Assembly: GCA_902801165.1 (NCBI GenBank)
Contig: CADCHI010000001.1
Location: 1-64,000, forward strand
Length of the DNA stretch: 64,000 bases
Origin: an uncultured Eubacteriales bacterium
GTDB lineage: Bacteria > Bacillota > Clostridia > Christensenellales > Aristaeellaceae
Direction: 5' to 3'
Positions 1-64,000 of the stretch are shown piece after piece. The position numbers and the translations under genes were made by a program. Every line of letters begins with the position of its first letter. Position 1 is the first letter of the stretch. Under the pieces are notes generated by a model that saw nothing but the letters and a program-made list of their open reading frames with translations, searched no databases and was not told the origin of the DNA.

Positions 1-701
1 GGGAGGCGCTGGGCGGGAATGCCCTTGCGGCCACGGCGTCCTCGGCGACCTTCCCGGAGCGGGAATTGAAGGAGGCGGAGGCGTTCTGTCGGGCCAACGG
101 CATCCGGCAGATCGTGTTCCCCTCCGAGGAGCTCTCGGTGGAGGGCTTCGCCCACAATCCGAAGAACCGCTGCTACCTCTGCAAGCGGGAGCTGTTCGGG
201 AAGATCCTGAACATCCAGCGGGAGGAGGGCATCGCCGCCGTGCTGGAGGGCTCCAACATCGACGATAACGGCGACTATCGCCCCGGATTGCAGGCCGTGG
301 CGGAGCTGGGCATACTGAGCCCGCTGCGCGCGCATGGCTTTACAAAGCTGGACATCCGAACGCTGTCGAAGCACCTGGGCCTTCCCACCTGGAACAAGCA
401 GTCCTTCGCCTGCCTGTCCAGCCGCTTTCCCTACGGCGATATCATCAGCGTGGAAAAGCTTGGCATGGTGGACAGGGCGGAACAGCTCCTGCTGGACATG
501 GGCTTCACGCAGCTGCGCGTGCGCATCCACGGGAACCTGGCCCGCGTCGAGATTCCGCCGGAGCAGTTTCCCCGGTTCATGGAGGAGGCGACCCGATTGA
601 AGGTAGCACAGGCCTTGAAAGAGATCGGCTTTGCCTATGTCACACTGGATATACTCGGCTATCGCACCGGCAGCATGAATGAGACATTGAACAGGACATG
701 A
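1..701 (+). CDS. larE: ATP-dependent sacrificial sulfur transferase LarE (5' end missing)
   Basis: LarE makes the nickel-pincer cofactor of lactate racemase by giving up its own cysteine sulfur to a nicotinic-acid-derived substrate in the cytoplasm. The reading frame is open from base 3, so the gene begins before the window; the N-terminal PP-loop (SGGxDS) is not present here. Visible family signatures are the TFPERE stretch, the NPKNRCYLCK motif, EGSNIDD, and ACLSSRFPYG, whose Cys corresponds to the sacrificial cysteine of the Lactobacillus enzyme. The C-terminal portion looks full length. The TTG at 66 is an internal codon and not the start. Other lar genes would be expected upstream. The stop at 699-701 is followed by a divergent-to-convergent gene pair with little spacing. 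Confidence 0.9.
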   Translation, partial: EALGGNALAATASSATFPERELKEAEAFCRANGIRQIVFPSEELSVEGFAHNPKNRCYLCKRELFGKILNIQREEGIAAVLEGSNIDDNGDYRPGLQAVAELGILSPLRAHGFTKLDIRTLSKHLGLPTWNKQSFACLSSRFPYGDIISVEKLGMVDRAEQLLLDMGFTQLRVRIHGNLARVEIPPEQFPRFMEEATRLKVAQALKEIGFAYVTLDILGYRTGSMNETLNRT

Positions 702-742
702 GCGCAAAAAATCGGCAGCCTCCGACGGAAGCTGCCGTCTTT

Positions 743-1255
743 TCATACCTTTCCCTCCGGTTCGACCTGGAGCGCGTCGTTGAAGACGTTGTTGGCGATC
801 ATGAACACGCCCATGGCGGTCGCGACCACGATGGTCTCCTCCGAAAACGCCGCCCGCAGCCGGTCGAACAGTTCGTCGGGAATGCGCTTTGGGTCCCTGG
901 CCATGGCGCGTCCGTAGTCGATCAACAGCTGTTCCTCGTCGGTAAAGGCGAAGTGCTCGAAATCCTCGATGCCGTTCTGGCGGAGCAGCTTGGCAAAGTA
1001 TCGGCTGCACACCAGGCAGTCGTTTTCAAGGGAGATGGCGTATTCAAAGAAATCCGCCGCGCGCTTGCCCACGAGGCGCTGTAATTCCCGGTCCAGCGCG
1101 TAGGATTGCGCCTCCAGCGCGTTGAAGGCGGTGACATTGTGCAGAAGCGTTAGCTTTTCATTTGTCAGCCGATAGCCCTCCGAAAGGTGCGCGTCAATGG
1201 CGGAACGGACTTCGGGTGAAGCGTAATTCGGATCGATTTTTGATATGCGCGGCGT
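743..1255 (-). CDS. Carboxymuconolactone decarboxylase/AhpD-like protein with a probable ACG start
   Basis: About 170 residues of the all-helical AhpD/CMD fold, which in relatives supports peroxidase or decarboxylase activity. A CLVC pair (about residues 80-83) sits in the usual place for the redox-active CxxC, but the His three residues later in AhpD is replaced by Phe. The frame is open and protein-like back to base 1255, where ACG stands 7 bases after a strong AGGAGGG Shine-Dalgarno and a good promoter lies just upstream. No ATG, GTG or TTG exists between that site and the GTG at 1072, which would cut off 61 residues of plausible protein. ACG initiation, or a mutated ATG, is therefore inferred. 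It converges on larE. Confidence 0.7.
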   Translation of the reverse strand, partial: TPRISKIDPNYASPEVRSAIDAHLSEGYRLTNEKLTLLHNVTAFNALEAQSYALDRELQRLVGKRAADFFEYAISLENDCLVCSRYFAKLLRQNGIEDFEHFAFTDEEQLLIDYGRAMARDPKRIPDELFDRLRAAFSEETIVVATAMGVFMIANNVFNDALQVEPEGKV

Positions 1256-1280
1256 GGTATTCCCTCCTTTGGGGACTTAT

Positions 1281-1309
1281 ATTATCACATCCGGTCCTGA
1301 GATGTCCAA
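1281..1309 (-). promoter_or_regulatory. Sigma-70 type promoter of the AhpD-like gene
   Basis: On the minus strand, TTGGAC (1304-1309) and GATAAT (1281-1286) are separated by exactly 17 bases. The ribosome-binding site AGGAGGG follows within about 15 bases of the -10 box, so the leader is very short. Confidence 0.65.
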
Positions 1310-1616
1310 TCGTTTTTGGCTATTCAAGCGTATCGTTTTTGGGTATATCCCCCTAACATAAAGCCCAATGAAACGATAGGCTATTCGGATATAATAAACC
1401 CCGGCCGCAAAAAAGGCTCTTCACGGAAAGTTGGGGCAAGCTCTCCGTGAAAGCCTTTTGGGACAGCCCCGCTTATCCGGGATCGCGTTCGTCGCAACCT
1501 CGCCTGACGGCGGTGGGAGCGCAGGATGAAGGATCGGCTCATTCCCGCGGACATCCGGCGCGAAGGGGGAATGTGCGCATGAGTGGCCGCGGCAAATGAG
1601 GCATGAAAAAGAGTGG
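1310..1616. other. Gene-free stretch with one long hairpin
   Basis: I see no protein-like frame here; the two minus-strand frames overlapping 1381-1669 have biased composition and no Shine-Dalgarno. The only structure is the inverted repeat listed at 1411-1459. Confidence 0.5.
1411..1459. repeat. Inverted repeat, 16-bp arms
   Basis: AAAAGGCT-C-TTCACGGA (1411-1427) pairs with TCCGTGAAAGCCTTTT (1444-1459) around a 16-base loop, with a single bulged C. Both arms end in A/T runs, so it could act as a bidirectional terminator for the AhpD-like gene's surroundings. Confidence 0.5.
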
Positions 1617-1645
1617 TTGTCCAGAAGGCATCCACATGGTATAAT
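1617..1645 (+). promoter_or_regulatory. Promoter ahead of the HTH-kinase pair
   Basis: TTGTCC (1617-1622), 17-base spacer, perfect TATAAT (1640-1645). It is followed by a tiny open frame at 1668 and then, 125 bases on, by the HTH gene. Confidence 0.6.
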
Positions 1646-1667
1646 GCGCATGAGAGGCGGAGGATTC

Positions 1668-1679
1668 ATGTATAATTAA
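1668..1679 (+). other. Three-codon leader frame (Met-Tyr-Asn-stop)
   Basis: A strong GGCGGAGG site lies 4 to 5 bases before ATG TAT AAT TAA, directly downstream of a near-consensus promoter. It may be a leader peptide or the stub of a gene whose body was replaced. Nothing in its sequence decides which. Confidence 0.35.
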
Positions 1680-1719
1680 TTGTTGATTAACGTGATATTT
1701 TCCGGCTCAGCCGAATCAA

Positions 1720-1738
1720 GGTGGGCAGCCTGCCCACC
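1720..1738. repeat. 19-bp perfect palindrome, GGTGGGCAG family
   Basis: GGTGGGCAG C CTGCCCACC, with no T-run after it. The same palindrome recurs at 3991, 8617 and 8838, so it bounds the HTH-kinase unit on both sides. Confidence 0.7.
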
Positions 1739-1792
1739 ATTTGCTCAACGCGCTATGCTATGATCCTGTTACAGTAATGGGGTGGATGAACT

Positions 1793-2239
1793 ATGGCGGA
1801 TACCAACCGGATCAGCACGGACGAGCTGCTGGCGCTGCTGTTCAAGGAACGCAACCTGGAGCACTTTCTCCAGAGGAATGAATCCGCGTACCTGACGGCG
1901 TCCTTCAGCGATTATCTGAACAACTGGTGCAGGCAGCACCTGGAGGTGCCGGAGCAGGTCATCCGGCGGGCCAACCTGGAGAAGTCCTACGGGCACCAGC
2001 TGTTCAGCGGCAAGCGCAACCCCTCCAGGGACACGGTCCTGCAGCTGGCCTTCGCCATGCGGGCCGACCTGCCCCAGGCGCAGGAGATGCTGCGCGTCGC
2101 CCGCAGGAGCCCGCTCTACCCCCGCATCAAGCGGGACGCGGCGATCATCTACTGCCTTCACAACCACATTTCGCTGGTGGACACGCAGATCATCCTTCAG
2201 GATCTGGAGCTGCCGCTGCTGGGAGGGCGAGAAAAGTGA
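1793..2239 (+). CDS. Helix-turn-helix protein paired with the membrane kinase
   Basis: 148 residues, cytoplasmic, no membrane segment. Residues about 55-100 resemble an XRE-like HTH (a helix ending in YGHQLFSGKRNPSRDTVLQL, the phrase typical of proteins found next to Firmicute Ser/Thr kinases). The rest is helical with no other recognised motif. The start ATG follows GGGGTGG. Its stop overlaps the next gene's GTG by 4 bases (GTGA), so the two are translationally coupled and probably work together, for example as kinase partner or substrate, or as a DNA-binding output. No target site is evident. Confidence 0.75.
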   Translation: MADTNRISTDELLALLFKERNLEHFLQRNESAYLTASFSDYLNNWCRQHLEVPEQVIRRANLEKSYGHQLFSGKRNPSRDTVLQLAFAMRADLPQAQEMLRVARRSPLYPRIKRDAAIIYCLHNHISLVDTQIILQDLELPLLGGREK

Positions 2240-3843
2240 ACGAATTGAAGCGCATCGTTGCGGACATGGAATCCGTGTTTGCCGAGAGCAGCTATCCAAA
2301 GGATTTCCTGGCGGACTACGACCAGATGGAGTGCCTTGCGAGCCACACCGGGCGGGAGACCTTCCTGGTCCAGCGCAAGGCGGACGGCGAGACCGCCATC
2401 GCCACCTGCTATGACCGCGCGGCCTTTCCGCTGTGCCCGGACATCCGGCTGCTGCGGGAACTGAGCCATCCCGGCCTGCCGCATTACTATGAGGAGTACC
2501 GGAACGAGAAGATGCTCTGTGTCGTGCGGGAGTACATCGAGGGCGAGCCGCTGAACGTCTACGCCCGGGACCGTCAGCTGTCCATCGGGGACATCGTGTC
2601 CCTGGCAAAGCGGCTGTGTGACATCCTGCAATCGCTGCACGGCCACGTGCCGCCGGTGGTGCATCGGGACATCAAGCCGGAGAACATCATCGTCAGGCCC
2701 AGCGGCGACATCGTGCTGATCGACTTCGACATCGCCCGCGCCGTGAAGGAGGGCAGCGGCACGGACACGGTGTTCTTCGGCACCAAGGGCTACGCGCCGC
2801 CGGAACAGTACGGCTTCGGCCAGACGGACAGCCGGGCGGACATCTACGCCTTCGGCGTGCTGCTGCGCTGGCTGGTGACGGGCAGCGCCCGGGTGAACGG
2901 GAATATCGCCATCGATTCGGACATGCAGCGGATCATCGACCGCTGCACGGCCTTCGCGCCGGAGCAGCGATTTTCGGATGTCGGCGAGGTCAAGCGGGCC
3001 CTGGAGGGCGTCGGCAGGCGCGGCAGGCGCGTTTCCATCAAGGCCGTCCTCGCGCTGGCGCTGTCGGCGGTCCTGCTGCTGGGCGCGGGCTTCGCGGTGG
3101 GCCGGTACACCGACTGGCTGAAACCCGTGCCCAGGATTGCCTTCCAGGAGCCGCTGATCGAACTGGCGGCGCGGCTGTGGATCGGCAGGGAGAGCGGACC
3201 GCTGACCGAGGAGGATCTCGCCCAGGTCACGCAGCTGTACATCTTCGGCGACCAGGCCTTCGATGGATTTGAGTCGTTCAACCAGTGCGACGTGGCCACC
3301 AGCGCGCAGGGGCCGATCCGCACGCTGGACGATCTCCAGCTGCTCAGGAACCTGGAGGAGGTGCACATCGCCCACCAGGGCTATGTGGACACGGCGGGCC
3401 TCGCGGGGCTGCCGAAGCTCTATACCGTGGAGCTCAAGCACATGCGGCTCTCCGGCGTCGCTGCCATCGCGGACGTGCCGGGGCTCAAGCACGCGGTCCT
3501 GTTCTGCGACGGGCTTTCCGATGTGACTGCGCTGGAGCGGTGTCCGTGGCTGGAGACGCTGGACATCGGGCTGAACGACATCGCGTCCCTCAACCAGGTG
3601 GGCAGCCATCCCAACGTGAGAAACCTGGGCCTTATGTGGCTGGAGTTGGACAATGTGGACGACATCGCCCAGCGCTTCCCCAAGGCGAAGAACGTGATGC
3701 TGCAGCACGGGAACATCCGGGAAATGTCCGGCCTGAAGGCGCTTCCAAATCTCGAGGCCGTCTGGGTGCTCAGCGAGCAGGCCGACGCGGTCAGCGCGCT
3801 GTTCGAGGGCACGGACGTGCAGATCAACGTCACGGAAAACTGA
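2236..3843 (+). CDS. Membrane-anchored Ser/Thr kinase-like protein with extracytoplasmic LRR-like domain
   Basis: 535 residues starting at GTG 2236, preceded by GGGAGG and overlapping the HTH gene by 4 bases. The kinase domain spans residues 25-255 with HRDIKPEN (143-150), DFD in place of DFG (163-165), and APPEQY. One transmembrane segment lies at about 268-290, followed by about 240 outer residues with leucine-rich, LRR-like periodicity. DFD is common in this Firmicute family, but the ATP-anchoring Lys seems to be missing: relatives read VAKCYD where this protein has IATCYD (Thr57), and no glycine-rich loop is obvious. It may therefore be a weak kinase or a pseudokinase. It would sense something outside through the LRR part. 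Confidence 0.85.
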   Translation: MNELKRIVADMESVFAESSYPKDFLADYDQMECLASHTGRETFLVQRKADGETAIATCYDRAAFPLCPDIRLLRELSHPGLPHYYEEYRNEKMLCVVREYIEGEPLNVYARDRQLSIGDIVSLAKRLCDILQSLHGHVPPVVHRDIKPENIIVRPSGDIVLIDFDIARAVKEGSGTDTVFFGTKGYAPPEQYGFGQTDSRADIYAFGVLLRWLVTGSARVNGNIAIDSDMQRIIDRCTAFAPEQRFSDVGEVKRALEGVGRRGRRVSIKAVLALALSAVLLLGAGFAVGRYTDWLKPVPRIAFQEPLIELAARLWIGRESGPLTEEDLAQVTQLYIFGDQAFDGFESFNQCDVATSAQGPIRTLDDLQLLRNLEEVHIAHQGYVDTAGLAGLPKLYTVELKHMRLSGVAAIADVPGLKHAVLFCDGLSDVTALERCPWLETLDIGLNDIASLNQVGSHPNVRNLGLMWLELDNVDDIAQRFPKAKNVMLQHGNIREMSGLKALPNLEAVWVLSEQADAVSALFEGTDVQINVTEN

Positions 3844-3901
3844 CCCTGTGTCATTATGCCGGGAAAACCCTGCGCATAGGGTGAAGGCGGAGCAAGATGC
3901 C

Positions 3902-3959
3902 GTCATTCTGAGTGGAGGCGGAGCCGTAGTCGAAGAATCTTCCCCTCAGCACAATGACA
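3902..3959. repeat. Intergenic repeat of the GTCATTCTGAG type
   Basis: Begins GTCATTCTGAGTGGAGGC, continues through GTCGAAGAATCT and ends in CAATGACAT, with complementary ends (GTCATT / AATGAC). Repeats with the phrase GTCGAAGAATCT are widespread between genes in gut Firmicutes. Confidence 0.55.
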
Positions 3960-3990
3960 TTGAAAGCTGAATGGGAATCAACCCCTTTAC

Positions 3991-4018
3991 AAGGTGGGCA
4001 GGCTGCCCACCTTTTTTA
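3991..4018 (+). terminator. Rho-independent terminator after the kinase gene
   Basis: Perfect 11-bp stem AAGGTGGGCAG / CTGCCCACCTT around one base, followed by a T-run. It is also a member of the GGTGGGCAG palindrome family. Confidence 0.75.
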
Positions 4019-4222
4019 TGCCTTTCTTCGCTAAGATATAACGCAGACACAATATTACATGCAGGCGTTTTCAGGGCCAATCCGGAAGCACAGGTCAAGG
4101 AGCTGGAGGGGCTGGAGAAGAACGAGCCCCGCTTCATCGCCTGGGATGAGCTGAACAGTGGCCTCCGGGTCATCAGCGTCCGATGAACCAACCGTCACAC
4201 ACAACACAAGGAGGTCATCCCC
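4019..4222 (+). other. Gene-free leader with a possible coding remnant
   Basis: A 71-codon frame (3971-4186) ends in a protein-like stretch (KELEGLEKNEPRFIAWDEL), but its beginning runs through the terminator and it has no convincing ribosome-binding site. It may be the tail of a lost gene. The Shine-Dalgarno of the next gene (AAGGAGG) lies at the right end. Confidence 0.3.
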
Positions 4223-4879
4223 ATGAAGAAGCTGCTTGCGATGCTGTTGACATGTGCGCTGGCCGTGGCGGGCCTGTGCGCCGCCTGCTGTGAGGAGCAG
4301 GAAATCCGGGTCGTCTCCTTCGGCCATTACGAACAGGACAACGATGAAGGCAACGGCCCGGAACCCATCGAGTGGATCATTCTGACGCAGTTCGGGAACC
4401 GCGCGCTGCTGCTGAGCCGCGACTGCCTGGACGCGCAGTATTTCAACAATGATTACGGCTCCGCACCGTGGGAAAGCTGTTCGCTTCGAAGCTGGCTGAA
4501 CGACGCCTTCCTGAACGCGGCCTTTACGGAGGAGGAGCAGGCGCGGATCTTCGATAGCACCAACGCCAATACCATGGCAGACGGCTATCCGGGGCTTCCA
4601 TCGAACGGCGGCGCCACGACGGACAGGGTCTTTCTGCTGAGCTACAGGGAGCTGACGGCGTTTGCCGACACCATCACCATCCCCGAGGCGACGGCATATG
4701 CCGATGCCCGCTGCAATCCTACGTCCAGCGATTCCGCGTCCGCCTGGTGGCTGCGCTCGCCGGGGCCGGACGACCATGCCGCGCTCGTCCTCTACACGAG
4801 CGGCGAGCTGAACTATTACCCGGCTGACCTCAACCGCAGGGGCGTCCGTCCGGCGCTGACGGTGAATCTGGAGGAATGA
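4223..4879 (+). CDS. Secreted DUF6273-domain protein
   Basis: 218 residues. An N-terminal signal peptide (about residues 1-21, MKKLLAML then LCAACC) leads into a DUF6273-like domain: FGHYEQDN, PIEWIIL, LLLSRDCLD, SWLNDAF, WWLRSPG and GVRPAL occur in order. DUF6273 proteins are found in secreted or surface proteins of gut Firmicutes and have no proven activity. The signal-peptide end contains cysteines, but a good lipobox is not clear. The start ATG follows AAGGAGG with 8-base spacing. The next gene is co-directional after 70 bases and also encodes a secreted protein. Confidence 0.75.
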   Translation: MKKLLAMLLTCALAVAGLCAACCEEQEIRVVSFGHYEQDNDEGNGPEPIEWIILTQFGNRALLLSRDCLDAQYFNNDYGSAPWESCSLRSWLNDAFLNAAFTEEEQARIFDSTNANTMADGYPGLPSNGGATTDRVFLLSYRELTAFADTITIPEATAYADARCNPTSSDSASAWWLRSPGPDDHAALVLYTSGELNYYPADLNRRGVRPALTVNLEE

Positions 4880-4949
4880 ACCGCCTTTCGCCGCGGCGAG
4901 CCATGATGAGATTCAACCTTCACCCACATACGCATGAGGAGGTTCCAAT

Positions 4950-6971
4950 ATGAAAAAGCTCATTTCGATCCTGATGACCCTTGCGCTGCTGTGCGCCCCG
5001 CTGGCGTTGGCGGAGGGCGACGCCTATATCCTGGCCGAGCCGGGCGAGCCCGTGCGCCTCGGCGACTTGACCTTCGAGCCGCAGCTGTTCACCGACGCCT
5101 ATGAGAGCTGGGACCTGCTGATCGCCAGCACCAACGATCCCTTTCCGGCCCACGGCGAAGTGTACCTGGTGCGCTTCGCCGTCGCGGAAGGCGGCGAGGC
5201 CCTGACCCCGGAGCAGATCGAAGGCGAAATCGCACCTGCGATGAGCCTTTATGCCGAATCCGAGGGCAGCGCCAGCCGCATCTTCCAGGTGGTAACGCCC
5301 GACGACCAGGCAACGCGGGTATTCGACATCCTGTTCTACTGCGAAAACTTCTATGCCCTTGAGGACCTGGACCTGCTGTGCGGCGGCGCACTGTATCCGC
5401 TGGACGGCCTGCCGACGGACGGGGAGAAGCTGCCCCTGCCCACGGCAGAGGAGATGGCCATCGAGGCGCTGAACGCGCTGCATGTGCGGGCTATCAATGA
5501 GAGCGGCGCTTCTATCGACGAAGCGGCCTGTACCGGGGATGTGGTCGTTGCCATTTATAGCGCCTCCGGGGAGGGCGCCACGCCCAGCCAGGTGCTGACC
5601 GTTGATTCCGAAGACAGTTATGATCTGATTTTCTCCCGGGAATACCGGGCGGCGAGCCTCGAGACCGCCCGCTGGGCGGCGGTCATCCATCCCACCTATT
5701 CTCAGGTGGGCTGGTACAGCGGCATCGGCGGCGGCGCGGCGAACGAGACGACCACGTGGCTTTCACTGTTCGATCTGGAGACGGACAAACTCTATGAGGA
5801 GAAGGTGGCGACGGTGCAGCCGCCCCAGACCATCACCGTGCAGACCATCAACGGCATTCCCGTGTCCTCCGGTGCCAGCGGCGAGTACCGCAAGGAAAGA
5901 GCGGTGGAGCGGCTGGCGGAACTGGTTCAGGCCGCGCCCACGCCGGAGCTGACACAGGAGCCCACCCCGGAACCTACCGAGGCCCCGACGCCCGAACCGA
6001 CGCCCACGCCGACAGAGGAACCCGCGCCGGAGCCGACGCCGGAAGCTACCGAGACGCCTGCCGAGGAGACTGCCGAAGCGCCCGCGCCTGTGGCCTCCGG
6101 GGAGGCGTCCGTGGACGACGTGCTGGCCGCGCTGAATGACGATACTTATCGCGCCACCTATGATGCGCTGCTCGCCGGCGAGGTGATCCAAAAGGGCAGC
6201 AAGGGCGAGACCGCCAGGGGCGTGCAGCAGACGCTGGTGGCCTTCGGCCAGGACATCGCCGTGGACGGCAACGTCGGCCCCAAGACCATCGCCGCGCTGA
6301 ACGCCGTGCAGGCGGCCTTCGGATTGGAGCAGACCGAAGCGCTGGACGCGGCGGGCTATGCCGCGCTGCTGCCCCGGCTGCTCGTCACCGCCGACCCGGA
6401 CGCCGCCGACGCGCTGCTGATGGGCCAGACGGACGCGGGCGAGTACGATTACATGCGCGCCTGCGCGCTGGCGGCCCGGGGGAAATACGCCTCGGCCAAG
6501 GCCCTGTTTGAGGAGAGCGGCTGGGGCGACTGGGCGGCGCGCGCCGAGGCCTGCGTCCAGCCCTGGCCCAAGACCGGCGTGCTGTACAAAAACCCCGAGG
6601 TCAAGGGCAGCAGCGCCGAGCTGGCCGTGCAGTTCAACACCGAGGCGGATACTGCCATGCTGGTGAAGGTCTACACCGAAGGCGGCGTGCTGGCGCGGAC
6701 GATGTTCATCGGCGGCACCGGCAAGGCCACCTGCTCCTTGCCCGCGGGCATTTACATCATCAAGGACGGCGTCGGCAAGAACTGGTACGGCGAGGAGGAA
6801 GCCTTCGGCGAGCGACCCGAGGGTCAGTATGAGATCATGACCTTCGAGGGCGGCTCGCAGGAGGTTGAGCTCAAGAAGAACTACCGCTCCACCATCACCG
6901 TGAACGTGCAGGAGGACAACCCCGCCGCCGAGGGCGTGGGCTCCGACTGGGAGAGCTGGAGCGACTTCTGA
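4950..6971 (+). CDS. Secreted protein with proline-rich linker and peptidoglycan-binding domain
   Basis: 673 residues. Signal peptide 1-21 ends ALA before EGD. Residues 22-325 form an unassigned globular region. Residues about 332-380 are a Pro/Thr/Glu-rich linker of PTPEPT-type repeats typical of cell-wall-spanning segments. Residues about 410-475 match a PG_binding_1 fold (GSKGETARGVQQTL, DGNVGPKTIAALNAVQAAFG). The C-terminal 200 residues are unassigned. It probably sits in the wall and binds peptidoglycan or is scaffolded by it; no catalytic motif is seen. Start ATG follows GAGGAGG. Confidence 0.75.
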   Translation: MKKLISILMTLALLCAPLALAEGDAYILAEPGEPVRLGDLTFEPQLFTDAYESWDLLIASTNDPFPAHGEVYLVRFAVAEGGEALTPEQIEGEIAPAMSLYAESEGSASRIFQVVTPDDQATRVFDILFYCENFYALEDLDLLCGGALYPLDGLPTDGEKLPLPTAEEMAIEALNALHVRAINESGASIDEAACTGDVVVAIYSASGEGATPSQVLTVDSEDSYDLIFSREYRAASLETARWAAVIHPTYSQVGWYSGIGGGAANETTTWLSLFDLETDKLYEEKVATVQPPQTITVQTINGIPVSSGASGEYRKERAVERLAELVQAAPTPELTQEPTPEPTEAPTPEPTPTPTEEPAPEPTPEATETPAEETAEAPAPVASGEASVDDVLAALNDDTYRATYDALLAGEVIQKGSKGETARGVQQTLVAFGQDIAVDGNVGPKTIAALNAVQAAFGLEQTEALDAAGYAALLPRLLVTADPDAADALLMGQTDAGEYDYMRACALAARGKYASAKALFEESGWGDWAARAEACVQPWPKTGVLYKNPEVKGSSAELAVQFNTEADTAMLVKVYTEGGVLARTMFIGGTGKATCSLPAGIYIIKDGVGKNWYGEEEAFGERPEGQYEIMTFEGGSQEVELKKNYRSTITVNVQEDNPAAEGVGSDWESWSDF

Positions 6972-7057
6972 TCGGCCCGGCAATAGAACGTTAACGGCCG
7001 TGCGGATACGAACCCAAGCAAACGGATAGCTTTAGCATATTTTGAGGAGGGGATCCC

Positions 7058-7657
7058 ATGGCCCATTACGAGTATACCAAGACCTTCAGCTTTTACGCGA
7101 CGGCGGAGGTGCCCTATCGCTACACCTGCGGCAAGTGCGGCAGGGAGGTGACCGGCAGGGCGGAGCTGGCCGGAAAGGACGAGGCGAAGGTATCCTCCCG
7201 CCACGCGGACAAACTCGCCATCAGCGACCAGTCCCGCGAGCAGCACCAGGCGGAAGCAGTATTCCGGTTGCGCGGCCAGGTGCGGTACAATCGGCGGGCG
7301 GTGAAGAAGGGCAATTTCGCCATGCTGGATAGGTATAAAAAGTGTCCCCACTGCGGCGCGGAGCAGAGGTGGGGGTATCACAGGAGCAGCGCTGTGGCCT
7401 TCATCCTGTTGGCCATCGGCGCGGCGGCGCTGGCCGTGCTCTGTGCCGTGGTCTATGTCCGCCAGGTGCGCGGCGGCAATACGGATTTCACATTCCTGGG
7501 CTGCGCCCTCTTCCTGCTGTTCTTCGGCGCGATGTTCGGCGTGCGGGCCGCCTGGGATATCAGGGGCCTGAGGGCCGCCCACGGGCAGTCTGAACAGAAG
7601 CCGGAGGTGTTCTTCGACCGGATGACCAGTCGCTGGCTCGACCGATTGAAGGATTGA
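7058..7657 (+). CDS. Zinc-ribbon-like membrane protein (copy 1)
   Basis: 199 residues. Two CxxC knuckles (CGKC near residue 25 and CPHC near 97) likely form one zinc ribbon, with a charged helical stretch between them. Two hydrophobic segments follow (about residues 111-133 and 143-165) and a short cytoplasmic tail. No enzyme motif. The start follows GAGGAGGGG. The gene at 7960 has the same architecture, so the two are diverged tandem paralogs. Function unknown. Confidence 0.7.
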   Translation: MAHYEYTKTFSFYATAEVPYRYTCGKCGREVTGRAELAGKDEAKVSSRHADKLAISDQSREQHQAEAVFRLRGQVRYNRRAVKKGNFAMLDRYKKCPHCGAEQRWGYHRSSAVAFILLAIGAAALAVLCAVVYVRQVRGGNTDFTFLGCALFLLFFGAMFGVRAAWDIRGLRAAHGQSEQKPEVFFDRMTSRWLDRLKD

Positions 7658-7959
7658 CGGAGGGGTAGAGCCGGAGCGCTGCTGCTCACGGGCTCCGCCG
7701 TTGGGGCGGCGATGTCCTTTGGCGGGGGCGGTACCTTATATACCCTGCCCCGGCGGCGTTGATCGGCGGCTGCGTGGCCGGGACGCCGGGCGCGAGGATG
7801 ATTCCCAACGGCGGTATTGAGCTGCAAAAAGCCAAGACTTCCGTCGGTTCTGCGGGGCGCGCTCCGTCATCCACCTTCTGCACGGCGTCTCAGGTACGTT
7901 ACCAGATCCGTTCCAGAGAGGAGAAACCCGTCGGGTATTGATAGAAGGGGGAATGAAAC
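7658..7959 (+). other. Intergenic stretch between the two paralogs
   Basis: No supported gene. Small frames exist but lack Shine-Dalgarno and protein-like composition. GC-rich with only weak local hairpins. The ribosome-binding site of the next gene (AGGGGG) closes it. Confidence 0.4.
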
Positions 7960-8586
7960 ATGGCGAGATACGTTGCGAACATCGATACCAGCTACAAGCA
8001 GCCCATACCATATCACTTCACCTGCAACCACTGCGGCGAAGTCAACCAGAAATCCTATGAGATCACCATAAGCGTGAAGGCCAGCGGCAGCGCCCGGAAC
8101 GCGCAGGGCGTGCGCGAGCTGGCCCATCGCCAGCACGACAGGCAGGTGAAAAAGGCCGTCCGGGAAAAGAACCGGGCCATCGAGAAGTATCGCCAGAAGC
8201 TGGTCGCGGGAAAGGTCGCCGGGGGCAAGCTCTCCTATATTCCGCTGAACAGCGAATGCGAGCACTGCGGCAAGTGCCAGATGTGGAACCCGGCCATTCC
8301 GGAAAAGGAATACGCCGCCAAGGCCGCAGGGGTCCTGAAGATCGTCGGGGGCCTCGCGGGCGCGCTGGGCTTCATCGGAGCCTTCTTCACCTTCTTCTTC
8401 CTCCATGCCCAAGGCGCGGGCGTCGCCCTGGCGGTGCCCGGCGCGCTCGCTGGCGCAGCGCTGCTGGGCTTGATTCTCTTCAAGGTCGGGGATGCCATCA
8501 ACGACCACCGGGAGGCCGCCTGGTTCCGGGAGCACCTGGCCGGCGAGCCCAACGACCCGGACAGGCTGCCGGTGATCGACAAGTGA
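7960..8586 (+). CDS. Zinc-ribbon-like membrane protein (copy 2)
   Basis: 208 residues. CNHC near residue 22 and CEHC near residue 103 flank a Lys/Arg-rich helical region (residues 45-85). Two transmembrane segments follow at about residues 121-145 and 150-170. Same domain order as the gene at 7058. The start follows AGAAGGGGG with good spacing. No recognised family beyond the ribbon-like cysteines. Confidence 0.7.
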   Translation: MARYVANIDTSYKQPIPYHFTCNHCGEVNQKSYEITISVKASGSARNAQGVRELAHRQHDRQVKKAVREKNRAIEKYRQKLVAGKVAGGKLSYIPLNSECEHCGKCQMWNPAIPEKEYAAKAAGVLKIVGGLAGALGFIGAFFTFFFLHAQGAGVALAVPGALAGAALLGLILFKVGDAINDHREAAWFREHLAGEPNDPDRLPVIDK

Positions 8587-8607
8587 AGATTGTTTTATCC
8601 CTCCATT

Positions 8608-8858
8608 AGGTGGGCAAGGTGGGCAGGCTGCCCACCTCAGACCGCTGAAAAAGCCTGCTAACGCAAGAATCTCTGCTGACGAACAAAGGCATGCAGAGAT
8701 TCTTGCTTGCTGTGTTGGCTTCAATTGCAAATATCGGTCACTTACGTTTGGGTAAGCTCCCTCATTTGCAATTTCGCCGCCTTGCCTTGCAAGCTTTTTT
8801 AGCGGCCTCCAGTCTGTTGACTTTGTCAACATCCTGAAGTGGGCAGGCTGCCCACCTT
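8608..8858. repeat. Composite palindromic element bounded by GGTGGGCAG palindromes
   Basis: Palindromes at 8617-8637 and 8838-8858 flank a folded core (8642-8805). The core has outer complementary ends (CCGCTGAAAAAGC / GCTTTTTTAGCGG), an inner stem CAAGAATCTCTGC / GCAGAGATTCTTG, and a second stem AATTGCAAAT / ATTTGCAATT enclosing CACTTACG. Its left 105 bases recur at 47107-47210, where the flanking palindromes have a different sequence. It may also terminate transcription from the gene at 7960. Confidence 0.7.
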
Positions 8859-8876
8859 TTCTGGTTGCTCATAAAG

Positions 8877-8882
8877 TATAAT
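8877..8882 (+). promoter_or_regulatory. Probable -10 box for the HD-RyR gene
   Basis: Perfect TATAAT about 88 bases before the chosen start, just past the palindromic element. No good -35 box stands 16-18 bases upstream. Confidence 0.35.
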
Positions 8883-8970
8883 CAATCGTGAGGTCATGCG
8901 GGTGTTTGGGCAATACGCCGCCCCGGCGGGTTCAAAGAGAGCGATTGAAGGAAAAGGGAAGGTGGTTCAC

Positions 8971-11010
8971 ATGGCATATACGGCGTTTGAGCGCATGAGA
9001 GAGATCAACAAGAGCCGATACAAAGTGGACCTGGGGCCGGTGCAGCCGCCGGTGAGATGGGGCCAGAATGAAAACGACCTGAAATCCGCGGCGCTGCGCT
9101 TTCTGCGGGAGCGCTGCGAGGGGCTGCGCCACGACGCGGACATCGAGGCGCGGGAGAACGCGAGCGGTGTCTTTGAGGGCGCGAGCCTGAACGCGAACCA
9201 GATCCCCTACAACATGCAGATGGATATCGACCGCCTGTGCCTGGAAAAGACCCTGGGGGACTTCATCGACTCTGGCACGGCGGAGGACGCCTATTCCGTC
9301 TACTTCTGCTACATCAACATGTTCCTGGGCAAGTACGGCGAATCCAAGAAGATGGTGGAGCTGCTCTCGGAATACGAGGCCAACGGCAGCTCGCTGCTGA
9401 TGAAGCACCGGGACCACTATTCCCACTCCGTCTACGTGTTCGCGCTGGGGCTGGCCATCTATGAGACCAACGGGGCCTACCGCGAGGCATTCAGGGCCTT
9501 CTACAGCCGGCAGGCCGCGGACGCGCGCGAGGCGGCCAACCTGTTCCTGGAGATCTGGGGCCTGACCGCGCTGTTCCACGACATCGGCTATCCCTTCGAG
9601 CTGCCCTTTGAGCAGGTGCTCTCCTATTTCGAGGTCAACCACCAGAAGCGGGGCAAGGACAGCGTGTACCTGGCCTATCGGGGCATCGATAGGCTGGTGA
9701 CGCTGGACGAGCCCGCCAGAGCGCATTTCGCGGAGCTCTACGGCGTGGAATTTGAGACCGTCACCCAGCTGCTGGCCTGGGACATCGCCCAAAAGCTGGG
9801 GGAGGACTACGGCGTGACCGCGGAGGGCCTGCGGGGCGTGATCGACGCCAAGCCGGTGTCGCCGGAGAGCTTCGGCCTGTTCATGGACCACGCCTTCTTC
9901 AGCGCGGCGCGGCTGTACCGGGAGCTGACGGGCCCTGGCAAGGGTGCGGGCCTGCGGACGGAGCAGGTGGACGCCCTGTCCGCCATCCTGCTGCACAACA
10001 GCCTGTTCAAGTTCGCCATCGCCTTCTACAAGGACCCCGTCAGACGCAAGGGGCCCCTGCAGGCCCGGCGGCACCCGCTGGCGTTCCTTTTGATGATCTG
10101 CGACGAGCTCCAGTGCTGGGACCGCACCGCCTATGGCCGCAACTCCCGCACGGAGCTGCACCCGATGGACGCGAGGTTCGACTTCACGGGCGGCGCGATC
10201 CGCGTGACGTACGTCTACGACAGCGCTGAGGGTCAGAAGATCGCCGCCTTCCATGCGGCTTATACCGCCTGGGAGGAGGGCGGCGAGCAGGGCGATCCGC
10301 CGCGGCTGAAGGCCTACAGCGACATGGCCGAGAAGGAGCAGCGCTTCACCCGGGACATCGAGAAGATCGTCGATACCTCCATCATGCCCCTGGACGTTCG
10401 TGTGAAGCCGGAGAAGGCGAACCGGGGCAGGAAGCACACCTACCTGTCTGGCAGCAACTTCCTTCACTTCTACGACTTCGCGGTGGCGCTGCACGGCAGG
10501 AACATGCCGCCGGAGTCCACGGCGGCGGACATGGAGAAGAAGTTCACGTCCCATTCGCTGGAGTACCAGCTGTCCACGCTGAACCGCGCCCGCCACTTCG
10601 CCCGCTACCTGGACGCCATCCGCTGCTTCTACACGGACAAGCCCGTGGACTACGACATGGTCGGCGCGTTTACCCCGGCCCATGCCGCCGTGTTCGCGCC
10701 GATGGAGCACGAGCGCTGGGTGCGGGAGCACATCGCCATGGGCTGGCGCAGGGGCGACGAGTACGAGGCGCTGACCAAGGACCTGCCGGAGGCGGAGCGG
10801 AAGGCGGCCCGCGCGGCGCTCCGGGAGCAGCTGCGACGCCACAAGCTGACCATGGATGGCGATCCCACCGAGGCGGAGGTCGCCGACCACTACAGGGGCC
10901 TGGACGAGGTGGACCAGGACAAGGACTGGAAGCCCTTCAACCGCATGCTGCAGCTGCTCAGGAAATACGACGGCACCCGAATCTACAGCCTGGAGAGCAT
11001 GGAGAAATAG
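8971..11010 (+). CDS. HD-like domain protein with C-terminal RyR domain
   Basis: 679 residues from ATG 8971, chosen because GGGAAGGTGG precedes it; an upstream in-frame ATG at 8896 lacks one. Residues about 140-225 carry HD-like features: KHRDHYSHS (His146, 149, 152) and LFHDIGYPFE (HD at 203-204), as in metal-dependent phosphohydrolases. Residues about 571-665 match an RyR domain (MEHERWVREHIAMGWRRG, later DKDWKPFNRMLQLLRKY, and a TRIYSLE end). Bacterial RyR domains are thought to bind nucleotide-derived ligands and occur in conflict-system gene sets. The TIR gene follows after 3 bases, so both are made together. It may act as sensor or ligand-turnover component. No membrane segment. Confidence 0.75.
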   Translation: MAYTAFERMREINKSRYKVDLGPVQPPVRWGQNENDLKSAALRFLRERCEGLRHDADIEARENASGVFEGASLNANQIPYNMQMDIDRLCLEKTLGDFIDSGTAEDAYSVYFCYINMFLGKYGESKKMVELLSEYEANGSSLLMKHRDHYSHSVYVFALGLAIYETNGAYREAFRAFYSRQAADAREAANLFLEIWGLTALFHDIGYPFELPFEQVLSYFEVNHQKRGKDSVYLAYRGIDRLVTLDEPARAHFAELYGVEFETVTQLLAWDIAQKLGEDYGVTAEGLRGVIDAKPVSPESFGLFMDHAFFSAARLYRELTGPGKGAGLRTEQVDALSAILLHNSLFKFAIAFYKDPVRRKGPLQARRHPLAFLLMICDELQCWDRTAYGRNSRTELHPMDARFDFTGGAIRVTYVYDSAEGQKIAAFHAAYTAWEEGGEQGDPPRLKAYSDMAEKEQRFTRDIEKIVDTSIMPLDVRVKPEKANRGRKHTYLSGSNFLHFYDFAVALHGRNMPPESTAADMEKKFTSHSLEYQLSTLNRARHFARYLDAIRCFYTDKPVDYDMVGAFTPAHAAVFAPMEHERWVREHIAMGWRRGDEYEALTKDLPEAERKAARAALREQLRRHKLTMDGDPTEAEVADHYRGLDEVDQDKDWKPFNRMLQLLRKYDGTRIYSLESMEK

Positions 11011-11013
11011 CGC

Positions 11014-13248
11014 ATGAAGCTTCAATACATCACCCGCGGCATGAGCGACGCCAGGGGCAAGCCCCGGGTGTTCCTGGCCTGCCATCCGGAGGACCGGGAA
11101 AGGGCGATTCCGCTGATTGCGGAGGACCTGCTGCGCCACGCCAACTGCGCCGTGTGGTACGACGCCGAGCCTGAGGCGGACTTTGATCCTCAGGAGCTGC
11201 GGGCGGCGCTGGACGAGATGCAGCTGTTCGTGGCGGCGGTGAGCTCGAAGTTCCTGTATACCGCCCACCGGGCGAAGGACGTGGAGCTGAAATACGCGCT
11301 CCAGAGGCACATCCCCGTGCTGCCCATCCTGTTGGAATCCGGGCTTTCCCGGGAGTTCAACCGGGTGACGGACACGAAGATCCAGGTCGTGAACCGCTGC
11401 GTCAGCGACCCCACCGCCACGCCCTACGAGGAGGTGCTGGACACCTATTTGAAGTCCATGCTGGTGGGGAATGAGCTGGCCGAAAAGGTGCGGGACGCCT
11501 TCGACGCCTATGTGTTCCTGAGCTACCGCAAGAAGGACCGCCGCCACGCCCAGCGCCTGATGCATCTGATCCACGAGAACAAGCAGTTCCGGGACATCGC
11601 CATCTGGTACGACGAGTTCCTGGTACCCGGCGAGAACTACAACGACGCCATCCGCGACGCCTTTGAAAAGAGCGGCTTGTTCGCCCTGGCGGTGACGCCC
11701 AGCCTGTTGGAGCCGGAGAACTATGTGATGCGGGTGGAGTTCCCACTGGCCCGGGACAGGCGGAGGGATAAGGGCGATTTGCAGATCGTGCCGGTGGAGC
11801 TGTACGAGACGGCGCTGGGCGATCCGCGCACCGACCGGGGCCAGCTGGAAACGGCTTATCAGGAGATCCCGCCCCTGCAGGACGAGCACAGGCCGGCGGA
11901 GATGAACGCGGCGCTGCTGGACGCGCTCGGGCGCATCGCCAGGAAGGAGAGCGACGGCTCTGCGCGGCACCGCTTCTTCATCGGCCTGGCCTACCTGTGC
12001 GGCATCGACGTGGAGGTGGACCGAAGTCGAGCCCTTGAACTGCTGGAATCCGCTGCCACAGACCCGGTTCCCTGCTTCGACGCCACGGAAAAGCTGGTGG
12101 ACATGTACCGCAGCGGCGACGGCGTGGCGCTGGACTTGAACCGGGCCATCCAGTGGCAGCGGCGGCTGTGCGAACAGTGCCGGTCAGAGCATGAAAAGGG
12201 CCATTCGCCGGACGAGCATCTGGGCTTCGGCACGCGGTACTTCCGGGCGCTGATGGGGCTCTCCGACCTGCTCCGGGAGGCCGGTAGCCTGCCCGAGGCC
12301 GTTGTCACTGCCGAGCAGGCGCTGGCGGTGGCCGGCACGCTGACCGACGAGGTGGGCGCGCGGGAGGTGGACCGGGACACGGCCGTCATCTGCAACCGCC
12401 TGGGCGGGCTGTGTCGCGCCTCCGGGGACCTGGACCGGGCGGAGGCGTACTACCGCCGTTCGCTGGACATCAGCGAGCGCCTGGCCCGGGAGATGGGCAC
12501 GGCCCGCGCACGCCGGGACCTGTCCGTCAGCCAGGAGCGCCTGGGGGACGTCTACAGGAAGCGCGGGGAGCCGGACCGGGCGGAGGCGCTGTACCTGAGC
12601 GCCAGGGCCCTCCGGGTGGCGCTGAACGACGCCATTGGCGATGCCGGCACCCGGCGCGACCTGTCGGCCATACTCACCAAGCTGGGGAACGTCAAAAGGG
12701 CCAGGCGGGACTACGACGGCGCGGCCGGGGACTACGGCGCGGCGCTGGAGCTGGACCGGGTGCTGGCCGAGGAGACACGCACCTGGCAGGCGAGGGACGA
12801 CTACGCCGTCAGCCTCGTGAAGCTGGGCGACGTGCAGCGCACCCGGGGCGAGACCCGCGAGGCGGTGGAACTGCAATCGAAGGCCGTGGAAATATTCCAG
12901 AAAAACGTCGATGAGACCGGCTCCCTGGAGTACCGGAAGCACCTGGCCTCGGGGCTGGAAAAGCTGGCGAAGTCCTGGGTCGGCCTCTGGCAGCGGGAGC
13001 CGGCGGAGCGGTGCTACCGGCGATCCGTCGCCCTGCGGGAGGACTTGATGAACGAATACCCCTCCCACATCACCCGGCATGAGCTCGCCACGGCGTACTT
13101 CCTGTTTGCCGACTTCTCCGGCGACGCCGGCATGATGCGCCGGGCGCTGAGACTGTGGGAGGAGATGTGCCCGGACCACCCGGAATACGCGCGATATGCC
13201 GACAGCGCGCGGCGCATGCTGGCAAAGCTTGTGCCAGTCCATGACTAG
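11014..13248 (+). CDS. Double-TIR protein with Sel1-like and TPR repeats
   Basis: 744 residues, starting 3 bases after the HD-RyR gene. TIR1 lies at about residues 18-110 (RVFLACHPEDRERA, WYDAE, then AKDVELKYA) and TIR2 at 163-270 (AYVFLSYRKKDRRHAQ, IWYDEFLVPGE, then VMRVEFPLA). Both keep a Glu (91 and 242) at the helix position that is catalytic in NAD-cleaving TIR domains. Residues about 326-390 are Sel1-like and about 400-700 are TPR repeats. Bacterial TIR proteins either destroy NAD during defence or make signalling nucleotides; which applies is unknown. The stop codon TAG lies at the boundary of a mobile-looking repeat. Confidence 0.8.
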   Translation: MKLQYITRGMSDARGKPRVFLACHPEDRERAIPLIAEDLLRHANCAVWYDAEPEADFDPQELRAALDEMQLFVAAVSSKFLYTAHRAKDVELKYALQRHIPVLPILLESGLSREFNRVTDTKIQVVNRCVSDPTATPYEEVLDTYLKSMLVGNELAEKVRDAFDAYVFLSYRKKDRRHAQRLMHLIHENKQFRDIAIWYDEFLVPGENYNDAIRDAFEKSGLFALAVTPSLLEPENYVMRVEFPLARDRRRDKGDLQIVPVELYETALGDPRTDRGQLETAYQEIPPLQDEHRPAEMNAALLDALGRIARKESDGSARHRFFIGLAYLCGIDVEVDRSRALELLESAATDPVPCFDATEKLVDMYRSGDGVALDLNRAIQWQRRLCEQCRSEHEKGHSPDEHLGFGTRYFRALMGLSDLLREAGSLPEAVVTAEQALAVAGTLTDEVGAREVDRDTAVICNRLGGLCRASGDLDRAEAYYRRSLDISERLAREMGTARARRDLSVSQERLGDVYRKRGEPDRAEALYLSARALRVALNDAIGDAGTRRDLSAILTKLGNVKRARRDYDGAAGDYGAALELDRVLAEETRTWQARDDYAVSLVKLGDVQRTRGETREAVELQSKAVEIFQKNVDETGSLEYRKHLASGLEKLAKSWVGLWQREPAERCYRRSVALREDLMNEYPSHITRHELATAYFLFADFSGDAGMMRRALRLWEEMCPDHPEYARYADSARRMLAKLVPVHD

Positions 13249-13437
13249 AGTCTGTTTCTAAAATGCCAGAAGCGCATTTTCGGCGTATTTGACTGCATTT
13301 CTGCGTTGATTTCCCTTGATTTACCGCCAGTAAACCCGCGGAACCTTGATTTACCGCCAGTAAACCCGCGGAAAATCGCCTTGAAATGCAGCCAAATCCG
13401 TTCGAAACTGCATCTCCCTGCATTTAGAAGCACACTC
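13247..13437. repeat. MITE-like element with AGTCTGTTTCTA / TAGAAGCACACT ends
   Basis: About 190 bases with imperfect terminal inverted repeats (AGAGTCTGTTTCTA at the left, TAGAAGCACACTC at the right). It has no coding capacity and contains a tandem 30-bp duplication. A partial direct copy follows at once. Confidence 0.6.
13314..13373. repeat. Exact 30-bp tandem duplication
   Basis: The 30 bases at 13314-13343 (CCTTGATTTACCGCC through CCCGCGGAA) are repeated without change at 13344-13373, inside the MITE-like element. The lack of any difference suggests a recent event. Confidence 0.9.
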
Positions 13438-13439
13438 GA

Positions 13440-13517
13440 AAGTCTGTTTCTATAATGCCTGAATCGCATTTTCGACGTATTAGACTGCATTTCTGCGTTG
13501 GTTTCCCTTGATTCACC
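13440..13517. repeat. Second, truncated copy of the MITE-like element
   Basis: About 77 bases match the left end of the element at 13247 with a handful of differences (AGTCTGTTTCTATAATGCC and GACTGCATTTCTGCGTTG are clear). It stops at TTCACC, where unique sequence begins, so the right end is lost. Confidence 0.7.
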
Positions 13518-13592
13518 ACAGAGGATATCGACGGCGCAGCGCGAGACCTGCGGCGCTGTGGCGGACGCGACCAGGAGGGAGGCATTGAGCGA

Positions 13593-16500
13593 ATGGACAG
13601 CTTCACCATCGGCAACAGCATGAGCAAGCTGAGCCTGCTGGAGACCTGGCACCCCAGGACCGACGCGGACCTGGACGCCATCACCAGCGAGCGCATCAGC
13701 CCCGGCGAGCGGCTGCTGGAGTGCTACACGGTGGAATCCGAGCCGCTGAAGGGCGGCATGGGCAGCGTGTGGCGCGTGCGCTACGACGCCCTGGACAAGC
13801 CACTGGCCATGAAGCGGCCCCAGCCCCGGTTCTTTGCAGAGGCCGGCGTGGAGACCAAGGCGAGGTTCATCCACGAGTGCGAGGCCTGGATCGGCCTGGG
13901 GCTGCACCCGAACATCGTGGCCTGCTACTATGTGCGCGACATCGGCGGCGTGCCCTCCATATTCGCCGAGTGGATGGAGGGCGGCAGCCTGGAGAGGCGC
14001 ATCCGCGACGGCAGCCTCTACGACGGCACGCCCGAGGAGAACCAGGCGCGGCTGCTGCGCATCGCGCTGCAATTCGCCCGGGGGCTGCGCTACGCCCACG
14101 ATCGCGGCATGGTGCACCAGGACGTGAAGCCCGACAACGTGCTGCTCACCGCGAACATGGTGGCCCGGGTCTCTGACTTCGGGCTGTCCGGCGCCTATGA
14201 AACGCTGGCCGCGGGCGGCGCCATCGCCGGCTCCGGCGCGTACACGGTGGCCTACTGCTCGCCGGAGCAGGCCCGCCGGGAGCCCCTGTCCATCCGGACC
14301 GACATCTACAGCTGGGCGGTATCCGTCATGGAGATGTACGCCGGCGGCTGTCGCTGGAGGGACGGCCGGGAGGCCGGGGAGCGCTGCGAGGCGTACCTGG
14401 CCGACTGCCGCGTCGATGTGCCGGAGGGGCTGGCCGCGCTGCTCAGGCGCTGCATGCGGGAAAGGGAGGCCGACCGCCCCGCGGATTTCGGCGAGGTGGA
14501 GGACGCGCTGCGGGCCGTCTATCGGGAGGCCTGCGGCGCGGATTGGGACGGCGACGATGGCGCGGCTGCCTCCGATTCCGCCGATTCCCTGAACAACCAG
14601 GCCGTCAGCTACATGGAGATCGGCCTGTCGGACAGCGCCGCCCACTGCTGGGAGGAGGCCGGGGAGATCGACCCGACCCACGTGGAGGCCCTGTACAACC
14701 GCGCGCTGATCGCCTGGCGAAGCGGCGAACAGACGGACATGGAGGTCTGGCGGAAGCTGCTGAGCCACCCCTTCTTCATGCGCACGGAGGCCGGCCGGGA
14801 GGCGGTGGAAGCCCTCGCACGGGAGGCGGGTAAGCGGGCGATGGACGAGCCGCTGTTCGCGGATGAGCCGGAGCGGGAATGCGATTCCGGCGTCGGCCTG
14901 TGGCGTGGCCGCGCCTATGTCCCGGAGTCGGCTGGCGACGCGCTGTTTTTGAAGGTCATGGACGCCGGGACGGGGGCGCTTATCGAGCGGATCGACCTCA
15001 GCGAGGTCGCGCGGCGGGTCCAGGACAGGATCGGCAGGGTATTCCTGAGCGAGGACTGCGCCCAGCTGGGGCTGGCGGTCGGGAAGGACCGGGTGATCGT
15101 CTGCGACATCGCGTCGAAGGCGGTGCTCTACGACGTCCGGCTGGGCGAGACCAGCATGTATGACAGCGGCATCAACTACATGCTGTTGGGCCGGGACAGC
15201 CGCTTTTTGAAACGTATGGTCTCCCACGGCATGGGCCACGCCGCGCCCACCCCGGAGACCTACGACCTGTCCACGGGCCGGCGGGTCCGGCAGGGCCAGG
15301 TCACCTATGCGGACTGGCAGCTGGTCAACGCCGGCGCGGACGCCCTGCCGGACGAGGCGAAGGGCAAGGAGTACCCCTGCACCCTGTGCGACGGCCTGCG
15401 GGCGGTGCCGGTGCTCGAGCAGGGAGAGACCCTGATGGCCTGCGATGACTCCGGACGCCCGACCGCCGCGCTGCCCCGGGCCCTGGCGAAGGAAGCGCCG
15501 GACATCCGTCGGGACATGCCCGGGGAGGGCGTTCGGCGCATCGTGGAGGACGGCACGGTGTGGCTCGCGGGCAGCGAGGGGCTGATGCAGTTCGACCTGT
15601 CCAGCGGAAAGTGCCTGAGGAGCTACGGCCTTCCCGAGCGCTTCTTCATGCAGCTTTACGTGGACGAGCGCGGCGAGGGCGTGATCTGGCGCAGGAACCG
15701 AGGCAGGGACGAAAAGCCAGTGTGGAAGTACCGCCCTCTGCCGCCCGTGCGGGAGGAGGACCGGGCCGGGTGGCTCATCGCCGCGCTGGAGAGCTTCGAG
15801 GAATACCGGGACCGGGTCCGGCGTCTGGAATCGCTGTACGGGGATTTCCGTCGGGCGGACGACGGCGGGGACCGGGCGGGCATGTGCCGGATCTACGGCG
15901 AGGCCTCCGGCATCCGGCGCTTCTTCGGCAGCGAAAACCAGCAGGCCATGGCGCGCCGCCTGAACGCGGCCTGTCGCCAGCGGAACGGCTACCTGCTCCA
16001 ACTGGAAAACGGGGAGCTGACCCCGGACGCGGCGGCGGGTATTCTCGCGCCCTTTGGGCTGAACGGCGCGAAGGACAAACAAGCCAGGCCGCAGGCGGCC
16101 CGGGAGACGCCCCGGACCGTGACCTGGCCGGGCGGCGCCTATGCCTTTGCGGACGAGGCGGAGAAGCGGGCGTTCACCGGGCGGTTCGTGGATGCGTTCC
16201 GGGTGCTGGACGCCGACGAGGCCCACGGGCTGATCGCGGTGGTAGCCAAGCGCAGCAAGGGCGGCATCGAATACAACTTCAAGGTCTGGAGCGTCGACGA
16301 GCGGCGGTTCCTGCTGGACATCCCCCTGACCGGCTATTGGCAGGACAAATGGATCGCCGCCGGCTTTGGCAGGACGGAGGCGGCGAAGCAGCACATGCTG
16401 CTGGCTGTCACGGGCGTGGAGCCCCGGATCAGCCTGGAAAACCCGCCCTACGCCGTCTACCAGTTCAGCTGCGACTACGGCCCGGAAGCGCCGCGGCGCG

Positions 16501-17576
16501 TGCCGCCGAAGGCCTCCGGCGCGGAGCGCGCGACCGGCGGCAAAGCCCGCGACGACGCGGTGGCGGGGCTGCACAGGGCCTATCGGGACCGCGCCGTGAC
16601 CGCGGTGGCCTGCCCCGGGGAGAGGGCCTGCCAAAGGGAGCGGGACAACGCAGCCGTGAAGCTGAAGGCCGCCTTCCAGGACATGGGCAAGGCCCTGGAC
16701 GTGGAGGCGCTCTCCCGCTGGCACGGGGAGTATCGCGCCTTGGCGGAGGCCCGTCCAGCGGCGGAGGGTTGCGGGCCGATGAGGGACTTTGTCCAGTCAC
16801 AGCTGGCCTTCGCCCTCTCCCAAAGGGAAGCCCCGGCGGAGAAGCTGCGCGCGCTCGCCCTGTACGACGACCTGGCCGCCCGGTACCCGGAGAAGGAGCT
16901 GTATCGCAAGAATGCCGGCGTTCTCGCAAACCAGCTGGTCGCCGCGCTGGAGCGCCTGGGGGCGGCGCAGGACGCTGAAGGGCTGGAGCCCCTGTACGAG
17001 GCCGCCCGAAGTCAATTCGGCGGCGGTCCGGCAGGTGAGGAAGCCTCGCGCGTTCGCACGAGCGCCGAGTCCCAGTACGCCTTCGCCCTGTCCCGCAAGG
17101 AGGACCTGGAGAGCAAGCTGAAGGCCCTTGCCCTGTACGACGCGCTGGCCGAGCGCCACCCGGAGAAGGCGCTGTACGCCAAGAACGCGCAGGTCGTGGC
17201 AAACCAGGCGCTGGTCAGCTTTGACCGCATGGGGGAGGCACTTGATGCTGAGGCCCTGGAGGGCTGGCACGGGCGCTGCGCGGAGCTGCAATCCGAGCGC
17301 CCGGGACGTGAGCTGATCGCCAGGGTGTTCGACGGCGCGGAGGCGCAGCTGGCCTTCGCCCTCTCCCGCACGGAGGATATTGACAGCAAGGAGCGGGCGC
17401 TGGAGATGTTCGAGGGGCTCAGCCGCCGCCGACCGGAGGAGCCCGCATACGTCAGGAACGCCGGCATACTCGAGGGACAGCTGTTCAGGCTGCGGCGCGA
17501 ACAGAAGAAGCAGGAACGACGGAAGGCGCGGGAGGAGGGCCGGGGCGGCCTGTTCTCCCTGTTCAAGCGGAAATGA
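13593..17576 (+). CDS. Large Ser/Thr protein kinase with TPR, propeller-like and helical repeats
   Basis: 1327 residues. The kinase domain spans residues 40-315 with an intact set: KGGMGSVW loop (53-60), LAMK (Lys74), HQDVKPDN (175-182, HRD changed to HQD), DFG (195-197), and SPEQA. A TPR-like pair follows (about 335-380). The middle part (about 430-860) has beta-rich repeats like a degenerate WD40 propeller. The C-terminal 300 residues hold three related helical units of about 90 residues, each with AFALSR, ALALYD and YxKNA phrases. No transmembrane helix, so cytoplasmic. Probably transcribed with the TIR operon across the 344-base repeat region, or from its own promoter. Substrate unknown. 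Confidence 0.8.
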   Translation: MDSFTIGNSMSKLSLLETWHPRTDADLDAITSERISPGERLLECYTVESEPLKGGMGSVWRVRYDALDKPLAMKRPQPRFFAEAGVETKARFIHECEAWIGLGLHPNIVACYYVRDIGGVPSIFAEWMEGGSLERRIRDGSLYDGTPEENQARLLRIALQFARGLRYAHDRGMVHQDVKPDNVLLTANMVARVSDFGLSGAYETLAAGGAIAGSGAYTVAYCSPEQARREPLSIRTDIYSWAVSVMEMYAGGCRWRDGREAGERCEAYLADCRVDVPEGLAALLRRCMREREADRPADFGEVEDALRAVYREACGADWDGDDGAAASDSADSLNNQAVSYMEIGLSDSAAHCWEEAGEIDPTHVEALYNRALIAWRSGEQTDMEVWRKLLSHPFFMRTEAGREAVEALAREAGKRAMDEPLFADEPERECDSGVGLWRGRAYVPESAGDALFLKVMDAGTGALIERIDLSEVARRVQDRIGRVFLSEDCAQLGLAVGKDRVIVCDIASKAVLYDVRLGETSMYDSGINYMLLGRDSRFLKRMVSHGMGHAAPTPETYDLSTGRRVRQGQVTYADWQLVNAGADALPDEAKGKEYPCTLCDGLRAVPVLEQGETLMACDDSGRPTAALPRALAKEAPDIRRDMPGEGVRRIVEDGTVWLAGSEGLMQFDLSSGKCLRSYGLPERFFMQLYVDERGEGVIWRRNRGRDEKPVWKYRPLPPVREEDRAGWLIAALESFEEYRDRVRRLESLYGDFRRADDGGDRAGMCRIYGEASGIRRFFGSENQQAMARRLNAACRQRNGYLLQLENGELTPDAAAGILAPFGLNGAKDKQARPQAARETPRTVTWPGGAYAFADEAEKRAFTGRFVDAFRVLDADEAHGLIAVVAKRSKGGIEYNFKVWSVDERRFLLDIPLTGYWQDKWIAAGFGRTEAAKQHMLLAVTGVEPRISLENPPYAVYQFSCDYGPEAPRRVPPKASGAERATGGKARDDAVAGLHRAYRDRAVTAVACPGERACQRERDNAAVKLKAAFQDMGKALDVEALSRWHGEYRALAEARPAAEGCGPMRDFVQSQLAFALSQREAPAEKLRALALYDDLAARYPEKELYRKNAGVLANQLVAALERLGAAQDAEGLEPLYEAARSQFGGGPAGEEASRVRTSAESQYAFALSRKEDLESKLKALALYDALAERHPEKALYAKNAQVVANQALVSFDRMGEALDAEALEGWHGRCAELQSERPGRELIARVFDGAEAQLAFALSRTEDIDSKERALEMFEGLSRRRPEEPAYVRNAGILEGQLFRLRREQKKQERRKAREEGRGGLFSLFKRK

Positions 17577-17595
17577 GAGGGAGGCGTGATTCTGT

Positions 17596-18114
17596 ATGAG
17601 TAAGAAGGAGACGGCGGGCATCGTGGTCATGACGATCTTCCTGGTGGTGTTTGTGGCGCTGTGCATCGGCGGCATCGTGTTTGGCGTTCACAGCTTCATC
17701 AAGATAAGCAAGCAGAAGACGGAGGACAAGGCGACCCTGAGCGCCTGGAGCGAGGTCTGGGAGAGCGGCGAGGCCGTGGACGGGCTCGTCGTGAGGATCA
17801 AGGACAGGGCCGCTCGGGACAACTACGAGATGCGCTACGCGGTGGACGGGACCGACTACAGCCAGGTCTGCTCCATCAACGCCAAGACCTTCGCGGCCAT
17901 CGACGGCGAAGACAAGGATGGCCAGGGCGGGGTGGAGATCCACTACGATCCCGACGACCCGCAGGTCGCCGCCTGTGAGGCCGCCATCGAGGGTTTGAAG
18001 GAGGCCGACAAGAACGCCAGCGTGGGCCTGATGCTGCTGGCCGTGGCCTTTATGATCCTGCTCTATGGGGTCGTGAAGGAGGTCCTGATAAAGGTCCTGG
18101 TGAGGATGCGCTGA
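17596..18114 (+). CDS. DUF3592-like membrane protein
   Basis: 172 residues. A transmembrane segment at about residues 8-32 and another at about 141-163 flank an outer beta-rich domain (GLVVRIKDRAARDNYEM, HYDPDDP), the DUF3592 layout. No catalytic motif. The start lies 19 bases after the kinase stop, with GAGAGGGAGG upstream, so it belongs to the same transcript. It could anchor or report to the kinase at the membrane; this is inference from position. Confidence 0.65.
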   Translation: MSKKETAGIVVMTIFLVVFVALCIGGIVFGVHSFIKISKQKTEDKATLSAWSEVWESGEAVDGLVVRIKDRAARDNYEMRYAVDGTDYSQVCSINAKTFAAIDGEDKDGQGGVEIHYDPDDPQVAACEAAIEGLKEADKNASVGLMLLAVAFMILLYGVVKEVLIKVLVRMR

Positions 18115-18184
18115 GGACAGGCGCGCCGCGATGGCGGTCAACGGCTTCAACCCCTGTTTCTTCAATTGTTGAGGAGCACTTGCC

Positions 18185-18580
18185 ATGTCCTGCTACCGAA
18201 GGCAGAAGGTGCTGCGGATCGCCGCCGACCGGGTGGGCGTCCACGGCCGCGCGGCCTATGAGCAGTTTGAGGCGGAACACCCCGGCGCGTTGGAATTTGC
18301 GGCGGGGCATCTGTCGTATTCCCTCGCCAGCACCGGCGACAGGCTCTACTTCGATTACTGGCTCTATGACAGGGATATGCCCGGGCTTTGCGCCCTGGAC
18401 GCCTATGCGTGGAGCCGGGTCCTGACGTCGATGGAGCGCAGGAAGTATGCCGCAGCGTTTCGCCGCCTGTTCCCGAACGTGGACATGGACGACGTGCGCT
18501 ACTGCGAATACGTGTGGTACGACGGCATCGAGGCGCCGGAATGCCTCGAACGGGACAGAGGTGATGCGGATGAGCTATGA
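18185..18580 (+). CDS. Unrecognised 131-residue protein
   Basis: Small soluble protein with several Tyr, Trp and Cys residues and no signal peptide or membrane segment. The start follows TGAGGAGCAC. The end overlaps the next gene's start by 11 bases, so it is translationally coupled to the PTP-like protein. The last 15 residues are acidic and Arg-rich (LERDRGDADEL). I recognise no family. Confidence 0.6.
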   Translation: MSCYRRQKVLRIAADRVGVHGRAAYEQFEAEHPGALEFAAGHLSYSLASTGDRLYFDYWLYDRDMPGLCALDAYAWSRVLTSMERRKYAAAFRRLFPNVDMDDVRYCEYVWYDGIEAPECLERDRGDADEL

Positions 18581-19250
18581 ATATGAACTGGCGGAGATCT
18601 ATCCGGGCCTCGTCACGTGTACCCAGGCAGACCTGAACGCGCTGCTGCGATCAAAGCCGGACGCCATTGCGGTGCTGGACCGGCTGCCCGCCTGTATATG
18701 GGAGGCGGGCTTTGAGGGCGAGCTGCTCTACTATCCCATCGCCCCATGGGAGGTGCTCCCTGTAAAGGTGCTGGAGCGTCTGGCGGACCGGATCGCGTCG
18801 CTGGTGCGGGACGGGAGGCGTGTGGCCATCTACAGCCGGGAGGACTCGGGGCGCATTTGCTATATCGCGGCCTGCGCCCTGTGCCTGCTGGGCGTTCGGG
18901 AGCCCATCAACCACCTGCGAAGGCGTTGGAAGGCCAGCGGCGCACAGCACAGCGCGGTTCAATACTTCTGCCTCCGCCACACCGTGAACCGCGCTCAAAA
19001 AGTCGAACACATACAGGTCGACGACCTGGAGGCCTTCCAGCAGGATGAGGACATCCGGGCGGCGTATCAGCGCATTGGCGAAGCGATGGGGGAGGAGGCC
19101 CGGTTCCTCCTGCGCTTCTCCGGGCAGCTGCCCAGCGTAAAGATCATGGCGGAGGCGGCCAACCCGGCGCTGTGCGCCCACGCCGTGGACGATTTCATCG
19201 ATATTGTGAAGCAGAAGGGCTACTATGTGGGAACTGTGGTGGATGGGTAG
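18570..19250 (+). CDS. Protein-tyrosine-phosphatase-like protein with Ser in place of the P-loop Cys
   Basis: 226 residues from ATG 18570, which has AGAGGTG upstream; ATG 18564 is also possible. The fold signature of dual-specificity phosphatases is visible: a hydrophobic strand (RRVAIY), then a loop with SREDSGR (Ser89, Arg95), then a helix IAACALCLLGV and LRRRW. In active enzymes the loop is C-x5-R, so Ser89 stands where the catalytic Cys should be. Such proteins usually bind phospho-groups without hydrolysing them. The assignment rests on pattern only; it may be another fold. Coupled to the 131-residue protein and close to the kinase. Confidence 0.5.
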   Translation: MSYEYELAEIYPGLVTCTQADLNALLRSKPDAIAVLDRLPACIWEAGFEGELLYYPIAPWEVLPVKVLERLADRIASLVRDGRRVAIYSREDSGRICYIAACALCLLGVREPINHLRRRWKASGAQHSAVQYFCLRHTVNRAQKVEHIQVDDLEAFQQDEDIRAAYQRIGEAMGEEARFLLRFSGQLPSVKIMAEAANPALCAHAVDDFIDIVKQKGYYVGTVVDG

Positions 19251-19311
19251 CAGATCCATGGGCAATGAAGTTTTCAGAAGGGAAAACCGGAGTCGGATGA
19301 GGTGACGCGAA

Positions 19312-20529
19312 ATGGCGGAGCAACATGGCCTTGTCATCGAGAACGGGCTGCTGAAAAAGTACGAAGGCCACGGCGGGCGCGTCGTGATCCCGGAGGGCGT
19401 GACGGAGGTCGGCGACAGGGCATTCCAGCATTGCAAGGAGCTGACGGAGGTATCGACCCCTGCCACCGTAAAGCGCATCGGGAAGGGCGCCTTCCGGTAC
19501 TGCGAGAACCTCAAGGGCATCGCGCTGGGGGCGGGCGTCGGGGAGATCGACGACGAGGTGTTCCAGGGCTGCTTCAGCCTGCGGCGCATCGCCCTTCCGG
19601 CTGGGGTGCGGCGAATCGGACGCAGGTCGTTCGCCTGGTGCCTGCGCCTGAAAAAGGTCGCGCTCCCGGCAGCGCTGCGCCAGATCGACGCCGGGGGTTT
19701 TAGCGGCTGCGCGGCGCTGGCGGAGCTGGCGCTGCCGGAGGGACTGACGCACATCGGCGAGAACGCCTTCTGCGGTTGCGAGAGCCTGACAGAGCTGGTC
19801 ATTCCCCAAAGCGTCAGAAGCATCGGCAAATGGGCGTTCAACGATTGCAAGGGCCTTGCGCGGGTCGCCGTCACGGACAGCGTGGAGGATTTCAGCGTCT
19901 TTTGGGGATGCGCCAGCCTGGAGGCATTCGTCGTTTCACCGGCGTCCCGGCGCTATCGCGCGGTGGACGGCGTCGTGTTCAGCCGGGACGGGAGCCGCCT
20001 GATCGCCTATCCGCCCGGGCGTCGCCGCGAACGCTATGACATCCCGAAAGGCACCACGGCGTTTTTGGCAGGCGCCTTCGACAGGGCCCCGGTGAAGGTG
20101 GTCTTCGCGCCAAGGGGCGTGCAGTGCGTTCCGGGCTATACATCGGGCAGCGAAAACAGCCCCTGCTTTGCAAGCGGGGATCCTGCCCTCGCGACCCAGG
20201 TGGGAAGGTATGTCTACCTCGGTTCCTTGGACGACCTGCCCAGGCGTCAGCGGCGAATCGCCGCGGAGGGCTTCCTGGCCGCCCTTGAAATCGGCATGCC
20301 GGAGCTGGAGCCATGGAAGGACGGCTATATCGACTACATCCGGGAGGAGTACGTCACGTATGAAAAGAAGGCCTGGCGGAACGGGACTGTCTTGCGCCTG
20401 CTGATGGACAGTGGCATGCTGAAGCCGGAGACGGCGGAGACGATGCGTCGGAAGTTCGATGCCAAGGGAAAAGCCGACCTGGCGAAAGCGCTGGCCGACT
20501 ATCTGGACGCGCGAGCCGCCATGCAATGA
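19312..20529 (+). CDS. LRR_5 (BspA-type) leucine-rich repeat protein without signal peptide
   Basis: 405 residues. Residues about 20-190 hold repeated units of the form IPEGVTEVGDRAFQHCKEL, the LRR_5 repeat of BspA-like proteins (at least 6 copies, each with a Cys after the AF/SF/GF step). Residues 200-290 continue in degenerate form and the last 90 residues are helical. BspA proteins are usually surface proteins, but this one has no signal peptide or wall-anchor, so it should act in the cytoplasm, probably as a protein-binding scaffold. Start ATG follows ATGAGGTGACGCGA. A terminator follows the gene, ending the island. Confidence 0.75.
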   Translation: MAEQHGLVIENGLLKKYEGHGGRVVIPEGVTEVGDRAFQHCKELTEVSTPATVKRIGKGAFRYCENLKGIALGAGVGEIDDEVFQGCFSLRRIALPAGVRRIGRRSFAWCLRLKKVALPAALRQIDAGGFSGCAALAELALPEGLTHIGENAFCGCESLTELVIPQSVRSIGKWAFNDCKGLARVAVTDSVEDFSVFWGCASLEAFVVSPASRRYRAVDGVVFSRDGSRLIAYPPGRRRERYDIPKGTTAFLAGAFDRAPVKVVFAPRGVQCVPGYTSGSENSPCFASGDPALATQVGRYVYLGSLDDLPRRQRRIAAEGFLAALEIGMPELEPWKDGYIDYIREEYVTYEKKAWRNGTVLRLLMDSGMLKPETAETMRRKFDAKGKADLAKALADYLDARAAMQ

Positions 20530-20592
20530 GAAGGGAACAGAAGAACACACAGGAAAGGAATGGGGGAGAAGAGGCGCGGTGATGGCCATTGT

Positions 20593-20629
20593 ACGGGGCC
20601 CAAAAACATGTTTTGGGGCCCCGTTTTTA
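20593..20629 (+). terminator. Strong Rho-independent terminator ending the signalling island
   Basis: ACGGGGCCCAAAAAC and GTTTTGGGGCCCCGT form a GC-rich stem around ATG-centred loop bases, followed by TTTTAT. Confidence 0.8.
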
Positions 20630-20700
20630 TGCTTAATTCTCGAAGCATTTTGTTTTTTGGAAAATGGAACACGGGAGGTCAGTTGATGTTGTGTTGATGT

Positions 20701-21855
20701 CTACCTTGTCGTCGCATTCTGGATCAGCCAGATCATGGGCGTACAGCCGAAGTATTCCGAAAAGGCGCGATAGAAGCTGGACAGGGAGGAATAGCCGGTC
20801 ATGGCGGCGATCTGCTCCGGGGAATAGCCGCCCTGCTGCAACAGCTCACAGGCACGGTTCATCTTCAGCTCCCGAATGAGCAGGCCGTAGCTCTTGCCGG
20901 TGTACTCCTGCACGATGCGGCCCACCTGCCGGGAACTGTAGTGGAACTGTGCCGCCACGTCATCCCGGGAGGCATCCACGAAGTGGTTTTGGATGTAGCT
21001 GAATATGGCGGAGAATTCATGCTTCCAATAGAAGCCCTCCGTCCGGGGCAGGCGCGCCGTGCCCTCGTATTTGCGCAGGATCAACAGGAAGGCCACGCGC
21101 ATCAGGGCGTTGACCATCTGCGGGGCGTAAGGCTCGCCCAGCTGGTGTTCCTCGTAGATGCGGGTGAGCAGGTGGATCAGCTCCCCGTCGCTGCCGGTCT
21201 CGAAGTGCAGATAGGATGAGGCGGATTCCCCGCTCAACGCCTTGCGGAAGAACTTCGACAGCAGGTTGTCGTCCCGCAGCTGGTTCCAGAAGACGTGGTT
21301 GAAGGTGCTCGTTCGGATCATGTAGAACACCAGCACGGCGTCGTCGGCGTAGCAGGGGCAGGCGTGCTCGATGTTCGGCGCGACGATCAGCACGCTGCCC
21401 TTTTGCAGCTCTACGATCTCATTTCTGAAATGGACGGGGCAATGGCCGGAGAAGCAGTAATAGAAGGTAAAGTAGGTATTGCTGTGCCACTGGTCGGGAA
21501 GGTAGCGCAGCATGCGGCGGATGGAGATGTCCTGCCCGGTGGTGATGTTGCCCGCCTCATCCATGGTTTCCAGCTGTTGATAGATGCGGGAGATGGTCTT
21601 GCGGCTGCCCGCGTTTTGCAGCGCCTGGGCGGCGAGCAGTGTCATGCCGTTGTCCGGGATGAAATAGGGCAGTATGCTTTGCGCGACCTCCGCATACCGC
21701 TCGCCGTAGTTTTCGCTCATCCAGGCCACATACTGACCCAGTTCCTTTGAAGTCAATATGCCCTCCGCAACATCGGGACGCTGGGCCATGCAGTCCTTGA
21801 GCAGGGATTCCAGCGCGGTCATTTGAAGCGCGCCCAGATTTTCTATTTTCGCCAT
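20701..21855 (-). CDS. AraC-family regulator of carbohydrate locus A
   Basis: 384 residues from ATG 21855, which has TGAGG 5 bases upstream; an ORF extension to 21942 lacks a ribosome-binding site. The N-terminal 270 residues hold a cupin-like sensor (EIVELQKGSVLIVAPNIEHACPCY is typical of AraC cupins), and the C-terminal 100 residues carry two HTH motifs ending in GYSSLSSFYRAFSEYFGCTPM. It probably activates the divergent symporter and hydrolase genes when a plant-sugar ligand binds. Its promoter overlaps that of the symporter gene. Confidence 0.85.
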   Translation of the reverse strand: MAKIENLGALQMTALESLLKDCMAQRPDVAEGILTSKELGQYVAWMSENYGERYAEVAQSILPYFIPDNGMTLLAAQALQNAGSRKTISRIYQQLETMDEAGNITTGQDISIRRMLRYLPDQWHSNTYFTFYYCFSGHCPVHFRNEIVELQKGSVLIVAPNIEHACPCYADDAVLVFYMIRTSTFNHVFWNQLRDDNLLSKFFRKALSGESASSYLHFETGSDGELIHLLTRIYEEHQLGEPYAPQMVNALMRVAFLLILRKYEGTARLPRTEGFYWKHEFSAIFSYIQNHFVDASRDDVAAQFHYSSRQVGRIVQEYTGKSYGLLIRELKMNRACELLQQGGYSPEQIAAMTGYSSLSSFYRAFSEYFGCTPMIWLIQNATTR

Positions 21856-21898
21856 GTGAACCTCATGATGTCCTGAAATGTGAATGATCGTGTCCTCT

Positions 21899-21927
21899 AT
21901 TGTAAATGACAATTCAGAAAAATGCAA
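21899..21927 (-). promoter_or_regulatory. Promoter of the locus A AraC gene
   Basis: Minus strand TTGCAT (21922-21927), 17 bases, TACAAT (21899-21904). It overlaps the rightward promoter at 21906-21934. Confidence 0.6.
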
Positions 21928-21934
21928 GTAAAAT
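21906..21934 (+). promoter_or_regulatory. Promoter of the locus A symporter operon
   Basis: ATGACA (21906-21911), 17 bases, TAAAAT (21929-21934). Its two boxes interleave with those of the leftward araC promoter, so polymerase can occupy only one at a time. Confidence 0.6.
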
Positions 21935-21971
21935 AGAGTCATAAGAAAATACCGCGAAAGGATGTTGTCGA

Positions 21972-23627
21972 ATGATGAAGCTGTTTTCCTCCCGGGCGCT
22001 GGATTCGAGGATCCGGTCGGCCAACACGACGAACGCGGAGAAGTGGCTGGGCTACTTCCTCGGTCCCGTCGGCGCGGCGGTGCTGAACTTCACGATCATC
22101 AGTTACCTCAATGTCTTCTATACGGACGTGCTGGACCTGACCAATTCCTTCTCCTGGGCGGTGGCGTTCCTGGCGCTGTTCCCGATCCTGTCCAAGATCA
22201 TCGACGCCATCACCAACATACTGATGGGCCAGTTGATCGAGCGCACCCGCACCCGGCAGGGCAAGGCGAGGCCGTGGATGCTGATCTCCGCGCCGCTGAT
22301 GTCCGTCGCCGTGATCCTGTTGTTCATCATCCCGAAGGAGCACAGCATCCTCCAGTTCGCGCTGGTGGCGCTGACCTACAACATCTTCTTCTCCTTCGCC
22401 TACACCATTTACAACATGAGTCACACGCTGATGGTGCCGCTGTCCACCAGCAACGTCAAGCAGCGCGATGGCCTGTCGCTGTTTTCCAACATGGGCGGCA
22501 ACATGCTGCCGGGCCTGGTGGTGTCGCTGGTGTTCCCGGCGATCCTGATGCCGATGCTGGGCGCGGACTACGACAAGTGGGTCACGGCCATGTCCATACT
22601 GGCGGTGCTGGCGCTGCCGCTGACCGTGATCGAGTATTACTTCACCAAGGAGCGCGTGACCGAGGCCGCCACCAGCGCGGGCGAGCAGAAGCAGGTCAGC
22701 TTCAGGGAACAGATCAGGGCGTGCTTCACCAGCAAGTACTGGATCATGCTGATCGTCTACATGCTGATGTTCCAGATCATGTCCAACATCATGACCATCT
22801 CCCTGCCGTACTTCTGCAACTGGGTGCTGGGCACCTACAACGACGGTACCACCCAGATGATCCTCTCCGCCGTGGGCAAGGCCCCACTGGGCTTCGGCGT
22901 GTTCATACTGTGGCCGCTGGTGAAGAAGTTCGGCAAGCGCAAGGTGATGATCGTGGGCTTCCTGATGGCCGCGGCGGCCGAGGGCCTCTGCCTGACCAAT
23001 CCCTCCAGCATGCCCGTCATGCTGGCCGGCTCGCTGATCTACGCGCTGGGCTTCCTGCCTTCCTATGTGTACACTGCGCTGATGGCCGACACGCTGGACT
23101 ACATCGAGTATGACAAGGGGCTGCGCGCGGACGGCCTGACCGCCTCTGTGTTCACCATCGTGATGACCATCTCCGTGGGCATCGGCCAGGGAATCTTCAA
23201 CATGGGACTGGCGCAGTCCGGCTATGTTGCGCCGCAGCTGGTGAGCGAGGGCGTCTACAACGTGCAGAACGCTGCAACAAAGGGCTTCATCAGCTTCGCC
23301 TACATCGCGGTGCCGCTGATCTGCCTGGCGGTGATGGCCATCATCATGATCTTCCTGAACGTGGAAAACAAGCTGCCCGAGATCCACGAAAAGCTGACTG
23401 CCCGGCGCAAGGCCGAAGCGGAAGCCCGCGGCGAGGTCTACGTCTCCCCCGAGGAGAAGGCCGTGCTGGAGGAGGCTCAGCAGGCGAAGGATGCCGAGGC
23501 GAAGCGCATCGAGGAGCTGAAAGCCCGCTGCGCGAAGAAGGGCCTGAACTTCGCGGATGAAGAGGCGAAGTACCAGGCCAAGCTGGCGGCACAGAAGGCC
23601 AAGGCTGAGGCGAAAAAGAAGAAGTAA
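21972..23627 (+). CDS. GPH-family sugar:cation symporter (locus A)
   Basis: 551 residues with about 12 membrane segments. Family signs include the NAEKWLGYFLGPVG start, SYLNVFYTDVL, and the charged loop RTRTRQGKARPWMLI between helices 2 and 3, which marks glycoside-pentoside-hexuronide symporters (melibiose, xyloside and glucuronide carriers). It imports oligosaccharides or glycosides with Na+ or H+. The last 90 residues form a long Ala/Glu/Lys-rich coiled-coil-like cytoplasmic tail (EEAQQAKDAEAKRIEELK), longer than in usual family members. First gene of the locus A operon. Confidence 0.85.
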   Translation: MMKLFSSRALDSRIRSANTTNAEKWLGYFLGPVGAAVLNFTIISYLNVFYTDVLDLTNSFSWAVAFLALFPILSKIIDAITNILMGQLIERTRTRQGKARPWMLISAPLMSVAVILLFIIPKEHSILQFALVALTYNIFFSFAYTIYNMSHTLMVPLSTSNVKQRDGLSLFSNMGGNMLPGLVVSLVFPAILMPMLGADYDKWVTAMSILAVLALPLTVIEYYFTKERVTEAATSAGEQKQVSFREQIRACFTSKYWIMLIVYMLMFQIMSNIMTISLPYFCNWVLGTYNDGTTQMILSAVGKAPLGFGVFILWPLVKKFGKRKVMIVGFLMAAAAEGLCLTNPSSMPVMLAGSLIYALGFLPSYVYTALMADTLDYIEYDKGLRADGLTASVFTIVMTISVGIGQGIFNMGLAQSGYVAPQLVSEGVYNVQNAATKGFISFAYIAVPLICLAVMAIIMIFLNVENKLPEIHEKLTARRKAEAEARGEVYVSPEEKAVLEEAQQAKDAEAKRIEELKARCAKKGLNFADEEAKYQAKLAAQKAKAEAKKKK

Positions 23628-23643
23628 TCCTTGAACGATCACA

Positions 23644-23669
23644 GGGAAGGCGGCTCGTTTCGCCTTCCC
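23644..23669 (+). terminator. Hairpin between symporter and GH2 genes
   Basis: GGGAAGGCG (23644-23652) pairs with CGCCTTCCC (23661-23669). There is no U-run, so it more likely stabilises the upstream message or causes partial termination. Confidence 0.45.
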
Positions 23670-23691
23670 ATTCGGAATGCGAGGGAATCCA

Positions 23692-25989
23692 ATGAAAAAA
23701 CAATCATTCAATGATAACTGGACCTGCAACGACCAGCCCGTCACGCTGCCCCACGATGCCATGATCCACCAGGAACGCAAGCCCGACGCGCCCTCCGGCA
23801 GCGCGCAGGCGTACTTTCCCGGCGGAAAGTATGTCTATGAGAAGCACTTCCGGAAGCCGGAAGCGGAGCACGTGCTGCTGGAGTTCGAGGGCGTCTACAG
23901 GAACGCGAGGGTGTTCATCAACGATAAACAGGCGGGCGGCGCGGCCTACGGCTACATCCCGTTCTTTGTGGAAGCGGATTCGTTTTTGAAAGACGGGGAG
24001 AACCTCATCCGCGTGGAGTGCGAGAACGTCGACCAACCCGATTCCCGCTGGTACACCGGCGCGGGCATCTTTCGCCCGGTGTGGTTGTGGACGGGGGACG
24101 GCGATGTGATTGCGCCGGAGAGCGTCCGCGTTTCCACGCTGTCCATCGACCCCGCCGTGATCCGGGTGCAGTCGGGGGTAAACGCGCATATCTCCATCCG
24201 CTTTGACGGGAAGGAAGTTGCCTCCGGCGACGGCAGCGACGTCGAACTAACTATCCAAAATGCAAAGCTGTGGAGCGACGAGACTCCGAACCTGTACACC
24301 TGCATGGCTTCAACATCTACTGACGAATACAGCTTCACCTTCGGCATTCGACAGGTCACCCGCGACCGGGAGGGCCTGAAGGTCAATGGCAGGAAGGTGC
24401 TGCTGCGGGGCGGCTGCGTCCATCAGGACAGCGGCATCGTTGGCGCGGCGACCTATGACGAACTGGAATGGCGGCGGGTGCGCCTCATGAAGGAGGCGGG
24501 CTTCAACGCCATCCGCTCGGCCCACAACCCCGCCAACCGCGCCCTGTTGGACGCCTGCGATGCGCTGGGCGTGTACGTGATGGACGAGGGCTGGGACATG
24601 TGGTACAACCACAAGTCGAAGCACGACTACGCGGGACAGTGGCGGGAAAACTGGAAATCTGACCTTGCCGTGATGGTCAGCCGGGACTTCAACCACCCCA
24701 GCGTGATCCTGTACTCCATCGGCAACGAGGTCTCCGAGCCCGCGAAGCCGGAGGGCGTGCAGGCCGCGAAGGAGATGGTCGACTTCCTGCACGGACAGGA
24801 TGCCAACCGCCTGGTCACGGCGGGCTTCAACCTGATGATCATCAAGTCAGCCGCCAAGGGCAAGGGCGTCTACAAGGAGGACGGCTCCGGGCGGGACGAT
24901 TCATCGGACAAGAAGATGTCCGGCATGAACTCCACCATGTTCAACCTGATCACCAACATCGTGGGCACGGGCATGAACAAGGCCGCCAACGGCAAAGCCG
25001 CCGACCTCGCCACTTCCCCGGCGCTGGATTTGCTGGACGTGGCGGGCTACAACTACGCCTCCGGGCGCTATCCCAAGGAGGGCCAGCTGCACCCGGACCG
25101 CCTGGTGGTGGGCAGCGAGACCTTCCCCCAGGACATCGTGAAGAACTGGCGCATGGTGGAGAAATATCCGTGGCTCTGCGGCGATTTCATGTGGACGGCC
25201 TGGGACTACCTGGGCGAGGTCGGTCTGGGCGCGTGGGCCTATACTCCAGACGGCAAGGGCTTCAATAAGCCGTACCCGTGGATGCTGGCGGACAGCGGCG
25301 CGATGGACCTCCTCGGCAATCCCAACGGCGAGCTGTTCCTGGCCCAGGCGGTGTGGCACGCCGGCAAGCCCGTGCGAATCGCGGTGCAGCCGGTGAACCA
25401 CCCAGGCGTGAAGCCCGCGAAGGCGGTGTGGCGGGGTACGAACGCCCTCCCCAGCTGGAGCTGGCAGGGCTGCGAGGGCAATCCGGCGGTTGCCGAGGTC
25501 TATGCAGACGCCGCCTATGTGGTTCTTTCGCTGAACGGAAAGACGATAGGCAGGAAAAAGATCAAGGACTGCAAGGCAACCTTCAAGCTGAAATACGCGC
25601 CGGGCAAACTGACGGCTGTTGCCTACGACGAGCACGACCAGCCGGTGGGTGAGGACGAGCTGACCTCTGCGACGGGTAAAATCATGCCCGTTATCATCAG
25701 CGAGAAACAAGCCGCGAAGCCCGGCGAGGTGTTCTGTGCGGACATCTCCATGCGGGACGGCAAGGGAATCGTCGAATCCAACGCGGATAAACTGCTGTCC
25801 GTCACCGTCGAGGGCGGCGAGCTGCTGGGCTTCGGCAGCGCCAATCCCCGTACCGAGGAGCGCTTCGACAGCGGAAGCTATACGACCTACTATGGACGGG
25901 CGATGGCCGTCGTCCGCGCGGGACACGCGGGATGCGTGACCGTGAAGGTCAGCGGCGGCAGGGACGTCGTGATTCCCATTCAACCGTAG
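23692..25989 (+). CDS. GH2 glycoside hydrolase (beta-galactosidase/glucuronidase group), locus A
   Basis: 765 residues, cytoplasmic (no signal peptide). Start ATG 23692 follows GAGGGAATCC. GH2 order is seen: sugar-binding jelly roll (FEGVYRNARVFINDKQAGG, ENVDQPDSRWYTGAGIFRP), Ig-like domain, TIM barrel with RGGCVHQDSG, GFNAIRSAHNP, the acid/base SIGNE (Glu346) and a likely nucleophile in VVGSETFP (Glu476), then a DUF4982-type domain. It should act on a beta-linked sugar imported by the symporter; the sugar cannot be fixed from sequence. Followed by an intergenic repeat and the GH78 gene. Confidence 0.85.
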   Translation: MKKQSFNDNWTCNDQPVTLPHDAMIHQERKPDAPSGSAQAYFPGGKYVYEKHFRKPEAEHVLLEFEGVYRNARVFINDKQAGGAAYGYIPFFVEADSFLKDGENLIRVECENVDQPDSRWYTGAGIFRPVWLWTGDGDVIAPESVRVSTLSIDPAVIRVQSGVNAHISIRFDGKEVASGDGSDVELTIQNAKLWSDETPNLYTCMASTSTDEYSFTFGIRQVTRDREGLKVNGRKVLLRGGCVHQDSGIVGAATYDELEWRRVRLMKEAGFNAIRSAHNPANRALLDACDALGVYVMDEGWDMWYNHKSKHDYAGQWRENWKSDLAVMVSRDFNHPSVILYSIGNEVSEPAKPEGVQAAKEMVDFLHGQDANRLVTAGFNLMIIKSAAKGKGVYKEDGSGRDDSSDKKMSGMNSTMFNLITNIVGTGMNKAANGKAADLATSPALDLLDVAGYNYASGRYPKEGQLHPDRLVVGSETFPQDIVKNWRMVEKYPWLCGDFMWTAWDYLGEVGLGAWAYTPDGKGFNKPYPWMLADSGAMDLLGNPNGELFLAQAVWHAGKPVRIAVQPVNHPGVKPAKAVWRGTNALPSWSWQGCEGNPAVAEVYADAAYVVLSLNGKTIGRKKIKDCKATFKLKYAPGKLTAVAYDEHDQPVGEDELTSATGKIMPVIISEKQAAKPGEVFCADISMRDGKGIVESNADKLLSVTVEGGELLGFGSANPRTEERFDSGSYTTYYGRAMAVVRAGHAGCVTVKVSGGRDVVIPIQP

Positions 25990-26060
25990 GGGCGGCAGAG
26001 CCTTCCCCTTTGAGGAAGGTGGCTGAGCGCAGCGAGGCCGGATGAGGTCGCCGCCCGCCC
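25990..26060. repeat. Intergenic repeat of the CCTTCCCCTTTGAGGAAGGTGG type
   Basis: A hairpin (CCTTCCCC / GGAAGG) followed by GGTGGCTGAGCGCAGCGAGG and GGATGAGGTCG, a phrase shared by numerous intergenic repeats in gut Clostridia. Confidence 0.55.
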
Positions 26061-26094
26061 ATAGAATACTTCATCTCATACAAGGAGAAAAACC

Positions 26095-28713
26095 ATGAAG
26101 GCGATTCGACTGCAAACGGAATACCTGACGGAACCCCTCGGCCTGGGCATCGCCGCGCCGCGCTTCTCCTGGAACTGCGAGGGCGGCGTGAAGCAGACGG
26201 CTTATCAAATACTCGCCGAGCGCGGCGGCGAAACCGTCTGGGACAGCGGCAAGGTGGCGTCGTCCTCCATGACCCACATCCATTACGCGGGCAAGGCGCT
26301 TCAAAGTCGTGACCGGGTGGAGTGGTCGGTGGTGCTGTGGGACGAAAACGGCGTCCCCGGCGAGGCCTCCGCCAGTTGGTTCGAGCTGGGACTGTTGAGT
26401 CCCGAGGATTGGACGGCGAAGTGGATCAGTGGCCGATTCCCGGAAAGGAAGAACGCCCGCTGTCCGGTGGACTGCTTCCGCAAGCGGTTCCATGCGGGAA
26501 AGCCCGTTCGCCGCGCCCGGCTGTATGCCAGCGCCTGCGGCCTGTACGAACTGTCGCTCAACGGCCGGAAGGTGGGCGACGGCGTGCTGCTGCCCGGCAA
26601 TACGGACATCCGCAAGCGCATCCAGTACCATACCTTCGATATTACGCCGCTTGTGGCGGAGGACAACTGCCTGACCGCCGAGCTGGCGGACGGCTGGTAT
26701 CGCGGCAGCGTGGGCGCGTTTGGTCCGCGGAACGTCTACGGACGGCAGACGAAGCTGCTGGTGCAAATCGAGATCGAGTACGCCGACGGCACGACCGAGT
26801 GTTTTGGCACCGACGAGACGTGGGATTGGTGCAATGACGGCCCCATCCGCTTTGCTGACCTGGAGGACGGGGAGGTCGTGGACAGTCGCATGTCGCCGGG
26901 CTACGGCGAAAAGGCGATCCTCTCGAACGTCAAGGGTCTGCCCGTGCCCACGGCTTCGGACAATGTGCTTCCGAAAACGCACGAGCGCTTCCCGGCCAAA
27001 TTGATCACGACGCCCTCTGGCGCGAAGGTGCTGGATTTCGGTCAGAACCTGGCGGGCTTTGTGTCCTTCACGTTGCGCGCCAGGGCCGGTCAGGAGGTCA
27101 AGCTTCGCCTGGGCGAGGTGCTGGATGAGCATGGCGAGTTCATGCAGCACAACATGCAGGAAACGCGTCCGGTCAAGGAGTACAACCTGCTGACAGAGTC
27201 GATGTTCGTCACCGGCCTGGGCAAGTTCTACAGGGGCAAGACCCAACCGACCCCCTTGCAGGAATATCGCTACATCTGCGCGGACGGGGAGAACCACTAC
27301 CAGTCGAAGTTTGCCATCTCCGGCTTCCGCTACGCGCTGATCGAGACGGACGTCGCCTTCGATCCCGCTGACTTCGCCTCCGTGGCGGTGTATTCCGACA
27401 TGGAGCAGACCGGCGACTTCCGTTGCTCCCACGAGGGCGTCAACCAGCTGGTGCGCAACAACCGCTGGAGCATGAAGTCCAATTATTGCGACGTGCCCAC
27501 CGACTGCCCCACGCGGGAGCGGCTGGCGTGGACGGGCGACGCGCAGATCTACTTCAATACCGCCGCCTACTTCATGAACATCGCGCCATTCATGCGCAAG
27601 TGGATGCGGGATATGCGGGACGGCCAGCTGAAGGGCGGCAAGCTGCCCGCGGTGGTGCCCTACAACGGCTCCGCGATGTGCTATGACGCCACCGGCAGCA
27701 GCGCCGGCTGGCAGGATGCGGCGATCCTGATTCCCTATCGGTATTGGAAGCGCTACGGCGACGATCGGCAGCTGGCGGACAGCTATGAGAGCATGAAGGC
27801 CGCCGCGCTGTTCATGATCCGCAACACCGGCCACAAGGACAAAAAACAGGCCAAGGCCAATCCCCACAACCGGTACGTCTACGAAAAGGGCATGCACCTG
27901 GGCGAGTGGCTGGAGCCTAAGGAGTTCCAGGAGGAGATTTCCGCCAAGTCCCGCCCGTCCCATCCCGAGGAGTGCACGGCCTACCTGCACTATTCCATGA
28001 CCCACATGGAGGAGGTCGCCCATTATCTGGGCAAGGCCGGGGATGAGGCGCTTTTTAAGGAGTATGCCGACGGCGCGAAGCGGGCCTACCAATGGCTGTT
28101 CTTCCATGGCGGTGCGCCGGATACCGAGCGCCAGGCGAAGCTGGTGCGCCCGCTGGCCTTCCATCTGGCCGATGGGGACGTAAAGTCCGCCATCGAAGCG
28201 CGGCTGGCGAAGGCGGTAGAGAGGCGGGAGTACAAGGTGGGCACGGGCTTCCTGTCCACGCCCTTCCTGCTGGGCACGCTGACGGAGATGGGACGCGCCG
28301 ACCTGGCCTACAGGGTGTTGGAGAACGAGCAATGCCCCGGCTGGCTGTACCAGGTCAATCACGGCGCGACGACGAATTGGGAATCCTGGGAGGGCTACAC
28401 CGGCTACCAGGGCACTGGCAGCTACAACCACTACTCGCCCGGAGCGGTGTGCCAGTGGTTGTTCGACACCTGCGCGGGCATCCGGGTGGCGGGAGAGAAC
28501 CGCTTCACCCTCGCGCCAGTGCCGGGCGGCACGCTGACCCATGCGGAAGCCGCTTATGACAGCCCCTATGGCAGGATTACCTCCGCCTGGAGGATCGAAA
28601 ATGGAAAGACTCATTTTGCCTTTGAGGTTCCGGCCAACTGCACGGCGGAAATCGTGTTGCCGAACGGCAAGCGCGATAAGGTGACGGCGGGGAGGTATAC
28701 CTATGAAGTATGA
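26095..28713 (+). CDS. GH78 alpha-L-rhamnosidase, locus A
   Basis: 872 residues, no signal peptide, so it acts on imported substrate. Family order: N-terminal beta domains (GIAAPRFSWNC; SACGLYELSLNGRKVGD), the rhamnosidase B-type domain (LDFGQNLAGFV), the six-hairpin catalytic domain with DCPTRERLAWTGDAQIYF, whose acidic residues belong to the catalytic set, and a C-terminal beta sandwich (PYGRITSAW). It removes terminal L-rhamnose from pectic or glycosidic compounds by inversion. Start ATG follows AAGGAG. The stop overlaps the next gene by 11 bases. Confidence 0.9.
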   Translation: MKAIRLQTEYLTEPLGLGIAAPRFSWNCEGGVKQTAYQILAERGGETVWDSGKVASSSMTHIHYAGKALQSRDRVEWSVVLWDENGVPGEASASWFELGLLSPEDWTAKWISGRFPERKNARCPVDCFRKRFHAGKPVRRARLYASACGLYELSLNGRKVGDGVLLPGNTDIRKRIQYHTFDITPLVAEDNCLTAELADGWYRGSVGAFGPRNVYGRQTKLLVQIEIEYADGTTECFGTDETWDWCNDGPIRFADLEDGEVVDSRMSPGYGEKAILSNVKGLPVPTASDNVLPKTHERFPAKLITTPSGAKVLDFGQNLAGFVSFTLRARAGQEVKLRLGEVLDEHGEFMQHNMQETRPVKEYNLLTESMFVTGLGKFYRGKTQPTPLQEYRYICADGENHYQSKFAISGFRYALIETDVAFDPADFASVAVYSDMEQTGDFRCSHEGVNQLVRNNRWSMKSNYCDVPTDCPTRERLAWTGDAQIYFNTAAYFMNIAPFMRKWMRDMRDGQLKGGKLPAVVPYNGSAMCYDATGSSAGWQDAAILIPYRYWKRYGDDRQLADSYESMKAAALFMIRNTGHKDKKQAKANPHNRYVYEKGMHLGEWLEPKEFQEEISAKSRPSHPEECTAYLHYSMTHMEEVAHYLGKAGDEALFKEYADGAKRAYQWLFFHGGAPDTERQAKLVRPLAFHLADGDVKSAIEARLAKAVERREYKVGTGFLSTPFLLGTLTEMGRADLAYRVLENEQCPGWLYQVNHGATTNWESWEGYTGYQGTGSYNHYSPGAVCQWLFDTCAGIRVAGENRFTLAPVPGGTLTHAEAAYDSPYGRITSAWRIENGKTHFAFEVPANCTAEIVLPNGKRDKVTAGRYTYEV

Positions 28714-29770
28714 CAGCATCCGCCCCGGTCAGGTGTGGCTGGATACCAATGGCAAGCCCATACAGGCCCACGGCTTTTCCATCTTCTGGAACGAGGATGA
28801 AAAGCTGTGGTACTGGTACGGCGAGAACAAGGAAAGGACCCTGGGCGGCAAGAACAACACCGTCTGGCACTGGGGCGTGCAGCTGTACACCTCGCCCGAC
28901 CTGTACAACTGGACGGACAGGGGGCTCATCATCCCGCCGACACCGGAGGACCTCACCAGCCCGCTGCACCCGACCTACTGCATGGACCGGCCCCACATCC
29001 TCTACAACCCGAGGACGAAGAAATATGTGGCCTGGCTCAAGATCATGGCAGGCGAGGTCAGCCAGTTCATGAGCGTGCTGACGGCGGAGCGCTTCGAGGG
29101 CCCCTATACCTTTGTGCGGAAAATCTACAAGCCGCTGGACATGGACACCGGCGACTTCTGCCTGCACGCGGACGAGGCGACCGGCAAGGCGTACATTTGG
29201 TTCGAGCGCCCGCATTTTCAATTGATCTGCGCCACGCTGACGGACGACTACACCGGCGTGACGGACGAATATTCCGTCCATTACGACGGCCTGCTGCCCC
29301 CGGACACCCGTGAGGCGCCGACCTACTTCGCGCGCAATGGCAAAAGGTATCTCATCACCAGCGGCACATCGGGCTATTATCCCAACCCCAGCCGGGTCTG
29401 CGTGTTCGACGATCCCCACGGCGAGTACCGCGACCTGGGCCTGATCTGCGAGGGCGACAGGACCGGCACCAGCTTCAGCGCCCAGTTCACAAGCGTCATA
29501 CAGATTCCCGGCACGGACCGGTATATCGCCTGTGCCGACCGCTGGATGCCCCAGTGGTACGTCAAGCCCCTGGCGAAGCAGATCATCTCCGGCATGAAGC
29601 GCCACTTCGCCAACTACGTGCCGGACACCTCGCGCCAGAAGGCCCGGCCCCTGCCTGCCAAGGAGATTCACCACCGCGAGAACACCTCCATCAGCCGATA
29701 CGTGTGGCTGCCCATCGAGTGGGAGGGAGAGAAGCCGGTGATTCGCTGGAAAAAGGAATGGTCACTGTGA
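28703..29770 (+). CDS. GH43-like five-bladed propeller hydrolase, locus A
   Basis: 355 residues, cytoplasmic. The AHGFSIFWNED and YWYGENK start and the YTSPDLYNWTDRG blade motif mark the GH43/GH32-type beta propeller; the set resembles exo-galactanase-like GH43 subfamilies. Candidate catalytic acids cannot be assigned firmly by eye. It overlaps the GH78 stop by 11 bases and has GGGGAGG upstream, so it is coupled to it. Probable role: removing galactose, arabinose or xylose from the oligosaccharide that GH78 and GH2 trim. Last gene of the operon. Confidence 0.75.
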   Translation: MKYDSIRPGQVWLDTNGKPIQAHGFSIFWNEDEKLWYWYGENKERTLGGKNNTVWHWGVQLYTSPDLYNWTDRGLIIPPTPEDLTSPLHPTYCMDRPHILYNPRTKKYVAWLKIMAGEVSQFMSVLTAERFEGPYTFVRKIYKPLDMDTGDFCLHADEATGKAYIWFERPHFQLICATLTDDYTGVTDEYSVHYDGLLPPDTREAPTYFARNGKRYLITSGTSGYYPNPSRVCVFDDPHGEYRDLGLICEGDRTGTSFSAQFTSVIQIPGTDRYIACADRWMPQWYVKPLAKQIISGMKRHFANYVPDTSRQKARPLPAKEIHHRENTSISRYVWLPIEWEGEKPVIRWKKEWSL

Positions 29771-29876
29771 CCGGATGTCGGAACACAGGGAGATTGGTTG
29801 AAAGGTCGCCATCGGCGGCAGGAAAGGCGCTCGATTGACCTGCGTCGGACATCCACGGATCGGGCAATAAAACTTT

Positions 29877-29905
29877 AGGCAACTCTTTTTGAAAAAGGGT
29901 TGCCT
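29877..29905 (+). terminator. Terminator-like hairpin after locus A
   Basis: AGGCAACTCTTTTT pairs with AAAAAGGGTTGCCT around a single-base loop. Symmetric A/T tracts in the stem allow action in either direction. Confidence 0.6.
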
Positions 29906-29932
29906 ATTCCACTTATTCCAAAATAGTGACCA

Positions 29933-29961
29933 TTGTTTCCCAAATCTGAATTATGTACAAT
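29933..29961 (+). promoter_or_regulatory. Promoter of the redox cluster
   Basis: TTGTTT (29933-29938), 17 bases, TACAAT (29956-29961), 34 bases before the ATG at 29995, which has AGGGAGG ahead of it. Confidence 0.6.
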
Positions 29962-29994
29962 GATGGCAGATAAAACACACAGGGAGGAAACACC

Positions 29995-30859
29995 ATGATC
30001 TTTGATCGCAACGCAAACAAGCCCGTCATAGCTCTGCTGGGCGCGGGCAGCATGGGCACCGCCAAACTGCAGCGCAGCTTCCAGCCTCGTGCGCAGGATC
30101 GCCGCGGGAAAGAAGATCCTGCTGGGCGACATCAGCGAGAAGAACCTGGAGCGCGTGGCCAATGAGCTCAGATACAGCGGCTACGACGTGGAGACGACCG
30201 TGGTGAACGCGCTGGAGAAGGCATCCGTTGAAGCGTTTGCGAAGAAGGCGGCCTCCCTCGGCCCGGTGATGTATTTCATCGACACCGTGGGCGCGTCTCC
30301 CAGCCAGGCGAAGCCGGAGCACATCCTGAAGCTGGACATGGTGGGCACGGGCTACGCCGTGGACGCCTTCGGCGAGGTCATGGCCGAGGGCGGCGCGGGG
30401 CTCATCATCTCCAGCCAGACCGGCTACATGCTGCCCATCCCCAACGACGTGGAACTGGAGATCCTGCGCACACCCACCGAGAAGCTGATGGAGGTCCCCT
30501 TCATTGCGGAGCACGCCGCCAACTCCGGTCTGGCCTACATGATCGCCAAGCGTGTGAATCATTTGCAGGCCCAGAGGGCCGCGGCCACCACCTGGAAGGC
30601 CTGCCGCGCCCGCATCAACACCGTCAGCCCCGGTATCATCGTGACACCGCTGGCCTACGACGAGTTCAAGGCCGCCGGCGACAACTACCAGAAGATGATC
30701 GACGCCTCCGCCGCCATGCGCACGGCGTCGTCAGACGAGATCGCCGAGGCCGGCGCGTTCCTGCTGGGCGAGCACGCCACCTTCATCACCGGCACCGACC
30801 TGCTGATCGACGGCGGCGTGATCGCCTCCATCCGCACGGGCGAATACAAGCTGCACTGA
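29995..30859 (+). pseudogene. SDR-family oxidoreductase disrupted by a 22-bp insertion
   Basis: The ATG at 29995 with a good AGGGAGG site begins a Rossmann start (VIALLGAGSMGTA) in one frame. The rest of the short-chain dehydrogenase continues in another frame from about 30087 (RRIAAGKKILLGDISEKN, SSQTGYM, YMIAK as the YxxxK pair, TGTDLLIDGG). Removing bases 30065-30086 restores a perfect family sequence through AIVRRIAAG, so a 22-bp insertion is inferred. A GTG at 30089 could start a version without the NAD(P)-binding loop, which should not work. A sequencing or assembly error is possible but the inserted segment is not a homopolymer slip. Confidence 0.75.
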
Positions 30860-30860
30860 T

Positions 30861-31349
30861 ATGAAGAAGCTGATTGTTGTATTGCTGGCACTGCTGCTCT
30901 GTGGCCTGGCGCTGGCGGAGGAAACTGATATGAAGTATGATTTTTCCACCTTCACAAATGTGACCTTGAAAGGCATTGATACATCGACGCTCAATGAGGA
31001 CGAGCTGTCTGCGCTGTACCAGGCCGTGCGCTACTGCCAGGCCATGACCGAGGCGGACATCGAAACCATGCGCGAGATCGTCTCGGAGGACATGACTTTC
31101 ACCCACATGAGCGGCATGAAGCAGACCCGCGAGGAATACTTCGCGGACGTGGCGGACGGCAGCCTGACCTATTACGCCATCGGCATGGAGAATCCCGTGG
31201 TGGAGGTGGACGGCGACATGGCTATGGTGACCTATACCTCAGTTCTCACAGCGAACGCGTATGGCGCCCAGGGCACCTTTCGGATGAAGGGCACGCATTA
31301 CTATAAGAGAATCGATGATAATTGGATCGCCGTAAACCGGCCTGAATGA
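30861..31349 (+). CDS. Secreted SnoaL/NTF2-like protein
   Basis: 162 residues. Signal peptide 1-19 ends ALA before EETD. The mature part looks like a SnoaL-like/DUF4440 NTF2 fold: TEADIETMREIVSEDMTFTHMSG, then REEYFADVADGSL, and WIAVNR at the end. Such domains bind small ligands; several have no known reaction. Starts 1 base after the SDR stop, so it was translationally linked with it. Often found beside AKR and SDR genes in clusters of this type. Confidence 0.75.
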   Translation: MKKLIVVLLALLLCGLALAEETDMKYDFSTFTNVTLKGIDTSTLNEDELSALYQAVRYCQAMTEADIETMREIVSEDMTFTHMSGMKQTREEYFADVADGSLTYYAIGMENPVVEVDGDMAMVTYTSVLTANAYGAQGTFRMKGTHYYKRIDDNWIAVNRPE

Positions 31350-31400
31350 GACGCACGATTCCTGAATAACGCTGATTTTGGATTCAAGGAGGCAATGAAC

Positions 31401-32243
31401 ATGGAAAGCATCACCCTGAACAACGGCAGCACCTGCCCGGTTATCGGCATCGGCACCTTTATGCTCTCTCCCGCAGACGCGGAGAACAGCGTGCGCGAGG
31501 CGCTGAAGATGGGCTATTCCCTGGTGGATACCGCCAATGCCTACGTCAACGAACGCGCCTGCGGTCGCGGCATCAAGGAAAGCGGCGCGAAGCGCAAGGA
31601 CGTTTTCGTCTCCACAAAGCTGTGGCCCAGCGAGTATGAGAACCCCAACGCCGTGGACGAGACGCTGGAGCGCCTGGGCGTGGATTATGTGGACCTTTTG
31701 TACATTCACCAGCCCGCGGGCAACTGGCTGGCCGGGTATCGCCAGCTGGAAAAGGCCTACCGGGACGGCAAGGCGAAGGCCATCGGCATCTCCAACTTCG
31801 AGGGCAAGTACATCGCGGAGCTGGAGACGAAGTGGGAGATCGTGCCCCAGTTCATCCAGGTGGAGGCGCACCCGTACTTCACGCAGGTGGAGCTGCGCAA
31901 AACGCTGGACAGGTACGGCATCAGGCTGATGAGCTGGTACCCGCTGGGCCATGGCGACAAGGCGCTTCTGCAGGAGTCGGTGTTCGCGGCGCTGGGCCAG
32001 AAGTACGGCAAGACGCCCGCCCAGATCATCCTGCGCTGGCACACCCAGATGGGCTTCGTGGTCATCCCCGGCAGCAGGAATGTGGACCACATCCGGGACA
32101 ACCTGAACATCCTGGACTTCACCCTGACCGATGACGAGATGGCCGAGATCGCGAAGCTGGACAGGGGCGAGCGCTATTATCACCGCACGGACGCGCAGCT
32201 CAAGCAGTTCGCGGGCTGGCGTCCGGAATTTGAGAAGGCATAA
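31401..32243 (+). CDS. Aldo/keto reductase (intact)
   Basis: 280 residues from ATG 31401, preferred because AGGAGG stands 8 bases upstream; ATG 31395 is too close to it. The barrel motifs are complete: GIGTFM, VDTANAY (catalytic Asp and Tyr), STKLW (Lys), LLYIHQP (His), GISNF, and IPGSRN for NADPH binding. It reduces small aldehydes or ketones with NADPH in the cytoplasm; substrate unknown. Follows the SnoaL gene on the same strand. Confidence 0.9.
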   Translation: MESITLNNGSTCPVIGIGTFMLSPADAENSVREALKMGYSLVDTANAYVNERACGRGIKESGAKRKDVFVSTKLWPSEYENPNAVDETLERLGVDYVDLLYIHQPAGNWLAGYRQLEKAYRDGKAKAIGISNFEGKYIAELETKWEIVPQFIQVEAHPYFTQVELRKTLDRYGIRLMSWYPLGHGDKALLQESVFAALGQKYGKTPAQIILRWHTQMGFVVIPGSRNVDHIRDNLNILDFTLTDDEMAEIAKLDRGERYYHRTDAQLKQFAGWRPEFEKA

Positions 32244-32249
32244 ACATAC

Positions 32250-32278
32250 TTGTTTTACACTGCCAATTCTGATAATAT
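32250..32278 (+). promoter_or_regulatory. Promoter of the tetR gene with a partner inverted repeat
   Basis: TTGTTT (32250-32255), 17 bases, TAATAT (32273-32278). ATATGTAAC (32275-32283), overlapping the -10 box, is repeated inverted as GTTACATAT at 32357-32365 just before the ribosome-binding site. The pair may be operator half-sites of the TetR protein or a long RNA stem. Confidence 0.5.
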
Positions 32279-32385
32279 GTAACCATGGTGGCGCGCCTCA
32301 AATCTTCGAATAGAGCCGTCGCCATCCCCGGCTTTGCCAAAGGCAAAGTCACCTCCGTTACATATTTTTAGGAGAGTGATTCAGA

Positions 32386-32955
32386 ATGATCCTGACGGGC
32401 AACGAGGATCTGCGGGTGAAGAAGACCATCACCGGCATCAAGACCGCCTTTGAAGCGCTGATCTGCGAAAAGGAATACGACCGAATCACCGTCAAGGAGC
32501 TCTGCGACCAGGCGCAGGTGAACAAGAAGACCTTTTATCACTACTATGAAACGCTGGACGCGCTGCTCAGTGAATTGCAGCTGGAGCTGTCCTCCGCCTA
32601 TCTGGAGCGCATCAAGCACTTCAAGCTGCCGGAGGAGCTGGACAAGGTGAACCGTGAGTTCTTCCTCTACTCTGCGGAGCAGGGGACGGCCTACGAGAAG
32701 ATCACCATCAGCGGCCTGTATCACGCCATCCGGGACGAGATGATCGCGGACGTGAACGACGCGGGGTGGGGGAAGTCGGCGGCGTTCAACCGGCTCAGCG
32801 ACTATCAGAAGCGCATGCTGATGACGTTCGTCAACAACGCTTGCCTCGGCGCGTACCGCCAATGGATCGAGGACGGCAAGCAGATGCCCCTGGAGGACGT
32901 CATCGAAATGACCAACTGCCTGGTATTGGGCGGAGTAAGGAGCTTTTTCAAATGA
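32386..32955 (+). CDS. TetR/AcrR-family regulator
   Basis: 189 residues. N-terminal TetR DNA-binding domain with ITVKELCDQAQVNKKTFYHY (about residues 35-54), then a helical ligand-binding domain of the TetR_C_8-like kind (FVNNACLGAYRQWIEDG). Start ATG follows TAGGAGAG. The stop overlaps the next AKR start (ATGA), so it controls a cluster with the AKR and flavodoxin genes, probably by repression. Confidence 0.85.
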   Translation: MILTGNEDLRVKKTITGIKTAFEALICEKEYDRITVKELCDQAQVNKKTFYHYYETLDALLSELQLELSSAYLERIKHFKLPEELDKVNREFFLYSAEQGTAYEKITISGLYHAIRDEMIADVNDAGWGKSAAFNRLSDYQKRMLMTFVNNACLGAYRQWIEDGKQMPLEDVIEMTNCLVLGGVRSFFK

Positions 32956-34024
32956 AGACGCGCAAGCTGCACAACCTGACCGTCTCCGAGGTGGGCATGG
33001 GCTGCATGGCCTTTCACGCACCGGCGCTACTGCCCAAAGGGCAAGCGCCGGCAGCGCCGCGCTGGAATCCGTAGGATTCGCGCGGGCTGGTCGCGCCTGC
33101 CGAAGGCAGTGGCGCGACTGCTGTCTCCACGGCTATGGCCAAAATCCTTCTGAGCAATACAGCATCGAAGCCATCCGCAACGGCTATGACCACGGCTGCA
33201 CCTTCTTCGACACGGCGGAGGTCTACAGCCCCGGCCTGTCCGGCATCGGCCACAATGAATTGATCGTCGGCAAGGCGTTGAAGGATGTGCGGGAGAACGT
33301 GGTCATAGCCACCAAGCTGATGCTTCACGGGTTCAGCTTCGGAAACGTTTACCAGACGATCCGCAAGCACCTGGAGGCTTCCATGCGGCGGCTCCAGACC
33401 GACCATGTCGATCTCTACTACCTGCACCGCATGGGCGGCACGCCCGTGGAAAAGGTGGCCGAGGCCATGGGACGGCTGATCGACGAGGGACTGATCGGCG
33501 GGTGGGGTCTTTCCCAGGTGGATGTGGACGTCATCGACCGCGCCCAGAAGGTGACGCCGCTGACCGCCATCCAGAACATCTACTCCATGGTGGAGTGGGA
33601 TTCCGAAGCAGCCATCATCCCGTACTGCATGGCCCACGACATCGGCTTTGTGCCGTTTTCACCCATCGCCAGCGGCCTGCTCTCCGGCAGGATCACGCCG
33701 CAGACGCAGTTTGAAAACTACGACGACGTGCGCAACTGGGTGCCGCAGCTGTCCAGGGCGAACATCAAGGGCAACCGGCCCATCGTCGAACTGTTGAAGA
33801 AGTATGCTAAAATGAAACAGGCCACGCCCGCGCAGATCTCCCTGGCCTGGATGCTGCACAAGTACCCGAACGTGGTGCCCATCCCCGGCTCCAAGAACAG
33901 GGAGCGCATCGTGGAGAACCTGAACGCCTCCAATGTGGCGCTGACAGACGAAGAATTCAGCGCGCTGGAAGCCTCCCTCAACCAGTGCCGGGTCTTCGGA
34001 CATCGCGGCCTGGGCGGATTCTGA
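32952..34024 (+). pseudogene. Aldo/keto reductase interrupted by a palindromic insertion
   Basis: The ATG at 32952 overlaps the tetR stop by 4 bases and starts a normal AKR (LTVSEVGMGCMAF). After MAF the frame enters a foreign 110-bp hairpin-rich segment with an in-frame TAG at 33072, and the AKR resumes in another frame at HGYGQNP near 33128 (then FFDTAEVYSP, ATKLML, YYLHRMGG, GLSQVD, PIPGSKN). The rest of the gene is clean to the stop at 34022-34024. The product is therefore cut short unless the downstream part starts on its own. Confidence 0.8.
33015..33124. repeat. Three-hairpin palindromic element inside the AKR gene
   Basis: About 110 bases made of three successive stem-loops: CCGGCGC/GCGCCGG with inner TGCCC/GGGCA (33021-33051); CGCG and GAATCC/GGATTC (about 33053-33089); and TCGCGCC/GGCGCGA with GCC/GGC (33091-33117). 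The exact borders cannot be fixed without an uninterrupted relative. No coding capacity. Confidence 0.75.
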
Positions 34025-34049
34025 CGAAGGCCGAAAGGAGCCATTGAAC

Positions 34050-34694
34050 ATGAAAAAGCTGTTTGCCTTTGTGCTGGTCCTGTGCCTGCTGTGCGGCGCT
34101 GCGATGGCGGAGTCCGCGCCCCGAATCCTGATCGCCTACGTCTCCCGGGCAGGGGAGAACTACAACGTGGGCGTCGCCGACCCCGATTCCGCCAGCGCCG
34201 CCTATGCCGGCTATATTGAGAAGGGCAACACCCAGATCGTCGCGGAGACCATCGCAGAGCTGACCGGAGGCGACCTTTACCACATCACGACGGTGGAGCC
34301 CTATCCCGACGACTACGCCTCCATGCTGACCCGCGCCCGGGAGGAACTGGATGACAACGCCAGGCCGGAGCTGGCGGGCGAGCTTCCGAACCTGGACGAT
34401 TACGACGTGATCATGATCGGCTATCCCATCTGGCACGCCGCGACGCCCCGCCCGGTGCTCACCTTTCTGGAGAGCTATGACCTGTCCGGCAAGAAGCTGG
34501 TTCCCTTCAATACCCACGAGGGCAGCGGCCAGAGCGGCACGGTCTCCGAAATCGCGGCCTCCGCGCCGGGCGCGGAGCTGCTGGACGGCATTGCCATCCA
34601 GGGCAAGGTGGCCCAGGAGAACGATGACCGCACCCGCGAACTGCTGACCGAGTGGCTTGACAAAATCAAATTGATCAGACAGGCAAAGCCCTGA
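34050..34694 (+). CDS. Secreted flavodoxin-like protein
   Basis: 214 residues from ATG 34050 with AAAGGAG upstream. A signal peptide (1-21, ending AMA before ESAP) precedes a flavodoxin fold of the flavodoxin_4 kind: ILIAYVSRAGENYN (FMN phosphate loop), NTQIVAETIAELTGGDLY, DYDVIMIGYPIWHAATPR and FNTHEGSG. FMN binding outside the membrane is therefore likely; most flavodoxins are cytoplasmic, but secreted forms occur beside AKR genes in Firmicutes. It may pass electrons to outer acceptors. Partner unknown. Confidence 0.8.
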   Translation: MKKLFAFVLVLCLLCGAAMAESAPRILIAYVSRAGENYNVGVADPDSASAAYAGYIEKGNTQIVAETIAELTGGDLYHITTVEPYPDDYASMLTRAREELDDNARPELAGELPNLDDYDVIMIGYPIWHAATPRPVLTFLESYDLSGKKLVPFNTHEGSGQSGTVSEIAASAPGAELLDGIAIQGKVAQENDDRTRELLTEWLDKIKLIRQAKP

Positions 34695-34739
34695 TTTGAT
34701 ATGTCGATCAGGAAAGCCAAGCGAAGCACTCGCAGAATA

Positions 34740-34790
34740 AAGCACCCCCTTCAAACTCGGCACGATGGCGGTGTGTGAAGGGGTGTTGCT
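34740..34790 (+). terminator. Terminator-like hairpin after the flavodoxin gene
   Basis: GCACCCCCTTCA pairs with TGAAGGGGTGTTGC around a 22-base loop, followed by a short pyrimidine run. Confidence 0.5.
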
Positions 34791-34802
34791 CTATCTCTAT
34801 GA

Positions 34803-35106
34803 TACGCCAGGTTCTGCGGCGCACCGGAACTGCTGGTTGTGCTGGCGAACAAGGCGATCCCGACGGACCTCTACGACGGCAGCCTGGTGATGGACAACAT
34901 GATGAAGGCCGCCGCGGACCTGGGCGTCGCGAGCTGCTGGATCCATCGCGCCAAGGAGGAGTTCGAGGGCGTGGCTGGCAAGGGCATCCTGAAAAAGCTC
35001 GGCATCGAAAGCGACTATGAGGGCATCAGCAACCTGATCCTGGGCTATGCCGCGAAGCCCGCGGCAAATGCCGCGCCGAGGAAAGCCGGTTACATCTACG
35101 ATATTT
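34803..35106 (+). pseudogene. C-terminal fragment of a nitroreductase-family protein
   Basis: The frame begins abruptly at FCGAPELLVVLANKAIP (34812) and continues through MDNMMKAAADLGVASCWIHRAKEEF and ISNLILGYA to GYIYDI near 35106, which is the second half of a nitroreductase. The FMN-binding first half is absent, and a stop codon lies just before the fragment. The final residues also lead into unrelated sequence. This is a degraded remnant, not a working gene. Confidence 0.8.
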
Positions 35107-35462
35107 TGTACAGGCAAACCACGATAATTGCGACACCCAGTCAAGCTTCCGCAACGTGCGGCGCTTTGATGGGGTGTCGCCTTCTTCAACGCCATGTGTG
35201 TCCTCGCGTTCGCCCTGTTGCGGGCTTTCCCGGCCAGTCTGCCCTTCGGTCGATTCCCGTGCTATACCCGCGACAGGAGCTGACGTAGCGAAAGAGCAAA
35301 ATTCGCAGATCGTCGCCGGGATCATACAGAAGCTGTCCCAGGACACGGCCTGCACGAATAATGACTTGGGCGGCAAACATCATCGAAGCAGGCACCCTGC
35401 GTATAATCCGCGTACGTCATTTCGCAACAGACCTGATGGAGAATAAAGGGTATGAAACGCTT
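35107..35462 (+). other. Degraded stretch with a possible flavodoxin remnant
   Basis: No intact gene. An inverted repeat (GCGACACCC at 35130-35138, GGGTGTCGC at 35172-35180) is present. One frame reads a hydrophobic leader-like piece and, in another segment, NSQIVAGIIQKLSQDT, which recalls the NTQIVAETIAELTGGD helix of the secreted flavodoxin at 34050. It could be a decayed second flavodoxin gene. Weak evidence. Confidence 0.3.
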
Positions 35463-36698
35463 TTAACCTTTGCGGTCTTTTCTGAATTGCGAAGGCGTCA
35501 CACCCACGATGCTTTTGAAGCACTGGATGAAGTAGTTGGGCGTGTTGAATGCCAGCCGGTCGGATATTTCCGCGACGGAGAGCCTGGTAGATTCCAGGAG
35601 CAGCCTGGCGCGGGCGACCTTGGCCTCGCGGATATAGCTTGAAACGGTCTTGCCGGTTTCCCTCTTGAATTTCTCTGTCAGGTAATACTCGGTGTACCCC
35701 ACCAGCGAAGCCAAATCTGAAGTGCGAATCCTGCGATCCAGGCTGAGTTCGATGTAATCGCAGCACTTCTGTATCGCGTGGGAATAATTGGGATTGGCGC
35801 GCACGTGATGGACCCGGTAGATGAAATCATGGTACATGGCCTGCGCCAGCGCGGACAATTCCCCTGCGTCCCGGCTGTTTTCCGCGGCCTGAATGTAGGA
35901 ATCGCCCAGGGAATAGGCGACCTCCGGGGACAAACCGCCCTCCATGGCGGCACGGCTGACCAGCGTGGTAAATACGATGATGCTGATCTTCTCCTGCCTG
36001 AGGGGCTCCTGACCCGTGACGGGAACGCCGGGGCTCAGCTGGGAGCTGTATTGAAAGGCGGACTGATAGTGGATATTGCCGTCGCGCACCATTTGAAGCA
36101 TGGCCTTCTCCGCCTGGTACACGCCTATGCGGTCCCGGCTTCCGGCGGCGTTCTCCGCGATCGCTCCACCGGCGACCTGCCCGCTGCTCAGGTCCTCCAG
36201 GCCCAGCTGCTGGCCGGTCAGCGTGTTGTGGATCATGACCACGTAGCGCGAAAAGACCGCGATGGACATGACCGGTACGCGCTCCAGCACCTCGAGGAAG
36301 CCGTCGATCCATCCGAAGCGTGTGAGCGCTGTGCCCTGACCATACAGACTGTCGCGCACCTGCTTTGGATTCGGCTGGGCATAGGCCACGGGTCCAACCA
36401 CAAACAGGAGCTCCCGGTCGCGCTCGGATTCAAAGACCACCGCCCAGCGCAGGCCGATGGAGGACCCGATGATCAAGGGCCTGTCGCTGTCGGCCTGCGC
36501 CGCGTATTGGAGCGCCTTTTGCATGGCGTTCAGGTTCCGGAAGGCCTGGTCCAATGGCTCCCGGATATCGTCCGGGCAGGACGTGGAGAGAAAATTCCCG
36601 GCGGCATCATAGCACCAGACATACAGCCGCTCGTTGCTCGGAATCATGGATTCCAGCAGCAACAGATTCTGTTCGCCCCGGGTGATGCCGTGCCGCAT
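35463..36698 (-). CDS. AraC-family regulator of carbohydrate locus B
   Basis: 411 residues. The N-terminal 300 residues resemble the large sensor region of Firmicute AraC proteins; the C-terminal 100 residues hold the DNA-binding domain (IRTSDLASLVGYTEYYLTEK and LSVAEISDRLAFNTPNYFIQ, ending GVTPSQFRK). Start ATG 36698 is preceded on the minus strand by AAAGGAGG. It is divergent from the locus B symporter operon, the same arrangement as in locus A, though the sensor domains differ. It probably activates locus B in response to a plant-sugar signal. Confidence 0.85.
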   Translation of the reverse strand: MRHGITRGEQNLLLLESMIPSNERLYVWCYDAAGNFLSTSCPDDIREPLDQAFRNLNAMQKALQYAAQADSDRPLIIGSSIGLRWAVVFESERDRELLFVVGPVAYAQPNPKQVRDSLYGQGTALTRFGWIDGFLEVLERVPVMSIAVFSRYVVMIHNTLTGQQLGLEDLSSGQVAGGAIAENAAGSRDRIGVYQAEKAMLQMVRDGNIHYQSAFQYSSQLSPGVPVTGQEPLRQEKISIIVFTTLVSRAAMEGGLSPEVAYSLGDSYIQAAENSRDAGELSALAQAMYHDFIYRVHHVRANPNYSHAIQKCCDYIELSLDRRIRTSDLASLVGYTEYYLTEKFKRETGKTVSSYIREAKVARARLLLESTRLSVAEISDRLAFNTPNYFIQCFKSIVGVTPSQFRKDRKG

Positions 36699-36731
36699 GG
36701 CCCCGCGCCTCCTTTGGTAAAACCTATTTTT

Positions 36732-36971
36732 CTTAATTATGACGTGATTGTCGCCGTCATTCCCTTCGGGAGCCGCCGACCCGGAAAATGTACCATTTTC
36801 CTAATCACTATGCCGTGATTGTCGCCGTGCTGCGCAACTCGCTTCGCTCCCTTGCCCGGCGACCCGGAAAATGTTCCATTTTCCTAATCACTATGCCGTG
36901 ATTGTCGCTGTGCTGTGCAACTCGCTTCGCTCCCTTGCCCGGCGACCCGGAAAATGTTCCATTTTCCTAAT
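36732..36971. repeat. Three-copy tandem repeat of about 83 bp between divergent araC and symporter genes
   Basis: Copies at 36806-36888 and 36889-36971 are both 83 bp and differ at only a few bases; a shorter, more diverged copy lies at about 36732-36805. Each carries a GTGATTGTCGC start, a GGCGACCCGG centre and the palindrome GGAAAATGTTCCATTTTCC. The array stands directly upstream of the araC start, so it could hold regulator sites or fold in the RNA. Confidence 0.85.
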
Positions 36972-37077
36972 CATTATAACATACCCATAGATACACATCA
37001 ACCAAATCGCCCGATTATACCGACGACAGGAGTGGATAAACAACCTGAAAAATTGTAACTTTCACGTTGTTTTTGGC

Positions 37078-37107
37078 TTTACGCACACGATGCCATATCG
37101 TTATAAT
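37078..37107 (+). promoter_or_regulatory. Promoter of the locus B symporter operon
   Basis: TTTACG (37078-37083), 18 bases, perfect TATAAT (37102-37107). The weak -35 box fits activation by the AraC protein. Confidence 0.6.
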
Positions 37108-37162
37108 TTAATTAACGGGCGCGGATAAGCGCGAAAAGAAACGCGAAAGGAAGAGATTCATC

Positions 37163-38677
37163 ATGACAAGGGAAAAGGTATCCACCATCGACCAGAGCGG
37201 CGTTCAGTATCGCCGGGCCAAGCTGTGGCAGATCATTTTGGTCGCCTTCAACGCCTTCAACGGCATGGCCGTTTACTTCCTGATCGGCCTTGCCAGCTAT
37301 TCCGCGTCCATCGGCTACGGCATCGCCACGCTGGTGGTCGGCGGCCTGCTGACCTTTACCCGCATCTTCGACGCCATCACCGACCCGCTGCTGGCCTTTG
37401 TATACGACCGCTTCAATACCCGCTGGGGCAAGGTCCGTCCCCTGATGCTGATCGGCTGGGCCATCCAGAGCGCGGGCCTTTTGTGCATGTTCAACTTCTT
37501 CTCCAGCAAGGGCCACGGCATTCCCACCTTCCTGGGCTTCTACCTGCTGTACGTCATCGGCTACACCATCGTGAACATGACGGCCCAGACGCTGCCGGCG
37601 CTGATGACCAACGATCCCAAGCAGCGGCCCACCGTGGGCGTCTGGCAGACGGTGCTGAACTACCTGACGCCCATGGCGCTGAACATCGTCGTCTATACCA
37701 AGCTGCTCCCCGCATTCGGCGGCAGCTTCAACCAGGAATTTTTGAACATCACGGCGTGGCTGTGCGTCACCATCGCCTTTATCGGCGTGGTGCTGGTGTG
37801 CATCGGCATTTCGGAATACGACAAGCCCGAAAACTTCAAGGGCATCAAGAACGAACGGCTCAAGCTCAGCGACATGCTGGACGTGCTGAAGCACAACAAG
37901 CCCCTGCAGAGCTACATCATTTCCGCCGCGTCCGATAAGGTCGCCCAGCAGGCTTCCTCGGCCTCCATCGTCAGCACGATGCTCAACGGCATACTGATCG
38001 GCAACATGGGCCTGGCCACCACGCTGAGCATGATCGGCATGCTGCCCTCCATACTCTTCGCCGCCCTGGGCGCGCGCTACGCGGGCAAGCACGGCCACAA
38101 GGAGAGCATCGTCACCTGGACGCGCAACAGCATCTTTGCGAATCTGGCCATGATCCTGTTCTTCATCATCACCAAGAATACGGTTGGCACGCAGACCATT
38201 TCCCACATGGGCGTCACGATGATTGCCTTCGTCGTGCTGACCTTCGTGGTCAACGGCTTCGCCATGTGCGTGACCACCGCCAACACCGGCTTCATGGCCG
38301 ACATCATCGACTACGAGCTGGATCGGGGTGGGAAGTACATCCCCGCCGTCGTGACTGGCACCTACAGCCTGGTCGACAAGATCGTGTCCTCCTTCTCCGC
38401 GGCCATCGCAACCGGCTGCGTCGCGCTGATCGGCTATACCGCCACCATGCCCCAGCCGGACGACCCCGCCACCGCCGGCGTGTTCTGGATGACCATGTTC
38501 CTGCGCTACGGCCTGGCCATCCTGGGCTTCATCTGCACGCTCATCGCCATGCGCCGCTGCAAGCTGACCAAGGAGGAGATGGTGAATGTGCAGCAGCGCA
38601 TCGCCGACAAGAAGGCGGAGGCCCAGGGCAAGCTGTTTGCCGAAGAACTGCACAAGGGGGATGCTCAGAATGCGTAA
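37163..38677 (+). CDS. GPH-family sugar:cation symporter (locus B)
   Basis: 504 residues, about 12 membrane segments. Family features: LVAFNAFNGMAVYFLIGLAS, DAITDPLLAFVYDRFNTRWGK (the GPH loop 2-3 signature), and GFMADIIDYELDRGGKYIP. It brings oligosaccharides into the cell with a cation. Unlike the locus A carrier it has only a short cytoplasmic tail. Start ATG follows AAAGGAAGAG. The stop overlaps the next gene by 8 bases. Confidence 0.9.
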   Translation: MTREKVSTIDQSGVQYRRAKLWQIILVAFNAFNGMAVYFLIGLASYSASIGYGIATLVVGGLLTFTRIFDAITDPLLAFVYDRFNTRWGKVRPLMLIGWAIQSAGLLCMFNFFSSKGHGIPTFLGFYLLYVIGYTIVNMTAQTLPALMTNDPKQRPTVGVWQTVLNYLTPMALNIVVYTKLLPAFGGSFNQEFLNITAWLCVTIAFIGVVLVCIGISEYDKPENFKGIKNERLKLSDMLDVLKHNKPLQSYIISAASDKVAQQASSASIVSTMLNGILIGNMGLATTLSMIGMLPSILFAALGARYAGKHGHKESIVTWTRNSIFANLAMILFFIITKNTVGTQTISHMGVTMIAFVVLTFVVNGFAMCVTTANTGFMADIIDYELDRGGKYIPAVVTGTYSLVDKIVSSFSAAIATGCVALIGYTATMPQPDDPATAGVFWMTMFLRYGLAILGFICTLIAMRRCKLTKEEMVNVQQRIADKKAEAQGKLFAEELHKGDAQNA

Positions 38678-40871
38678 TATCAAGGTTCTGAAGGACGGCT
38701 GGCGCTTCCTGAAGGCGGACATGACCGCCGAGCAGGCCGTGGCAAATGCCGCGCGCGGAGAAGCGGTCGTAGTGCCCCATACGTGGAACGCTGTGGACGG
38801 GCAGGACGGCGGCAACGATTACCACCGGGGAACCTGCTGGTATGTGCGCACGCTGACCGCCCGGGAACTGGCGGGCGAGACCGTGTTCCTGGAAATCAAC
38901 GGCGCGGCCATGACCGCGGACGTGTGGTTCAACGGAAGGCATCTGGCCCGCCACGAGGGAGGATATTCCACCTTCCGCGTCGAACTGACGGAAGACCGGG
39001 CCGAGGAAAATGTGCTGGCAATCGCCGTCAGCAATGAGGATAGCGACCGGGTATATCCGCAGAAGGCCGATTTCACCTTCTACGGCGGCCTGTACCGGGA
39101 GGTCAGGCTCATCTCCGTGCCGAAGGAGCACTTTGAGCTGGTCGCGGACGGCACGCCCGGCATCAAGGTGACGCCCATCGTTGACCTGGAGAAGAAAACC
39201 ACTTCCGTCACCGTGGAGACCTGGCAGAACGCGGATCGGGTATCCGTCACCGTGAACGGCGAGACGAAGACCGTGCCCTCCGTGGATGGACACGCCAAAG
39301 CGGCGTTTGTCATCCGGGACGTGCGCCTGTGGGACGGCGTGGACGATCCCTGGCTGTACACGGCCACGGCGAGGCTGGACAGCGGCGATGAGGTCAGCGC
39401 CCGCTTCGGCTGCCGGGAATTCAGAATTGATCCCGAAAAAGGCTTTTTCCTCAACGGGCGCAGCTATCCGCTGCGGGGCGTCAGCCGCCATCAGGACCTG
39501 AAGGGCAAGGGAAACGCCCTTTCCCTTGAAGATCACAGGGCGGACATGGCGATCATACGGGAAATCGGCGCCAACACCCTGCGCCTGGCCCACTACCAGC
39601 ACGCCCAGGAATTCTATGACCTGTGCGATGAGAACGGCATCGTGGTGTGGGCGGAGATCCCCTACATCACCATGCACATGAAGAATGGCCGGGAGAATAC
39701 CCTTTCGCAAATGCGAGAGCTGGTCACCCAGTGCTATAACCATCCCAGCATCGCCGTGTGGGGGCTCTCCAACGAGATCACCGCCGCCAGCGCGGTCAAC
39801 GATGACCTGCTGGAGAACCATCGGCTGCTGAACGACCTGTGCCACCGGATGGACGGCACCCGGCTGACCACCATGGCCGACGTGTTCATGCTGGAGACGG
39901 ACAGCCCCATCCTGGAGATCCCGGACATCAACAGCTACAACCTGTATTTCGGCTGGTATCTGGGGGAGCTTTCGCAGACCGATGAATTCTTCGACGAGTA
40001 CCACGCAAAGTATCCCGACCGCGTGATTGGCTTTTCCGAATACGGCGCGGACGCCAACCCGGCCTTTCATTCCTCCCGCCCGGAGAAGGGCGACTACACC
40101 GAGGAATACCAGGCGCTGTACCACGAGCACATGCTGCGCATGATCGAGGCGCGACCGTATCTGTGGGCCACCCACGTGTGGAATCTGTTCGACTTCGCCG
40201 CCGACGGCCGGGACGAGGGCGGCAAGCACGGCGAGAACCAGAAGGGCCTGGTGACATTCGACCGCAGCCTGCGCAAGGACGCCTTCTATCTGTACAAGGC
40301 CGCCTGGAATAAAAGTGAGCCCTTCGTTCACCTGTGCGGCAAGCGGTACGTCAACCGCTGCGAGGATGAGACCGAAATCAAGGTCTATTCCAACCAGCCC
40401 CGCGTGAAGCTCTATGTGGACGGGGCGCTCATCGGCGAACAGGACGGACAGACCGTGTTCCGCTTCCACGTGCCGCTGCTGGGCGAGCATCTCATCCAGG
40501 CCGAGGCGGGCGAGGCGAGCGACGTCATGTGCGTTCGCCGGGTGGACGCGCCGGATGAAAGCTATATCTTCAACAAGGCCGCGGCATCCGTGACCAACTG
40601 GTTTGACGCGGACGAGATCGATCCCGCCTGCTTCTCCATCGCGGATACGCTGGGCGAGATTCGCGCCAACCCGCAGGCCGGGGCGGTGGTGGACGCCATG
40701 ATGGCCAAGGGCGCTTCCGAGCGCGGCGACGTGGCCGACGCGGTGAAGGACAATCCCGCGCTCCAGCGGATGATGGGCCGCATGACGCTCATGAGCCTTT
40801 TGAAGCAGGGCGGCGCCGACGAGGAGAGCATCAAGCAGATCAACCGGATATTGCAGGGGATTCGCAAATGA
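38670..40871 (+). CDS. GH2 glycoside hydrolase (beta-galactosidase-like), locus B
   Basis: 733 residues from ATG 38670, inside the end of the symporter gene, with AAGGGGG upstream. No signal peptide. GH2 jelly roll (VFLEINGAAMTADVWFNGRH), Ig-like domain and TIM barrel: RGVSRHQD, NTLRLAHYQHA, acid/base LSNE (Glu369) and nucleophile FSEYG (Glu457), then a C-terminal beta domain (VKLYVDG) and a helical tail unusual for the family (about 100 residues ending INRILQGIRK). It hydrolyses a beta-linked terminal sugar, most likely galactose. Confidence 0.85.
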   Translation: MRNIKVLKDGWRFLKADMTAEQAVANAARGEAVVVPHTWNAVDGQDGGNDYHRGTCWYVRTLTARELAGETVFLEINGAAMTADVWFNGRHLARHEGGYSTFRVELTEDRAEENVLAIAVSNEDSDRVYPQKADFTFYGGLYREVRLISVPKEHFELVADGTPGIKVTPIVDLEKKTTSVTVETWQNADRVSVTVNGETKTVPSVDGHAKAAFVIRDVRLWDGVDDPWLYTATARLDSGDEVSARFGCREFRIDPEKGFFLNGRSYPLRGVSRHQDLKGKGNALSLEDHRADMAIIREIGANTLRLAHYQHAQEFYDLCDENGIVVWAEIPYITMHMKNGRENTLSQMRELVTQCYNHPSIAVWGLSNEITAASAVNDDLLENHRLLNDLCHRMDGTRLTTMADVFMLETDSPILEIPDINSYNLYFGWYLGELSQTDEFFDEYHAKYPDRVIGFSEYGADANPAFHSSRPEKGDYTEEYQALYHEHMLRMIEARPYLWATHVWNLFDFAADGRDEGGKHGENQKGLVTFDRSLRKDAFYLYKAAWNKSEPFVHLCGKRYVNRCEDETEIKVYSNQPRVKLYVDGALIGEQDGQTVFRFHVPLLGEHLIQAEAGEASDVMCVRRVDAPDESYIFNKAAASVTNWFDADEIDPACFSIADTLGEIRANPQAGAVVDAMMAKGASERGDVADAVKDNPALQRMMGRMTLMSLLKQGGADEESIKQINRILQGIRK

Positions 40872-41713
40872 AGAAGGCAGTACAGCAGATCATGCTGGGA
40901 ACGGTGACGGGCAGCGAAGCGGCTGCCCGCGCCACCTTGCAGCGCATCAAGGCCGCCGGCTACGACGGCCTGGAGCTCAATCGGTTCATGATCCATCCCA
41001 CCTCCCTCATGGTGCGGATGATGACAAAGGCGGCGGGCATGCCCACGGGCAAGGGTGGCAAGCTGGATTGGAAGAAGCTCCTGCGGGAAGCGGATCTGTC
41101 CGTCGTCAGCCTGCATATCGACCTGGGGAGCCTGGAGCGGGAAGCCGATGCCGTGGCAGCGGAAGCCCGGGAATTGGGCACGGACAAGCTGGTCATCACC
41201 GGCATGTACCGCTTCGATTACGGCGATGAGAAGGCCGTCCGGGAATTGGCGAGCCGGCTCAACAGGGCGGGGGAGGGGCTTCGCAGGGAGGGCTTGTCCC
41301 TTCTGTACCACAATCACAACGTGGAGCTTCTGCAGGTGAAGCCCGGCCTGCGTGCCTACGACATACTGATTTCCGATACCGATCCGACCTGTGTTGGTTT
41401 CGAGTTCGATAGCTATTGGTTCACCGATGGCGGCGCGGACGCGAAGGACTGGATGCGCCGCCTGGGCAAGCGCATGAAGCTGTGGCACGTCACCGACCGG
41501 GGGACTCGCCAAAGCGGCCCCGCCATGACGCCCATCCTGAAATGCGACAGCATGGAGCTGGGAACGGGCAACATGGACCTGGATGGTCTGTGCGCGATCG
41601 CCGTGGAGAACGGCATCGGGGCGGTGGTGCTGGAAAGCCACAGGAACTGGATCGACAAAGACCCCATCAAGAGCCTGGAGCTGAGCGCGAAATGGCTGAA
41701 CGGGAGGTTTTGA
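40868..41713 (+). CDS. Sugar phosphate isomerase/epimerase (xylose-isomerase-like barrel)
   Basis: 281 residues, overlapping the GH2 stop by 4 bases (ATGA). AP-endonuclease-2/IolE-type TIM barrel: AAGYDGLELNRF, VVSLHID, LLYHNHNVEL, VGFEFDSYW, LWHVTDRG and VLESHRNW; the His, Glu and Asp in these phrases form the usual metal site. The exact sugar is not readable. In the middle of a hydrolase operon it probably interconverts a released monosaccharide or keto-sugar. Confidence 0.85.
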   Translation: MKKAVQQIMLGTVTGSEAAARATLQRIKAAGYDGLELNRFMIHPTSLMVRMMTKAAGMPTGKGGKLDWKKLLREADLSVVSLHIDLGSLEREADAVAAEARELGTDKLVITGMYRFDYGDEKAVRELASRLNRAGEGLRREGLSLLYHNHNVELLQVKPGLRAYDILISDTDPTCVGFEFDSYWFTDGGADAKDWMRRLGKRMKLWHVTDRGTRQSGPAMTPILKCDSMELGTGNMDLDGLCAIAVENGIGAVVLESHRNWIDKDPIKSLELSAKWLNGRF

Positions 41714-41714
41714 A

Positions 41715-43982
41715 ATGAAGCTGCTTCCTGAAACCTGGCAGGCGAAATGGATCGACCCGGAGCCATCGCATGGTCCGGAGCCGTCGCATGATGCGGAAGC
41801 GAAGCGGCCCGCTTCATACCTGCGCCGCCGCTTTACGGTGAACACCACGGAAAACGCCCGGCTGTACATCACCTGCCACGGGCTGTATATCGCCTGGATC
41901 AACGGTCGGCGGGTGGGCGATTTCGTGCTGGCTCCCGGCACCGGAGATTATCACAAGCGCCTGACCGTGCAGGCTTACGACGTGTCCGGACTGCTGCATG
42001 ACGGCGACAACGACATCGTCGTCGCCCTGGGGGACGGCTGGTATCGGGGCAGCGTGGGCATCGACGGGCTGTGGAACTATTACGGAGAGGACATCTCCCT
42101 GCTGTGCCAGCTGGAGGTGGACGGTGAAACCGTGCTGTGCAGCGACGAGGACTGGGAGGCCACCCAGCAGGGGCCCATCCGGGAAAACGATCTCCAGCAG
42201 GGCGAGCGCTATGACGCCCGGATGGAGGAACTGAGCGGCTGGCATGGCGTCAAGGCGCGGGACTTTGGTTATGACAACCTGGCGCCCACGGAGAGCGTGC
42301 CAATATTGGAGCAGGAGCGCTTTCCCGGAAAGCTGATCCGCACGCCCAATGGCGAGACGGTGATCGACTTCGGGCAGAACCTGGCGGGCTACACCGAGCT
42401 GCGGCTGACGGCGAAGGCCGGACAGAGGATCACCCTGTGGCACGGGGAAACGCTGGACGAAAACGGCAACTTCACCCAGGCCAACTTTGATCCCGGCGAG
42501 CGCAGCCGACACGGCGGCATCCCCCAGAAAATCGAATATACCTGTAAGGACGGCCTGAACGTCTACAAGCCTCAATTCTGCGTCTTCGGCTTCCGCTACG
42601 CCAGGGTGGAGACGGACATCGACCTGGCAGGCGCCTCCTTCACCGCCGTCGCCGTCTATTCCCGCATGCCGCAAACCGGCTTTTTCGAGTGTGGGAACGC
42701 GGATGTGAACCGCCTGTTCCAGAATGCCCTGTGGAGCATGCGCTCCAACTTCTGCGATATCCCCACCGACTGTCCCACCCGGGAGCGGGCCGGCTGGACG
42801 GGCGACGCGGGCGTTTTCGCGCCGACGGCGGTCTATCTCATGGACTGTTATCCTGTGCTGCGCAAGTGGCTGGGCGAGTGCCGCCTGGCCCAGCGGGAGG
42901 ACGGGCTCGTCCAGAACATCGCGCCGGTCAACAACAGCGGAAGCATGATCTCCAACATGCTCCAGGGCTCCGCTGGCTGGGGCGACGCCTGCGTGCTGGT
43001 GCCCTGGGCGCTCTATGAAGCCTACGGGGATAAGGCCATTCTGGAAGAAAACTACGACATGATGCGCCGCTGGCTGGAATTCTGCGGAAATCGTGCCAGG
43101 GAGACCCGTCCCCAGAATATGGATAATCCCTGGAAGGAATACCTGGTGGACCAGGGCTTTCACTTTGGCGAATGGTGCCAGCCGGATGTGGACAACACCG
43201 AGGCTATGAAGAATACCATGATGGCGGGCGCACCGGAGGTGGCCACGGCGTATTATTTCAAATCCGCCTCGCTGTTTTCCAAAATCGCCCGCGTCCTGGG
43301 GAAGGCCGACGACGCGGAAAAGTACGGGTCAATCGCTGAAAAGGCGAAGAAGGCCTGGCGCTTCACCTGCACCCGGGATGGCAGGATCGTCTCCGACCGC
43401 CAGTGCGATTACGTGCGGCCCATCGCCTTTGGGCTGCTGGAGGGGGACGAGGCCCAGCGGGCCGCGGACGAGCTGAACCGGCTGGTGGAGCAGAACGGCT
43501 GTCACCTGAACACCGGCTTCCTGTCCACGCCCGACCTGTGCCGGGTACTGGCCGACCATGGGCACGTGGAAACCGCCTACAGGCTGCTGCTGAACGAGGA
43601 CTGCCCCGGCTGGCTCTACGCCGTGAAGAAAGGCGCGACCACCATTTGGGAGACCTGGGACGGCGTGCACCCGGACGGCACCGTGCACGATTCCCTGAAC
43701 CACTATGCCTACGGAGCCATTGCCGGATGGTTGTTCGACGGGGTGTGCGGCATTCAGCTCCACAATGGGGAGCTGGTGATCGCGCCGAAGCCCCATCCCA
43801 TGCTGGGCTGGGCCCGGGCGGAATGGCGCTCGCCCATCGGAAGCATCCAAAGCGGCTGGAAATATGATGGAAACCGCCTGCTGTTTGACATTTCCGTGCC
43901 TGTACCATCGCTCATCCGCCTGCCGGACGGCCGTGAAATCACGGCGGAGAAGGGAGAACATCACTATGAAGTATTATTGTAA
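41715..43982 (+). CDS. GH78 alpha-L-rhamnosidase, locus B
   Basis: 755 residues, no signal peptide, starting 1 base after the isomerase stop. It lacks the first N-terminal domain of the locus A enzyme but keeps CHGLYIAWINGRRVGD, IDFGQNLAGYTELRL, the catalytic-domain phrase DIPTDCPTRERAGWTGDAGVF and the C-terminal sandwich (RSPIGSIQSGW). It should release L-rhamnose from imported oligosaccharides. A clear paralog of 26095, about the same catalytic core. Overlaps the next gene by 17 bases. Confidence 0.9.
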   Translation: MKLLPETWQAKWIDPEPSHGPEPSHDAEAKRPASYLRRRFTVNTTENARLYITCHGLYIAWINGRRVGDFVLAPGTGDYHKRLTVQAYDVSGLLHDGDNDIVVALGDGWYRGSVGIDGLWNYYGEDISLLCQLEVDGETVLCSDEDWEATQQGPIRENDLQQGERYDARMEELSGWHGVKARDFGYDNLAPTESVPILEQERFPGKLIRTPNGETVIDFGQNLAGYTELRLTAKAGQRITLWHGETLDENGNFTQANFDPGERSRHGGIPQKIEYTCKDGLNVYKPQFCVFGFRYARVETDIDLAGASFTAVAVYSRMPQTGFFECGNADVNRLFQNALWSMRSNFCDIPTDCPTRERAGWTGDAGVFAPTAVYLMDCYPVLRKWLGECRLAQREDGLVQNIAPVNNSGSMISNMLQGSAGWGDACVLVPWALYEAYGDKAILEENYDMMRRWLEFCGNRARETRPQNMDNPWKEYLVDQGFHFGEWCQPDVDNTEAMKNTMMAGAPEVATAYYFKSASLFSKIARVLGKADDAEKYGSIAEKAKKAWRFTCTRDGRIVSDRQCDYVRPIAFGLLEGDEAQRAADELNRLVEQNGCHLNTGFLSTPDLCRVLADHGHVETAYRLLLNEDCPGWLYAVKKGATTIWETWDGVHPDGTVHDSLNHYAYGAIAGWLFDGVCGIQLHNGELVIAPKPHPMLGWARAEWRSPIGSIQSGWKYDGNRLLFDISVPVPSLIRLPDGREITAEKGEHHYEVLL

Positions 43983-45765
43983 TCCCCTCAATGTCAACTA
44001 TCGCTACCAGTTCAACGCCGACCCGCGCAAAGGCGGGCAGCTTCAAATCTGCCGGGAGGCGGCGGATCCCTCGATGATCCAATTCAACGGGCGGTATTAC
44101 ATCTTCGCCTCCATGACCCTGGGCGTGTGGGTTTCCGATGACCTTGCCCATTGGGAGAACCACCGGCTGCCGGAGGAGCTGCCCCTGTACGACTATGCCC
44201 CGGATGTGCGGGTGATGGGGGATTGGGTATATTTCTGCGCGTCCCGGCGGGAAGAGAACTGCGACCGATACCGCACGAAGGACATCCTGAACGGCCCCTA
44301 TGAGAAGATCGAGGGCAGCTTTCCCTTCTGGGACCCCAATATGTTCATCGATGACGACGGGCGCGTGTACTTCTACTGGGGCTGCTCCAACATCACGCCC
44401 ATCTGGGGCGTGGAGCTGGACCCTGACACCCTGCAGCCCATCGGAGAAAAGCGGGTGCTGGTGGAAGGCCATCCCTTTGAGATCGGCTATGAGCGCGTCG
44501 GCGAGGACAACTGCACGCCGCCCGCCGATGAGGCCACGGTGGAAATGCGGTATCAGGGTTTCCTGAAGCAGCGCGGTATCACGGACGAACAGCTGCCCGA
44601 TGACGTCAAGCCCCTGATCCGGGGCATGCTGTCGGACCGCCCCTACATCGAAGGCGCGTGGATGGACAAGCACGACGGCAGGTACTACCTGCAATACGCC
44701 GCCCCGGGCACCCAGTACAACACCTATTCCGACGGCGTGTATGTGTCCGACAGGCCCCTGGGCCCCTTCACGCTGGCGAAGAACAATCCCTATTCCTACA
44801 AGCCAGGCGGGTTCCTGCCCGGCGCGGGCCATGGCTCCACGATGCCCGACGCGGCGGGCAACTGGTGGCATACCTCCACGATGCGCATCAGCGTGAACCA
44901 CGGTTTTGAACGCCGGGTCGGCCTCTGGCCCGCAGGCTTCGATGCCGACGGCGAACTGTTCTGCAATCAGCGCTACGGCGACTGGCCCATGGCCGTGTCC
45001 GGCGCGGCGGAGGATCCCTGGCGAGACCCGGCGTGGATGCTCCTGAGCGCGGGCAAATCGGCGACGGCGTCCTCCTGCGCGAAAGGCCATGAGCCGGAAA
45101 AGGCCACGGAGGAGAACGTTCAGACCTGGTGGCGGGCGGCCACGAACCGCCGGGATGAATGGTTGGCGGTGGACCTGGGCAGGACGATGCGCGTTCATGC
45201 CGTGCAGGTCAACTTTGCCGACGATCATATCGACATCCCTTGCCCCGGCGAGATCCGCCCCGGCTCCCAGGCCCGATACATCGAGGCGCGGGATCTCAGG
45301 ACCCAGTGGAAGCTGGAGGCGTCGTTGGATGGGGAGAACTGGTTTGTCGTCGAGGACAAATCAGGCGCCGATTCGGATTTGACCCATGATCTCGTCCTGC
45401 GGGAGGCGGGCTTCTATGCCCGGTGGCTGCGCCTTTCCGACATGGCGGTTCCCTATGGGCAGAACCCTTGTGTGTCCGGCCTGCGGGTGTTCGGCCTGGG
45501 TCAGGGCGAAAAGCCTGCCGTGCCCGTTTTCACGGCCAGGCGGGAAAACGCCCTGGACATGACGGTTTCCATTGAAGCGCAGGACAATGCGCTGGGCTAC
45601 AACATTCTGTTTGGCAACAGCCCGGATAAGCTGTACCACAGCTATATGACATTCAAAGCGGGAGATCAGCGCATCGGCGCGCTGATCAAGGGCAGGAACT
45701 GCTTTGTGCGGGTAGACGCTTTTAACGAGGCGGGTATCACGGAAGGCATCTGCATTCAACTGTAA
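43966..45765 (+). CDS. GH43-family hydrolase with C-terminal carbohydrate-binding-like domains
   Basis: 599 residues from ATG 43966, with AGGGAGAAC upstream and inside the end of GH78. The GH43 propeller occupies about residues 1-340 (REAADPSMIQFNGRYYIFAS has the catalytic-base Asp; WDPNMFIDDDGRVYFYWG the second acid; IEGAWM the acid/base Glu). Residues about 365-500 resemble an F5/8 type C (CBM32-like) domain (WWRAATNRRDEWLAVDLG) and the last 90 resemble a fibronectin III fold. A cytoplasmic form with binding domains is notable. Likely arabinofuranosidase or xylosidase action. Confidence 0.85.
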   Translation: MKYYCNPLNVNYRYQFNADPRKGGQLQICREAADPSMIQFNGRYYIFASMTLGVWVSDDLAHWENHRLPEELPLYDYAPDVRVMGDWVYFCASRREENCDRYRTKDILNGPYEKIEGSFPFWDPNMFIDDDGRVYFYWGCSNITPIWGVELDPDTLQPIGEKRVLVEGHPFEIGYERVGEDNCTPPADEATVEMRYQGFLKQRGITDEQLPDDVKPLIRGMLSDRPYIEGAWMDKHDGRYYLQYAAPGTQYNTYSDGVYVSDRPLGPFTLAKNNPYSYKPGGFLPGAGHGSTMPDAAGNWWHTSTMRISVNHGFERRVGLWPAGFDADGELFCNQRYGDWPMAVSGAAEDPWRDPAWMLLSAGKSATASSCAKGHEPEKATEENVQTWWRAATNRRDEWLAVDLGRTMRVHAVQVNFADDHIDIPCPGEIRPGSQARYIEARDLRTQWKLEASLDGENWFVVEDKSGADSDLTHDLVLREAGFYARWLRLSDMAVPYGQNPCVSGLRVFGLGQGEKPAVPVFTARRENALDMTVSIEAQDNALGYNILFGNSPDKLYHSYMTFKAGDQRIGALIKGRNCFVRVDAFNEAGITEGICIQL

Positions 45766-45778
45766 GGAGGCGTTCAAT

Positions 45779-47047
45779 ATGTCGTTCCCGAAGGGCTTTT
45801 TCATCGGCGCTTCCACCGCTGCGCACCAGGTGGAGGGCAACAACATCCACAGCGATTACTGGGCGCAGGAACAGATGCCCCATTCGAGCTTTGCCGAACC
45901 CAGCGGCAGGGCCTGCGACCACTACAACCGCTATGAGGAGGACATCCGGCTCATGGCGAAGGCCGGGTTGAACGCGTACCGGTTCAGTGTGGAATGGGCG
46001 CGCGTCGAGCCGGAGGAGGGCAGGTTCGACGAAGACGAGATCGAGCACTATCGCAAGGTCATCGCCTGCTGCCGGGAAAACGGCGTCGAACCCATCGTGA
46101 CGCTGATGCACTTCACCAGCCCCGTCTGGCTCATTCAAAAGGGCGGCTGGGAAGCGGAGAGCACCATTGAATACTTCCGGCGCTATGCCGCGCATGTGGC
46201 GGAAAAGCTGGGGGATGAAATCAACTTTATCTGCACCATCAACGAAGCCAACATGGGCCTGCAGCTGGCAGCCATCTCCAAGCGCTTTCAGCTGATGGCC
46301 GAGCAGGCCCAGAAGAACGCGCAAAAGGCGGAGGGCACCGTGCAGGTGGGCATGAATTTCCAGAAGATGATGGAAAACATGAAGTACGCCGCGGCGGAAA
46401 ATGCCCAGGTTTTCGGTACGCCACAGCCGCAGATCTTCGTGTCCTCCCGCACGCCAGAGGGCGACGCGCTGGTATTGCGTGCGCACCAGGCGGCGAAGGC
46501 GGCCATCAAGGCAATTCATCCCGAAATAAAGGTCGGTATCACGCTGTCCCTGCACGATCTCCAGGCGCTGCCCGGCGGGGAAAAGTTCGCCGAGGACGCC
46601 TGGAACGAGGAATTCTGCCACTATCTGCCCTATATCGAAGGCGACGACTTCCTGGGCGTGCAGAACTATACCCGCACCCAGTACGGCCCGCAGGGCCAGC
46701 TGCCCTGCCCGGAGGGTGCGGAGCTGACGCAGATGGACTATGAGTTCTATCCGGAGGCGCTGGAGCACGTGATCCGCAAGGTGCATGCGGATTTCAGGGG
46801 AGACCTGATCGTGACGGAAAACGGCATCGCCACCGCCGATGACAGCCGCCGCGTCGAGTTCATCCGAAGGGCAATGGAAGGCATTGACCACTGCGTTTCC
46901 GACGGCATCCCCGTAAAGGGCTATTGCCATTGGAGCCTGATGGACAACTTCGAGTGGCAGAAGGGCTTCTCCATGACCTTCGGCCTCATCGCGGTAAACC
47001 GGGAAACGATGGAGAGAATCCCCAAGCCCAGCCTGTATGCTCAGTAG
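45779..47047 (+). CDS. GH1 beta-glucosidase-type hydrolase
   Basis: 422 residues, cytoplasmic, start ATG after TAAGGAGG. GH1 barrel: GASTAAHQVEG, YRFSVEWARVEP, TINEAN with acid/base Glu156, and IVTENGIA with nucleophile Glu347. It is a beta-glucosidase/galactosidase type; the region that selects 6-phospho sugars (Ser and Lys near the C terminus) is not evident, so a free-sugar substrate is favoured. Last gene of locus B, followed by the palindromic element at 47073. Confidence 0.9.
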   Translation: MSFPKGFFIGASTAAHQVEGNNIHSDYWAQEQMPHSSFAEPSGRACDHYNRYEEDIRLMAKAGLNAYRFSVEWARVEPEEGRFDEDEIEHYRKVIACCRENGVEPIVTLMHFTSPVWLIQKGGWEAESTIEYFRRYAAHVAEKLGDEINFICTINEANMGLQLAAISKRFQLMAEQAQKNAQKAEGTVQVGMNFQKMMENMKYAAAENAQVFGTPQPQIFVSSRTPEGDALVLRAHQAAKAAIKAIHPEIKVGITLSLHDLQALPGGEKFAEDAWNEEFCHYLPYIEGDDFLGVQNYTRTQYGPQGQLPCPEGAELTQMDYEFYPEALEHVIRKVHADFRGDLIVTENGIATADDSRRVEFIRRAMEGIDHCVSDGIPVKGYCHWSLMDNFEWQKGFSMTFGLIAVNRETMERIPKPSLYAQ

Positions 47048-47072
47048 GCGTCCACGCCAAAGACAATCCAAT

Positions 47073-47233
47073 ATGACCACCGGCCAAGCCGGTGGTCATG
47101 CCAGATCGCTGACAAAGCCCGCAAACGCAAGAATCTCCGCCGACGAAAAAGAACAGGCAGAGATTCTTGTTTGCTGTGTTGGCCGCGTCTGCAAAATGCG
47201 GTCACTTACGGACCACTGGCCAAGCCGGTGGTC
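47073..47233. repeat. Second copy of the composite palindromic element, truncated
   Basis: A perfect palindrome ATGACCACCGGC-CAA-GCCGGTGGTCAT (47073-47099) and a near-identical one (47211-47233) flank a core (47107-47210) that matches 8642-8746 over its whole length, including GAATCTC, GAGATTCTTG, TTGCTGTGTTGG and CGGTCACTTACG. The right part of the core seen at 8747-8805 is missing, and the palindrome sequence differs from that of the first locus. Confidence 0.75.
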
Positions 47234-47277
47234 ATTATTTCATAGCCCCACAACGGCCTTGTTGCCGGGAGATTGCC

Positions 47278-48309
47278 TCAGCCTTTCTTCCGGACCTGCC
47301 CCGGTTGGGCCGTCGTGCCCTCGTCGAAGATGCGAACGGGCAGAATGACGACCTGGGGCGGGAGGTCCGGGTGCGCGATCCGGTTGAGCAGCAGCTGTAC
47401 GCCTTGAGTTGCTACGTCCTCATTCGCGGAGTAGATGCTGGTGACCCTGGGCAAATAGGGCGTCTCTCCGCACAGGTGGTCGAAGCTGATGACGGAGAAG
47501 TCCCTGGGGACGACGTAGCCTCGATCCGTCAGCGCTTGAATGGCGGAATAGGCGATCTCGTCGCGGAAGCAGACGATGCCGGTGTAGTCGAGGGGATAGA
47601 GGAGCTTGCCGATCTCCATGAGCTCCAGTGCCCGTTCGACCTCCTCGCCGGAAACGACGCGCACATCGGCTTCGGAGAGCCCATGGGCCCGTATCGCCTC
47701 CAGAAAGCCGCCCAGGCGATCGATTTGCGAGCTGGACTGGTTTACGCCGGACAGGAACAGAAACCGCTTGTGCCCCAGCTGTGCCAGGTGGTCGCCCGCC
47801 AGCCATCCGCCCATGTGGTCGTCACAGCGCACATTGTCCGTGACCACATTTTGGATCCAGCGGTCCAGCAGCACGAAGGGCATGTGGTTCTTTTCCATGT
47901 ATTCGATGTGGCTTCGGTTATTGTGGTAGGGGAAATAGAGGATGCCGTCCACGGACTGGGAGATCGCCGTGTGGATCATCTGCTCTCCAAGGGCCTCGTT
48001 GAGCTGCATGCACAGGATCATCATGCTGTAGCCGGCCTCGCGCAGGGATTGATCCATCCTGCTGAGCATATTGCAGAAGTGCAGGTTGTGCAGGTCGTTG
48101 ACGATGACCGCCACGGTGTGACTCTTCCCTGATCTCAGGGTGGAGGCCATGGAATTGCGAATATAGCCCATCTTCCTCGCGATTTGCTGGATTCGCTTGC
48201 GGGTGGAGTCGGGCAGCCGGGTGTCGCCCCTCAGAGCCCTGGACACGGTATTGACCGAGTAGCCGCAGGCCGTCGCAATGTCCTTCATGGTCACGCGCGT
48301 GGCAGGCAT
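47278..48309 (-). CDS. LacI-family transcriptional regulator of the arabinoside operon
   Basis: 343 residues from ATG 48309 with AGGAGG 7 bases upstream. LacI HTH at residues 8-27 (MKDIATACGYSVNTVSRAL) with the hinge region RKMGYIRNSMASTLRSGKS, followed by a periplasmic-binding-like sensor (residues 60-335; VAVIVNDLHN, FVLLDRW, GIVCFRDEIAYS). Divergent from the solute-binding protein gene, whose promoter carries two CG-centred operators; the regulator probably represses it until an arabinoside or arabinose binds. Confidence 0.9.
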   Translation of the reverse strand: MPATRVTMKDIATACGYSVNTVSRALRGDTRLPDSTRKRIQQIARKMGYIRNSMASTLRSGKSHTVAVIVNDLHNLHFCNMLSRMDQSLREAGYSMMILCMQLNEALGEQMIHTAISQSVDGILYFPYHNNRSHIEYMEKNHMPFVLLDRWIQNVVTDNVRCDDHMGGWLAGDHLAQLGHKRFLFLSGVNQSSSQIDRLGGFLEAIRAHGLSEADVRVVSGEEVERALELMEIGKLLYPLDYTGIVCFRDEIAYSAIQALTDRGYVVPRDFSVISFDHLCGETPYLPRVTSIYSANEDVATQGVQLLLNRIAHPDLPPQVVILPVRIFDEGTTAQPGQVRKKG

Positions 48310-48387
48310 GGACGCACCTCCTGTTCACAGAGCAAATGAATGGTTGCGCTTCCAAAGTGCCCAAAGCGCAATTGGAAACACACTCTA

Positions 48388-48416
48388 AATATAGCACGTA
48401 TTCGCAGATTTTGCAA
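48388..48416 (-). promoter_or_regulatory. Promoter of the lacI-type gene
   Basis: Minus strand TTGCAA (48411-48416), 17 bases, TATATT (48388-48393). A piece of the AGTGTGTTT-type repeat (48374-48387) lies immediately downstream in the leader. Confidence 0.55.
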
Positions 48417-48484
48417 ACGAATCATCGGCTTTGCCCAAACGCAACAAAAACACAAATATACGGCAAATTTGGCAAATATTAATA

Positions 48485-48513
48485 TTGACAAAATAGCAGA
48501 TTAACGATAATAT
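48485..48513 (+). promoter_or_regulatory. Consensus promoter of the arabinoside ABC operon
   Basis: Perfect TTGACA (48485-48490), 17 bases, TAATAT (48508-48513). The operator at 48499 covers the spacer and -10 box, which suits repression. Confidence 0.8.
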
Positions 48514-48542
48514 ATACATAGATGAGAGGATTAACGATAATC
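48499..48542 (+). promoter_or_regulatory. Two LacI-type operators, 30 bp apart
   Basis: GATTAACGATAATA (48499-48512) and GATTAACGATAATC (48529-48542) share 13 bases. Each is a near-palindrome with a central CG (GATTA-CG-TAATC), the hallmark of LacI-family operators. The 30-bp separation puts them on the same face of the helix. The neighbouring divergent LacI protein is the obvious binder. Confidence 0.7.
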
Positions 48543-48567
48543 TTCTCGAAGAAAAGGAGGAAGTTCC

Positions 48568-49842
48568 ATGAAGAAGCTGTTGTCATTGCTCGTCGTGCTG
48601 ACTCTTCTTGCTGGTATCTGCGGCGCGTTCGCGGAGGAAGAGCCGATCCACCTGACCCTCTGGACCTTCCAGGAGCTCCACACCCAGCTCTACAAGGAGA
48701 TGCTGGAGAAGTGGAACGCCAATCCCGACAATCCCAAGCTGGATATCGACATGCAGGTCTATCCTTATGAGGACATGCACAACAAGCTGACCATTGCTCT
48801 GCAATCCGGCGAAGGCGCGCCTGACATCGTGGATATCGAGATCAACATGTTCGCCAACTACCTCAAGGGCGACATCCAGCTGGCTGACCTGAACGACATC
48901 GTCGAGCCGATGGAAGACCACCTGGTCATGAGCCGCTTCAACAACTATGCCAAGGACGGCAAGTTCTACGGCATCGACCACCACATCGGCGCCTGCATCG
49001 TGTGGTACAACACCGAGATCCTCGAGGAAGCCGGCGTCGACTACACCACCATCAAGACCTGGGACGACTATCATGAGGCCGGCAAGATCGTGCTGGAGAA
49101 GACCGGCAAGCCGATGTGCACCTGGGAATCCAACGACTGCTGGAGCATCTATCCCTTGGTCAATCAGCACGGCGGCGACTGGCTGACGCCCGACAACGAG
49201 GTCCGCATGGATGAGCAGGTCGTCATCGACACGCTGGCCTTCATGCGCAGCATGCTGGACGACGGCACCGCGGTGGCCTGCCCGGGCGGCAACCATCACT
49301 CCGAGGAGTACTACGGCTGGATGAATGCCGGCGGCTGCGCTTCCGTGTCCATGCCGTTCTGGTATCTGAACCGCTTCACCGACTACATGCCTGACCTGTC
49401 CGGCAAGATGAAGGTAGCCCCCATGCCCCTGTGGAGCGATGGCGGCCACAAGTCCGCGCAGATGGGCGGCACCGGCACCGCGGTCGTGAAGACCAGTGCC
49501 AATGTGGATGTCGCCAAGCAGTGGCTGGCTTACGCGACGCTGAGCTTCGAGGGCTGCGTCAACACCTGGCTGATCCTGGGCTTCGACCCGATCATGACCG
49601 ATGTGTACGGCTCTGAGGAGATGAAGGCGCCCAACAAGTTCTTCGACTACTACGACGACACCATCTTCGACATGCTCAAGACCGTGCTGGACGACATCCC
49701 GGATACCTGCCTGACCGAGAACTTCCCGGCTGCGAGCGATATCGTTCGCAACCAGATGGCCTATGACCTGGTCATGACGGACAAGTCGCCCGAGGACATC
49801 GCAAGGGATTGCGCTGAAGAGCTGAGGAGCCAGATCTTCTGA
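48568..49842 (+). CDS. Sugar ABC transporter solute-binding protein (family 1)
   Basis: 424 residues. Signal peptide 1-22 ends AFA before EEEP; a Cys at residue 18 is not in a lipobox, so it should be cleaved by signal peptidase I. The mature part has the family 1 binding-protein layout (LTLWTFQELHTQLY, APDIVDIEINMFANYL, YGIDHHIGACIVWYNTEILEEAGVD, NDCWSIYPLVN, GGTGTAVVK). With the GH51 gene nearby it likely captures arabino-oligosaccharides (AraN-like). Start ATG follows AAGGAGG. A strong hairpin separates it from the permease genes. Confidence 0.85.
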   Translation: MKKLLSLLVVLTLLAGICGAFAEEEPIHLTLWTFQELHTQLYKEMLEKWNANPDNPKLDIDMQVYPYEDMHNKLTIALQSGEGAPDIVDIEINMFANYLKGDIQLADLNDIVEPMEDHLVMSRFNNYAKDGKFYGIDHHIGACIVWYNTEILEEAGVDYTTIKTWDDYHEAGKIVLEKTGKPMCTWESNDCWSIYPLVNQHGGDWLTPDNEVRMDEQVVIDTLAFMRSMLDDGTAVACPGGNHHSEEYYGWMNAGGCASVSMPFWYLNRFTDYMPDLSGKMKVAPMPLWSDGGHKSAQMGGTGTAVVKTSANVDVAKQWLAYATLSFEGCVNTWLILGFDPIMTDVYGSEEMKAPNKFFDYYDDTIFDMLKTVLDDIPDTCLTENFPAASDIVRNQMAYDLVMTDKSPEDIARDCAEELRSQIF

Positions 49843-49863
49843 TTCCAAACTTCCTGACGCAAG

Positions 49864-49902
49864 AGGATAGCCGAAGGGGGATGAAGCCCCTTTCGGCTAT
49901 CC
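49864..49902 (+). terminator. Strong hairpin between binding-protein and permease genes
   Basis: GGATAGCCGAAGGGG pairs with CCCCTTTCGGCTATCC; the following T-run is weak (ATTATT). Such stems commonly protect or partly terminate transcripts so that more binding protein than permease is made. Confidence 0.65.
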
Positions 49903-50071
49903 CATTATTGGAATTGTGTATGATTAGAGTGTGTTTGTATAGTCAAGGATGAAACACACGCCCGAAAAACGGAACGTTTTCCGGGTCGGCGGGATCTGTT
50001 GCCGCAGGCTTAGCGAAGCGTTCAGGAGCACGCCGACAATCATTATCCTCTCTGAAGCGGAGGCGCATTTA

Positions 50072-50986
50072 ATGCAGAGACAATCGGCAAATAAAAGGCC
50101 GCGGGCCAACCCGTTGACCAATCCGAAGGTGGTCCCGTATGTGTTCGTGGCGCCCTTTGTGATTTATTTCCTGCTGGTCTATCTCTATCCCACCATTGCG
50201 ACCATCATGATGAGCTTCCAGCGCATCGACGGGCCGACGCAGGTGGAGTTCATCGGCTTCAAGAACTACGAGCGCCTGTTCTCCCGCAACTACGTTCAGG
50301 CGCTTCAGACCACGGCCCGGTATGCCTTCTGGGACGTCGTGGTGCTGACATCCGTGCCGCTCCTGGTGGCGGTGCTGCTGCATTCCAAGTTGGTCATGTT
50401 CGCAAGCTTTTTCAAATCGCTGTTCTTCATACCGGCGCTGACCAGCATCATCGTGGCAGGCATCGTGTTTCGCCTGGCCTTCGGGACGCTGCCCACGGCG
50501 CCGGTGAACCGCCTCATGACGCTGCTGGGGCAGGAGCCCAGGGATTGGCTGATGTACGCGGGCACGGGCAACCTGGTTTTGATCGTGCTGACGCTGTGGC
50601 GATGGATGGGCGTGAACATCATCTACTACCTCTCCGGCATCCAGGCGATATCCCCGGAGCTCTATGAGGCCGCGGAGATCGATGGCGCCGGCGCGGTGAG
50701 CAAGTTCTTCCACGTCACGCTGCCGGGAATCAGGCCGGTGCTGATCTACGTCATTACCATCACGGTGCTGGGCGGCTTCTCCATGTTCACGGAGTCCGTG
50801 GCCCTGTGGCAGCAGAACAATCCCGGCGGCGTGGGACGCACCATCGTGGGCTATATGTACCTGATGGGCTTCTATAAGAGCAACATGGGCATGGCATCCG
50901 CCGTGGGCCTGACCCTGCTGGTGCTGGTGCTGGGCGTGAACCTGATCCAGCTGACGCTGATGGGCTTTTTCAGAAAGGAGCGGTGA
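50072..50986 (+). CDS. Sugar ABC transporter permease (MalF type)
   Basis: 304 residues from ATG 50072 with GGAGG 8 bases upstream; the frame stays open back to 49949 but the added part is not membrane-like. Six membrane segments, with EAAEIDGAGAVSKFFHVTLPGIRP as the EAA loop that contacts the ATPase. Part of the arabinoside importer; no ATPase gene lies in this operon, so a shared MsmX-type ATPase is needed. The next gene overlaps or nearly touches it. Confidence 0.9.
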   Translation: MQRQSANKRPRANPLTNPKVVPYVFVAPFVIYFLLVYLYPTIATIMMSFQRIDGPTQVEFIGFKNYERLFSRNYVQALQTTARYAFWDVVVLTSVPLLVAVLLHSKLVMFASFFKSLFFIPALTSIIVAGIVFRLAFGTLPTAPVNRLMTLLGQEPRDWLMYAGTGNLVLIVLTLWRWMGVNIIYYLSGIQAISPELYEAAEIDGAGAVSKFFHVTLPGIRPVLIYVITITVLGGFSMFTESVALWQQNNPGGVGRTIVGYMYLMGFYKSNMGMASAVGLTLLVLVLGVNLIQLTLMGFFRKER

Positions 50987-50988
50987 GC

Positions 50989-51846
50989 GTGCAGGCGAAG
51001 CGATATATCAATTACCGGCGCGTGGTGCTGACTGCGCTCGCCACGCTGCTGATGGTGCTGCTGGCATTCTTCGCCATGCTGCCCTTCGCGTTCATGTTCC
51101 TGAGCTCCCTGAAGCCCGGCCAGGAGATGCTGCGCAACGGCCTGAGCCTGACCTTTGAGCCGGGCGTCTCCTCCTTCACGAACTACGCCGCGCTGAACAC
51201 CTACCGAGATGGCATCTACTGGCTTTGGTACAAGTCGAGCGCCATCATCATGTTCCTGCAGACGGTCATCGGGCTGTTCTTTGGGTCCCTCGTGGGCTAT
51301 GGGTTGGCGATGTATGACTTCAGGGGAAAGAATCTCGTGTTCACGATCGTGCTTGTGGTCATGATGATTCCCTTTGAGATTCTGCTGCTGCCGCTGTACC
51401 GCATGCTGATCCGCGCAAAGCTGACGGATACCTACTTCGGCGTCGTGCTGCCGTACCTGGTGCCTCCGTTCATGGTGTTCTTCTTCCGGCAATATGTCCT
51501 GGGATTGCCCCGCGAGCTGCTCGAAGCGGGGCGCATCGACGGCTGTACGGACTACGGCGTGTTTTTCCGCATCATGGTTCCCATCATGATCCCGGCCTTC
51601 GGCGCCATGACGATACTGTCGTGCATGAACAGCTGGAACAACCTGCTGTGGCCGCTGATCGTGTTGAGTACCAACGAGAAATTCACCATTCCCATCGGCA
51701 TGGGCACCACCATCACGCCCTACGGCAACGCCTTTGACGTGCTGATGCCCGGCGCGGTGATGGCGGTTGTTCCCATCGTGATTCTGTATCTGTTTGCGCA
51801 GAAGACCTTCATCGCCGGCTTGACGGCGGGCAGCGTCAAGGGTTAA
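50989..51846 (+). CDS. Sugar ABC transporter permease (MalG type)
   Basis: 285 residues if GTG 50989 is used, which has AAAGGAG 8 bases upstream; GTG 50983 would overlap the previous stop (GTGA) but sits too near the ribosome-binding site. Six membrane segments, with EAGRIDGCTDYGVFFRIMVP as EAA loop and the SWNNLLWPL helix typical of MalG-type proteins. Forms the translocation pore with the MalF-type partner. Confidence 0.9.
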   Translation: MQAKRYINYRRVVLTALATLLMVLLAFFAMLPFAFMFLSSLKPGQEMLRNGLSLTFEPGVSSFTNYAALNTYRDGIYWLWYKSSAIIMFLQTVIGLFFGSLVGYGLAMYDFRGKNLVFTIVLVVMMIPFEILLLPLYRMLIRAKLTDTYFGVVLPYLVPPFMVFFFRQYVLGLPRELLEAGRIDGCTDYGVFFRIMVPIMIPAFGAMTILSCMNSWNNLLWPLIVLSTNEKFTIPIGMGTTITPYGNAFDVLMPGAVMAVVPIVILYLFAQKTFIAGLTAGSVKG

Positions 51847-53379
<1,533 letters not shown>

Positions 53380-53460
53380 GCGCAGACTCTCCCGATGGCG
53401 TAAAAGAGTTATTTCCAGAAGCCCGGGGGATTGACGCAATATCGCTTGTGGATAACATGA

Positions 53461-53541
53461 ACAGATCCTTCCCTTCGCTCGGAATGGCCGGTTTCCAATC
53501 CGGCGACATTCTGAGCGCAGGCGAAGGATCTGTATTTTTTT
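53461..53541 (+). terminator. Long Rho-independent terminator ending the arabinoside operon
   Basis: ACAGATCCTTC pairs with GAAGGATCTGT, with further pairing inside (CGCTC/GAGCG, GAATG/CATTC, CCGG/CCGG), followed by seven T bases. Confidence 0.85.
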
Positions 53542-53599
53542 CAGCAGCAAGAAAGAAACGTGGCAAGGATCGTTTGCGCGCCTGCGTTCGTCCCGCGCC

Positions 53600-54223
53600 T
53601 CACCGCCCCGGGAAGGCGTACACGGCGATGGTCTCCCGGGGATTATTGCCGTTAAACAGATCGCCGCAGTCGATGTTCGCCACGGACCGCAGCTCCGGCA
53701 TGGACTCGAGGCAGGCGATGTATTCCTCCGAGGGATAGTAGCAGAACAGCGTCAGCGCCTCAGGCGCGAGGTACCAGCGCTCCCGCAGCCGGCGCAGCAC
53801 GCCCTCGAACACCTTCTCGGAGAAGGGGTTGAAGAAGAAAAAGGCGTTTTCGGAGACGGGCTCATACTGCTCCGCCAGGCAGCAGGTCAGGACGACCCGG
53901 TCCCCGGCGCGGGCGGTGCGGCGGTTCTCACGGGCGATGTCGATCAGCTTCCGGGAGTGGTCGATGCCCGTCACGGCGCAGCCCACGGCCTCGGCCATGA
54001 AGAAGGCCACCCGGCCCTTACCGCATCCGTAGTCCAGCAGCCGGTCCCTCCGGCGGATCAGCCCGCTGTCTGCCAGGCGCTCCAGCACCGAATAGGGCGT
54101 GGGCTCGTAGGGGGAATAGTTGGCGTTGGCCTCGTCCTCGCGCCCGGTGGTGCGTATCCGCAGGCGCTTGTCCCATTCGCGATCGGTCATCGGCCTCGCC
54201 GCCCTTCTGCTTGATCTGAACAC
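53600..54223 (-). CDS. SAM-dependent methyltransferase
   Basis: 207 residues from GTG 54223, which has TGAGG 7 bases upstream; the ATG at 54190 is an alternative. Class I Rossmann methyltransferase: LLDYGCGKGRVAFFMA is motif I, TGIDHSRKLIDIARENRR motif II region, and FFFFNPF motif IV. The target cannot be told. Convergent with the arabinoside operon and divergent from the macrodomain gene. Confidence 0.8.
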   Translation of the reverse strand: MFRSSRRAARPMTDREWDKRLRIRTTGREDEANANYSPYEPTPYSVLERLADSGLIRRRDRLLDYGCGKGRVAFFMAEAVGCAVTGIDHSRKLIDIARENRRTARAGDRVVLTCCLAEQYEPVSENAFFFFNPFSEKVFEGVLRRLRERWYLAPEALTLFCYYPSEEYIACLESMPELRSVANIDCGDLFNGNNPRETIAVYAFPGR

Positions 54224-54327
54224 CCGCTAACCTCATGGGAATGGATGCCCTGAAGCCATTATACACCCGAGAGGCTGCGTCTGGCTACACAAACTTGCCG
54301 GAACGCCGTAACCGCATATCTGCGGGC

Positions 54328-54356
54328 TTCCCATGGACTGGCAAATGAGGTATAAT
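54328..54356 (+). promoter_or_regulatory. Promoter of the macrodomain gene
   Basis: Perfect TATAAT (54351-54356) with a weak -35 (TTCCCA, 54328-54333) 17 bases upstream. ATG 54410 lies 53 bases downstream. Confidence 0.55.
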
Positions 54357-54409
54357 AGAGGTAGAATCCCTGTTCGATGCGCGGACAGGGACGAGGGGAG
54401 GACTCGACC

Positions 54410-55261
54410 ATGCGCGACGACGCACAGGAACTGCGACTGAACGCCCTCTTGGAACGATTCAAGGAGGATTCCGGGGAGTACCGGGATCTCGCGGTGCCCG
54501 ATCATCCCGAGGCGAAGCGGCGGGCGCTGCGCTCGCTGATGAACATCCGCATGCCCCGGCCCATGGACGGCGCGACGCTGCGGCTCCAGGACGAATACCT
54601 CGGCGAGCGCGCCCGGGAGAAGGGCGCCGTGGAGGTGGGGGACATTCCCACCGTGGCCGAGCGGTATGCCAGCGACGTGCCCTTTGCCGGGAAGCTCTCG
54701 TTGTGGCAGGGCGACATCACCCGCCTGGCGGTGGACGCCATCGTCAACGCGGCCAACAGCCAGATGCTGGGATGCTTCGTGCCCATGCACACCTGCATCG
54801 ACAACTGCATCCACACCTTCGCCGGGGTACAGCTGCGGGCGGAGTGCTGGCGGCGCATGGAGGCGCTGCGGGAGCGCTTCGGCGCGGACTACGAGCAGCC
54901 CACCGCCGTGCCGATGCTGACGGACGCCTACAACCTGCCGGCGAAGAAGGTGATCCACGTGGTGGGGCCCATCGTGGAGGGACCGCTGACCGATGCGCAC
55001 GAGCGGCAGCTGGCGGAGTGCTACCGCAACACGCTGGACCTGTGCGCCGAAAACGGCCTGCGCACCGTGGCCTTCTGCTGCATCTCCACCGGCGTGTTCC
55101 GCTTCCCGGCCCCGCGCGCGGCGCAGATCGCTGTGGCCACAGTACAGGATTGGCTGGCGGTGCATCCCGGGCGGATGGACCGCGTGGTGTTCAACGTGTT
55201 CAAGGATGCGGACAGGGAACTCTACGAGGCGCTGTTCAGCGGAGGGATGCGGAAGAAGTGA
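54410..55261 (+). CDS. Zinc-containing macrodomain protein-ADP-ribose hydrolase
   Basis: 283 residues from ATG 54410 with GGGAGG 8 bases upstream. The macrodomain starts at about residue 95: GDITRLAVDAIVNAANSQML (ADP-ribose-binding NAAN at 113-116), then GCFVPMHTCIDNCIH with Cys122, His127 and Cys129 as the zinc site of the Zn-Macro class, and CISTGVFRFP. Relatives in Staphylococcus and Streptococcus remove ADP-ribose from lipoylated GcvH-L in a sirtuin-linked operon; no sirtuin or lipoate gene is in view here, so the target is open. Also relevant to possible NAD-related chemistry of the TIR protein far upstream, but that link is speculative. Confidence 0.85.
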   Translation: MRDDAQELRLNALLERFKEDSGEYRDLAVPDHPEAKRRALRSLMNIRMPRPMDGATLRLQDEYLGERAREKGAVEVGDIPTVAERYASDVPFAGKLSLWQGDITRLAVDAIVNAANSQMLGCFVPMHTCIDNCIHTFAGVQLRAECWRRMEALRERFGADYEQPTAVPMLTDAYNLPAKKVIHVVGPIVEGPLTDAHERQLAECYRNTLDLCAENGLRTVAFCCISTGVFRFPAPRAAQIAVATVQDWLAVHPGRMDRVVFNVFKDADRELYEALFSGGMRKK

Positions 55262-55279
55262 GTTTTAATAAACTGACAC

Positions 55280-55308
55280 TTGTATTGTGACCCAAAAGAT
55301 GGTATACT
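55280..55308 (+). promoter_or_regulatory. Promoter of the cobalamin-riboswitch operon
   Basis: TTGTAT (55280-55285), 17 bases, TATACT (55303-55308), about 27 bases before the aptamer. Confidence 0.6.
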
Positions 55309-55334
55309 GATTTCACAATCGAATATTCGGGTAT

Positions 55335-55559
55335 TCACAGGTGCCCACTCGTCCGCCTGCACCGGCGAAAAGAAGCGCGCTCATTCGCTGAGCGGCCTCA
55401 TGCCGAAGGCGCGGGACAAGCGAGAGGGAGAATAGGGAACGGAGTGCGAATCTCCGACAGGACCGCTGCTGTGAAGTGGAGTTTCCGATCGACGCCATTG
55501 GCCGCAAGGCCGAGAAGGGATCGGGGACGATGAAGCTGAGTCAGAAGACCTGCCTGTGA
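55335..55559 (+). promoter_or_regulatory. Cobalamin riboswitch (AdoCbl-type)
   Basis: The closing stem CACAGGTGCC (from 55336) and CCTGCCTGTG (to 55559), the core AGGGAGAATAGGGAAC, GGAGTGCGAATCTCC, ACCGCTGCTGTGAAG (B12-box region) and TCAGAAGACCTGCC occur in order, as in the cobalamin riboswitch. High B12 should switch off the cbiK/ABC operon. The terminator at 55722 is the probable off-switch: its CCCTGT arm could pair with the aptamer's ACAGG strand, but that competition is inference. Confidence 0.9.
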
Positions 55560-55640
55560 AAACGACGATCAGATTCTTCGGACTAAGGAATGATGCGTCC
55601 CTATTTTGCACGGCAGGCAGCGGCATTTGAGCCGCGGTCT

Positions 55641-55710
55641 GAGAGTCTGTTCCTGAACACGGATGGATGCGTATTCGGCATCCGATCCTCCATTTCAGGA
55701 ACACACTTTT
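55641..55710. repeat. MITE-like hairpin inside the riboswitch leader
   Basis: AGTCTGTTCCTGAA and TTCAGGAACACACT are inverted ends of an approximately 70-base foldback with inner GGATG / CATCC pairing. The ends match those of the elements at 13247 and 13440. It sits between the aptamer and its terminator. Confidence 0.6.
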
Positions 55711-55721
55711 GTGTGTTGCCG

Positions 55722-55765
55722 ACAGGGTGCGTCCGAATTGGATCGGAGCGCGCCCTGTTTTTTTT
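55722..55765 (+). terminator. Rho-independent terminator of the riboswitch leader
   Basis: ACAGGGTGCGTCCGA pairs with CGGAGCGCGCCCTGT and is followed by eight T bases, 87 bases before the cbiK start. Probably the expression platform for transcriptional control. Confidence 0.8.
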
Positions 55766-55851
55766 GCCTTCGGCTTGTTTGCTGGGCCGGCGCGGGGCGC
55801 GCCGGGGGGCAGATAGCTTGTATGAAAGACGGAGATTGGGGAGATTTGAAT

Positions 55852-56586
55852 ATGAAGCAGGCAATAGTGGTCGTCAGCTTTGGCACGACGCATAAGGACG
55901 CCGAACAGGGCGCCATCGCGCCTGTGGAGCGCGCCATTGAGCGGGCCTTTCCGGACTGGGAGGTCCGTCGCGCCTGGACGTCGCGGATCATTGCCAGGAG
56001 GCTGGCGGAACGGGGCGAGCCGGTGGAGAACGAGTCGGAGGCGCTGGAGCGGCTTATGGGCGAGGGGTACAGGCGCGTGGCCTTTGCCGCGACGCACGTC
56101 ATTTCCGGCTGCGAATACGACAGGGTGAAGGCCGCGGCCGGAAGCTGGCCGGTCTCCGCGCCGCTGCTGGAGACGGAAGAGGATCTGCGGTGGATGGCGG
56201 CGCTGCTGGACGGGATTGCTGCGGAGGAAGGACGCACGCTGCTGGTGATGGGCCACGGCACCGAACACGCGGCGGACGCGACCTATGCCCGGCTGCGGAG
56301 GCTGCTGTCCGAGCGCGTCAAGCTGGCCTGCGTCGAGGGCAGCCACACCCTGGAGGCCCTCCTGCCCGAGCTGGACGCCCTCGCGGAGAAGAGGCTGACC
56401 CTGATGCCGCTGATGCTGGTGGCAGGGGACCACGCGAAGAACGACCTGGCGGGCGAGGGACCGGACTCGTGGAAGAGCCGCCTCGAAGCGCGCGGCTTTG
56501 ACGTCTCCACGCGCCTGCAGGGCCTCGGCGCGCTGAAGACGGTTCAGGAGCGCTTTGTGCAAAAGGTGAGGAGCGCCGTCGAATGA
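55852..56586 (+). CDS. cbiK: Sirohydrochlorin cobaltochelatase CbiK
   Basis: 244 residues from ATG 55852 with GGGGAGAT upstream; the frame is open further upstream but runs through the terminator. Motifs of the CbiK class: VVVSFGTTHKDA at the start, GHGTEHAAD (His135, His139) and LVAGDHAKNDLAGEG (third His), the metal-site residues. It inserts Co2+ into sirohydrochlorin in anaerobic B12 synthesis. Some CbiK proteins also make sirohaem or use nickel. It overlaps the first permease gene by 4 bases (ATGA), and the riboswitch controls both. Confidence 0.9.
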   Translation: MKQAIVVVSFGTTHKDAEQGAIAPVERAIERAFPDWEVRRAWTSRIIARRLAERGEPVENESEALERLMGEGYRRVAFAATHVISGCEYDRVKAAAGSWPVSAPLLETEEDLRWMAALLDGIAAEEGRTLLVMGHGTEHAADATYARLRRLLSERVKLACVEGSHTLEALLPELDALAEKRLTLMPLMLVAGDHAKNDLAGEGPDSWKSRLEARGFDVSTRLQGLGALKTVQERFVQKVRSAVE

Positions 56587-57521
56587 AGAAGTACATCGAG
56601 GGCCGCGCGCTGTTCGTCATTCCCATCATGCTGGTGCTGTCCTTCTTCACCTTCGCGCTGACCTACCTGTCGCCCTCCGACCCCATCGCGCTGCGCTACG
56701 AGCGCATGGGCGCGGTGCCGGACCAGGAGCTGCTGGAGGCGGAGCGGGAGGCGGCGGGGCTGAACGATCCGTTCCTCGTCCAGTATTGGAACTGGCTGAG
56801 GAACGTGCTGAGGGGCGACTTGGGCAAGTCCTACTTCTACGGCACCTCCGTGTGGTCGGAGATGACCCGGCGCATTCCCAACACGCTGACGCTGACCGGC
56901 GCGACGCTGCTGCTGACGGTGCTGTTCGCCACGCCGCTGGGCATCCTGTCGGCGGTGAAGCAGGGCACCTGGGTGGACGGGCTGATCCGCTTCATCTCCT
57001 TCTTTGGGGTGTCCATGCCCTCCTTCTGGGTGGGGACGCTGTTGATGTACGCCTTCGGCGTGAAGCTGAAGCTGCTGCCGATCCTGGGCAGCGGCGACCT
57101 CCAGCACCTGGTGCTGCCCGCGGTGACGCTGGCCTTCTGGATGGTGTCGCTGTACGTGCGCCGGGTCCGTGGCAGCATGCTGGAGGAGATGAACAAGGAC
57201 TACCTGACCGGCGCCCTGGCCCAGGGCATGAGCCGCCGGCGGGTGATCCTGAAGCAGATCCTGCCCAATTCGCTCCTGTCGGTGATCACCATGTTCGCCA
57301 TGTCCATCGGAAGCCTGCTGGGCGGCGCGACCATCGTGGAGACCATCTTCGAGTGGAAGGGCGTGGGCAAGATGGCCGTGGAGGCCATCTCCGTGCGGGA
57401 CTATCCCATCATACAGGGCTACGTGCTGTGGATGGCCATCATCTACGTGACGGTGAACCTGGTGGTGGACCTGTCCTATCACTACCTCGACCCGAGGATC
57501 AGACTGGGGGGCCGCCGATGA
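56583..57521 (+). CDS. ABC transporter permease, nickel/peptide family (DppB/NikB type)
   Basis: 312 residues with six membrane segments. GALAQGMSRRRVILKQILPNS is the EAA loop region, and the start (LVLSFFTFALTYLSPSDP) is the DppB-type first helix. Fused by 4-base overlaps to cbiK before and to the second permease after it. Under the B12 riboswitch, a cobalt or corrin-precursor role is more likely than peptide uptake, although the family alone does not tell the substrate. Confidence 0.85.
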   Translation: MKKYIEGRALFVIPIMLVLSFFTFALTYLSPSDPIALRYERMGAVPDQELLEAEREAAGLNDPFLVQYWNWLRNVLRGDLGKSYFYGTSVWSEMTRRIPNTLTLTGATLLLTVLFATPLGILSAVKQGTWVDGLIRFISFFGVSMPSFWVGTLLMYAFGVKLKLLPILGSGDLQHLVLPAVTLAFWMVSLYVRRVRGSMLEEMNKDYLTGALAQGMSRRRVILKQILPNSLLSVITMFAMSIGSLLGGATIVETIFEWKGVGKMAVEAISVRDYPIIQGYVLWMAIIYVTVNLVVDLSYHYLDPRIRLGGRR

Positions 57522-58393
57522 ACAGCTACGTGAAGAAGGCGCTGCGCAGCCCGTCGTTCATGATCCTGCTGTGCCTGGCGATCGTCCTGATCCTGATCCC
57601 CGTGTTCGCGCCGCAGCTGGCGCCCCACGACCCGCTGGAGACCAACTACGCCGCCTCGATGGTGGAGCACTCCGCGGAGTACCCCATGGGCACGGACCAG
57701 ATCGGCAGGTGCATACTGTCCCGGCTCATCTGGGGCGGGCGGACCTCGCTCCTGATCGTGTTCTGGGTGGTGGCCATCGTGGCGGTGGTGGGCATACTGC
57801 TGGGCGTGGTGGCCGGCTTTGCCGGCGGCTGGGTGGACATGCTCATCACCCGCGTCAACGACATCGTCGTCGCTATCCCCTCCACGGTATTCGTCATCGC
57901 CCTGGTCAGCGTGCTGGGCCCCAGCCTGCGCAACACCGTGCTGGCCATGTCGCTGGTGGGCTGGACGGAATACTGCCGGGTCTCCCGGGCGCTGGTGCTC
58001 TCCGTGCGGGAGAACAACTACGTGGACATGGCCCGCATGGGCGGGCTTTCCGAGGCGCAGGTCATCAAACGGGTGATCCTGCCCAACGTGTTTCCCTACC
58101 TGCTGGTGAACATCACCCAGGACATCGGCGCGAACCTGCTCACCCTCAGCGGCCTGTCGCTGCTGGGCCTGTCCTCCCAGCCGCCCACGCCGGAGTGGGG
58201 CTTCATGCTGTCGGAGGGGCGCAAGTTCATCACCGCCGCGCCCTGGCTGATCATCTGGCCCGGCAGCGTGATCGTGCTGCACGTGGTGATCTTCAATCTT
58301 TTGGGCGACAGCCTTAGAGATATACTGGACCCCCGCTGGGAAAAGAAAGAGAGAAAATGGAGGAAGATGAGAAAATGGCAAACAAACGCATGA
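57518..58393 (+). CDS. ABC transporter permease, nickel/peptide family (DppC/NikC type)
   Basis: 291 residues from ATG 57518 (ATGA overlap). N-terminal FAPQLAPHDPLETNYA and HSAEYPMGTDQIGRCILSRL are the DppC/NikC signature; DMARMGGLSEAQVIKRVILP is the EAA region. Pairs with the gene at 56583. The C-terminal 19 residues overlap the start of the binding-protein gene and are very basic. Confidence 0.9.
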   Translation: MNSYVKKALRSPSFMILLCLAIVLILIPVFAPQLAPHDPLETNYAASMVEHSAEYPMGTDQIGRCILSRLIWGGRTSLLIVFWVVAIVAVVGILLGVVAGFAGGWVDMLITRVNDIVVAIPSTVFVIALVSVLGPSLRNTVLAMSLVGWTEYCRVSRALVLSVRENNYVDMARMGGLSEAQVIKRVILPNVFPYLLVNITQDIGANLLTLSGLSLLGLSSQPPTPEWGFMLSEGRKFITAAPWLIIWPGSVIVLHVVIFNLLGDSLRDILDPRWEKKERKWRKMRKWQTNA

Positions 58394-59889
58394 TTTCCCG
58401 CATCCTGGCCCTGGCTCTGTGCCTGGCCCTGGCCCTGATGGGCGGCGCCTTCGCCGAGGGCAAGCACCTGAACGCCGCGCTGTACTGGTTCGGCGGCAGC
58501 CTTGACGCCGCCGCGGACTGGGACGGCTGGACCACCTGCCGCGCGGGCATCACCGAGACCCTGGTCACCGTGAACGAGAAGTATGAGATCGTGCCCCTGC
58601 TGGCGGACAGCTGGGAGCAGACCGACGACACCACCTGGGTGATGCACATCCGCGAGGGCGTCACCTTCCACAACGGCAAGCCCGTGGACGGCGAAGCCGT
58701 GAAGAAGAGCTTCGAGCGCGCCATGACCATGCAGGACCGCGCGGTCTCCGCCGCGAAGATCGCCTCCATCGAGGCCGACGGCCAGTATGTGACCATCACC
58801 ACCACCGAGCCCTTCGGCGCGTTCCTGGCCAACATCTCCGAGCCCATGTACTCCATCATCGACGTGGACGCGGGCACTGACTTCGCCAGCGCGCCCGTCG
58901 CTACCGGCCCCTTCATGGTCACCGGCTTCGAGGTGAACACCCAGATCGACTTGGCCCGCTACGAGGGCTACTGGGGTGGCGCCTCCGACATCGACACCAT
59001 GACCATCCTGATGATCGACGACGACAGCACCCGCGGCATGGCCCTGCAGGGCGGCCAGGTGGATATCGTGCAGCGCATCGCCTGGACGGACATCCCCGCC
59101 TTCGAGGCCGACAGCAGCATGCAGGTGTTCGACACCCAGGGCGCCCGCACCCGCATCCTGTCCTTCAACTACGAGAACCCCTTCCTGGCGGACGTGAACG
59201 TGCGCAAGGCCATCGCCGCCGGCATCAACTACGAGGCGCTGGTGGGCGTCCTGGGCAGCGGCGTGAGCGTCGCCGGCGCGCCCTATCCGGCCTCCTCTCC
59301 CTACGGCTATGACACCCTGGACCGCCAGACCTACGACGCCGAGGCCGCCGCGAAGTACCTGGCCGACGCGGGCTTTGAGGACGCGGACGGCAACGGCTAC
59401 GTGGAGAAGGACGGCCAGGAGCTGACCCTGACCATCACCTATTCCAACGGCTCCTTTACCACCATGCTGGAGGCCGTGCAGGACATGCTCAAGCAGGTGG
59501 GCATCCACATCGAGCTGCAGATCGTGGACAGCACCAGCGAGCTGGGCGAGAGCGGCAGCTATGACATGCTGTGCGGCAACACCCAGGTGCTCTCCACCGG
59601 CGATCCCCAGTGGTACCTGGACTCCTTCTTCAAGACCGATTCCTCCAACAATGTGACCCACTACTCCAATGCCGCTCTGGACGAGATCATCGCCAAGCTG
59701 GCCCAGACCTTCGACATCGCGGGCCGCGAGGAACTGACCATCGAGGCGGAGAAGATCATGCTGGAGGACTGCGCCGCAATCTGGCTGGTGGGCGAGAACA
59801 ACTTCGTCGTCGCCAACAGCAAGGTGAGCAACATCACGCCCTATCCCATCGATTATTACTTCGTGGATAATCATCTGAGCATCGACTGA
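58375..59889 (+). CDS. ABC transporter solute-binding protein, family 5 (nickel/peptide type)
   Basis: 504 residues from ATG 58375 (GGAGGAAG upstream; ATG 58357 is also in frame). Signal peptide 1-25 ends AFA before EGK, with no lipobox Cys. SBP_5 fold: LAALYWFGG-like start region, ETLVTVNEKYEIVPLLADSW, VTFHNGKPVDGEAVKKSFERA, PVATGPFMVTGF and VRKAIAAGINYEALV. NikA-like proteins bind nickel through chelators; here the riboswitch suggests cobalt or a B12 precursor. It overlaps the previous gene and is followed by a foldback repeat before the ATPase genes. Confidence 0.85.
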   Translation: MANKRMISRILALALCLALALMGGAFAEGKHLNAALYWFGGSLDAAADWDGWTTCRAGITETLVTVNEKYEIVPLLADSWEQTDDTTWVMHIREGVTFHNGKPVDGEAVKKSFERAMTMQDRAVSAAKIASIEADGQYVTITTTEPFGAFLANISEPMYSIIDVDAGTDFASAPVATGPFMVTGFEVNTQIDLARYEGYWGGASDIDTMTILMIDDDSTRGMALQGGQVDIVQRIAWTDIPAFEADSSMQVFDTQGARTRILSFNYENPFLADVNVRKAIAAGINYEALVGVLGSGVSVAGAPYPASSPYGYDTLDRQTYDAEAAAKYLADAGFEDADGNGYVEKDGQELTLTITYSNGSFTTMLEAVQDMLKQVGIHIELQIVDSTSELGESGSYDMLCGNTQVLSTGDPQWYLDSFFKTDSSNNVTHYSNAALDEIIAKLAQTFDIAGREELTIEAEKIMLEDCAAIWLVGENNFVVANSKVSNITPYPIDYYFVDNHLSID

Positions 59890-59918
59890 GTGTGACTTTG
59901 AATTTGCGGAGCTGAACC

Positions 59919-60255
59919 GAGGGAAAAGGGATAAGGGGAAAGGGAAAAGGAATAGTGGCTGCCGCTTGGGGATACCCGCGTCTGACCGAAACGCGGCAGC
60001 CTTGCCTCCCCTTTCAGGGGAGGTGCCGAGCCTGCGAGGCGGAGAGGTCGCTCTCCTGACATAGCACTTCGTTATTGCAGAATGTATAGGGCTATGACCT
60101 CTCAGTCTGCTCCTGCGGTGCCGTGGATCGAATCTTCGATTCGAGCCGTCGGCAGTCTGGCTGAAAGCCAGCTCCCCTGGCAGAGGAGCCAAGAAGGCTA
60201 CGCTTCTGCGTGGCAACTGCTTTTCCTTTTCCCTTTTCCCTATTCCCTTTTCCCT
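59919..60255. repeat. Foldback element bounded by 33-bp purine/pyrimidine inverted repeats
   Basis: The left arm AGGGAAAAGGGATAAGGGG onward (59919-59952) is complementary to the right arm CCCTATTCCCTTTTCCCT (60221-60255) over about 33 bases. Inside are further hairpins (GGCTGCCGC/GCGGCAGCC, CCTCCCC/GGGGAGG, TCGAATCTTCGATTCGA) and a repeat-like GAGGTCGC phrase. It separates the binding-protein gene from the ATPase genes and has no coding capacity. Confidence 0.65.
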
Positions 60256-60307
60256 GTCTCAGACAACTTCCCAGTTGTCCTTACGACCAGCCAAAACGAC
60301 GAACCGG

Positions 60308-61117
60308 GTGAACGCATTGGACATTCTTACGATTGACAACTATTCCGTGTCCTATGACGGGCAGCGCAGCGCCGTGGACGGCGTCTCCCTGTCGGTCTCG
60401 CGGGGCGAGATCGTCTCCATCGTGGGGGAGAGCGGCAGCGGCAAGTCCACGCTGCTCCACGGCATGCTGGGCCTGCTGCCGAAGGGAGCGGCGACCCGGG
60501 GAAGGCTCGCCCTGTTCGGGCGGGAGATCTCTGAGATGCCCGCTGGGGAGCGCCGGGCGCTCTGCGGCAGCCGGGTCTCCATGATCTTCCAGGACACGGG
60601 CCGCTACATGAACCCCATCGCCCGCATCGGCGCGCAGTACGACGAGTTCCTGCGCATCCACGGCATGCGCGACGGCGCAGCCCGGCGCGATCTGCAGCGA
60701 GAGATGCTGCTGAAGCTGCACCTGACCGACCCGGAGCGGGTGCTGCGGGCCTATCCCTTCGAGCTGTCCGGCGGCATGCGGCAGCGGGTGGGCATCGCCA
60801 TGGCCATGTCCCTGAAGCCCGAGCTGCTGCTGGCGGACGAGCCCACCAGCGCCCTGGACGTGACCGTGCAGGCCCAGGTGATCCGGCAGATGCTGGAGCT
60901 GCGGGAGTCCACCGGCACCGCCATCGTGCTGGTGACCCACAACATCGGGGTGGCGGCCTATCTTTCTGACCGCATCGGCGTGATGCAGCGCGGCAGGCTG
61001 GTGGAGCTGGGCGACAGCCAGGAACTGATCGAGCATCCCAAACATCCCTACACCCGGGGATTGTTGGAAGCGGTGGTGGAAATCGACGACGAAAGGCTGA
61101 TTGCGAACCATGGATGA
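60308..61117 (+). CDS. ABC transporter ATP-binding protein (DppD/NikD type)
   Basis: 269 residues if GTG 60308 is the start; TTG 60317 is possible and neither has a strong Shine-Dalgarno. Walker A GESGSGKST, signature LSGGMRQRVG, Walker B LLADEPTSALD, and the switch His in LVTHN. The GRYMNPIARIGAQ phrase is typical of the D subunit. It powers the permeases at 56583 and 57518. Overlaps the next ATPase gene by 8 bases. Confidence 0.85.
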   Translation: MNALDILTIDNYSVSYDGQRSAVDGVSLSVSRGEIVSIVGESGSGKSTLLHGMLGLLPKGAATRGRLALFGREISEMPAGERRALCGSRVSMIFQDTGRYMNPIARIGAQYDEFLRIHGMRDGAARRDLQREMLLKLHLTDPERVLRAYPFELSGGMRQRVGIAMAMSLKPELLLADEPTSALDVTVQAQVIRQMLELRESTGTAIVLVTHNIGVAAYLSDRIGVMQRGRLVELGDSQELIEHPKHPYTRGLLEAVVEIDDERLIANHG

Positions 61118-62075
61118 CGCGCTGCTGGAATTGAGGGGCCTTTCAAAGACCTTTGACATGGGCAAGGGCGAGCGCCTGCGGGCGGTGCGCGACGTGAGCC
61201 TGGCGGTGCGGCGGGGCGAGAGCCTGGGCATTGTGGGGGAGAGCGGCTGCGGCAAGAGCACCATCGCCCGGATGGTGGCCCAGCTGACGGAGGTCACCGG
61301 GGGCCAAATACTGTTCGACGGACGGGACGTGACCAACCTGCCCAGGGGCAGGCGGCGCGAGCTGTGGCGTCGGGTGCAGATGGTGTTCCAGGACCCCTAT
61401 TCCGTGTTCAGCCCGCGGATGACGGTGGGGGACTTCCTCACCGAAGGACTGGTCCATTTCGGCATCGCCAGCCGGGCGAAGGCCCGGGAGAGGCTGCCCG
61501 AGCTGCTGGCGCGGGTGGAGCTGCCCCCGGAGCTGGCGGAGCGCCTGCCGCACCAGCTGTCCGGCGGCCAGCAGCAGCGGGTGGTGATTGCCCGGGCGCT
61601 GTCCATCCAGCCGGACCTGCTGATCCTGGACGAGGCCACCAGCGCCCTGGACGTTTCCGTCCAGCGGCAGATCCTGAAGCTGCTGATGCGCTTGAAGGCG
61701 GAGCTGGGGCTGACGATGTTGTTCATTGGGCACGATTTGGCCGTGGTGCGCAGCGTCACCGACCGCATCGCGGTGATGTACGCCGGTAGCCTGGTGGAGC
61801 AGCTGCCCAGCGACCGGCTGGTGGAGACGGCCGCGCACCCCTATACGCGGCGGCTGTTGGACTCGGTGTTCTCCACCGGCGACCGGGGCCGCAAGCAGAT
61901 CGCCATAGAGGACCTGTCCCTGATCGAAAAGGGGCGGCAGCTGGCGGGCTGTCCCTACCAGCCCCGCTGCGCCATCGCCACCGGGATCTGTTCCGGGACC
62001 TGTCCGTCGCTGACGGCGGTCGGGGAAAACCACAGTATTGCCTGCTTTGCCAGGCAGGGGGAGGAATTGCAATGA
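61110..62075 (+). CDS. ABC transporter ATP-binding protein (DppF/NikE type)
   Basis: 321 residues from ATG 61110. Walker A GESGCGKST, VFQDPYSVFSPRMTV, signature LSGGQQQRV, Walker B LLILDEATSALD, and switch LFIGHDLAVV. The C-terminal oligopeptide-transporter extension includes GCPYQPRCAIATGICSGTCP, a cysteine-rich stretch (4 Cys) found in Opp/Dpp F subunits and known in some to hold an iron-sulfur cluster. Overlaps the 64-residue gene by 4 bases. Confidence 0.9.
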   Translation: MDDALLELRGLSKTFDMGKGERLRAVRDVSLAVRRGESLGIVGESGCGKSTIARMVAQLTEVTGGQILFDGRDVTNLPRGRRRELWRRVQMVFQDPYSVFSPRMTVGDFLTEGLVHFGIASRAKARERLPELLARVELPPELAERLPHQLSGGQQQRVVIARALSIQPDLLILDEATSALDVSVQRQILKLLMRLKAELGLTMLFIGHDLAVVRSVTDRIAVMYAGSLVEQLPSDRLVETAAHPYTRRLLDSVFSTGDRGRKQIAIEDLSLIEKGRQLAGCPYQPRCAIATGICSGTCPSLTAVGENHSIACFARQGEELQ

Positions 62076-62266
62076 ACGAAAAGCGCGTGAGGACCGTGGA
62101 CGAGATCATCTTTGAGCAGGCCGATCCGCAAGTGGTGCTGGCAAAGGGCAGTGTCTACGCCGTGGAGGCGGTGCTGGAGAAGGGCGTCGTGCTGCGCACG
62201 GAACAGGGGGAGCGCTTCATGATCGACCTGAACACCTTCGAGCTGGGCTTCGAGGCGGCACTGTAG
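62072..62266 (+). CDS. 64-residue unknown protein at the end of the riboswitch operon
   Basis: Starts at ATG 62072, overlapping the DppF-type stop (ATGA), with GGGGGAGG upstream. Predicted small beta-rich soluble protein (AKGSVYAVEAVLEKGVVLRT, ERFMIDLNTFELGFEA); no metal-binding clusters, signal peptide or membrane segment. I do not recognise the family. Its place after a complete transporter suggests an accessory role, for example in metal handling or regulation, but nothing in its sequence shows this. Confidence 0.7.
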   Translation: MNEKRVRTVDEIIFEQADPQVVLAKGSVYAVEAVLEKGVVLRTEQGERFMIDLNTFELGFEAAL

Positions 62267-62288
62267 CGGACGAAATACGCATGATTCC

Positions 62289-62330
62289 GGGCGGGGCCGG
62301 CGCAATTTGCGTCGGCCCCGCCCGCTTTTA
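62289..62330 (+). terminator. Rho-independent terminator ending the riboswitch operon
   Basis: GGGCGGGGCCGGCGCAA pairs with TTGCGTCGGCCCCGCCC (one mismatch), followed by GCTTTTAT. Confidence 0.85.
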
Positions 62331-62453
62331 TGCCGCGAACCGGCCCAAATCAAACTTGGCAATCCCAGACAATAAAAGACAAGGGCAGACGATGCGTTTT
62401 TCCTAACCTTGCGCTATACTGTCCTTAACAAAACGACAGAGGGGGCGACGGCC

Positions 62454-63401
62454 ATGACCCGTCCGACCGGGCTGCAGGCGCGGCGCAGGTGGAGCTGGAA
62501 GAACTTCTGGCTGCTGACGATGACCCTTCCGGGGGCAATCTGGCTGCTGCTCATCCGCTACCTGCCCATGCTGGGCGTGATCATCTCCTTCAAGGACTAC
62601 AAGGCGCAGAAGCCGAACACGTTCTGGAACAACCTGCTCAAATCGAAGTGGGTGGGCCTGAAGAACTTCCAGTTCCTGAACAGCCCCTCCACGGGCACCA
62701 TGATCCGCAACACGCTGCTCTACAACGCGGTGTGGATCGTGCTGGTGCTGGTCATCGCGGTGCTGTTCGCGGTGATGATGAGCGAGTTGAAGAACCGCTT
62801 CATGGCGAAGGCCTACCAGACGATGATGTTCTTTCCCTACTTCCTCAGCTGGGTGGTGGCGAGCTACTTCGTGCTGGCCTTCCTGGACCCCACCAGCGGC
62901 ATGATCCCCTCCATCCAGAAGAGCCTGGGCCTGAAAGCGACCCAATTCTACATGACCACCACCTGGTGGCCGCTGATCCTGACCATTTCCAACCTGTGGA
63001 AGAACGTGGGTTACTCCAGCGTGCTGTACCTGGCGGCCATCACCGGCATCGACACCACGCTGTACGAGGCGGCGGCGGTGGACGGCGCCACCAAGAGCCA
63101 GCAGGTCTGGCACGTGACGCTGCCGGGCATCCGCCCGATGATCGTGATCCTGCTGATCATGTCCGTGGGCAAGATATTCAACGCAGACTTCGGTCTGTTC
63201 TACAACGTGCCCCAGAACTCCGGTCCGCTTTACCCTGTGACCCAGGTCATCGACACCTATGTTTACAACACCTACGCCAACACCCACAACATGGGCATGA
63301 GCGCCGCGGCGGGCCTGCTGCAGAGCGTGGTGGGCTGTCTGTGCATCGTGGTGACCAACGGCATCGTGCGCCGGATCGACGCGGAAAGCTCGCTGTTTTA
63401 G
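62454..63401 (+). CDS. LplB/YtcQ-type sugar ABC transporter permease
   Basis: 315 residues from ATG 62454 with AGAGGGGGCG upstream. LplB-type features: PGAIWLLLIRYLPMLGVIISFKDY, FFPYFLSWVVASYF, and EAAAVDGATKSQQVWHVTLPGIRP as the EAA loop, ending GIVRRIDAESSLF. Members import uronides, polysaccharide fragments or other plant glycan oligomers. Its partner permease follows after 150 bases; the binding protein should lie beyond the window. ATPase again absent in view. Confidence 0.9.
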   Translation: MTRPTGLQARRRWSWKNFWLLTMTLPGAIWLLLIRYLPMLGVIISFKDYKAQKPNTFWNNLLKSKWVGLKNFQFLNSPSTGTMIRNTLLYNAVWIVLVLVIAVLFAVMMSELKNRFMAKAYQTMMFFPYFLSWVVASYFVLAFLDPTSGMIPSIQKSLGLKATQFYMTTTWWPLILTISNLWKNVGYSSVLYLAAITGIDTTLYEAAAVDGATKSQQVWHVTLPGIRPMIVILLIMSVGKIFNADFGLFYNVPQNSGPLYPVTQVIDTYVYNTYANTHNMGMSAAAGLLQSVVGCLCIVVTNGIVRRIDAESSLF

Positions 63402-63551
63402 AGCTCAGAGTTTTGAGTTAAGAGTTTAGAGATGGTTTGCTGAGTGGAAACGTGGCGGACAATCTGCCTTACACGCCCGCAAAGACAGCGGTCATCAAAT
63501 CCCGGAAGGTTTTGTTCCACGCTTCAAGCTGAAATCCAGAGAGGGTAGATC

Positions 63552-64000
63552 ATGGATAGAACACAAAGAAAACCGACTTCGGTTTTGAATACCTTCGGTC
63601 CGGGGGCGCAGGCGGTGTTCCACGTCGCGCTGGGGCTGTTCGCTCTGCTGTGCATCCTGCCCTTCGTGTTCGTCATCATCATCTCCTTCACCTCGGAGGA
63701 CAGCATCCGCCAGATCGGCTACTCCTTCATGCCGCTGAGCGGGTCCACACAGGCCTATCAGTACGTGTTCGCCCTGGGCAACGCGCTGTGGCGCAGCTAC
63801 TTCAACTCCTTCCTGATCACCGTGGTCGGCACGGTGCTGAGCGTCTCCATCTGCGTGCTGTACAGCTACCCGCTTTACCGGAAGGACTTCAAGTACCGGG
63901 GCTTCTTCAACTTCCTCAGCTTCTTCACGATGATCTTCGGCGGCGGCCTGGTGCCCACCTTCGTGGTGTGCAAGACGCTGCTGGGCCTCAGCGACAACTA
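63552..64000 (+). CDS. YtcP-type sugar ABC transporter permease (3' end beyond window)
   Basis: The frame opens at ATG 63552 (GAGAGGGTAGATC upstream) and reads through to the last base, about 149 residues. MDRTQRKPTSVLNTF, then a membrane helix (VALGLFALLCILPFVFVIIISFTSEDS), SFLITVVGTVLSVSICVLYSYPLY and FFTMIFGGGLVPTF match the start of YtcP/LplC-type permeases. Works with the gene at 62454. About half the protein is outside. Confidence 0.85.
   Translation, partial: MDRTQRKPTSVLNTFGPGAQAVFHVALGLFALLCILPFVFVIIISFTSEDSIRQIGYSFMPLSGSTQAYQYVFALGNALWRSYFNSFLITVVGTVLSVSICVLYSYPLYRKDFKYRGFFNFLSFFTMIFGGGLVPTFVVCKTLLGLSDN

Follow-up and report, generated by a model that had tools for sequence, protein, structure and literature searches.

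Seven genes on the forward strand at positions 8971..20529 of the window (the whole stretch of 64,000 nucleotides that was analysed), which comes from a gut bacterium, raise the question of whether they act together and, if so, which of them form a unit and what that unit does. A sequence-only reading had described them as a co-directional cassette, and the open reading frames of the window bear this out: all seven are present at the positions noted. It had further proposed that an HD-RyR protein senses or degrades a nucleotide signal made or used by a TIR protein, with a kinase network setting the threshold. The comparisons below show that the conserved unit of the cassette is the HD-RyR gene plus the TIR gene; the kinases and the remaining genes vary around this core.

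The HD-RyR protein

The first gene of the core (8971..11010, forward strand) encodes a protein of 679 residues, which was identified by Pfam and by motif and is the sole – and weak – RyR match in its own genome. Both domain matches of the window protein (HD, E=0.006; RyR, E about 0.011-0.013) lie under the Pfam cut-offs, and its match to NCBIfam HDIG (TIGR00277) is weak (0.087). Across 24 family members, with E allowed up to 1, Pfam RyR (PF02026) matches 19 (best 2e-5) and Pfam HD just five (best 0.0056, under cut-off). Because Pfam HD matches so few members, the HD label rests on an invariant metal motif, H152...H203-D204...H307...H342...D378 (9406..10104, forward strand), a six-ligand arrangement of the dinuclear type. 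All six residues are unchanged in 74 of 74 HD-RyR sequences, and H146, H149 and H368 are likewise invariant in this alignment. The ligands were assigned by reading the motif after an excerpt of a review (PMC8177086), according to which known HD proteins are mostly phosphohydrolases; the HD part is a probable dinuclear HD phosphohydrolase, that is, a nucleotide-cutting enzyme.

The RyR domain lies at 10648..10998 (forward strand). Its residues H580, W583 and D652 are invariant in all 74 sequences, line up with other bacterial RyR domains, and match pocket residues of RyR proteins described in a 2026 preprint (PMC13232231). Phage RyR-domain proteins, according to that preprint, bind or cleave 2'/3'cADPR: one of them, RyDEP, acts on 2'/3'cADPR as a glycosidase, yielding ADPR by means of a His/Asp dyad (H75/D117), W78 and H100 being the further residues named. 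RyDEP was compared through these described residues, and its H100 has no sure counterpart in HD-RyR, where H624 sits in an insert. In a sequence search of the PDB with the HD-RyR profile the four best chains are RyR3 (E=0.09-0.11) and the fifth is unrelated (0.3); the single RyR region finds RyR1 (0.26), RyR3 (0.41 at best) and an unrelated reductase (0.98). PHROGs yielded nothing useful for HD-RyR, and PADLOC had no match to it.

These residues can be read in two ways. We favour sensing coupled to the HD enzyme. In the main rival HD-RyR is an off-switch: its RyR domain (as glycosidase or sponge), its HD domain, or both, would remove a signal made by the TIR protein, which would itself be the acting arm. 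His580 and Asp652 are invariant, as would suit a RyDEP-like dyad, a phosphohydrolase could also serve removal, and a two-gene operon suits a toxic NADase and its guard too. In the preprint, however, cleavage was confined to RyDEP: none of eight tested homologs cleaved, and six bound signals (PMC13232231). The off-switch is, in our judgement, rather unlikely.

The TIR protein

The TIR gene (11014..13248, forward strand) starts 3 bp downstream of the HD-RyR gene and encodes 744 residues, in which Pfam finds TIR_2 (2e-17 over two stretches), Sel1 and TPR, and a hydropathy scan finds no transmembrane segment. It is the single TIR_2 match of its own genome at E <= 0.001. The first TIR domain (11062..11403, forward strand, borders by eye) carries the candidate Glu E91 (codon 11284); the second (11512..11868, forward strand) carries the candidate catalytic Glu E242 (codon 11737). 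Two Glu-bearing TIR domains had been proposed, and in the window both residues are there; across 24 family members only E242 is invariant (24/24), whereas E91 is kept in 18, the window among them. The ThsB models of PADLOC match the TIR part at E=4.5e-7, and a sequence search of the PDB with the TIR profile gave no match at 0.01. The TIR protein is likely to be a maker of an NAD-derived alarm signal.

Co-occurrence of HD-RyR and TIR genes

The sequence-only reading had staked its case beforehand on a conserved co-occurrence of the two genes, and such co-occurrence was found across genomes. Of 49 HD-RyR loci flanked on each side by 6 kb of DNA, 38 have a TIR domain within that distance, as detected by TIR models built from proteins near HD-RyR, a choice of family that was not blind and may let other TIRs escape. 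This count was made on six-frame translations, as gene calls misread some GC-rich loci; a count on gene calls agrees (44 of 54 loci, four genes each side). A TIR or a SLOG-SLATT membrane protein is near HD-RyR at 42 of the 49. The other seven have neither within the counted distances, although TIR genes stand further off at one of them (L053); these seven count against the module proposed below, and HD-RyR loci without a TIR neighbour also speak against the off-switch.

TIR genes are concentrated immediately downstream of HD-RyR (33 of 81 genes at offset +1 and 22 of 75 at +2), and at seven or more genes away they number 0 of 128 upstream and 1 of 95 downstream. Among 100 relatives, a close HD-RyR is present in 12 (9 of 28 within the genus; own genome included). 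A close TIR partner is found in seven, all within these 12 (P=5e-8), and SLOG-SLATT in nine, seven of them within the 12 (P=1.6e-6); both are Fisher tests that ignore relatedness. That disregard, the close relatives among the loci examined and the general tendency of accessory genes to cluster would allow the neighbours to be unrelated passengers of an accessory region, their co-occurrence being indirect. We regard this as very improbable: TIR frequency drops steeply with distance from HD-RyR, and in one genome (G017) the two co-occur on separate contigs (HD-RyR on C2, the TIR partner on C14). Partners have also been exchanged repeatedly: by its starred branches the HD-RyR tree requires a minimum of 8, 7 and 5 changes across three types of TIR partner. 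Such exchange is what a single conserved receiver used by many TIR sensors would lead one to expect.

HD-RyR loci have varied genomic surroundings, and one copy adjoins a relaxase-like gene. Mobile records are few (one phage-labelled record and one IMG/VR contig); a plasmid-borne system was considered and dropped, there being no plasmid record. The patchy presence, the varied surroundings and the relaxase-like neighbour are more like accessory immune genes than like a general, non-immune locus for stress or development signalling, a reading taken up below.

Neighbouring genes and cassette borders

Several of the seven genes had been described as overlapping or nearly touching. This is true of the step from HD-RyR to TIR; between the TIR gene and the next, a kinase gene, lie 344 bp that include a dispersed repeat element (13249..13517, unstranded; a 77-nt pair and a 30-nt tandem) with 48 matches in its own genome, counting itself. 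A single tight seven-gene operon was dropped on account of this gap and its repeat. A simple scan saw neither a terminator-like nor a promoter-like site in the 344 bp, and so does not decide the operon question.

The kinase (13593..17576, forward strand; 1327 residues; Pfam Pkinase 1e-27) has intact AMK, HQD and DFG motifs, no transmembrane segment by hydropathy, and a near relative in genome G015 (68.6% over 1327 aa). Next comes a DUF3592 membrane protein of 172 residues with two transmembrane segments (17596..18114, forward strand; Pfam 2e-5), a relative of which sits after the TIR gene in G030. The protein of 131 residues at 18185..18580 (forward strand) is without a Pfam match and belongs to a family seen again at further HD-RyR loci (L048, L050, L069, L087 and in G015). 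At 18570..19250 (forward strand; alternative start ATG at 18564) is a PTP-like protein of 226 residues. The protein is probably a dead phosphatase because Ser S89 (codon 18834) replaces the CX5R Cys of three relatives (L113, L059 and L038); an active protein tyrosine phosphatase was accordingly dropped, the CX5R loop being without its Cys. The last gene (19312..20529, forward strand) encodes an LRR_5 protein of 405 residues (Pfam 4e-46) in which hydropathy detects no transmembrane segment.

Nowhere else among the loci examined is the seven-gene set complete. Kinases are near HD-RyR at 13 of 21 TIR2-type, 5 of 26 TIRb-type and 0 of 8 TIR909-type loci; being found at part of the loci only, they provide no evidence that a kinase network sets the threshold.

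The cassette probably also starts further left than 8971, the border first proposed, and takes in two more genes. One encodes an HTH protein of 148 residues (1793..2239, forward strand; blastp cluster 8), whose family lies two genes 5' of HD-RyR at six other loci; the HTH_31 match (Pfam 3.5e-5, under cut-off) is to the cluster representative L069. The other encodes a receptor-shaped kinase of 535 residues (2236..3843, forward strand; blastp cluster 9) with HRDIKPEN at 143, DFD at 163, and a transmembrane segment at about residues 268-288 with a basic flank on its N-side. Its C-terminal part resembles the LRR part of relatives (the representative L044 is Pkinase plus LRR_4 by Pfam), and its family stands immediately 5' of HD-RyR at six other loci. 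Both memberships rest on blastp clustering; both proteins sat inside the clusters from which HMMs were built, so that their HMM matches follow from the way the models were made. The leftward start is suggested because these families precede HD-RyR elsewhere and because homology to a close relative breaks off at about 1423.

By sight, the window's locus holds zinc-ribbon-like membrane and secreted proteins along with two kinases and LRR; the genes downstream of the cassette resemble sugar use, not defence, and no defence island is visible among the genes around the cassette in the window. A non-immune locus for stress or development signalling – with NAD-derived or other nucleotide ligands, and kinases as the main output – would accommodate this setting as well as the kinases at TIR2-type loci. 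Weighed against the accessory character of the genes described above, we think it unlikely.

RyR domains elsewhere in Bacillota

In a survey of 398 Bacillota genomes, RyR is near a TIR gene or a TIR-like DUF4062 gene in eight of the nine genomes with an RyR match; the RyR search was independent of the choice of HD-RyR neighbours, and the flanking TIRs were found with the same models as before. Pfam confirmed the survey TIR genes at L146, L149, L180, L181 and L182. Our TIR models detect no TIR near the RyR gene of G241, nor near the divergent HD-RyR genes of G065 and G094, which lie among housekeeping genes. In G392 and G476 the divergent HD-RyR gene and the TIR gene that follows it overlap by 4 bp: this is the two-gene form. 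Another divergent relative (L149) has RyR at 7.3e-14 and no HD match in Pfam, and its RyR part matches two PHROGs families of unknown function (3e-8 and 3e-7).

Where RyR lies near a TIR or DUF4062 gene, it forms the C-terminal part of a fusion with HD, with TrkA_N, with RelA_SpoT and LSDAT, or with AAA. Such varied fusions fit a receptor more than a degrader: TrkA_N, RelA_SpoT and AAA parts would be unneeded for degradation of a signal, a further point against the off-switch.

A proposed TIR/HD-RyR signalling module

Joint action of the two proteins on an NAD-derived signal is supported by the conserved adjacency of their genes, by their shared distribution across genomes and by the unchanging residues of their active sites; whether HD-RyR senses or degrades the signal, sensing is the reading favoured here. 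The explanation that we put forward, tentatively and at a little short of an even chance, is that the core is a two-gene signalling module of Thoeris-like build whose receptor-effector differs from that of Thoeris. In this module the TIR protein, with its Glu kept and its Sel1/TPR repeats as sensor part, would detect a trigger (phage infection being the likeliest) and make a signal of the ADP-ribose type from NAD+. HD-RyR would bind this signal through its C-terminal RyR domain, turning on (or redirecting) the HD phosphohydrolase of the same chain, and the switched enzyme would then attack a nucleotide pool or messenger, leading to cell arrest. Kinases, LRR proteins and the pseudo-phosphatase, and elsewhere the SLOG-SLATT membrane protein, may be added layers of sensing and output. 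Several observations count against this explanation: the under-cut-off RyR match of the window protein, the small number of Pfam HD matches, the HD-RyR and RyR genes with no TIR near them, the missing SLOG-SLATT match in the window genome, the setting outside any visible defence island, the lack of a PADLOC match to HD-RyR and the small number of mobile records.

The pairing of HD-RyR with TIR is found again in many related bacteria and has the look of a branch of TIR immune signalling not described before. A wider reading, which we consider doubtful, is that bacterial RyR domains are receptors of TIR-made ADP-ribose signals, that HD-RyR is a signal-gated nucleotide-degrading immune effector, and that gut Bacillota hold a separate branch of TIR immunity, working partly via Toll-shaped receptors, with TIR on the inner and LRR on the outer side, and partly via LRR receptor kinases. 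If true, TIR-based immunity would gain a new type of receptor-effector in a major gut lineage and a link to membrane-bound, Toll-shaped TIR-LRR proteins, and there would be a bacterial immune relative, its ligand class known, of the R12 domain found in animal ryanodine receptors. Whether RyR domains bind cADPR-type ligands has long been asked in calcium signalling; bacterial RyR proteins encoded beside a probable signal maker make ligand, binding and output testable in a two-gene system.

Comparison with known systems

Burroughs and others reportedly described prokaryotic RyR/SLOG/LSDAT nucleotide networks in 2015, with RyR, SLOG, SLATT and TIR predicted in one setting; we know of no two-gene core of HD-RyR and TIR from that work that has this set of genes. 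The membrane protein of the SLOG-SLATT effector system is without a match in the window genome (G000, 88.6% complete; two queries).

What is said here of Thoeris (ThsB TIR plus ThsA) draws on general background together with PMC11204291 and PMC13232231. In both Thoeris and the present core a TIR protein adjoins a protein whose ligand domain is likely of the ADPR type, and one conserved partner goes with varied TIRs. The TIR domain of ThsB is present in the cassette (TIR_2 and PADLOC ThsB matches above), whereas a ThsA effector of a known type (SIR2-SLOG, Macro and others) was not found among the cassette genes scanned with Pfam, NCBIfam and PADLOC: the partner is HD-RyR instead.

Clover, likened here by the description of CloA in the abstract of PMC12265719, likewise pairs an HD enzyme with a partner gene that makes a nucleotide: the dNTPase activity of CloA is set by a nucleotide from CloB. 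Its partner, however, is a nucleotidyltransferase and not a TIR, and RyR is not named in that abstract. The DUF4062 NADases (Swarozyc), a TIR-like family (PMC13174449), adjoin RyR genes at L148 and L151 and occur at the HD-RyR loci L053 and L069, whereas the Pfam scan of the window cassette shows no DUF4062. RyDEP and the other phage RyR-domain proteins share with HD-RyR the RyR (R12) domain, the His/Trp/Asp pocket residues and a tie to TIR-made cADPR signals. RyDEP, however, is described there as a phage anti-defence protein; here the RyR domain belongs to a bacterial HD fusion encoded directly before a TIR gene.

HD-RyR and its cassette in the window

Gene calls and Pfam domains bear out the seven-gene cassette of the sequence-only reading: HD-RyR (679 aa, starting at 8971 and ending at 11010), a TIR-TIR-Sel1-TPR protein (starting at 11014, ending at 13248), a kinase (13593-17576) that retains its Lys, HQD and DFG motifs, a DUF3592 protein (17596-18114) – alone among the seven in having transmembrane (TM) segments by hydropathy – a 131-aa protein (18185-18580), a PTP-like protein (18570-19250) and an LRR_5 protein (19312-20529). 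In the PTP-like protein Ser (codon 18834-18836) replaces the CX5R Cys, which is kept in relatives at L113, L059 and L038 (loci in other genomes). The 344-bp gap between the TIR and kinase genes contains a repeat (13249-13517) with two 77-nt direct copies (13249 and 13441) plus a perfect 30-nt tandem. This repeat matches the genome (G000; 3.5 Mb, 98 contigs, 88.6% complete) at 48 places, itself included, on many contigs, which marks it as a dispersed element. G000 has one HD-RyR match, one weak RyR match and one TIR_2 match (E ≤ 0.001), all inside the cassette. Between the first kinase (2236-3843) and HD-RyR lie secreted and zinc-ribbon-like two-TM proteins (4223-8586); a relative of 4223-4879 sits between HD-RyR and TIR in genomes G015 and G004.

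HD-RyR matches occur in 14 of 100 relatives (G000 counted): 12 are close (54-100% identity; the gene of G011 is truncated by a contig end) and two, in G065 and G094, are divergent (≤36%). Patterns from the window protein yielded 267 relatives in a species-genome collection (84,980 species), the best 80 of which form the locus set. Record titles place 79 of them in Bacillota groups, and many of the titles or labels refer to the ruminant gut; the remaining one, L112, is a Flexilinea (Chloroflexota) MAG. In 74 sequences aligned with an alignment tool there is no variation at H152, H203, D204, H307, H342 and D378 of the HD part, nor at E579, H580, R582, W583, W592 and D652 of the RyR part. H624 is kept in 75 of 77 sequences of a script alignment (from 86, leaving out six that read past a stop and, for length, G011, G065 and G094). 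As a residue pattern, the HD set reads as a putative dinuclear motif of the form described in PMC8177086, 'H...HD...H...H...D'. Family-model support is weaker than residue invariance: among 24 members scanned (E up to 1), Pfam RyR matches 19 (best 2e-5) and Pfam HD five (best 0.0056). Across 11 aligned RyR domains, seven of which belong to HD-RyR-like proteins (the window protein not among them), H580, W583, W592 and G595 are always present, and the D652 position is D in nine and N in two.

Linkage of HD-RyR to TIR genes

The pairing of HD-RyR with a TIR gene recurs across genomes. In six-frame translations of the 49 loci where 6 kb of flank is present at each end, TIR lies within 6 kb of HD-RyR in 38, and TIR (6 kb) or a SLOG-SLATT protein (8 kb) in 42; neither was found within these distances at L053, L060, L085, L091, L094, L107 and G044, L053 having a TIR but farther away than the distance counted. 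Gene order was scored in 84 loci (80 named loci plus the window, G011, G018 and G044, leaving out the divergent G065 and G094, and G020, on the same contig as L086): TIR falls between four genes upstream and six downstream of HD-RyR in 59. Where at least four genes stand on each side (54 loci), TIR is near in 44, and TIR or SLOG-SLATT in 47.

TIR density is low: 12 HD-RyR genomes have between 1 and 5 TIR_2 matches each. In phyletic counts (both, HD-RyR only, partner only, neither), whose p-values ignore the kinship of genomes, offset in part by the HD-RyR tree, strong matches to the window TIR part are found in seven of the 100 relatives, all seven within the 12 genomes with close HD-RyR (7/5/0/88, p=5e-8; weak matches in G067, G074 and G011, E 2e-5 to 3e-9, excluded). 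SLOG-SLATT is found in nine, seven within the 12 (7/5/2/86, p=1.6e-6; the G044 match spans half of the query), the others being G047 and a fragment in G064. Within the genus (28 genomes) the counts are 6/3/0/19 for the TIR partner (p=2e-4) and 5/4/0/19 for SLOG-SLATT (p=1e-3). HD-RyR also co-occurs with the TIR partner in G017, where separate contigs carry them. On a quick tree of 78 HD-RyR sequences, some of whose 'none' rows are short contigs, the three partner types require at minimum 12, 12 and 6 changes, with 8, 7 and 5 forced by starred branches. These are fewer than with shuffled labels: partners are thus inherited for a while and swapped often.

TIR and SLOG-SLATT partners

Among 24 aligned TIR-partner members (window counted) the second Glu, E242, is kept in all and the first, E91, in 18. 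Other TIR partners adjoining HD-RyR are TIR + WD40 and TIR-TM-LRR proteins, the latter accompanied by two more TM proteins, pseudo-TIR-like by sight. The TM segment is clear in 22 of 28 TIR-TM-LRR members. In all 22 the N-side flank is the more basic one, as it is in 24 of the 27 members of the large TIRd family with TM; this bias predicts an inside TIR and an outside LRR, a Toll-receptor shape. In TIRc the sign is indistinct (8 vs 5 of 21), and the kinase-LRR family of window gene 2236-3843 has the bias in 8/8, window counted. TIR-TM-LRR and larger TM-LRR proteins at L044 (12864-14030), L041 (13374-16439) and relatives, with a strong positive-inside signal and Toll-receptor-like order and predicted topology, adjoin HD-RyR and often SLOG-SLATT.

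The SLOG-SLATT partner (531 aa) has a 'VGVTGHR'-like start and, in near-full-length members, two neighbouring TM segments at about 266-308 (236-279 in the shorter L113). The L098 representative matches YspA-type SLOG (E=0.003) and DUF4231 (1e-4), both below cut-off; that of L038 has no Pfam match at 0.1. DUF4231 we take to be of the SLATT kind. SLATT is described in PMC9503650 as a predicted membrane effector regulated by an ADPr derivative. No SLOG-SLATT match was found in G000, at its 88.6% completeness.

Cassette extent and mobility

HD-RyR surroundings vary between genomes. Blastp clustering groups the window HTH (1793-2239) and kinase (2236-3843) with HTH-kinase pairs from other loci, which stand directly upstream of HD-RyR at L042, L044, L046, L053, L064 and L069; at L047 such a pair lies upstream of the TIR set. 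The relative G022, which lacks HD-RyR, has the copy closest to the window's first gene (97%). It is 93% identical over window positions 2-1423 and different through the remainder of the 30 kb compared, with a transport operon, by sight, at that place. Once, at L154, HD-RyR lies near genes labelled by sight as relaxase-like and ParM-like. A protein that starts MSKFN...PT, taken by sight for a possible Ro60/TROVE relative, occurs near HD-RyR, on the downstream side, in three genomes (L085, L034 of G011, and L038).

A two-gene form and other RyR proteins

The gene for a divergent, 578-aa HD-RyR runs 4 bp into the following TIR gene in G392 and G476; Pfam finds RyR (E=7e-14) and TIR_2 plus LRR in the G476 pair. 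The 35 sampled genomes of their order yielded just one further match, a weak one in G513. On MT836912.1, a gut contig with an unverified phage label, HD-RyR is followed by a TIR gene with an 8 bp overlap.

A Pfam RyR survey, below whose cut-off the window RyR scores, gave above-cut-off matches in nine of 398 Bacillota genomes. In six of them TIR genes are found no more than 10 kb from RyR: G223 (order RyR, TIR, RyR), G345, G408 (a 95-aa RyR adjoins TIR), G196, G392 and G476. Two more, G310 and G431, have nearby genes for DUF4062, described as a TIR-like NADase (PMC13174449); in G241 neither was found near RyR by the models used. Allowing for one shared genus (G392, G476) and one shared family (G196, G310), the number of independent cases comes to about seven. 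RyR here is C-terminal to HD, TrkA_N, RelA_SpoT + LSDAT, or AAA parts, and in the remaining cases is C-terminal in proteins without another named domain, or stands alone.

At L146 (8841-12472) and L148 (8486-12112) a TrkA_N-RyR protein adjoins a SLOG-SLATT relative, and TIR or DUF4062 genes are near; this arrangement is a second RyR system. An 864-aa protein at L147 (2814-5408) combines RelA_SpoT, LSDAT_prok and RyR, with a TIR gene near, and at L180 (8812-13985) two RyR proteins, one with AAA, flank a TIR gene on both sides.

Mechanism and comparison with known systems

No title or abstract among the literature matches listed, a scope outside which fall Burroughs and others 2015 and Yirmiya and others 2025, describes an HD-RyR/TIR operon. 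For HD-RyR, first proposed to sense or degrade a nucleotide signal, we favour a receptor-effector role. Removal of the signal by HD-RyR comes close behind because of RyDEP, a phage RyR-domain glycosidase described as cleaving 2' and 3'cADPR via H75 and D117, in a pocket that also has W78 and H100 (PMC13232231, a 2026 preprint). Compared with RyDEP by residue description only, H580, W583 and D652 of HD-RyR correspond to H75, W78 and D117 by H-x-x-W spacing and the aligned Asp, and H100 is without a sure counterpart; the preprint describes eight further phage RyR proteins, of which six bind and none cleaves. That such control of an HD enzyme is possible is shown by Clover, in which the partner makes the nucleotide that steers it (PMC12265719).

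The receptor-effector role is favoured because RyR is fused to differing parts in TIR settings, and because no further effector gene is seen in the two-gene form. A third ground is that a single conserved HD-RyR pairs with many TIR sensors, in the manner of ThsA and ThsB in Thoeris.
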